This document shows, piece after piece, positions 1 through 28,736 of a stretch of 28,736 nt of DNA; position 1 is the stretch's first letter; every line of letters begins with the position of its first letter. The translations under genes were made by a program, and so were the position numbers. The stretch covers positions 1 to 28,736 of IMG/VR virus record IMGVR_UViG_3300030329_004121. The stretch is one strand, 5' to 3'. The notes under the pieces were generated by a model. The model was not told the DNA's origin. It ran no database searches and saw only the letters and a list, made by a program, of their open reading frames with translations. The DNA is from a virus.

Positions 1-257
1 TTAAAATGTTTTTTTAATTCTAATATTATTGGCGCAGACTCTTTTATAAGTTTAGCTGGTATTTTTTTATCGTAGTTTTCTACATTATTATCTTTAGCAG
101 TTTTAGCAAATGCAGACTCTATATTGTCAAACTTCTTTACAAAATCTTTTTTTAAAGGTATTTTAGTAAGCGCTTTAATTTCTTGTGAAGTATCAAATGT
201 ATTATCACCTGGTGGCTTCATTTTTTTAAAACTTGATATGTCAAAATCTTTAAACAT
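1..257 (-). CDS. N-terminal part of a hypothetical phage protein (cut by the window edge)
   Basis: An open frame starts at the ATG at 257-255 and runs without a stop to base 1, giving 85 residues of an incomplete protein. Its start overlaps the stop of the upstream gene by 8 bp (ATGTTTAA), which argues for a real, translationally coupled gene. The visible part is soluble and Lys-rich: a short N-terminus, a PPGDNTFDTSQEIKAL segment, then IPLKKDFVKKFDNIESAFAK and a helix ending in ILELKKHF. From memory, this resembles the region just before the RPRP active-site motif in PAP2-superfamily phosphatase-like proteins of marine phages. The motif itself would lie outside the window, so that assignment is speculative. 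The reading frame is fairly sure, the function is not. Confidence 0.6.
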   Translation of the reverse strand, partial: MFKDFDISSFKKMKPPGDNTFDTSQEIKALTKIPLKKDFVKKFDNIESAFAKTAKDNNVENYDKKIPAKLIKESAPIILELKKHF

Positions 258-705
258 TTTTTCTCGCTTTTCTTATTGCTTCTTTACCTCTTTTAAATAT
301 TGCTGCAACTTGTGTTTTTTTCATTACTTTTGCTCTCTGCTCCCCTACAGTTAATATCTGTATCTTACGGGCATAAGGCTTATTTATTTTTTTAACTTTA
401 GCTACAGTGGCTCTAGCGTCACTAGGTGTTGCAAACTTAATACTTACAGTATCTTTTGGATTTTCATCTGTATATAAACGTCTACCACTACCTTTAGGTT
501 TTTTACCAGTACCAACTATAGGATCTTTACGTTTAGCAGGTGAGGGTCTATTAGTTTGCATGTTTATAAACCAATTACACAATTGTTTATCTCTAGCTGT
601 AGCTCCTTTACGAGCTTTTAAACGTCTACACTTATTTACAGTTACATCACCACCATAAACTTTATTTATCCTAGCTTTTAAAACACCTCTATATGCTTTA
701 CTCAT
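250..705 (-). CDS. Small basic hypothetical phage protein (151 aa)
   Basis: A strongly basic 151-residue protein without a signal peptide or membrane segment. It starts at ATG 705, overlapping the upstream stop by 8 bp (ATGAGTAA), and its own end overlaps the next start by 8 bp, so it sits in a tightly coupled string. Residues about 65-85 carry a GSGRRLYTDENPKDTV block followed by an IKFAT segment. I recall this block from other small Lys/Arg-rich proteins of marine phages, but cannot name the family. Two cysteines occur near the N-terminus (KCRR and LCNW). The charge and the company of other basic proteins suggest nucleic-acid binding, perhaps packaged with the genome; that is inference. The gene is well supported, its role is open. 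Confidence 0.8.
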   Translation of the reverse strand: MSKAYRGVLKARINKVYGGDVTVNKCRRLKARKGATARDKQLCNWFINMQTNRPSPAKRKDPIVGTGKKPKGSGRRLYTDENPKDTVSIKFATPSDARATVAKVKKINKPYARKIQILTVGEQRAKVMKKTQVAAIFKRGKEAIRKARKNV

Positions 706-967
706 TTTTCTTTTTACCTAAACGTTTTCTAACTATTTCTTGAGTTTTTCTCATTTTAGCAGCATAACTAGGATTTTTTTTACGATTAAAAACTATTTGT
801 TGATTTAAACTAGCTATTGATCTAGCTAAAGTTTTACGAGTTTTTATTATAAATGTAGCTAATCTACTAGGTGATAATGTTTTAAATTTACCTTTAGCAT
901 CTGGCGCGTCTGAGTGCTTAAAATCACCCATACGTTTTTTAAATGGATTATTATCTTGCGTAAACAT
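698..967 (-). CDS. Small basic hypothetical phage protein (89 aa)
   Basis: A Lys/Arg-rich protein with no recognised domain, predicted to be mostly helical after an N-terminal stretch MFTQDNNPFKKRMGDF. The frame also offers a GTG at 973, two codons earlier. I choose the ATG at 967 because it forms a TAATG overlap with the stop of the upstream gene, the same arrangement seen at several other junctions in this region. It ends in a very basic tail (RKRLGKKKNE). It overlaps the next gene by 8 bp. Position and composition suggest the same kind of job as its neighbours, possibly DNA binding or a minor virion component. No function can be read directly. Confidence 0.72.
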   Translation of the reverse strand: MFTQDNNPFKKRMGDFKHSDAPDAKGKFKTLSPSRLATFIIKTRKTLARSIASLNQQIVFNRKKNPSYAAKMRKTQEIVRKRLGKKKNE

Positions 968-1200
968 TAGCACTTACCTTGTCTCTGCGTTTTAGCAGCC
1001 CACATATTAGCATACGCAGAAGGATAAACTTTAAATTTACGTTTAGCAGCTGCTTTACAACTAGCTGTTAGTTTTACTAAAGCTGGAGATGTTTTTTTCT
1101 TCATCTTCAACATACTATCTATTTTTTTAGCTTGACCAGCATGTAAATTACTAGCTTTTTTAAGCTCTTTTGATATTTTTTTTAGTTTTTGTTTGTTCAT
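967..1200 (-). CDS. Small basic protein with a YPSAYAN motif (77 aa)
   Basis: A 77-residue Lys-rich protein whose first half is a charged helix (KKISKELKKASNLHAGQAKK). The C-terminal third contains KRKFKVYPSAYANMWAAK. This F-x-V-[YW]-PSAYA pattern recurs, as I remember it, in small proteins of marine phages and of some large eukaryotic DNA viruses, where it is annotated only as a domain of unknown function (possibly DUF5872; the name is uncertain). The protein ends in Cys. ATG 1200 follows an A/T-rich leader (AAAAATAAAAAATT) with no Shine-Dalgarno. The stop overlaps the next ATG as TAATG, implying coupled translation. A role in virion DNA binding is inference from charge and context. Confidence 0.78.
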   Translation of the reverse strand: MNKQKLKKISKELKKASNLHAGQAKKIDSMLKMKKKTSPALVKLTASCKAAAKRKFKVYPSAYANMWAAKTQRQGKC

Positions 1201-1212
1201 AATTTTTTATTT

Positions 1213-1608
1213 TTAACATCTCCATCTACGCCTAGCAGCTAAACCTCTCTCGCTTTTCCAACTTTTTGATCTAGCACAAAACGACTTACGTCTTGCCGCG
1301 TCTTTTTTTGAAGGATTTTTTCCTGTTACCGCTGTTTTTAATTTACTACCTGGATTTTTACGTCTATACTCTTTTACACCTTTTTCAGTCATACCGCCAC
1401 CCGCGGCACCGCCTCTAGCTTTTTTATCTTTAGCTACTTTATTAAAGTTTTTACCTCTACCTATAGTTCTACGAGGTTCTGCTTTTGCAAATAAAGGTGA
1501 TCCATCGTTTCTTCTACGACCACAACTAGTGACAGGAAAAGGATTATCTCCTTGAATATATCCTTTTGTTTTTTCAAACATACTATTTTGTCGCTCGCTT
1601 CCAGGCAT
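1213..1608 (-). CDS. Arg/Lys-rich, Gly-rich hypothetical phage protein (131 aa)
   Basis: A basic 131-residue protein in recognisable blocks: an N-terminal GYIQGDNPFPVTSCGRRR segment, a flexible Gly/Ala-rich middle (ARGGAAGGGMTEKG), then YRRKNPGSKLKTAVTGK, RRKSFCARS and an Arg-rich end, RRRWRC. The NPGSKLKTAVT and RRKSFCARS blocks with a final [RK]W-x-C tail recur, in my memory, in small uncharacterised proteins of marine viruses. Three cysteines (in TSCG, SFCA and at the C-terminus) are spaced like possible metal ligands or disulfide partners, but no known finger motif is matched. ATG 1608 lies one base after the stop of the holin-like gene. The function is unknown; nucleic-acid binding is plausible. 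Confidence 0.8.
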   Translation of the reverse strand: MPGSERQNSMFEKTKGYIQGDNPFPVTSCGRRRNDGSPLFAKAEPRRTIGRGKNFNKVAKDKKARGGAAGGGMTEKGVKEYRRKNPGSKLKTAVTGKNPSKKDAARRKSFCARSKSWKSERGLAARRRWRC

Positions 1609-1609
1609 T

Positions 1610-1831
1610 TTATTTGTTTTTTACTTTTTCAAACGAACTAATACCAAAACATCCTAGTGTTACCCATACAAATGAATTATATATTACTTCGTTAATTACT
1701 AACTCTCCATCTACGAATATAAAACTAGTTACTAAATCTGCTATAGCAAACAACACCATAACTACAAAAGAAGCAAATCCAACTATGTTCTTTTCGTTTA
1801 TTTCGTTTTTATCTTTAAATAAGCTCCACAT
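1610..1831 (-). CDS. Two-helix small membrane protein, holin-like (73 aa)
   Basis: A 73-residue membrane protein with a charged N-terminus (residues 1-15), a first hydrophobic helix at about 16-39, a short acidic turn (DGE), a second helix at about 46-66 and a Lys-rich tail. Size and topology fit small phage holins of the two-helix class, with both ends inside. There is no specific family signature, so holin is a candidate call made from topology and from neighbours that are also envelope-directed. ATG 1831 forms a TAATG overlap with the stop of the 29-aa Cys-rich ORF. The next gene starts one base after its stop. No endolysin is recognisable in the window, so a full lysis cassette is not shown. 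Confidence 0.65.
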   Translation of the reverse strand: MWSLFKDKNEINEKNIVGFASFVVMVLFAIADLVTSFIFVDGELVINEVIYNSFVWVTLGCFGISSFEKVKNK

Positions 1832-1920
1832 TACTTACAACAACAATTTTCGTCACAAGCACCTATACAAATTGTACCAAAACTTATTTTACATAATATT
1901 TCACATATAAATTTTTTCAT
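1831..1920 (-). CDS. Cysteine-rich micro-ORF (29 aa)
   Basis: This very short frame, ATG 1920 to TAA 1831-1833, encodes 29 residues, seven of them Cys (positions 6, 10, 18, 22, 26, 27 and 28). The rest alternates hydrophobic and small residues. Support for coding comes from the A-rich leader before the ATG (AAAATAAAACT), the exact TAATG overlap with the next gene, and the fact that it fills an otherwise unexplained gap in a gene-dense strand. CxxxC spacing at 6-10 and 18-22 and the terminal CCC could bind metal, form disulfides or be acylated. The peptide is hydrophobic enough to sit at a membrane. The function is unknown; a role linked to the neighbouring envelope proteins is inference. Confidence 0.5.
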   Translation of the reverse strand: MKKFICEILCKISFGTICIGACDENCCCK

Positions 1921-1930
1921 AGTTTTATTT

Positions 1931-2035
1931 TTATAAATGTTTTATACAACAATCTTTTTCTTTTTTTTCTGTAATTTTTTCAGGAACAGAACAACCTGCT
2001 AAAAACAAAAGTAATATAAATAATATTTTTATCAT
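1931..2035 (-). CDS. 34-aa predicted lipoprotein (possible outer-membrane spanin subunit)
   Basis: ATG 2035 begins one base after the stop of the thioredoxin-like gene and the frame closes at 1931-1933. The 34-residue product has a typical lipoprotein signal: MIK, a run of Ile/Leu/Phe, then the lipobox L12-A13-G14-C15. After cleavage a mature peptide of only 20 residues would remain, with a charged KITEKKEKD stretch, a CC pair at 29-30 and a short basic end. A tiny lipoprotein near a membrane-anchored coiled-coil protein recalls the o-spanin/i-spanin (Rz1/Rz) pair that fuses inner and outer membrane at lysis. The mature part is short and lacks the Pro-richness of many Rz1 proteins, so the spanin role is tentative; the lipoprotein signal is clear. 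Confidence 0.62.
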   Translation of the reverse strand: MIKILFILLLFLAGCSVPEKITEKKEKDCCIKHL

Positions 2036-2036
2036 A

Positions 2037-2363
2037 TTAAAAATCACTCATTAATTGATTATCTATTTCTTCTTGCACTTCTTCTTTTGTTGCTACCATT
2101 TTAAAACTTAAATCAGCTTGAAACCTAGCAACTTCTTCACCATCTTTAAATATAATAATAGTAGGTATAACTGCTATTTTATGCTTTGTAGCCATGTCAG
2201 GATTTTTAGCTATATCAACATGTCCTTTAGTTTTACAGTCTTCAAGATCCATAAACCAAGCGGCTGCGTTATTTTTATTCCACTCTGCATTAAAATGAGT
2301 TGCTTTTATTTGACCAAAAGCACTATTACAAAATAAAAAAAGTATAAATAATAATTTTTTCAT
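2037..2363 (-). CDS. Exported thioredoxin-fold protein lacking the CXXC active site (108 aa)
   Basis: Residues 1-17 form a Sec signal peptide ending AFG before Q18, a Bacteroidota-style cleavage site. The mature part keeps thioredoxin landmarks: a FNAEW strand (24-28), VDIAKNPDMATKHKI (49-63), the cis-proline in VIPT (Pro67) and the next strand IIIFKDGEEVARF (69-81). Where thioredoxins have W-C-G-P-C, this protein has W28-N-K-N-N32, so both redox cysteines are missing. The only Cys left in the mature chain is C43. It cannot act as a classical disulfide oxidoreductase. A binding, scaffolding or inhibitory role in the periplasm is inference. It starts by TAATG overlap after the coiled-coil membrane gene and precedes the lipoprotein gene by one base. 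Confidence 0.82.
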   Translation of the reverse strand: MKKLLFILFLFCNSAFGQIKATHFNAEWNKNNAAAWFMDLEDCKTKGHVDIAKNPDMATKHKIAVIPTIIIFKDGEEVARFQADLSFKMVATKEEVQEEIDNQLMSDF

Positions 2364-2644
2364 TACCTATTATAAAGTTTATCTTCTATTTTTTCTAGTG
2401 TTTCTTTTATTTCTTCAACATCAGATTGCGTAGTCATAATAGTATTACGAATCATCTGATCTTTCATATCAAACTCCATACGAGTAACATCTGGTGGTAA
2501 TGGTGCTGGCAACTCTTTTGCTTCAGCAATATCAGCTTGTAAAGCAAACCACATGCCTATTATAGTTGCCATAGCAAAACCTATAGCTATTAAAGTTTTA
2601 ATACTTACGTTAAACCCAGTATCTTCGTTTAATTCTTTTGCCAT
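2363..2644 (-). CDS. Single-pass membrane protein with C-terminal coiled coil (i-spanin-like candidate, 93 aa)
   Basis: Residues 1-14 are polar, 15-35 form one membrane helix, 43-52 are Pro-rich (ELPAPLPPDV), and about 58-91 form a charged heptad-like helix (TTQSDVEEIKETLEKIEDKL). Without a cleavable signal, the expected topology is N-terminus in the cytoplasm and coiled coil in the periplasm. That is the design of Rz-type i-spanins, although similar small proteins can be holin partners or unrelated. I remember close look-alikes as frequent in marine phage genomes, always unnamed. It starts one base after the stop of the outer-membrane protein gene and its TAA overlaps the next ATG. The small lipoprotein two genes on would be the natural partner if this is a spanin. 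Confidence 0.72.
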   Translation of the reverse strand: MAKELNEDTGFNVSIKTLIAIGFAMATIIGMWFALQADIAEAKELPAPLPPDVTRMEFDMKDQMIRNTIMTTQSDVEEIKETLEKIEDKLYNR

Positions 2645-2645
2645 G

Positions 2646-3725
2646 TTAAAATATAGTATAATTCATTCCTAATTTAAAGTCGTACCACTCTCTGTTCCAG
2701 TACTTATTATATTTACCCTCTATAAAATATCCTAGTTGTTTATTTTGTTTTATTCCGTATATTAAACCACCTGAGTAATCATACCATTGGCCATCAACAT
2801 AGTTATGATAACTAAACTCGCTACCATCATCATAGTGCCAAGGCATTAAACTACCCCAAGCGTGTAACCATGTTTTTTTAGAATATTTGTAGTAATCAAA
2901 ACCTACAACAACTGAGTGCTGTATTGTTTTCTTTAATTCGTTTCTCTTCTTTTGTGTGTAATCAGATAGTACTTGCGGTATAACAACTGCTTCCCAAACT
3001 TCTGCGCTAGTAGCTACAAGCTCACCAGCTGGGTTGTAGTATTCGTTGCTATACACATCAACTTCGTAGCCTTCTTGTAACGCTAAATAAGTGTAATGTA
3101 TATTACCATTATCTAACATCCACTCATCTAACGCATTGTAGCCGTATGGCTCTGCAAGTCGATGTGTTAACCCTGCGTTCCAAGATAAATGTTTACCTTT
3201 ACGCTGTCTATATCTTTCAGATGCTTCAAAGTATTTTATATCTGCAAAACCATCTTCTAAGTATTCTAATTTTAAAGCAAAGAAGTTCACACATAACTCA
3301 TCAGCACAGCCATCATCAGAGCTAAATCTAATAAAGTGGTGTTGATCCATATAGTCTACACCTTCTTGCCTTTTGTAATCAACCTCAAATAAGTATTCAA
3401 CTCCTCTAATCTTACCGACAGTGGCCGCGTCACTGTAATTAGATTCCGTTCCATCATAAAATGTTTGCGCTTTATTTTCATAGCCAAACCTCGCTATCTT
3501 ACGTAAACCTATGGTAAAATTATAATCATAAGGAGTTGAAATAGTTTGTGTAGATAAACCATTATCTACAGAAAATATATCAACGTCAGAAAGTGATGTC
3601 CCACCATTGACAGCGGCGTAGAACGTAGAAAACTTTAACATCTTCTTAACGTCTTCAACTCCAAACTGTTGAGCTACTACTATATTAGATATAAATAGTA
3701 GCAATATTATTAGTCTTCTTACCAT
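2646..3725 (-). CDS. Predicted outer-membrane beta-barrel protein (359 aa)
   Basis: A Sec signal peptide covers residues 1-18 (MVRRLIILLLFISNIVVA), before QQ, typical of Bacteroidota. The mature chain is rich in aromatic residues and alternates polar and non-polar positions in many short strands (for example FTIGLRKIARFGY and GYFIEGKYNKYWN). It ends in Phe, as expected for proteins folded by the BAM machinery. An acidic, Asp/Tyr-rich middle includes FIRFSSDDGCADELC, where two Cys may form a disulfide. A phage-made outer-membrane barrel could block receptors against superinfection, alter permeability or help lysis; none of these is shown. ATG 3725 is preceded by AATAAAAAG. The gene heads the run of envelope-directed genes. 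Confidence 0.72.
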   Translation of the reverse strand: MVRRLIILLLFISNIVVAQQFGVEDVKKMLKFSTFYAAVNGGTSLSDVDIFSVDNGLSTQTISTPYDYNFTIGLRKIARFGYENKAQTFYDGTESNYSDAATVGKIRGVEYLFEVDYKRQEGVDYMDQHHFIRFSSDDGCADELCVNFFALKLEYLEDGFADIKYFEASERYRQRKGKHLSWNAGLTHRLAEPYGYNALDEWMLDNGNIHYTYLALQEGYEVDVYSNEYYNPAGELVATSAEVWEAVVIPQVLSDYTQKKRNELKKTIQHSVVVGFDYYKYSKKTWLHAWGSLMPWHYDDGSEFSYHNYVDGQWYDYSGGLIYGIKQNKQLGYFIEGKYNKYWNREWYDFKLGMNYTIF

Positions 3726-3755
3726 CTTTTTATTATCACTTATTTTTTTAATTGT

Positions 3756-6700
3756 TTACTTAAATTTAAAATTTTTAAAACCTTTTGATTTTCTATTACT
3801 CTTTTGTTTTTTAATACTTTCTTTTACTTTTTCAACTTCTTCATTTTTAACACCAACATCCCATTGACTCCAACCTAAAGCCATAGCTAGCCTTTGCCAC
3901 CATTCGTTTTCTGAGTTAGCAGCTTGTCGCAGGTTAGTTACTTTACGATGCAACCTAGCTAGTGGTATATTAGTAGTAGCTTCAACAGCGTTACCTACAG
4001 CGCCCCATATAGGATTATCAATATCAAAAGTTTCCATTTCTTTTATTACTTTTTTATTGTAATCATAAGTTTTTTCAGCGCTACTAAGTTTTCTAGCTTT
4101 AATACCTATTGGTGGTGATAACTGTAACATCTCCATCATTAAAGCATTGTCTTCTTTACCCCAACCTTTACCTTGCTGTTCAGCCCATTTTTTAGCTGTA
4201 TTTTTAATAGTAGATACTATAGCACCACCAACGCCCATACCTCTTAATATTGTATCTATACTACCACTTATTATTCTATCTCTTTTCTTTGAGAAAAACT
4301 CTTCATCTTGCTCATCATCATCAAACATCATAGCGAACAAAGCTGTTTGTAAACCATAAAATATAACGTTTTGTACAGCTCCGTAATATATTATTTTAGA
4401 TACATTAGACATATCACTGTTTACTTGATTTTTATAAGGTGGTGTTTTTCTTCTATTAATTAAATCTAAACCAGCCTTTTTAATTAATCTAACGTATTGT
4501 GATGGTGTATTTTGAAACGCTAGTATCATACGGCCAAGCGGTGAAGCTTGCTCTTGTGATATTTTATCTGGTCTAGCTGACTGCTGAGTTGACTCAGCTA
4601 CTTCTTGAAAATCATTAAAAGCTTTAGTTTCAGCTTCTTTTTGTGATAAACCTTGTTTTAAATAAGTATTTAATCTATTACGATACATAGCAGAACCACC
4701 TAATGATATTGCAAAACTATCAGCAATTTGTGTAGGTAAAAAACCTATTTGTAATAAATGTCTAATAGCAGCTCTTACAGGTTCTTTTGATTTAGCTACA
4801 GCAGTAGATAACTCGGCGGCGTTAACATCAAACGCTGTTCCAGCTCTTCTTTGTTTCAACATGTCTGAGTTAAATATCATACTAAAGTCTTGCCAAAACT
4901 GTTTTTGATTAGCAAAAGCTTTAGCAGCTTTAAATATGTTGTTATCACCAAAGTTTATAAAGTTAACTGTAGATATAGTTTGTAGCACAGCAGATCTAGC
5001 GTTAAAAAACATAGTAGCACCAATAGATCCGTTTAAATAATCTAAAAATTTATTTACAGTTCTGTTTTTACCTACAGTTCTATTTGTACCGTTTTTAGTT
5101 CTATATATAATATCTTCTAAAGCTTCTCTAAAATCTCTACCATAAGCAGCCTCAATTTTATTTAAATTTTCTTTACTAAATATTATATCAGAGTTTTCTA
5201 TAAATTCACCAAAAAATTGCTTTCTACCAACTCTACCAGTAGCATCAGCTAAATCAGTTCTTATATCACCTGTTTCCCAGTGCTCACTTGGCTCTACGTA
5301 ACCTTGTTCTTGTTTAGATATTATACCTATAGACTCTGCAAAAGCTTGTAGCTCTATATCACTAGTAACTAAATCAGTTAATTCTTTTATATCTGTTTCA
5401 GACATACCAGGAATATCAAAACCTGCTTTATTCCACAAATAAACTCTAACAGCATCAGAATAGTAATAATCACCATCTGGAGTTTTCTTTGTTAATTTTT
5501 TTCTCATTTCAGGAAACTGTCTTATCAAGCTTTTGTAATCGTTTGCTATTGCTTGTCTAGCCTCGTTTAATTCAGTATAAGCTCTATTTAGTGGTTTTAA
5601 TAAAGCTTTTTCAAAAAAGTCCCTATGTTTATTACCTAACCTACCTGATCCCATAAAGTTATAAAGTAATCCAGCAAAGTCTTCGTGTGATGGTGGTATA
5701 AAAAATCTAAACTTACCTTTGCCTTCACCACGTTTTCTTGCCTTAGCTTGTGAATATCTTTTTTCTGATTTTATTCCAGTTACGTCTTGAAGTATATCAT
5801 TAAAGCCTTTGTCTAATGTTTGGCTAAACTTAACTCTTGCTTGTTGAACTTTTGATTTAACATCAAATTGATCTAACATGTTCTTAACAGCTTGTACATT
5901 TTGTAGAGCATCATCAGCAAAATAAAAATCATTATAACCTTCACCAACTTTATTAGCTATCCAAAGTGCTTTAGCTTCACTAGTACTATTACCTAAACCA
6001 GTTATATTTTTTAAAGGTATATTTAAACCGTTAGCTTTTAAAAAATCAAATATAGCTTTTTGAGCTCTAGGTGGTCTAGCTGTTAATACAAACATGTTTT
6101 CAGGACCAAATTTACCCTGTAGCTTCATAGCCTTATTAAACAAAGGTGCTAACTTACCTTTTACAACTTTATTAAAATCTGAAAAGTCAAACGTGTAACC
6201 TTGATCTAATAAGCTTTCATATGTACTAGCATATTGCTCAGCATTTAAAGTTCCTGTTTCTCCATCAGGCTTTGTGTATTTAACTAAAGACTCTGTAGTA
6301 GCTAAAGTATCGTCAAAATCTAAAACAGTAATACCTTTTGATGGATTTTTAGCAGATCTAGAAAATCTAATACTTTTATCTAAAACTAAACTACCTTGTA
6401 AGTTTTCTTTAGTTGGCACTACAAGATTAAGCAACATGTCTTCTTTTCTTGTTAAGCTAACAGCTTTTTTAGGTGTTTTTAAAGAGTTTTTAAGCATTTT
6501 GTTTTGAAACTGTAAAGTAAAGCGAACATACCTATCGTTTTGCATTTTGCCTTTTCTCATTACTTTTACGTTACTAGTTCTATCTGCCATAGTATCTTTA
6601 GCTCCAGAATTAAAAACCCTTACGTGTGTTTCTATTCTAGCCATGTTTAATATGTAAGGCACGTTAGGTCCAAGAACAGAATTTGGAACAAAAGAATACA

Positions 6701-9700
6701 AACCTTTACCAAATATTTCTATTGCTTTTACAGCGCCAGCAAATTTATTTAAATAATGGTCTATTAACGGTTGAGCATTAGGTGAAGGAAAAAAGCTTTT
6801 GTTAAATATTTTACCAGTAACACCTTCTGCAACCATTTCGTTATATATAGACTCAACCATAGCGTGTCCTGTAGGATTTTCAGTATCCATTAAAGGCTCG
6901 TTAGTTCCGTTTTTATTATTGTAAGCGGTCACTTTTCCATTATAAACTTCAACAAGATTAACTATATCGTCATGAACTAATTCTATTATTTGGTCAAAAG
7001 GCAAGCTTTTATCCATAGAGCTTTTTGCTAGTTCAAGAACTCTTGTTTTTAAATTGTAAGCAGAAGCAGTAACACTACCCATAGGTACGCTTTCATTTAA
7101 TTTAACTTCTATTCTTAATGCTTCGCCTAACACCTCTAAGTTAATATCAGCAAGACCACCTTTCTCTGTAGCGTATTTAACACCTAATTTTAAATATTTA
7201 GTTGGTAAGTTGTATGATTCTAACAAGTCTATTATTACCTGCTCTAACGCATGTCCTTTTGATTGAAATTTACCATATTTATTAAAATAAATACCAACAC
7301 CATTATCACCATAATAATCGTTAACTTGTTTTTTAACAGTCACACTAAATTTTACAGCATCAAAACTTACTTGCTCGTTTTGTATATTTTTTGCAGTATC
7401 AGATATTTGTCTAAGTTTAGCTTCTAAAACTGCTTCTATATTACCAGAATTTGATTCTATATACTTGTCTATAGCTGTATCAGCTTTTCTTTTAGCTATA
7501 CGTCTTAATAAAGCGGTTCTTCTTTCTCTTAAAACACCTGGTTTACCTTGTAAAAAGTATTTTATAAAGTCTGGTTTACTAGCCTTGTTACTAAAAGTAT
7601 CTTTTCTATAGTTACTAACCACACCAGTAACAGGATCTATATTTTTATAATCTTTTCTACCAGTTTTTTCTTGTTTAAAAAATGGTTTATAAGCCTTTCT
7701 TATAGTAGCAATACCTAATCCGTCTACTATTTCCTGAAATTCATTCCGTATAAATTTTTCGTATTCAACACTTGGTTTTGGATCACCTTCTTTTTTACCA
7801 GTCTTAGGGTTTATTTGTTTTTCAATTTTACCTACAGCATTATCAAGTTTTTTACGTATGTCACTCAATATAAGTTTTTCCATACGTACCTCTAAATCAG
7901 AAGGGTTTTGTTCTATTAAAGCTTCTACTTCAGCGATTATTTCAGCGTCAACCAAACCATCTTCAAGTTCAATATCAAAATTATTTAACTTTCTAAGTTT
8001 AACATCTTTTTGATCTACTTGAGTTGTTTCAGTTGGTGTTGTATCTTCTATTTCTCTAGCCTCTTTAGTGTCTATAGCGGTTGTTTTCTTTTCTTTTTCG
8101 GCTTTAATAGCTAATTCTTTAGCCGCAACCATTTTACCAAAATTAGCGTTAGCAAATATAAATTCACCAAAACCTTCTGGGCCTACAATTGATCCATCTG
8201 CTCGTTTAGCATTAGGATCAAAATTAACTAATCTATCTTTAACGGCTTTTATATTTTCACGAGCCATATCAGATGATGTAGATCTGCTTTTAATATACGC
8301 TTCTATAACAGGCGCTAAGTTACCTTTTGTATCTAAAATTCTTTCAACACCAGCTTGCTTAGCTAATCTAGGATCATTAAGAATAGCGTAATAGTCTTCT
8401 TGCGTTTTTACATTATCTGGTATAAGTTTGTTTATAGCTTCTAGAGGTGTTGATCTTGACTGTCTTTGACCCTCAGCACCTGGGTCTACTTTAGCAAACT
8501 CTTTAGCTCTTTCTGTAACTTTACCTGTTTTTTTGATTGTTAAAGAATAATCTTTTACAAAATTATAGGCTTGTCTTGCGTTACTAAATTCTTTTCTGTA
8601 TAAAAAACTTTGTTCTCCAAAATAACCTGCAGAGCTTAACTGCCTTAGTATTTCTTCAAAAGAATTTTTTATTTTACCAAAAACACCTTCGTTAAATTTA
8701 ACTCCACCATCTATTATTTCGTCGGAAAAAGCAGTGTATAACTCTTCAGTTGTAAATACTTCGTCACCAGTTATACTATAAGAGTTTTCTAATCTGTTTA
8801 ATACAGCTTCTTTATCTCTTTTACTAAGTAAGTTTAAAAAATTTTCATTAAGTCTTTTTTTAGCCTCAGAGTCTAACTTGCTAAAAGATCTACCAATAAT
8901 ACCATGTAACAACTCGTGAGAACCAACTCCTATGGCTCCAGCTTCTCTTGCGGTTTGCATGTTAACAAAATATGTTTTACCATCATCAGATATGTGGCCA
9001 TCAACATTCAGAGCTTCTTTGTATTTTTTTGATCCTTTTCTACCAAACAAAGCCGCATATTGCTCTTTAGTTTCAAACAACTCTTGTTTTAGACCAACTT
9101 TTTCTCCTTCTTCTTTTGCTACTTCAAGTCCAGTTTGTAATAACTGTTCTTTAGCGGATTCATTAATTAACTCTACTTGTTCTGCTATTCTTTTATTTTC
9201 GTTATTTAAACTTCTAAGAATATAACCAGCATCTTTACTTGTTATTTGATTATCTTGTAAGCGTTTTTGTAGATTTTGTATATCAGAGTCATTTTGATCT
9301 TTTTGATTCATAAGATCTATTAAAGATGATTGTTGATCTTCGTTTAAAATATCAGCAATTTTTCTTTTATTTAAAACAAAATCTTTAATTTTTTGTTCTA
9401 TTTTTTTTATTTGTAAACCAAGTATTTTTTGATCTTTTTTGTTTGTAGTTTTATTTTTTGCAAAACTAAATTCTGCATAATCATTAACTAAATTATTAAA
9501 CTCTTTAACACTAGCTTTGTCACTTCTCAAAGCTCTATTTACAATACTACCTCCAGCTGACATTGTAGTACCACCAATAAAACCATTTAAATAAGCTTCT
9601 ATACCTTTTTCACTAAAAACACCATCTATAAAAGCTTTTGCTAAATCTAAACCGTCTTTACCATCTGCTTTAGCTATATTAACTTCTTCAACGCCACTTT

Positions 9701-10694
9701 GTCCTATTTCAGTTAAACCTTCTTTGTTACCAGTTATTAATAATTTAGCAGCAGTGTTTTTAGCTCCTTTGCCTAATATATAATTACTTATACCTCTAAA
9801 ACCTACATATTCAAAAGAGCTAGCAACCAATCCTAGCGTAGCTGGAACTGCAAGCTCTTCTTGTCTATTATCAAAAAGTTTTTTTATAGCATCAGGATCG
9901 TCTTTACCATAAATATTTTCAGCTTTTCTTCGATTATAATCTGTAATCATTGGTGCTGTTATTTGAAAAGGTATTGATGTGCCGTATGTAAGCATTGCTG
10001 GTACTACAGTTTCAACTGTTGAAGCGCCCGCATTAAATATACCACCTATAAGATCTGAAGCATCACCTTGTTTTATACCTTTAACTATGCCTTCACCGGT
10101 GTCTTTTCTAAAGTATTTATCAGATATTTCTAATTTTTTTATAGTTTCTACTATTTTTTCATTTGCTTTTTGCTCTGCTAAACCAGCCGAACTAGATTTA
10201 TAACCTTCTAAATATTTTATCCTATCAGCATTTGTTTTAAAACCTGTTGGATCACCTGATGGTTCTTCGTAAGTAGCATTAGGATCTAAAGTTTTTAAAT
10301 ACTTTAACTCTTCTTCGTCGTATAAATCATCATAACGAACACTTTTATAAGCTTGTCTTATAGCGTTTGGTATGTCGTACATAAAAGTATTCATTCCTCT
10401 ACGTAGCATTTCAGGACCCACATTACTCAAAACCTCTGCTGTTTCTTTTTGCTCTTCAGGATCAGTAATTAAATCTTTCATTATTTTAACACCGCTATCA
10501 AATAACAAGCCTAACTTTACATTAATATTAGGCGCGGCTTCAAAAGCAGTTTGTCTAGCTGTATCTTCAATATCTATTTCTTTCAACCCTTTTTGCTTCA
10601 TAGTATCTAAGTATGAATCAAAATCCATATTATACTTAGTTGCAGCATTTTGCAAGTCTTCATTAGAGTATCTTGTGCCGTTTAATTCAAACAT
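3756..10694 (-). CDS. Giant polyvalent internal virion protein with peptidase-, nuclease- and HAD-like domains (2312 aa)
   Basis: The N-terminus (1-130) is polar. About 213-395 is partly hydrophobic, and 400-560 is Lys/Glu/Gln-rich and probably coiled coil. A zinc-peptidase motif HELLH lies at 593-597, with EELYTAF about 60 residues later as possible third ligand. A PD-(D/E)XK-like site is suggested by E1151, D1183 in GGLADI and E1196-V-K1198. A HAD-like domain begins with DFDDT at 1459-1463, followed by TARPP and a FADDALQN motif. From about 1664 (FFIPPSHEDF) a long helical region follows, with a hydrophobic stretch at about 2097-2120. Multi-enzyme proteins of this type are known as phage polyvalent proteins and are thought to be injected with DNA. 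It follows two internal-core-like genes. Motif assignments are by eye; no activity is proven. Confidence 0.85.
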   Translation of the reverse strand: MFELNGTRYSNEDLQNAATKYNMDFDSYLDTMKQKGLKEIDIEDTARQTAFEAAPNINVKLGLLFDSGVKIMKDLITDPEEQKETAEVLSNVGPEMLRRGMNTFMYDIPNAIRQAYKSVRYDDLYDEEELKYLKTLDPNATYEEPSGDPTGFKTNADRIKYLEGYKSSSAGLAEQKANEKIVETIKKLEISDKYFRKDTGEGIVKGIKQGDASDLIGGIFNAGASTVETVVPAMLTYGTSIPFQITAPMITDYNRRKAENIYGKDDPDAIKKLFDNRQEELAVPATLGLVASSFEYVGFRGISNYILGKGAKNTAAKLLITGNKEGLTEIGQSGVEEVNIAKADGKDGLDLAKAFIDGVFSEKGIEAYLNGFIGGTTMSAGGSIVNRALRSDKASVKEFNNLVNDYAEFSFAKNKTTNKKDQKILGLQIKKIEQKIKDFVLNKRKIADILNEDQQSSLIDLMNQKDQNDSDIQNLQKRLQDNQITSKDAGYILRSLNNENKRIAEQVELINESAKEQLLQTGLEVAKEEGEKVGLKQELFETKEQYAALFGRKGSKKYKEALNVDGHISDDGKTYFVNMQTAREAGAIGVGSHELLHGIIGRSFSKLDSEAKKRLNENFLNLLSKRDKEAVLNRLENSYSITGDEVFTTEELYTAFSDEIIDGGVKFNEGVFGKIKNSFEEILRQLSSAGYFGEQSFLYRKEFSNARQAYNFVKDYSLTIKKTGKVTERAKEFAKVDPGAEGQRQSRSTPLEAINKLIPDNVKTQEDYYAILNDPRLAKQAGVERILDTKGNLAPVIEAYIKSRSTSSDMARENIKAVKDRLVNFDPNAKRADGSIVGPEGFGEFIFANANFGKMVAAKELAIKAEKEKKTTAIDTKEAREIEDTTPTETTQVDQKDVKLRKLNNFDIELEDGLVDAEIIAEVEALIEQNPSDLEVRMEKLILSDIRKKLDNAVGKIEKQINPKTGKKEGDPKPSVEYEKFIRNEFQEIVDGLGIATIRKAYKPFFKQEKTGRKDYKNIDPVTGVVSNYRKDTFSNKASKPDFIKYFLQGKPGVLRERRTALLRRIAKRKADTAIDKYIESNSGNIEAVLEAKLRQISDTAKNIQNEQVSFDAVKFSVTVKKQVNDYYGDNGVGIYFNKYGKFQSKGHALEQVIIDLLESYNLPTKYLKLGVKYATEKGGLADINLEVLGEALRIEVKLNESVPMGSVTASAYNLKTRVLELAKSSMDKSLPFDQIIELVHDDIVNLVEVYNGKVTAYNNKNGTNEPLMDTENPTGHAMVESIYNEMVAEGVTGKIFNKSFFPSPNAQPLIDHYLNKFAGAVKAIEIFGKGLYSFVPNSVLGPNVPYILNMARIETHVRVFNSGAKDTMADRTSNVKVMRKGKMQNDRYVRFTLQFQNKMLKNSLKTPKKAVSLTRKEDMLLNLVVPTKENLQGSLVLDKSIRFSRSAKNPSKGITVLDFDDTLATTESLVKYTKPDGETGTLNAEQYASTYESLLDQGYTFDFSDFNKVVKGKLAPLFNKAMKLQGKFGPENMFVLTARPPRAQKAIFDFLKANGLNIPLKNITGLGNSTSEAKALWIANKVGEGYNDFYFADDALQNVQAVKNMLDQFDVKSKVQQARVKFSQTLDKGFNDILQDVTGIKSEKRYSQAKARKRGEGKGKFRFFIPPSHEDFAGLLYNFMGSGRLGNKHRDFFEKALLKPLNRAYTELNEARQAIANDYKSLIRQFPEMRKKLTKKTPDGDYYYSDAVRVYLWNKAGFDIPGMSETDIKELTDLVTSDIELQAFAESIGIISKQEQGYVEPSEHWETGDIRTDLADATGRVGRKQFFGEFIENSDIIFSKENLNKIEAAYGRDFREALEDIIYRTKNGTNRTVGKNRTVNKFLDYLNGSIGATMFFNARSAVLQTISTVNFINFGDNNIFKAAKAFANQKQFWQDFSMIFNSDMLKQRRAGTAFDVNAAELSTAVAKSKEPVRAAIRHLLQIGFLPTQIADSFAISLGGSAMYRNRLNTYLKQGLSQKEAETKAFNDFQEVAESTQQSARPDKISQEQASPLGRMILAFQNTPSQYVRLIKKAGLDLINRRKTPPYKNQVNSDMSNVSKIIYYGAVQNVIFYGLQTALFAMMFDDDEQDEEFFSKKRDRIISGSIDTILRGMGVGGAIVSTIKNTAKKWAEQQGKGWGKEDNALMMEMLQLSPPIGIKARKLSSAEKTYDYNKKVIKEMETFDIDNPIWGAVGNAVEATTNIPLARLHRKVTNLRQAANSENEWWQRLAMALGWSQWDVGVKNEEVEKVKESIKKQKSNRKSKGFKNFKFK

Positions 10695-10695
10695 A

Positions 10696-12009
10696 TTAAT
10701 TATTTGGGTTTAAAGGATCTTCACCAGAAGTTTCTGTTAAAAAATTAGACCAACCATCAGCTACTGCTAATTCGTTAAATGACATAGCCGAACTCTTATC
10801 AATTTCTTTAGTATTTACATTGTAAACATAATATTTACCTTTTTGATATTTAAATTTCATACCTGTTGGTGATGCAAAAGTTTCACCTTCACTAGGCGTT
10901 TGTAGTTTATTTATAAAAGGTACAAATGAATTATTAAAATCTTGAGCGTTAAAAGTTTGTCCGCCTATAATAAAATTAGCTGCTCTAACACTTTGTTGTT
11001 GTTGTTGTTGTGTATTAAAAACATTTCTACCTTTATCATGATAGTAGTTAGCGACATCAGTATGATACTCTGCTATCATATTAGCTAGTAAATTACTATT
11101 TTCTTTTTTATCCATCCAACTAATATCTGAGCCTTTTGGTATTTCTTGATAAAACTTTTTATCTAAATAACCATTATCCCACATAGCTTCAAATGACTGA
11201 TTACCAGATAATATTGGATTTCCATCTTTATCTTTTCCTAAAACATATTGATTATCACCAGTTAAATCTGTTTTAGCCATTACTTGTATGCCTCTGGTAC
11301 CAGATTGTTGTAGTTCGTAAACAAAAGCATTTTTTATATCGTCTCTAAAAAAATTTTTACCTTGCTCTCCTATTCTCGTGGCATTTGAAAAAGCTTGTAA
11401 AGCGTTAGCTTCGGTTTTATATTGTCTAGTGTTCCACTTACCTACAACATCTTTATACTTATCATATTTACCTTTACTAGTAAAACCAATATCACCATTA
11501 CTTTCTATACTAAAATTACTATTATTAGTATACATGTAAGTATATTTATCGTCATCTTTTAAATCTACAATTTGACCTTGATCATAAGCCGTGTTATATT
11601 GTATTTTATCGCTCATATAAGCATCTAGTTGTGCGTTTAAGTTTTGAAAAGAAAATTTAATTTCTTCCATTTGCTCTCTACAACCTTGATCTTTTGTTCT
11701 AGCAAAGCAGTCAGCGGCTTTAGCATATTCATCTTTTTTTGATCTAACAAAAGTACCAACCTGTTCTTTGTTAAAACCGTCTTCTAGCTTGTAGATATTA
11801 TCTATACCACCTAAATCATCTAAATAAGCATCTCTAATAGAGTTTCTTTTTTCTTGCTCTTGTATACCAGATATTACAGCGCCAGTAAGCCCTTGAGCAA
11901 ACGCAGTTCCACCAGCTGAGCTTAGCATAGCTTTTGATCTAGCTATATCTGCTTCACCTCTTATTAAGGCTGTATCAGGACCATATGATATTGATTGTTT
12001 TTTTGCCAT
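10696..12009 (-). CDS. Putative internal virion protein (437 aa)
   Basis: A soluble, Gln/Asn/Lys-rich protein with a short Ala/Gly-rich amphipathic segment at about 28-48 (SSAGGTAFAQGLTGAVISG) and no signal peptide. Residues about 85-130 are charged and helical and contain two Cys. A run of six Gln, encoded by six CAA codons, lies in the C-terminal third. No catalytic motif is visible. It sits between the Ala/Gln-rich 343-aa gene and the 2312-aa gene, with its stop one base before the latter's ATG. This three-gene order resembles the internal core cluster of T7-like podoviruses (gp14, gp15, gp16). The middle position would correspond to gp15, but only by position, not by visible similarity. 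ATG 12009 follows the leader AATAAATTAAT. Confidence 0.75.
   Translation of the reverse strand: MAKKQSISYGPDTALIRGEADIARSKAMLSSAGGTAFAQGLTGAVISGIQEQEKRNSIRDAYLDDLGGIDNIYKLEDGFNKEQVGTFVRSKKDEYAKAADCFARTKDQGCREQMEEIKFSFQNLNAQLDAYMSDKIQYNTAYDQGQIVDLKDDDKYTYMYTNNSNFSIESNGDIGFTSKGKYDKYKDVVGKWNTRQYKTEANALQAFSNATRIGEQGKNFFRDDIKNAFVYELQQSGTRGIQVMAKTDLTGDNQYVLGKDKDGNPILSGNQSFEAMWDNGYLDKKFYQEIPKGSDISWMDKKENSNLLANMIAEYHTDVANYYHDKGRNVFNTQQQQQQSVRAANFIIGGQTFNAQDFNNSFVPFINKLQTPSEGETFASPTGMKFKYQKGKYYVYNVNTKEIDKSSAMSFNELAVADGWSNFLTETSGEDPLNPNN
10993..11010 (-). repeat. CAA trinucleotide run encoding six glutamines
   Basis: Six consecutive CAA codons on the minus strand, read as TTG on the plus strand, encode Q6 between Asn-Thr and Ser-Val in the 437-aa protein. 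A pure codon repeat of this kind is prone to slippage, so length variation between related phages would be expected. It probably marks a flexible linker. Confidence 0.85.
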
Positions 12010-12024
12010 ATTAATTTATTGTTT

Positions 12025-13056
12025 TTACGCCGCTCCTATTGCAGCCATAGCAGCTGTTCCAGCTAAACTACCTATACCACCATATAAAGCTGCTTGAGCT
12101 CGTGCTCTAGCCATATTTGCTTGTGCTAATCTTTGTTGTGACATACCTAGTTGTGTCGCTGTTTGTCTATATTCTAAACCTCTAGCTCTTTCAGCACCAG
12201 CTAGTCTCATAGCTTCAGCTTGCGCTTCACCAGTTCTTTCTAATTGTTGTAATCTACCAGCTTCTTGAGCTCTTAACATGTTAATTCTAGATTCTTGAGC
12301 GCCAATACTAGCCCCAGCTTGTCTTGCAGCTATTTGACCTTGATTTGCCAACGCTTGTGCTAAACCAGCAATACCAGAGCCGCCTGCGGCAGCAGAAAAA
12401 CCTTGCATGATATTTGCTTGCTGCTGTCTAAACATATCTCGTTCAAACTCTGCTTGCTGTCTGTTTACTGTTAAATCTTCGTATACGTTTTCCATGCCAG
12501 TATATTGGTTTTCAACATCAGCATATAAATTACTAGTATCTAAATCTTTGTATTGTTGTAGTATTTTATCATACTCATCTTGAGCGGCTATTTGCTCGTT
12601 TTTTCTTCTAGTGCTACCAATTAAACCTTGCAGTATACCACCCACACCCTGCGCTGCACCCATCATTGCTTGTGGAGACATGTTTGCTGCATAGTCAATT
12701 CCGCTACCACCTGTACTAGACGCGCTAGGTATTTCCATTTTACTTGGCATCGCTTGCATGCTTCCTGCGCCTGCCGCACCTCCTATTTGTTGCATAGGTA
12801 AACTTACGCCAGCATAAGGTTGCACCTGTCCAAAAGTTTGAGTAGATGTCTGTGGTGATACCGCTTGTTGTGGAACAACTTGTGACGTGGGTGATTGTAG
12901 GTTAAACATATCAAAACCAAAAAAGTTGCTAGCACCTTGATCTTCGTAAAATCTAAAATTACTTGGGGTTTCTGAGCTTCCATATGGATTATATGTAGCT
13001 TTATCAAAACCAAAACCATAAGCGGGGAAATTTGGATTATTTATTCCGTTTGCCAT
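12025..13056 (-). CDS. Ala/Gln/Gly-rich internal core protein, T7 gp14-like by composition and position (343 aa)
   Basis: The N-terminal 150 residues are low-complexity and rich in Pro, Gln, Ser and Phe/Tyr. From about 150 the chain becomes helical: LQQYKDLDTSNLYADVENQY, then DLTVNRQQAEFERDMFRQQQ, then an Ala/Gly/Gln-rich amphipathic stretch, ending in a small hydrophobic Gly/Ala tail (GGIGSLAGTAAMAAIGAA). This is typical of podovirus internal core proteins that leave the capsid and insert into the host envelope to form a DNA conduit. The DTSNxYAD...DLTVN block is familiar to me from marine phage structural proteins. It lies upstream of the 437-aa and 2312-aa genes, in the order expected for an internal core set. 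ATG 13056 is preceded by an A-rich leader. Confidence 0.8.
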   Translation of the reverse strand: MANGINNPNFPAYGFGFDKATYNPYGSSETPSNFRFYEDQGASNFFGFDMFNLQSPTSQVVPQQAVSPQTSTQTFGQVQPYAGVSLPMQQIGGAAGAGSMQAMPSKMEIPSASSTGGSGIDYAANMSPQAMMGAAQGVGGILQGLIGSTRRKNEQIAAQDEYDKILQQYKDLDTSNLYADVENQYTGMENVYEDLTVNRQQAEFERDMFRQQQANIMQGFSAAAGGSGIAGLAQALANQGQIAARQAGASIGAQESRINMLRAQEAGRLQQLERTGEAQAEAMRLAGAERARGLEYRQTATQLGMSQQRLAQANMARARAQAALYGGIGSLAGTAAMAAIGAA

Positions 13057-13082
13057 ATTATTCTTTTTATTTATTTATTATC

Positions 13083-13096
13083 ACAGTTTTCACTGT
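13083..13096. other. Small inverted repeat in a 50-bp intergenic gap
   Basis: A 5-bp stem (ACAGT/ACTGT) closes a four-base loop, read as GAAA on the transcribed minus strand. It lies between the 712-aa and 343-aa genes. On the minus strand no U-run follows, so it is not a normal terminator for these genes. It could be a weak processing site or chance. Confidence 0.3.
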
Positions 13097-13106
13097 TTTT
13101 TTACTT

Positions 13107-15245
13107 TTATGTAGTAGATAGTAGTTTTTCTAAATCAAAATATAAAGTTTGATTAGAGGTACCAGCACTTACTATTTCTATATTACCAGTTATAGTTGCT
13201 ACTTGCCCAGCGTTTGCGTATGTTAAAGTAACACCATTTTCTAATGTTTGAGCAGCGCTCAACTCTATGTTACCAGCACCACTAGTAACACTTCTACTAT
13301 TTATAGTTGGATCTTCTACTGATGGATCTATACCTATACCGCTAACAGTGGTTGTTCCTGGTAAAACACCATTTACAGAGGCAACTGGAACTGTTGTGCT
13401 ATTACTAACCACTGAAGTTGTTGTTGTTGTTACATCTGTTAGCTCTATTTTAAGATCAGTAAATCTTAAATCATAACCATAATTTAAAAAAGCTTTATTT
13501 AAACCATAACCTATAACATTAATTGTGTCTCCACCAAGAGCAAGCGCTTGCTGTTTATTGAAAATAATATTACCAGGTTGTACTGTTACTTCACCTTTTA
13601 CAATAGTTGGTGTTTGATTATTAGTATCTAAACCTGGAACAGCGTCTAGCACTATTGTTTCTTCATTTTCGTAACCTTCGTTTATTACAATTGTGTTTTC
13701 ATAATTAGTAATAAAAGAATCTGAAGTTACATTTGTACCAGGTAATATTTTATCTCCAAGAGAAAGACTATTTATATTATCAACTGGCCATCTTTTATTT
13801 TTTCTATTACTAAAACTTAAAGTAACACCTTCTCTAAGCCCTATGTTTTGAGACATTGAAAATTCAGAAGTATTATCACCATCTGGATTTAAAGCTACTA
13901 CAGTTGTTTCACTTCTATTACATTTTGGTGTAAACGTTAACGATAAACCATCGCTAAGCGCAACCGCTTCAGACATACTAAACTCTTTAACATTATCTGA
14001 ATCTGGATTTAACTCAGCAACAGTTACTACGGTTCTATTAAGAAAATGATTTACATCAGCATCATCACCAGCTGTAATTCGATCTCCTACAGCCATTTTT
14101 GTGTCAACATTATTATCCATAACTACTTTTACACCACTAGTAACAGCTCCATCAACAGTATCAGTAGTAGTTGAAGCTGTAATTTTATCACCAACAGCCA
14201 TAATATCAGCTACAGCATCGGCTACAACAACTTTAACAACACTACCACCACCAGTTATAGCAGGACTAGCTGTAGTAGTACCCGTTACCGTAGGAAATAC
14301 ATCTTCTCCTGGTAAATTTTCTGGATTACTACTTACAGTTAAAGAAGATATAGAAACTAAATCTTGTATTGTTGGTTGTTTAATAATTTTGTAAGCACTA
14401 GCTGCATTTGCAGTTGCAGTAATTGAAAAGGCAGCACTTTGTCTAGCAGCATTATTATCAGTGTCAATAGTTGTAGTAGAAAAAGTACCACTTAATGTAG
14501 AATTTGGAGAATATCCTTGTAGTGTTAATGTTATAGTGTCATATTGATATATAACTTTTTGCATCATTAGTGAGTTAGAACCTGTAGATGAATTTATATC
14601 TACAGTGTCATCTAAAAATCTAACTTCTTTGTACTCCGCGTGAGCAGTACCAGGTTTTGCGTATAAAAAAATATCATAAGTATCATCAGTTCCTGTTACA
14701 GCTGGAAAAGTAATAGATCCTCTATAAACATTACTAATAATAGAAGTTTCTAATTTTGATTTTGCAGTCTGAAAAGATTTTGTTTGAAAATTATAATAAT
14801 TTCCAGTTGTAGCATCTTTTACTTCTAAAATAAACTCACTACCTTTGTCACCAGATATATTAAAAACTCTTTCTTCACCGCTTGCTGGTAAATTAGACAA
14901 ATCTATATCAAAACTTTTTATCACCATATTTTGTTTATTTCTCATAGCTTGATTGTGATCTATTCCAGCCATATAACCAGTTATGTTTGAAAAAACATGA
15001 GTATGATAACCTTCTAAGCCTACCGACTGTCCGTACTCTAAAGCAGACTGTAAAGTTCTAAATAAAGGAACTTCATTAATAAAAGTTAAAATATTTGGCA
15101 ACCTTGCAGCACCTTGAGAGGTATTTGACACAACGTTTTGATTAGCCATTTGCTGAGCCGCTGACTGCGTAGTAGTTCTTGTAGTTGTTGTTTGTGTAGT
15201 TGTTCTTCTTCTAGCACCTGAAGAACCTCCGTAGTGATATGTCAT
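13107..15245 (-). CDS. Thr-rich repeat-containing structural protein, fibre or decoration type (712 aa)
   Basis: The N-terminus is basic and Thr/Gln-rich (ARRRTTTQTTTTRTTTQ), followed by a compact segment with GLEGYHTHVFSNITGYMAG at about 75-95, a block I recall from structural proteins of marine phages. The remaining 600 residues are beta-rich, Thr/Ser/Val/Asp-rich and contain related modules. One pair shares LNPDxDNxxEFSMS and the following GLSLTF/GVTLSF strand; another pair shares VKVV...MAVGDxIT. Such strand-rich repeats are usual in tail fibres, head fibres and decoration proteins. It lies between the 129-aa gene and the internal core genes. No chaperone domain, catalytic site or signal peptide is seen. 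A virion surface role is inference from composition and place. ATG 15245 follows AAAAAATAAATT. Confidence 0.75.
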   Translation of the reverse strand: MTYHYGGSSGARRRTTTQTTTTRTTTQSAAQQMANQNVVSNTSQGAARLPNILTFINEVPLFRTLQSALEYGQSVGLEGYHTHVFSNITGYMAGIDHNQAMRNKQNMVIKSFDIDLSNLPASGEERVFNISGDKGSEFILEVKDATTGNYYNFQTKSFQTAKSKLETSIISNVYRGSITFPAVTGTDDTYDIFLYAKPGTAHAEYKEVRFLDDTVDINSSTGSNSLMMQKVIYQYDTITLTLQGYSPNSTLSGTFSTTTIDTDNNAARQSAAFSITATANAASAYKIIKQPTIQDLVSISSLTVSSNPENLPGEDVFPTVTGTTTASPAITGGGSVVKVVVADAVADIMAVGDKITASTTTDTVDGAVTSGVKVVMDNNVDTKMAVGDRITAGDDADVNHFLNRTVVTVAELNPDSDNVKEFSMSEAVALSDGLSLTFTPKCNRSETTVVALNPDGDNTSEFSMSQNIGLREGVTLSFSNRKNKRWPVDNINSLSLGDKILPGTNVTSDSFITNYENTIVINEGYENEETIVLDAVPGLDTNNQTPTIVKGEVTVQPGNIIFNKQQALALGGDTINVIGYGLNKAFLNYGYDLRFTDLKIELTDVTTTTTSVVSNSTTVPVASVNGVLPGTTTVSGIGIDPSVEDPTINSRSVTSGAGNIELSAAQTLENGVTLTYANAGQVATITGNIEIVSAGTSNQTLYFDLEKLLSTT
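13805..14040 (-). repeat. Tandem protein module pair inside the 712-aa structural protein
   Basis: Two adjacent stretches of the 712-aa protein encode related segments: ...LNPDSDNVKEFSMSEAV... and ...LNPDGDNTSEFSMSQNI..., each followed by a short beta strand (GLSLTF, GVTLSF). The spacing is about 40 residues. This points to duplication of a beta-rich module. Boundaries are approximate. Confidence 0.6.
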
Positions 15246-15257
15246 AATTTATTTTTT

Positions 15258-15647
15258 TTATTTACTACTTTCTGTAACTTCTGAGCCTAGTGAAAACATC
15301 TCTATTTTAGTATCAGAAGTGTTTTCTAAGTCAACTTTTGCATAATAACCTATTAAGCTAGATGAGTTAACTTGTTTATCTTTTTCAAACATTATATAAT
15401 CACTAGCTAGTGGCGCTGGAATGTTAGCGTCATGTACAACATCTATTTCTGGTTGGTCAAGTGGTAAACCTGTTAATAAATCTATATCTCTTATATCACT
15501 AACAACACCAAATTTAGTTACACCAGAAGTAACCGATTGATATATAGAACTAGTAGGTAACTGACTAGGTGATGTATAATAAACTAAATCTCCAATTTGT
15601 AAGCTAGAGTTTAATGATGTATTAAATATTAACGTTGATATAGGCAT
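15258..15647 (-). CDS. Small structural hypothetical protein (129 aa)
   Basis: A 129-residue acidic, beta-rich protein without signal peptide or membrane segment. Visible features are an N-terminal NTSLNSSLQIGDLVYYT segment, a central GVVSDIRDIDLLTG turn and a C-terminal YYAKVDLEN...MFSLGSEVTESSK. The last block is, from memory, repeated in small proteins encoded next to giant tail proteins in marine phages, where the role is unknown. It is wedged between the 3223-aa tail gene (11 bp gap) and the 712-aa structural gene (12 bp gap), so a small tail or connector component is a fair guess. Its ATG at 15647 follows AATAATAAGTT. The gene call is solid, the function uncertain. Confidence 0.75.
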   Translation of the reverse strand: MPISTLIFNTSLNSSLQIGDLVYYTSPSQLPTSSIYQSVTSGVTKFGVVSDIRDIDLLTGLPLDQPEIDVVHDANIPAPLASDYIMFEKDKQVNSSSLIGYYAKVDLENTSDTKIEMFSLGSEVTESSK

Positions 15648-15658
15648 AACTTATTATT

Positions 15659-18600
15659 TTATTGACATTGTTGTATTGCTGATCCAGCTGGTAAACCGTA
15701 AATATATAAATTTCCGTTGCTACAACATTGACCAGCAGCCGATGTTCCAGTTGCGTTTTGGCAAGGCAAATTAAAAACTCTAATTTCATAATTATTAGAA
15801 CTAGCAGTATTAATATAAGGAGAATTAGTATTAGCATTAACACCACCATCCCAAACAATTGCTCTATATTTGTTCATAGGAAAACCTTGTATTGTACCAT
15901 TTGATGGCTGGAAAGAAACGTGAGGGCCTGGAACAACAGTATATGGCATAGGGAAAAGTATGCTTTGACCTGTTGGTTGAATACCTGCTAAAGTAGATGT
16001 AACGTATCCTAATGAGCCACCAATTGTTCCAGCGTTGTTTTGACCTGTAAATACAGAATTAGGATTTATTTCACCTTGATTTTGAAATGCACCCATCCAA
16101 CTATGCGCACCTTGATTAATAATATTTCCTGCTGAATCTGTAATTTCAATAAAATCAGTAGCAGGATCAGCTAAACCTCCATTATCAATTCCATAGTTAG
16201 CTAGGTATTGTCCACTAGCATCTTGCGTGTCCCAACCCCATTTGTTACTGGTCGGATGTTTAACTTGTAGACGGAAAACTTTTTGCCCATAAGGAAGACT
16301 ATTTTCACCTCCATATCCTTCAAATTTACACGCTAAAGCATCAAATCTACTATAATAAAGATTACCTGATACTGGAGTATAACCTACTTGCATGTTTTGG
16401 TGATATACATTATTAGGATCTATTGACGCCGCTGGATTATAATTAACAGCAAGAGGATGTGTGCAACCTTGTACAAGACCAAATTGACAAGATCCATCAT
16501 CAACATTAGCTGATGCATTAAAATTATTTGCTTCAGCCGGAACAGATAATCCAAAACTAGCTAAACTACCGTATAATTGGAACCAAGATGAACTAGTGTT
16601 AGGACCACCATCATTTATAAGAGCGCCCCAACTTGGAAGAGAATTATAACCAGCGCCACCACCTAAGCCATAAGTACAACCAGGTACTGAAACAGGTCCA
16701 AAAGTACATGAACCATCATCACATGTTGCTGTAGAATCATAGTTGTTAGCCGAAGCATCAGTACAACCATAAGCACAAGCCACACAAACACCTAATCCAA
16801 ACGCATCAACATATCCAGGTAAACAATTTCCACTACAATTAGCATTAGTCGCAGGGTATGTACAAGAACCATCGTCAATAGAAGCTGTAGGATCAAAATT
16901 ACAAGCTATAGGATCTGTACAACCAGATACTCCAGGTGTTGGCGTAGGACCTGGACCTGGACCTGGGCCTGGACCTGGACCTGGTCCCGTACTTGGTATA
17001 GAAAATAAAGTTGGACTACCAAATTGTGAAAAAACGTTTGTAGTTAAAGTTGCAGTGCTACAACGAACTCTTGGAAGTGCGATATAGCTATTTCCAGCTT
17101 GTAAAGCAGTTGATCCAGAACTAGCGCTCTGAAGCGTAGTGCTATTTACCATTGGTAAACCTGTAAAACTATTAAGCTGTGTAATTGGTAGTCCAGTTGG
17201 ATTTCCTGTTCCATCGTCTAACCAAATAGTAATTCTATACTCTACAGAATCAGCTATTGAAACGCTAGGCGTAACACCTGTTAAATCAAACGACGCTACT
17301 ATTCCTGAAACAGTAACAGAATTAATAGTAGGTGCGTTACAATAAATACAACCACTAGTACAAGTCGCGTTTGCACCATCATAGTTTAAAACATGAGTGC
17401 TAGAATCACCACAGAAATTACACGATCCATCGTCTTGAGTAGCTAAAGTATCATAGTTACAAGCACTTGCGTTAGTACAGCCAAGTATTACACCAGTTCC
17501 ATATACACAACTACCATTATCTACAGCTGTACCTTGCTCATACTCTTCTACAATAGGTGTTGTTGTGTTGTCAACAGGAGGATTAGATACAACAGGATAC
17601 CAAACCCAACCAAAAGGGCTTCCAGCAGGAAGTGCTCCTCCAAAACTATAATTATCAGCAGAAGGATCCATACAGCCAGGATATATACATGAAAAGTCAG
17701 AAACAGTAGCTAAAGGATCAAATCCTTGAGCCATAGGATCCATACAACCTACTACAGGATAAGTACAGCTTCCATCATCAACAGTAGCATTAGGATCGTA
17801 ATTACCTGCTGGTCCAGAATATCCAGAAGGTCTACCTGGAAAATTAGGATCACTACCATCATCTGTGCAACCAGGAGTTGCAACTGCAGAAATATAAGTG
17901 CAAACTACAGAGCCTTGATGCGTAGCGTTTATATCATAATTTAAAGCTTGACCAGTGTAACCAGCTGGTCTTGCTACGCCGTTTGCTGTAAAGTTAGGAT
18001 CTGTACCATCATCTAAACAACCATAGTAAATACACTGAGAAGGATCAGAAGTATTAGCATTTTGATTATAACCATTGCCGTTAGGAAGAGTTGCATACGG
18101 ATCCATACAACCTAAAATTATAGCTACACAAGATCCATCATCTACAGTTGCGTTAGGATCATAATTGAAAGCGGGTTGTCCATCACCATCAATGTCATTA
18201 ACTACACCAGCACCGTTTAAAGCTAAACCATTGTCTGTACAACCTGGCACGGGAGCTCCAGATATAACAGATGCTACTCTAGCTATACCTTGAAAAGAAA
18301 AATCAGCGTTATCAAAACCTCCAATTATATTTTCAGTAGGTTCTGTATCAATTACACTACCAACCGCACCTCTTATATAGTTAAACCATTTACCTTCTTT
18401 TTTAATAAACTCAGGTAAACCACCTTGTTCTAAATTAGTGTTAATGTTTTTAACATACCAACCTTTTACGTCATTTAAATTATAATACTCATCATTATAA
18501 ATAGTATCTCTTACAAGTCCAGTAGCAATATCTGTTGTATCATAACTTCTTAGCTCATCTATTTTAGATTGAGTTCCTTCATAATTTAAAGTGTGAAATG

Positions 18601-21600
18601 TTTTTATAACTCCAGGTGAATCATTAATTATTACGCTAAGACTTGTTGGTGTAAAAACACCATAAAAAGTATTTCTATTTATTTCTAAACCTGTATTACT
18701 ATCTATTTGCTCAACATGATGTTTCCATAAATTACCATCTAAATAAGTGTAATACTCATTAGCACAACTATTAGCATTTTCAGGAATAAAAGATTTAAAG
18801 CTAGTCCAACCTTTTACGTTTTCTTTAAACGAAACTGTTCTAGCAGTACCAATATTTAATATAGAAGTGTCATTTGTTTCTGACAAGGTTATATTATATT
18901 GATCTTTTCTATCATCGTAACTACCTATAAGCTTAGTTGATAATTTTAAATTATCTCTAAACCAATCTTTCATACCAGCTTCTGATATAGCTGTTAAACC
19001 ATCCATAGATAATCTAATAACAGCACCTCTAACTCTATCTGTAAAGTAAGCTCTATAAGACTCAGCTGCAAAAGACTCTGGATTTTCTGATATTCCAAAT
19101 TCACCAGAATAAGGTGTAGCAGTACCTAAAACTCTATTAGTAGCAGTAACGTTTGAATCACCATCAGCATTAAATAAAGCATCTTTATTAGCTAATATCT
19201 TTAAAACTCTATCTTCACAAAGTGTAACTAAATCACCGCTTTGTCCCCAACCAGAGTATAATTTTTGTATACTACCGTAAATAGGATTTATATCTTTAGT
19301 AATTTTTTCAGCTTGTATAAATTGATTTAAATTATTTACACCGCTATTAGAGTTGTAAATACCAGAATATATTAATCCATGTTTTCTACGTTCAGATTTA
19401 TATTCAGTATCTAAAGTAGCAGAAGCTTTAACACCATCTCTCATGTAAGTTAAATTAAAAGCATCTCTAACTCTATTAGATTCAACACCGTTACCAAATG
19501 AATAACAATTATACCAACCAGAAGTTACTTTTTGTTTTAATAAATTTGTTATTAATTCAAAAGTAGTTGTAAAATTACCAGTTGTACCAGCAATACCAAT
19601 AGCACTAATTTCTATTTCTATAATATCTCCATTTGGTTTTTGTACTACTATTTTATCTCCAGGAATTATAGTACCACTACCAAAAGAACCAGAGCCTAAA
19701 TCTGCATTTACTATTATATCTCTACCAGTACCATTATGAGTGTTATTAACAACACTAATACCTTCACTAAAAGGTATTACCCCATTGCCTAAAGTACCTA
19801 CATCAGGATCTTGACTTCTTATTTCTACAATACTACCAATTGGTAAAACAGTAGATATAGTATCTACGTCTAGCGATGTTGGTATATTATCTGTTATTTC
19901 AAAATAAATATCTAAATCTTTTTCTTCTTTTGGCTCTGTTTCAAATATAGCAGGAAAACGAGGAAACTCAACTTCTTTTGTATTGCTTGAACTATCTACT
20001 ATTTCAAGATCAAAACCTACAGCATCAACACCATTGTTAGCATTGTTAAATCCTTCACCATTATTCCAGTAATTAATATTTTTAGCAGAATTACGACTTA
20101 AACCATTCATACCAAATTGTTTGATAACTATAACATCACCTGGAACTAAAGTAGGGAAAGTACACGAAGGACATGATCCATTGTAGACTTTAAATTTTAT
20201 AGTATTTGTAGCTTCATCTATTTCAGAAACAATAGCACCGTCATCAGTATTAGGGCTACTAGCAGTCCAACTAGAAGTAAAAATAGGTGTAGCTCCAACA
20301 GGAAAACCTACACTAGTATCAGACGTGTCCCACACCATACCTGGATATATTTTTCTTATTCCATAAGCAGGGTTTAAATCAGGGTTAGATAAACCAGCAA
20401 CAGTTATTTCATTATTAGCCGTGACCGTGCTTACAACAAGTGGTATTTGTAAACCATTATTAATATATCCATAAGTATATGGATTAAATTTTATAGCCTG
20501 CGTGCTATCTTGATGATCAGCAAATCCTAATCTATAGTTTTTACTAAAATTATCTGGTCTATAAAAAGTTGACTGTACATATCCATTATTATTAATAATA
20601 TTACCAATAGCTGCAGAAAAGCCTCTAGCATTTGCGTATTGTTGTTCAAGATCAAAGTCAGCTTCATGTCTTATCAAATTAAATTCTTGCTGGCTATTAG
20701 TTTGAAGATATTGATTAGTTGGATCTTGTTTCCATCTAAAAGTAGTAGCGTTTGTTAATAAATCAGCAAAAACACCAGCTTCAACATCATAGTGATTATT
20801 ATTTGATAATTCATAAAAATCAGTATCAACATTAAGACTAAGATTGTCAGCTTGCCAAGGCCAATATATCCATTGACCACCAGAATCTTTTCTTTCTTCA
20901 GGTTGTATACCACCAAAACCTAAATCCATTATAGCGCTAGTAGTAGCAGTAGTATCAATACCATAACCAGTATAGTTAGTATCGGTATAATAACCACCCC
21001 AATCAGTTGTAAATCTACCCTCGCTAGTTTCTCCATCAACAAACCAAACGTCTTCAAACTCTAAATAATCAGATCCACCATGCAAATCCATTGTCTCATA
21101 AGCTTTTCTTTGATTTATAGCATGTTGGTCAAAAACAACAACACCTGTTCCATCTCCACTTACTTGTGCTTTATGTAAATTTAAACCTCTAAAAAAAGCG
21201 CAATGAGCTAACCAGTTACTTCCCGAGTTACCATAATTATTACCTGTATTAGTTGTAGCTTGTATTATGTCTTGCCATAAAGGGTTGTTATTGTTAGCAT
21301 TAGTAGCTATAAAGTTACCACTTGCACCACCAGGAAGTGTACCAGTAGCATTGCTCCAAGCAAGATCATGTCTGTCTTTTCTAAATGAATATATTTTTTG
21401 AGAAATACTAGGCGTGTAGTTGTAAGTTGTTAGTGAAGTACTACTAGGGTTGTTTACTATATACTTAGTAAATACATCTTCTTCAAATATTTTAACAAAA
21501 AACCTTCCATCAAACTTAGCAGCATTATCTTTTTTATACTCCCAAAATACAGCTTTATTACCAAACTGTATTTGAGTTACATTGTTAGGATCATTAGGAG

Positions 21601-24600
21601 AATCAGTAAATTTTAAAATATCATCTGCAAACGGTTTTTCTAAAGTTATATTCCAATTTACTGCATTTGAAGAATTTACACCAAGATCATCACTTAAATC
21701 TATTTTAGATATTCTCATTGGTATAGATGACTCAGTGTTAGTACTATTTACAATTTGAAACCAGTATTCAGAGTCATCAGTTGAATTATGTATATTTTTT
21801 ATAGAACTATTACTATGTATGTGAATACCAGTTCCTGTTCCATCCCACCAGCCAATTGAAAAGAATTTACTACCAACGGTAGGTAGTTCACTAGCGCCGT
21901 CAGGGAAAACATTAACAGCAGCAGCGTGTGTAACACTAGATATAATAGTTTTGTTAATTTTTATAAAATCTGGAGCTTCGTTTTCTATAGCTATAACTTT
22001 AAACCTAGCAGCATCTTCAATCAACTCGTTTGAATCAACACCTTTTTTAAGTATTAAAAACGAATCTATGTCAACTTTATTTCTATCTGAAGAAGCAAAA
22101 GACACCCAAATATTACCATCCTCAGCGTTGTAATATCGATCCATAGCCATATTATAATACTCACCAGAAGTTTCTTTAATATAAAACTTAAAATACTTCA
22201 TGTCTAGCGGTATACTAGCGTTGTTTAATCTTACTTGTAACCTATTGTTTTTAATAGCTAAGCTTTTATCTATTTTAAAAGTACCAGAGGTATTTGATAT
22301 TACAGGTGTTTCTCTACCATACTCATCTGTAAAAACAACACCAAGTTGATATTCTCGTAAAGATTTTATTGATTTAACAGTAGAAGACTCTTCGTTTGCA
22401 AGTTCAACTTGAAAAACAGGGTTGTATTGAGAATTACCATTAGTTAAGTTATAATTTTGCTCGTAATTACCATAAACAATTCTACTACCAGTAACTTCTT
22501 GTGCTAGAGCTTTTTTAGGTACATTGTCAAATGGTCGTAACAATTGATTAGAAGGTAAAATTGCTTTTATATTTTCCTTATCAATTCTATACTCATTTAA
22601 AGTCCAGTTTGTTACTAAATTACCAAAATCGTTAACAGTAGGATCTGAATCAGGTTTTATTGTTTCTACAACATATACTTCTGGTGAAGAATCTTCTTTA
22701 TATAAAATGTCAATAGCAACAACATCTAAAGGCATATCTTCAGTTATAAAATCTCTTAAAAACAAATGATTCACATTGTTTGTCATAGCTAGATTATAAC
22801 CTTTTCTAGGATGATAATCAAACGAACCAGGAAGAAAAGCTACACTAGTAAAAGGTGCAAAAGCAGAATATTCACCATCTTCAAATTTATATCTATAAGA
22901 AAATCTAGGTAATTTAAACTCAAATAATTTTTCAGACTCATCAAATAAATCTATAGCAAAATTTAAAGTACCACTTATAGCTAATTGTGGTGGTCTAGAA
23001 ATACTATTAATTTTTATAGCAACTTTAGCGCCATAAGGAGCTGCAGAAGATGTAAAGCTATTAGCATCTACAGTATTACCTAAGCTATTCGTATAATCCC
23101 AACCAATAATAACTCCTTTTATAGTATAGTCATTAATAGGTATTTGTGGTGGTATTCCATTTGCATCAAACTCTTTCAATACAACTTTTGATCCTACTTT
23201 CCAGTTATCTAAGTTAAAATTAGAGTTTCCATCTAAGTCTGTTTGTATTTGAACATACATGATGTTATTACCTTCTTCTGTAGTAAAAGTAGAAAAATCA
23301 TAAGGATGATTTGTGTTACCTGTACCAGTAGTAGCAAAACTTTGTACTTGTTGCCATAAGCTAGAGTCAGCAATATTTGTTTCGTCAGAGATAGTAACTA
23401 TACCAGAGTAGTTTTGATCAGGATTTCTAAAAGACCTTAAATCCATTGTTAAAGATGATTTAGGGCTTTTCTTAATAACCGTTATATGTTCTTCTTGTAT
23501 AGGATTATAGTTTGATAAAGATAAACCAGTGGCACTATTAACAACAGCTGTATGAGTATCACCAGCAGGATCAGTTCCTTCTATACTACGTGGTATGTTT
23601 ATTTTTTTTGGCTCAGTAAAATTGTCAGTCCAAAATAACATGTCATCAACAATATTTATTCCTGTTATTAACCTACTAGCGTCAAAGTTTAAAACACGTC
23701 GTGGATTTTCAAAACAAATAGTATCAACATCTTTTAATTCAACAGTTGCGTTTAAATATACAGCATCAGGAGCAAATTGATTTTGAACAAAAAAAGTTAA
23801 AGGAAGTGATCTAAAGTTGTTAAAACCACTTGGTGTTACCGGCGCGTAAGTATTACAGTCTACTATATCGTAAGTAGTATTGTACTGTATAGGTGGTCCA
23901 AGACTAAATCCATATGCTGGATCAATAATAGAACCAGGATCAATACAAGAGTTGGGAGGGAACAAACCGCCAGCACCTACACTATTATCAATTGTAATTG
24001 AAGGTGTAGCACCAGAAACAGGTAATATTGTACCTGGTTGGTAGAATATTTCATATATTTCATTTAGCCATTGTTGAGAATTAGCATAAACTTCTATAGA
24101 GCTACCAGGTACATTTTGATTTACTTGTGAAGTAACTTCAATATATAAAGGTTCAAAATTATGTACTTGACTAGGATAATGAGTAGTATCAGGTATTAGC
24201 TGAGTTGTATCAACAACTTGAGGACCAGTATCAACTTCTATTACATAATAATCTACAAAAGAAGTAGGACCACTACCATATGTAGCGCTGAAAAAAGCAT
24301 AAGTAGGATCTAAAGTTACATTAGGAGTTATACTTACTATTGTAGAGTTTGTAAATATATTAAAACCAACAGGACTACCACCAGAAGTAGATTGAGCAAA
24401 ATCAATTTGTGCGCCAGCTACAAAACTACCAGGAAGACTAACTTGCTGTCCAGCTGGTGTTTGCATTGGAATTAGTAATTGTAAGTTTTGTGTATTAGAA
24501 GCTAAATCTGTAGGTTGAGGTATATTAAGTAGATCAGCTGAGTGAGGAGGACATAAAGTAGCATTACCAGCATGAAAACCAGGGCCTGTTATTGCATTGT

Positions 24601-25330
24601 AAAAATTAGGATTAGGTTGACCTGGGCTTAAGAACGTAGCAGCACAACCAGCAAATGTTCGTAAATAAACGGGAACATTTAATTGAGAAGAAGTATCTGT
24701 GACATTAATTTGATTTACAACAGTGTTTGATTGATAGTTTATTGGTATAAAATTTAAAGTACCAACATTAGTAACTAACCTTGGGCCAAAAACAGATGCA
24801 CCGTTTGAAAAACCTGTAGCTTGCATACCAGGTATTATATTAGAGTACAAACTAGTATCATCAAACACTATAGAGTTAGTAAGAGTAGAAACTGTTGCTG
24901 GTGTTAATAATGTACAATACTTCCATTTGTCTACAAAAACAGGTTCACAACCAGATTCCGCTATTGACGTATCACTATTAGTACGCATTATTAAGTCTTT
25001 GAAAGAAACGGTTTGGTGCTGAGTATCTAAACTAAGTACATCAAAATCAGCATCAGTAGGACCAGCAACTAACCAATATAAAGAATCATTTTTTTCGTCA
25101 GATATAGAACTTACAGTAGTAGAGCCTTCTACTATTGGATTATCTAATATATTTTCGTATACACAACCTGGTATATTACCTAGTATATTTTGAACAGCTC
25201 CAACATCAGAGTCTTCTGAAGTTGACACTTGTATATTCATTGCATCTCTATATTCACCTTTGGGAACAAGTCTTTCGTCAAGATCTTTGTTCATTTTACC
25301 ACCGGTAAACTGATTTTTAATATCTGGCAT
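15659..25330 (-). CDS. Giant tail nozzle/hub-like protein with C-terminal Cys/Asp-rich repeat array (3223 aa)
   Basis: The N-terminus (DLDERLVPKGEYRDAMNIQV, then QNILGNIPG) is of the type seen in tail nozzle or hub proteins of short-tailed phages, which begin by listing the DNA-channel strands. About 2,300 residues of beta-rich sequence follow, including KGWYVKNI and GKWFNYIRGA segments near 2300 that I recall from marine phage tail proteins. From about 2360 to 2970 there are roughly ten Cys/Asp-rich repeats of the GC[TM]D...N[YF]D...DDGSC type. They are interrupted at about 2662-2780 by a fibronectin-like domain and at 2782-2795 by a (GP)7 linker. A Trp/Asn/Gly-rich C-terminal domain (about 2970-3223) is a likely receptor-binding tip. 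Placed right after the putative adaptor genes, it probably forms the tail tube end plus fibre. Confidence 0.8.
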   Translation of the reverse strand: MPDIKNQFTGGKMNKDLDERLVPKGEYRDAMNIQVSTSEDSDVGAVQNILGNIPGCVYENILDNPIVEGSTTVSSISDEKNDSLYWLVAGPTDADFDVLSLDTQHQTVSFKDLIMRTNSDTSIAESGCEPVFVDKWKYCTLLTPATVSTLTNSIVFDDTSLYSNIIPGMQATGFSNGASVFGPRLVTNVGTLNFIPINYQSNTVVNQINVTDTSSQLNVPVYLRTFAGCAATFLSPGQPNPNFYNAITGPGFHAGNATLCPPHSADLLNIPQPTDLASNTQNLQLLIPMQTPAGQQVSLPGSFVAGAQIDFAQSTSGGSPVGFNIFTNSTIVSITPNVTLDPTYAFFSATYGSGPTSFVDYYVIEVDTGPQVVDTTQLIPDTTHYPSQVHNFEPLYIEVTSQVNQNVPGSSIEVYANSQQWLNEIYEIFYQPGTILPVSGATPSITIDNSVGAGGLFPPNSCIDPGSIIDPAYGFSLGPPIQYNTTYDIVDCNTYAPVTPSGFNNFRSLPLTFFVQNQFAPDAVYLNATVELKDVDTICFENPRRVLNFDASRLITGINIVDDMLFWTDNFTEPKKINIPRSIEGTDPAGDTHTAVVNSATGLSLSNYNPIQEEHITVIKKSPKSSLTMDLRSFRNPDQNYSGIVTISDETNIADSSLWQQVQSFATTGTGNTNHPYDFSTFTTEEGNNIMYVQIQTDLDGNSNFNLDNWKVGSKVVLKEFDANGIPPQIPINDYTIKGVIIGWDYTNSLGNTVDANSFTSSAAPYGAKVAIKINSISRPPQLAISGTLNFAIDLFDESEKLFEFKLPRFSYRYKFEDGEYSAFAPFTSVAFLPGSFDYHPRKGYNLAMTNNVNHLFLRDFITEDMPLDVVAIDILYKEDSSPEVYVVETIKPDSDPTVNDFGNLVTNWTLNEYRIDKENIKAILPSNQLLRPFDNVPKKALAQEVTGSRIVYGNYEQNYNLTNGNSQYNPVFQVELANEESSTVKSIKSLREYQLGVVFTDEYGRETPVISNTSGTFKIDKSLAIKNNRLQVRLNNASIPLDMKYFKFYIKETSGEYYNMAMDRYYNAEDGNIWVSFASSDRNKVDIDSFLILKKGVDSNELIEDAARFKVIAIENEAPDFIKINKTIISSVTHAAAVNVFPDGASELPTVGSKFFSIGWWDGTGTGIHIHSNSSIKNIHNSTDDSEYWFQIVNSTNTESSIPMRISKIDLSDDLGVNSSNAVNWNITLEKPFADDILKFTDSPNDPNNVTQIQFGNKAVFWEYKKDNAAKFDGRFFVKIFEEDVFTKYIVNNPSSTSLTTYNYTPSISQKIYSFRKDRHDLAWSNATGTLPGGASGNFIATNANNNNPLWQDIIQATTNTGNNYGNSGSNWLAHCAFFRGLNLHKAQVSGDGTGVVVFDQHAINQRKAYETMDLHGGSDYLEFEDVWFVDGETSEGRFTTDWGGYYTDTNYTGYGIDTTATTSAIMDLGFGGIQPEERKDSGGQWIYWPWQADNLSLNVDTDFYELSNNNHYDVEAGVFADLLTNATTFRWKQDPTNQYLQTNSQQEFNLIRHEADFDLEQQYANARGFSAAIGNIINNNGYVQSTFYRPDNFSKNYRLGFADHQDSTQAIKFNPYTYGYINNGLQIPLVVSTVTANNEITVAGLSNPDLNPAYGIRKIYPGMVWDTSDTSVGFPVGATPIFTSSWTASSPNTDDGAIVSEIDEATNTIKFKVYNGSCPSCTFPTLVPGDVIVIKQFGMNGLSRNSAKNINYWNNGEGFNNANNGVDAVGFDLEIVDSSSNTKEVEFPRFPAIFETEPKEEKDLDIYFEITDNIPTSLDVDTISTVLPIGSIVEIRSQDPDVGTLGNGVIPFSEGISVVNNTHNGTGRDIIVNADLGSGSFGSGTIIPGDKIVVQKPNGDIIEIEISAIGIAGTTGNFTTTFELITNLLKQKVTSGWYNCYSFGNGVESNRVRDAFNLTYMRDGVKASATLDTEYKSERRKHGLIYSGIYNSNSGVNNLNQFIQAEKITKDINPIYGSIQKLYSGWGQSGDLVTLCEDRVLKILANKDALFNADGDSNVTATNRVLGTATPYSGEFGISENPESFAAESYRAYFTDRVRGAVIRLSMDGLTAISEAGMKDWFRDNLKLSTKLIGSYDDRKDQYNITLSETNDTSILNIGTARTVSFKENVKGWTSFKSFIPENANSCANEYYTYLDGNLWKHHVEQIDSNTGLEINRNTFYGVFTPTSLSVIINDSPGVIKTFHTLNYEGTQSKIDELRSYDTTDIATGLVRDTIYNDEYYNLNDVKGWYVKNINTNLEQGGLPEFIKKEGKWFNYIRGAVGSVIDTEPTENIIGGFDNADFSFQGIARVASVISGAPVPGCTDNGLALNGAGVVNDIDGDGQPAFNYDPNATVDDGSCVAIILGCMDPYATLPNGNGYNQNANTSDPSQCIYYGCLDDGTDPNFTANGVARPAGYTGQALNYDINATHQGSVVCTYISAVATPGCTDDGSDPNFPGRPSGYSGPAGNYDPNATVDDGSCTYPVVGCMDPMAQGFDPLATVSDFSCIYPGCMDPSADNYSFGGALPAGSPFGWVWYPVVSNPPVDNTTTPIVEEYEQGTAVDNGSCVYGTGVILGCTNASACNYDTLATQDDGSCNFCGDSSTHVLNYDGANATCTSGCIYCNAPTINSVTVSGIVASFDLTGVTPSVSIADSVEYRITIWLDDGTGNPTGLPITQLNSFTGLPMVNSTTLQSASSGSTALQAGNSYIALPRVRCSTATLTTNVFSQFGSPTLFSIPSTGPGPGPGPGPGPGPTPTPGVSGCTDPIACNFDPTASIDDGSCTYPATNANCSGNCLPGYVDAFGLGVCVACAYGCTDASANNYDSTATCDDGSCTFGPVSVPGCTYGLGGGAGYNSLPSWGALINDGGPNTSSSWFQLYGSLASFGLSVPAEANNFNASANVDDGSCQFGLVQGCTHPLAVNYNPAASIDPNNVYHQNMQVGYTPVSGNLYYSRFDALACKFEGYGGENSLPYGQKVFRLQVKHPTSNKWGWDTQDASGQYLANYGIDNGGLADPATDFIEITDSAGNIINQGAHSWMGAFQNQGEINPNSVFTGQNNAGTIGGSLGYVTSTLAGIQPTGQSILFPMPYTVVPGPHVSFQPSNGTIQGFPMNKYRAIVWDGGVNANTNSPYINTASSNNYEIRVFNLPCQNATGTSAAGQCCSNGNLYIYGLPAGSAIQQCQ
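16409..18245 (-). repeat. Array of about ten GC[TM]D...DDGSC protein repeats
   Basis: Within the giant tail gene, successive units begin with GC[TM]D or GCT/GCM and end in DDGSC or a variant, with N[YF][DN] and A[TS] between. Compact units of about 22 residues alternate with units carrying long insertions. Two Cys per unit could form a disulfide, and the clustered Asp/Asn could bind calcium. Both are inference from composition; this repeat is known to be common in surface proteins of marine Bacteroidota. Confidence 0.85.
16947..16988 (-). repeat. Seven-copy hexanucleotide repeat encoding a (Gly-Pro)7 linker
   Basis: Seven hexamers (GGACCT and variants on the plus strand) are read on the minus strand as seven Gly-Pro pairs, residues 2782-2795 of the tail protein, then TPTPG. 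It joins the fibronectin-like domain to the next Cys repeat and is likely an extended, stiff linker. Near-perfect copies suggest recent slippage. Confidence 0.9.
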
Positions 25331-25333
25331 GTA

Positions 25334-26812
25334 CTAGTGTTTTATTTGTTTCGACTTACCTCTTAAAATTTGAGTAATTTCTTCTAATTTAGTATTTGAT
25401 ATTCTTATTTTAGCGTTTCTAACAGCCGCAAACTTTTCTTTTTTAAATCTTCTAACTACATATTCTTGAATATTAGCTCTAGTAGATAATATAGCGTAAA
25501 TAACAGATTTATACAAAGCTTCTTCAGCTAGTTTAGGTACAACCATATTACCTTCATAATCAAGATTATCACTTATATAATCTACTATTACAGTTCTACC
25601 GGCTAAATTAGAACTAAAATGTATTTTACTTGCTCCACAAATATAAAAATAACCATTAACTTGTGCTCGCTCTGGTTCTAAACCATATCTTTTACCTTCA
25701 TTTGGCCAGTATATATCATTTTGATAATCTTGATAATCATTAATAGTATTTTCAGAAAGACTTGATGATTTATAATTTTCCCAAGTAGTAGAATCAGGAT
25801 TAGTAGTATCAATAAAACCTATAGTACTTCCACTACTAGCGTTATAAGCTAAAGGAGAAGAAAACTCAACGTGATTAGTACCTATATTTACCACCCTTAC
25901 AACTGGTGTTGTATTAGGCGCGTTAGGAAAACCAGGATGAGAAACTATCATACCTTTTTTAATGCCTGATGTATCATTAACTACTATAATACTATCACCA
26001 TTTGCTTCACCACCATCAGATAAAGCATTTTGACCAGTTGTACCAGAGGTTATTGAGCCATTAGCAAATTGCGCTACTGTAGTTTCAAAATATGTACTAT
26101 CTACAGATCTTGACAAACCTAACATAGTTTGTCTTTGTATTGTTAACTCTACAACTGCATCTCTATTACCTGTAAAAGTATTTAATGGTATTGGATCTGT
26201 ACCTGGAGAAGTACCAGCTTTTCTAACTACTTCACCAAATTGATTTTTTATAGTTACAGAAGTGACATCTGTAGTAGAGTTATAAGATATATTATGCACA
26301 TAACTTTGTTTAGCTATATAAGGATGTTTAGCAAAACGCATGCCAATAACTATTTGAGAACGCCAATCACCAACTAACTCAAATATTTCTGAGTTGTGAG
26401 TAAGCTTAGCTTGTATTGATAAAGCGTATTGACCTTCTTCGTTTTGATAAGGGTGTATGTCTGGATTAGATGATTTATTTTCTGGATATATTCTATGTTT
26501 AATACCAGCGCTATCTACCCAAGATACTTGAGTGTAGTTAACATAATCTATCGGTAATAATTTTTGTAAAGAAGCGGGTACTTCAAATTCCTCTGCTTTA
26601 CAAGATCTAAGAACGTCAAAAGATAATTCAGCTAAAGCTCTTTGTGCATGAAAAATAATATCAGTTCTTTTTACTTTTGGTATAAGTTTATCTTCACCAA
26701 CATATGCTATTTCAAAGTTTGTTATTACTTGCTGAAGAGGAGTAAATTGATATTGTCCTGAGCCAATACCATCTTCGTAATATTCTCTAGGTGTATACTG
26801 TTGTAGTCCCAT
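25334..26812 (-). CDS. Putative head-tail adaptor / ring-type structural protein (492 aa)
   Basis: A soluble 492-residue protein without a signal peptide. The first 200 residues contain helical and strand segments, including RTDIIFHAQRALAELSFDVL, LLPIDYVNYTQVSWVDSAG and HRIYPENKSSNPDIHPYQ. I recall this arrangement from uncharacterised virion proteins of marine phages. The middle (about 200-330) is beta-rich and Gly/Ser/Thr-rich. The C-terminus is basic and helical (RRFKKEKFAAVRNAKIRIS...RGKSKQIKH). It lies between the 236-aa adaptor-like gene and the giant tail gene, with 3-bp gaps on both sides, which fits a neck or ring protein joining head and tail. The exact counterpart in model phages is unclear. 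It ends in TAG, whereas the neighbours use TAA. Confidence 0.72.
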   Translation of the reverse strand: MGLQQYTPREYYEDGIGSGQYQFTPLQQVITNFEIAYVGEDKLIPKVKRTDIIFHAQRALAELSFDVLRSCKAEEFEVPASLQKLLPIDYVNYTQVSWVDSAGIKHRIYPENKSSNPDIHPYQNEEGQYALSIQAKLTHNSEIFELVGDWRSQIVIGMRFAKHPYIAKQSYVHNISYNSTTDVTSVTIKNQFGEVVRKAGTSPGTDPIPLNTFTGNRDAVVELTIQRQTMLGLSRSVDSTYFETTVAQFANGSITSGTTGQNALSDGGEANGDSIIVVNDTSGIKKGMIVSHPGFPNAPNTTPVVRVVNIGTNHVEFSSPLAYNASSGSTIGFIDTTNPDSTTWENYKSSSLSENTINDYQDYQNDIYWPNEGKRYGLEPERAQVNGYFYICGASKIHFSSNLAGRTVIVDYISDNLDYEGNMVVPKLAEEALYKSVIYAILSTRANIQEYVVRRFKKEKFAAVRNAKIRISNTKLEEITQILRGKSKQIKH

Positions 26813-26815
26813 TTA

Positions 26816-27526
26816 TTATTGTTTTTCTTGTTGAACTTGCGCGACTTCTAATCCTTGACCAGCGCTTGATATATCATTTCTTTTTATAGCAATTCCAGCA
26901 AGTTTTAGTATTCTATAAACTAATTCGTTTTCTTCAGAACTATGTAGCTCAAAATTACTTGTAACCGTAGCATCTCCATCGTACATAGCTCTACCATTAA
27001 TAACTACATATCCCCATTGAGGCTTTTTAGGTTTTTTTATATAAGTACAACTTAAATCATTCATTGTTGAGTCTGGAAAGCTTTGAACTACTGTTTGTGA
27101 TACTCTAATATAAACAGGTCTACTTGAAGTTGGCGCCATTAATAACGATCTGTTTAGATTTAATATTTCATTTTGTTGAACTTCTTCAACTATAGTACCA
27201 CCACCAAAAGCACCGCTAGTTCCAGCGAATATAACAGTTCCTAATCTATAAAAATCAGCAGCGTTAATCTCTCCGGCAGAATTAATAGGAGCAGTGCTTT
27301 CAAATATAGATATTTTTTCATCTAAATTAGAAATCATATCGCTATACTCACTTTCATTACCTTTAACTCTAGAAAACTGATTTTTATCATAAAAATATTG
27401 TTCAAATATTTCTAACTGAGCTTGATCAGCAAATGTATTAAACTCATGAGGCGTAATATAACCTCTTTGTTCTTTATTAGCTAATGATAAAACTTTTTTA
27501 TATACATTGTTTATACCTACTGCCAT
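26816..27526 (-). CDS. Putative head-tail adaptor / tail-tube A-like protein (236 aa)
   Basis: A 236-residue soluble protein starting MAVGINNVYKKVLSLANKEQ, followed by GYITPHEFNTFADQAQLEIF. A helical N-terminus with the pattern ANKEQRG-x-ITPxEFN...A-x-Q-A-Q is found, as I recall, at the start of adaptor or ring proteins of marine and crAss-like phages. The middle is beta-rich (GTVIFAGTSGAFGGGTIVEE) and the C-terminus helical and Gln-rich. Size and position (after the capsid side, before the 492-aa and giant tail genes) match the T7 gp11-type or ring-protein role at the portal exit. This is inference from order and N-terminal pattern. ATG 27526 has the clearest leader of the window, AAAAATAAATT directly before ATG. 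Confidence 0.72.
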   Translation of the reverse strand: MAVGINNVYKKVLSLANKEQRGYITPHEFNTFADQAQLEIFEQYFYDKNQFSRVKGNESEYSDMISNLDEKISIFESTAPINSAGEINAADFYRLGTVIFAGTSGAFGGGTIVEEVQQNEILNLNRSLLMAPTSSRPVYIRVSQTVVQSFPDSTMNDLSCTYIKKPKKPQWGYVVINGRAMYDGDATVTSNFELHSSEENELVYRILKLAGIAIKRNDISSAGQGLEVAQVQQEKQ

Positions 27527-27535
27527 AATTTATTT

Positions 27536-27700
27536 TTAATTGTTATAAGGAAATAATCTATTTAAAGTTTCTTGTCTTTTTTCACACCCACAATCTTTAC
27601 CTGTAGCTTTAGCAACAGTGTCAACTACTTTTTTTATACCAGTCGCTTTTGTTATTTTTGCTACAGTATCACCCAAACCTTTTGATTTTTTATTTTCCAT
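27536..27700 (-). CDS. Conserved-looking mini-protein with duplicated TVAK-x-TKATG segment (54 aa)
   Basis: This gene fills the gap between the 284-aa and 236-aa genes. The product has a Lys-rich start, then two related segments, GLGDTVAKITKATG and KKVVDTVAKATG, then KDCGCEKRQETLNRLFPY and NN. The duplicated amphipathic helix and the C-G-C pair are clear. I remember the combination ATGKDCGC...LFPY from small unnamed ORFs beside structural genes in marine phages, which supports the gene despite its size. The CxC could coordinate a metal. No function is known. ATG 27700 follows an AT-rich leader (TTATATTAT), and a 15-bp hairpin lies just upstream of it. The stop is 9 bp before the 236-aa gene. 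Confidence 0.75.
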   Translation of the reverse strand: MENKKSKGLGDTVAKITKATGIKKVVDTVAKATGKDCGCEKRQETLNRLFPYNN

Positions 27701-27712
27701 ATAATATAAGTT

Positions 27713-27751
27713 TGTAGTTTGTAATCGCCCCGTAGGGCGACTACCACTACA
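27713..27751 (-). other. 15-bp imperfect hairpin between two structural genes
   Basis: An inner stem of six perfect pairs (TCGCCC/GGGCGA) with a 4-base loop is extended past one mismatch by three pairs and past a small bulge by six more (TGTAGT/ACTACA). It lies in the 57-bp gap between the 284-aa and 54-aa genes. On the minus strand no U-run follows, so full rho-independent termination is unlikely; an RNA processing site, mRNA stabiliser or attenuator is possible. Confidence 0.65.
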
Positions 27752-27757
27752 GTTAGA

Positions 27758-28612
27758 TTAATTTAATCTTTTTTCTATATTTGCATATATTTCCATACCT
27801 TCGTCAGTTTTAAACCAATGTGCTAAAGCAGTGTATGGATGCTCGTCAAATGGTACTGTCATTATAGGTCTGCTGTTTGAAGCCCATAAAAAGTTTCTTT
27901 GATCGTTAGACAGCTTAATAATACCAAGTTCTACAGCTTTAATACCAAAGTTTCTAAGAACAACATTATCATCAGCAGCTAATTCTAAGAACAAAGAAGG
28001 ATTATTACGAGCAAATACTAGCAAATCTCTTTTAAGTTCTTTAGAACTCATCTTAGATACTTCAGAGCCTTTTTCTACGCGCATAATAGCTTCTGCCATT
28101 TCAATATCTATTTGCCTAGCTAAAATTATAGCGTCTGCTTCTAATTCTAATATTTCTATTTCATTAGCAGCCTCTTCGACAGGTTTGTATTCTGTATATA
28201 TATTATCTCTATGAGGGTGATATAAAGATAAAAGCTTTTGTAAAACTGTTTTTTCTTTTTCTACGTACAAAGCTCCGTTTCTAAATATAATATGCGCTAA
28301 TCTTTGATCACCTTTCATTTCATCTACAAAAGGAGTTGTTTGATTTTCACAATATTTTATTTCTCTTTCATAACCTTTTTCTTCGTCAAAATAATATATG
28401 CCGTTAGTTTTTAACATGTAAGATAACGGTTTTCTATTTGATTTTAAATTGTAAACCCTATCTTTTATTTCCCAAGTTGGTTTTTTAGATTCAACTTTTT
28501 TAGGTTTTGGTGTTTCAACAACTGGTGTTTCAACAGCTATTTTTCCTACGTGTTCATCACCTGGGTCTCCAGCGTAGAAATCATTTTTTTCTTTTTTTGT
28601 TTTTTTTGCCAT
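27758..28612 (-). CDS. Hypothetical protein of the virion module (284 aa)
   Basis: I do not recognise this protein. It begins with a Lys-rich, Pro/Val-rich low-complexity arm (residues about 1-45: KKTKKEK..., VETPVVETPKPKKVESKK). A folded region follows, with NGIYYFDEEKGYEREIKYCE and QRLAHIIFRNGALYVEKE, then a strongly acidic helix (ANEIEILELEADAIILARQI), and a helical end with FARNNPSLFLELAADDN and ALAHWFKTDEGMEIYANIEK. There is no signal peptide or membrane helix. It is the first gene after the strong terminator and starts about 30 bp behind it, in a purely A/T leader, so its mRNA must come from readthrough or from a promoter overlapping that short stretch. A scaffold, head-completion or connector role fits the position only. 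Confidence 0.75.
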   Translation of the reverse strand: MAKKTKKEKNDFYAGDPGDEHVGKIAVETPVVETPKPKKVESKKPTWEIKDRVYNLKSNRKPLSYMLKTNGIYYFDEEKGYEREIKYCENQTTPFVDEMKGDQRLAHIIFRNGALYVEKEKTVLQKLLSLYHPHRDNIYTEYKPVEEAANEIEILELEADAIILARQIDIEMAEAIMRVEKGSEVSKMSSKELKRDLLVFARNNPSLFLELAADDNVVLRNFGIKAVELGIIKLSNDQRNFLWASNSRPIMTVPFDEHPYTALAHWFKTDEGMEIYANIEKRLN

Positions 28613-28641
28613 AATATAATATATAATAAAATTAATAAAAT

Positions 28642-28671
28642 AAAAGGCCGAGGCCGAAGCCCCGGTCTTTT
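28642..28671 (-). terminator. Rho-independent terminator with a UUCG tetraloop
   Basis: Read on the minus strand, a stem starting AAAAG and ending CUUUU holds CCG-G-GGC paired with GCC-U-CGG, with one G-U pair and one A-C mismatch, closed by a C(UUCG)G loop. It is followed by UUUUAUUUU. It lies 9 bp after the stop of the right-edge gene and about 30 bp before the 284-aa gene. The A/U flanks also give a weaker hairpin with a T-run on the plus strand, but no gene there would use it. Confidence 0.88.
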
Positions 28672-28680
28672 AAAAATAGT

Positions 28681-28736
28681 TTACTTCATTAACATAAAGT
28701 TGTTTGCACCTTGAGTGATTAAACATCTTTCAGTTA
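28681..28736 (-). CDS. C-terminal end of an upstream gene (cut by the window edge; possibly the major capsid protein)
   Basis: Only 18 codons are visible: the frame runs from the window edge to a TAA at 28683-28681 and ends TERCLITQGANNFMLMK. No other minus-strand frame is needed to explain the sequence, and the terminator 9 bp downstream marks the end of a transcribed gene. A strong terminator straight after this gene, and the adaptor-like genes beyond it, fit a highly expressed head gene such as the major capsid protein. The visible residues alone cannot prove that; the identity is a guess from gene order. Confidence 0.55.
   Translation of the reverse strand, partial: TERCLITQGANNFMLMK

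Follow-up and report, generated by a model that had tools for sequence, protein, structure and literature searches.

The 28,736-nucleotide window analyzed here, which belongs to a virus record of 42.7 kb, encodes a giant modular protein (P0001) that we read, with fair rather than strong confidence, as a phage polyvalent protein carried inside the virion and ejected together with the DNA, in which a zincin would act in cis, a HAD phosphatase would act on nucleic-acid ends, and a nuclease would be exchangeable. We infer the packaging, ejection, self-cleavage, timing, and every substrate. The class of protein is known, and this representative is real, conserved, and widespread. Judged against the open-access literature and the main text of PMC5512222, three features appear to be new: a constant fusion of the HAD domain to the C-terminal core, a two-way slot for either a nuclease or an EHxxP domain, and a kinase nested within the HAD domain.

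The protein is encoded by a single open reading frame on the minus strand (positions 3756 to 10694), which starts with ATG and runs uninterrupted for 2,312 amino acids; the claims of the first-pass annotation, which had been made from the same DNA, gave no strand. A direct query of IMG/VR finds 67 relatives of the giant protein, and a search with a profile of the last 670 amino acids finds at least 587 relative contigs. The whole protein had no useful match in Pfam or PHROGs and no tblastn match among the 50,697 phage records of INPHARED, the HAD domain alone likewise found no match in phages by tblastn, and PDB sequence searches returned none with either the whole protein or a HAD-plus-core profile. 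These numbers describe a very common marine phage lineage with no cultured member detected by tblastn in those phage records. Relatives L070 to L086 sit in metagenome-assembled genomes (MAGs) labelled Maricaulis, Aliivibrio, Woesearchaeota, and others; these contigs are probably misbinned phage DNA. Protein length among relatives ranges from approximately 2,190 to 3,370 amino acids because the N-terminal part varies. In the window, this variable region (residues 1 to 539; positions 9078 to 10694, minus strand) can be aligned mostly among close relatives alone, has hydrophobic stretches at residues 215 to 235 and 282 to 302 by hydropathy, and had no match of note in Pfam.

The variable region is followed by a zincin-like metallopeptidase domain (residues 540 to 760; positions 8415 to 9077, minus strand). 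The HELLH motif reported by the first-pass annotation is present at residues 593 to 597, and H593, E594, and H597 are identical in 65 of 65 aligned proteins, as is E651, a third zinc ligand that the annotation had lacked; identity of the domain among relatives is often only 15 to 40%. Among 72 long proteins chosen by the C-terminal core alone, 69 contain HExxH, whereas the other three have HDxxH or a similar sequence. Such a change is seen in L137 and L141 (and in L098), whose zincin is possibly inactive or changed. When the protein was shuffled 2,000 times, HExxH arose in 0.4% of shuffles and HELxH in none (0/2,000); conservation among relatives is a stronger test than such counts. An AF2 model of residues 540 to 1660, built from 29 sequences and of moderate confidence (pLDDT 63.5), places the motif residues on two helices. 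Judged by its sequence, with HExxH and a downstream glutamate, the domain is probably a zincin metallopeptidase.

Farther along the chain, a PD-(D/E)XK nuclease-like core spans residues 1134 to 1250 (positions 6945 to 7295, minus strand). E1151, D1183, E1196, and K1198, the residues that had been proposed as its active site, are the sole invariant columns of an 18-protein alignment (A6) that extends to approximately 15% identity. The domain was found in 17 relatives by jackhmmer and in 2 to 4 more by hhalign; a scan with the nuclease region alone confirmed no relative. In the AF2 model of residues 540 to 1660, these residues occupy the helix and strands where they would be expected, and VIA-align gave moderate matches to archaeal Hjc resolvases (Z of 5.8 to 6.3 over 103 to 111 aligned residues at 3.7 to 4.1 Å). 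Against PDB sequences, the nuclease profile matched five entries, four of which are named Holliday-junction resolvases (best E value, 0.0089); the fifth, hypothetical protein ST1444, was taken as belonging to the Hjc-type family. These profile matches are weak singly, yet the profile and fold methods agree. Together, the E...D...ExK residues in the expected helix and strand order and the restriction-endonuclease-like fold of the model point to a PD-(D/E)XK nuclease. Since both profile and fold resemble those of Holliday-junction resolvases, the domain need not be a general destroyer of DNA; of the earlier suggestion that the protein cuts host or rival DNA, the nuclease fold is what stands.

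This nuclease occupies a slot just before the HAD domain. The slot holds the PD-(D/E)XK domain in 15 of the 72 long proteins, an EHxxP domain in 53, and both in none (hypergeometric P of approximately 3 × 10−12, a statistic that ignores kinship). The EHxxP domain (L018:12395-12949 and 27 other relatives) has an invariant EHxxP motif and a frequent RYFN motif. We considered it as an HNH nuclease and rejected this for now: the first motif is alike, and the conserved downstream N/H was not found. On the core tree, slot labels are nearly scattered (12 changes for PD-(D/E)XK, against a shuffled mean of 14.8), and the window protein, which carries the nuclease, is sister to L005, which carries EHxxP, at 75% identity. 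Assembly chimeras could add some of these changes, hardly all of them. The PD-(D/E)XK nuclease is probably one of two exchangeable effectors.

Such frequent exchange, as in arms races, is what would be expected of a takeover (or anti-defense) weapon whose zincin cuts host proteins and whose nuclease cuts host or rival DNA, both as effectors in trans after ejection. Polyvalent proteins have been proposed as conflict effectors (PMC5512222), and relative L032 has an ART-PolyVal-like insert at the HAD cap site (E value of 0.0018, a weak match below the cut-off). We nevertheless consider a takeover weapon unlikely: its nuclease resembles junction resolvases, and its zincin is nearly constant, unlike an effector. 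Since the zincin is nearly constant while the neighboring effector is swapped, self-processing fits better than a target-specific weapon, and the zincin is probably best explained as a self-processing enzyme, a role also proposed for polyvalent MPTases (PMC5512222). It is this constancy that suggests self-cleavage. The first-pass idea that the protein could cut host proteins finds no support here, and the zincin is almost always kept in both the aligned and the core-selected proteins.

The most conserved part of the giant protein is a HAD phosphatase-like domain (residues 1445 to 1630; positions 5805 to 6362, minus strand) with motifs I to IV intact. DFDDT (residues 1459 to 1463), TARPP (at 1538), and FADDALQN (at 1592) are present as had been noted, and D1459, D1461, T1463, T1538, K1575, D1594, and D1595 are conserved throughout the homologs; K1575, motif III, is an addition to the first-pass annotation. 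DFDxT arose in 2.6% of 2,000 protein shuffles. In the AF2 model of residues 540 to 1660, the HAD residues lie on a Rossmannoid domain, which VIA-align matched to HAD folds with Z of 8.1 to 8.6. Among these, T4 polynucleotide kinase/phosphatase (Z of 8.2 over 118 residues at 3.0 Å) is tied with other HAD folds, and by profile motif I alone aligns with the T4 PseT phosphatase. DUF2608 gave a weak match to the HAD domain in 29 of 53 cases. The motifs and the predicted fold are those of a HAD phosphatase. The structural comparison that the first-pass annotation had called for matched HAD and Hjc-like PD-(D/E)XK folds, so that the refuting outcome of no fitting fold did not arise for these two domains; the fold-search matches listed fell outside the zincin region, for which sequence and secondary structure were examined. 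The same model had no significant match in the Foldseek "pdb" database, probably because it is multi-domain and of moderate confidence. Across all three domains, the conservation of each active-site set upholds the view that three enzyme-like sites are combined in one chain.

The first set of relatives had been collected with peptide patterns, one of which lay within the HAD domain, so the presence of HAD was retested by a core-only pattern scan. The domain was present in 78 of 78 core-selected relatives, a few of whose contigs were also part of the first set. Distant MAG relatives with 37 to 47% core identity include four without a detectable HAD domain (L077, L078, L084, and L085) and one with a partial HAD only (L081); the HAD-core fusion is therefore a trait of a subfamily and not of the whole core family.

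Seven relatives (L037, L056, L073, L083, L100, L101, and L105) carry a P-loop kinase of approximately 200 amino acids directly after HAD motif I, at the cap site. This nested kinase matches Pfam AAA_33/Zeta_toxin with E values down to 2.5 × 10−16, and its profile aligns with the T4 PseT kinase (probability of 94.7, with no other P-loop kinases as controls). The window protein has no match to Walker A and thus does not combine kinase and HAD phosphatase as PNKP does. Inteins were ruled out as an explanation for the HAD inserts, which are either the P-loop kinase or the ART-like domain. Separately, L054 and L132 have inserts of approximately 150 to 400 amino acids just after HAD, that of L054 with weak MORN-like repeat sequence. 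Because the HAD domain is constant and, in some relatives, accompanied by a kinase, a nucleic-acid end-processing phosphatase is the best explanation, and we regard it as probably acting on nucleic-acid ends. Of the first-pass claim that the protein cleaves phosphate esters, the HAD fold is what stands, whereas the constant chassis and nested kinase point to nucleic-acid ends and not to unspecific cleavage.

The conserved C-terminal core (residues 1640 to 2312; positions 3759 to 5777, minus strand) is all-helical with hydrophobic helices in an AF2 model of moderate confidence (pLDDT 70). A Foldseek search of BFVD with this core returned four close relatives and then phage proteins at 10 to 17% identity (E values to 7.5 × 10−11), many of them annotated as polyvalent, ART-PolyVal, or large-polyvalent-associated (LPD) proteins, in agreement with the resemblance to polyvalent proteins that had been recognized at first pass. 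By profile, the core matches Tenacibaculum phage Gundel_1 gp074 (probability of 95.5; E value, 1.6 × 10−8). The LPD38 Pfam model did not match the giant protein, and the control was also silent.

A large all-helical core with hydrophobic helices would also suit a mainly structural internal-core or ejection-channel protein of the T7 gp15/gp16 type, with enzyme domains that are accessory or decaying. Among structural neighbors, the one closest to the core is the T7 DNA ejectosome tunnel protein (Z of 5.1 over 70 residues), and several of the distant relatives named above retain the core without a detectable HAD domain. The T7 match is weak and lacks profile support, however, and we rejected homology of the core to T7 gp15. 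Moreover, active-site residues that are invariant over wide divergence are under selection, which counts against decaying enzyme domains. A mainly structural role is, in our estimation, quite unlikely.

The genes around the giant gene bear on whether its product enters the virion. Its start lies one base past the stop of a 437-aa gene (positions 10696 to 12009, minus strand), directly upstream, which takes the place of a small cargo- or ejection-type protein (by synteny with phi38:1 gp100 and elemo QLF85283, on position only). Beyond this are a 343-aa gene (positions 12025 to 13056, minus strand) related to the phi38:1 gp99 "structural protein" (blastp, 6 × 10−4; phmmer, 6 × 10−7) and a gene for a 3,223-aa muzzle protein of a crassvirus-type tail (positions 15659 to 25330, minus strand; PF25729 E value, 4.6 × 10−9; phrog_14478 E value, 6 × 10−127), which is homologous to its counterparts in phi38:1, elemo, and MW202828. 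A ring-like protein precedes the muzzle, giving the order ring-muzzle-cargo. The portal is 54% identical to that of MW202828, 43% to those of Flavobacterium elemoviruses, 37% to that of Cellulophaga phi38:1, and 28 to 30% to those of Pachyviridae phages. The phage falls close to elemoviruses, Pervagoviridae, and Pachyviridae and has tail genes of the crassvirus type; we take it as a marine crassvirus-like podovirus, its portal nearest to those of Flavobacteriaceae phages.

The muzzle protein has a C-terminal extension of approximately 900 amino acids with repeated GCTDPxAxNYDxxATxDDGSC motifs, and tail protein UOF82505 (phrog_18548) is apparently split by it (window positions 15258 to 25330): the first half resembles muzzle residues 2164 to 2274, and the second half resembles a 129-aa open reading frame at 15258 to 15647. 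The phage also encodes its own GroES (85 amino acids) and GroEL (521 amino acids) in the same record, outside the window (L069:12795-14601), as do Flavobacterium elemoviruses.

In cultured relatives, a giant gene likewise ends the block or stands beside the terminase. At this position, phi18:3 gp123 carries a structural annotation "based on experimental MS/MS proteomics analysis"; it has the position in common with the giant protein, with no detectable sequence likeness. Flavobacterium phage elemoA QLF85284, which shares the zincin, is annotated as structural, and Gundel gp074, which shares part of the core, is annotated as a "structural protein." With muzzle, ring, and portal genes nearby, the gene lies in a late, virion-associated neighborhood. 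Given this position and the structural annotations in relatives, packaging in the virion and ejection of the giant protein are likely, and the "injected-type" label of the first-pass annotation agrees with the gene position to the extent that it fits a virion protein. An unpackaged enzyme made in the infected cell, for example for genome end processing at replication or packaging, could account for an Hjc-like nuclease and a PNKP-like HAD/kinase, which form a plausible DNA-processing set. We find this highly improbable for a gene in a late structural block after the muzzle, with related or positional proteins of cultured phages annotated as virion proteins and with an all-helical core that fits ejection.

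In the polyvalent-protein scheme that we favor, the helical core would serve packaging and passage; the zincin, acting in cis, would cut the chain and so release its enzymatic pieces, either within the particle or in the host; the HAD domain would trim phosphates from nucleic-acid ends in a PNKP-like manner; and the PD-(D/E)XK domain would be an exchangeable nuclease effector, possibly branch-specific. The constant parts probably serve infection and the exchanged parts conflict. A more speculative idea, to which we give little credence, is that HAD, nested kinase, and swappable nuclease form a virion-delivered repair kit that would heal DNA or tRNA cut by host defense nucleases before any expression of phage genes; by analogy, T4 PseT acts likewise, but later in infection. 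If true, this placement of a kinase, nested in the HAD cap site of an ejection protein, would represent a new architecture. Comparison alone distinguishes the constant parts (HAD, core, and mostly zincin) from the exchangeable slot and so sets probable infection machinery apart from probable conflict effectors, and the action of polyvalent proteins on entry becomes a question at the scale of domains.

Phage polyvalent proteins (PMC5512222) unite several enzyme domains of unrelated kinds in a single late-gene product, commonly include a zincin MPTase, and exchange domains mosaically, as is the case here. The giant protein carries at least two unrelated enzymatic domains in one polypeptide (zincin, PD-(D/E)XK, and HAD by their residues, two of them also by modeled fold), and its helical core has the same predicted fold as that of polyvalent proteins. 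It differs in that a HAD phosphatase is always joined to the core (78/78 core-selected relatives); the main text of Iyer et al. 2017 (PMC5512222) uses none of the terms "phosphatase," "HAD superfamily," or "polynucleotide kinase." Gundel_1 gp074 and elemoA QLF85284 share the same type of neighborhood and are otherwise diverged: the former has HEFGH and no DxDx(T/V) HAD motif I, and the latter has only an unlike RDKV match for this motif. The kinase of T4 PseT (Pnkp) resembles the nested kinase of the relatives, whereas the window protein is without one. Archaeal and phage Hjc resolvases resemble the PD-(D/E)XK domain in fold and profile; Hjc is a small free-standing enzyme.

In crAss001, gp45 to gp50 are virion cargo for which ejection is expected, and the ring-muzzle-cargo order and expected delivery through the tail are as here (PMC10172136). 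The large crAss001 cargo proteins are RNAP-associated, whereas the RNAP catalytic motif D-x-DGD was found in none of the 67 relatives. The N4 virion RNA polymerase of Schitoviridae is the nearest working analogue. Where N4 has a polymerase, the giant protein has HAD and nuclease domains; the layout that they have in common is that of an ejected giant in which an HExxH domain is followed by a large helical C-terminal domain, of approximately 110 kDa in N4 (PMC12633501).
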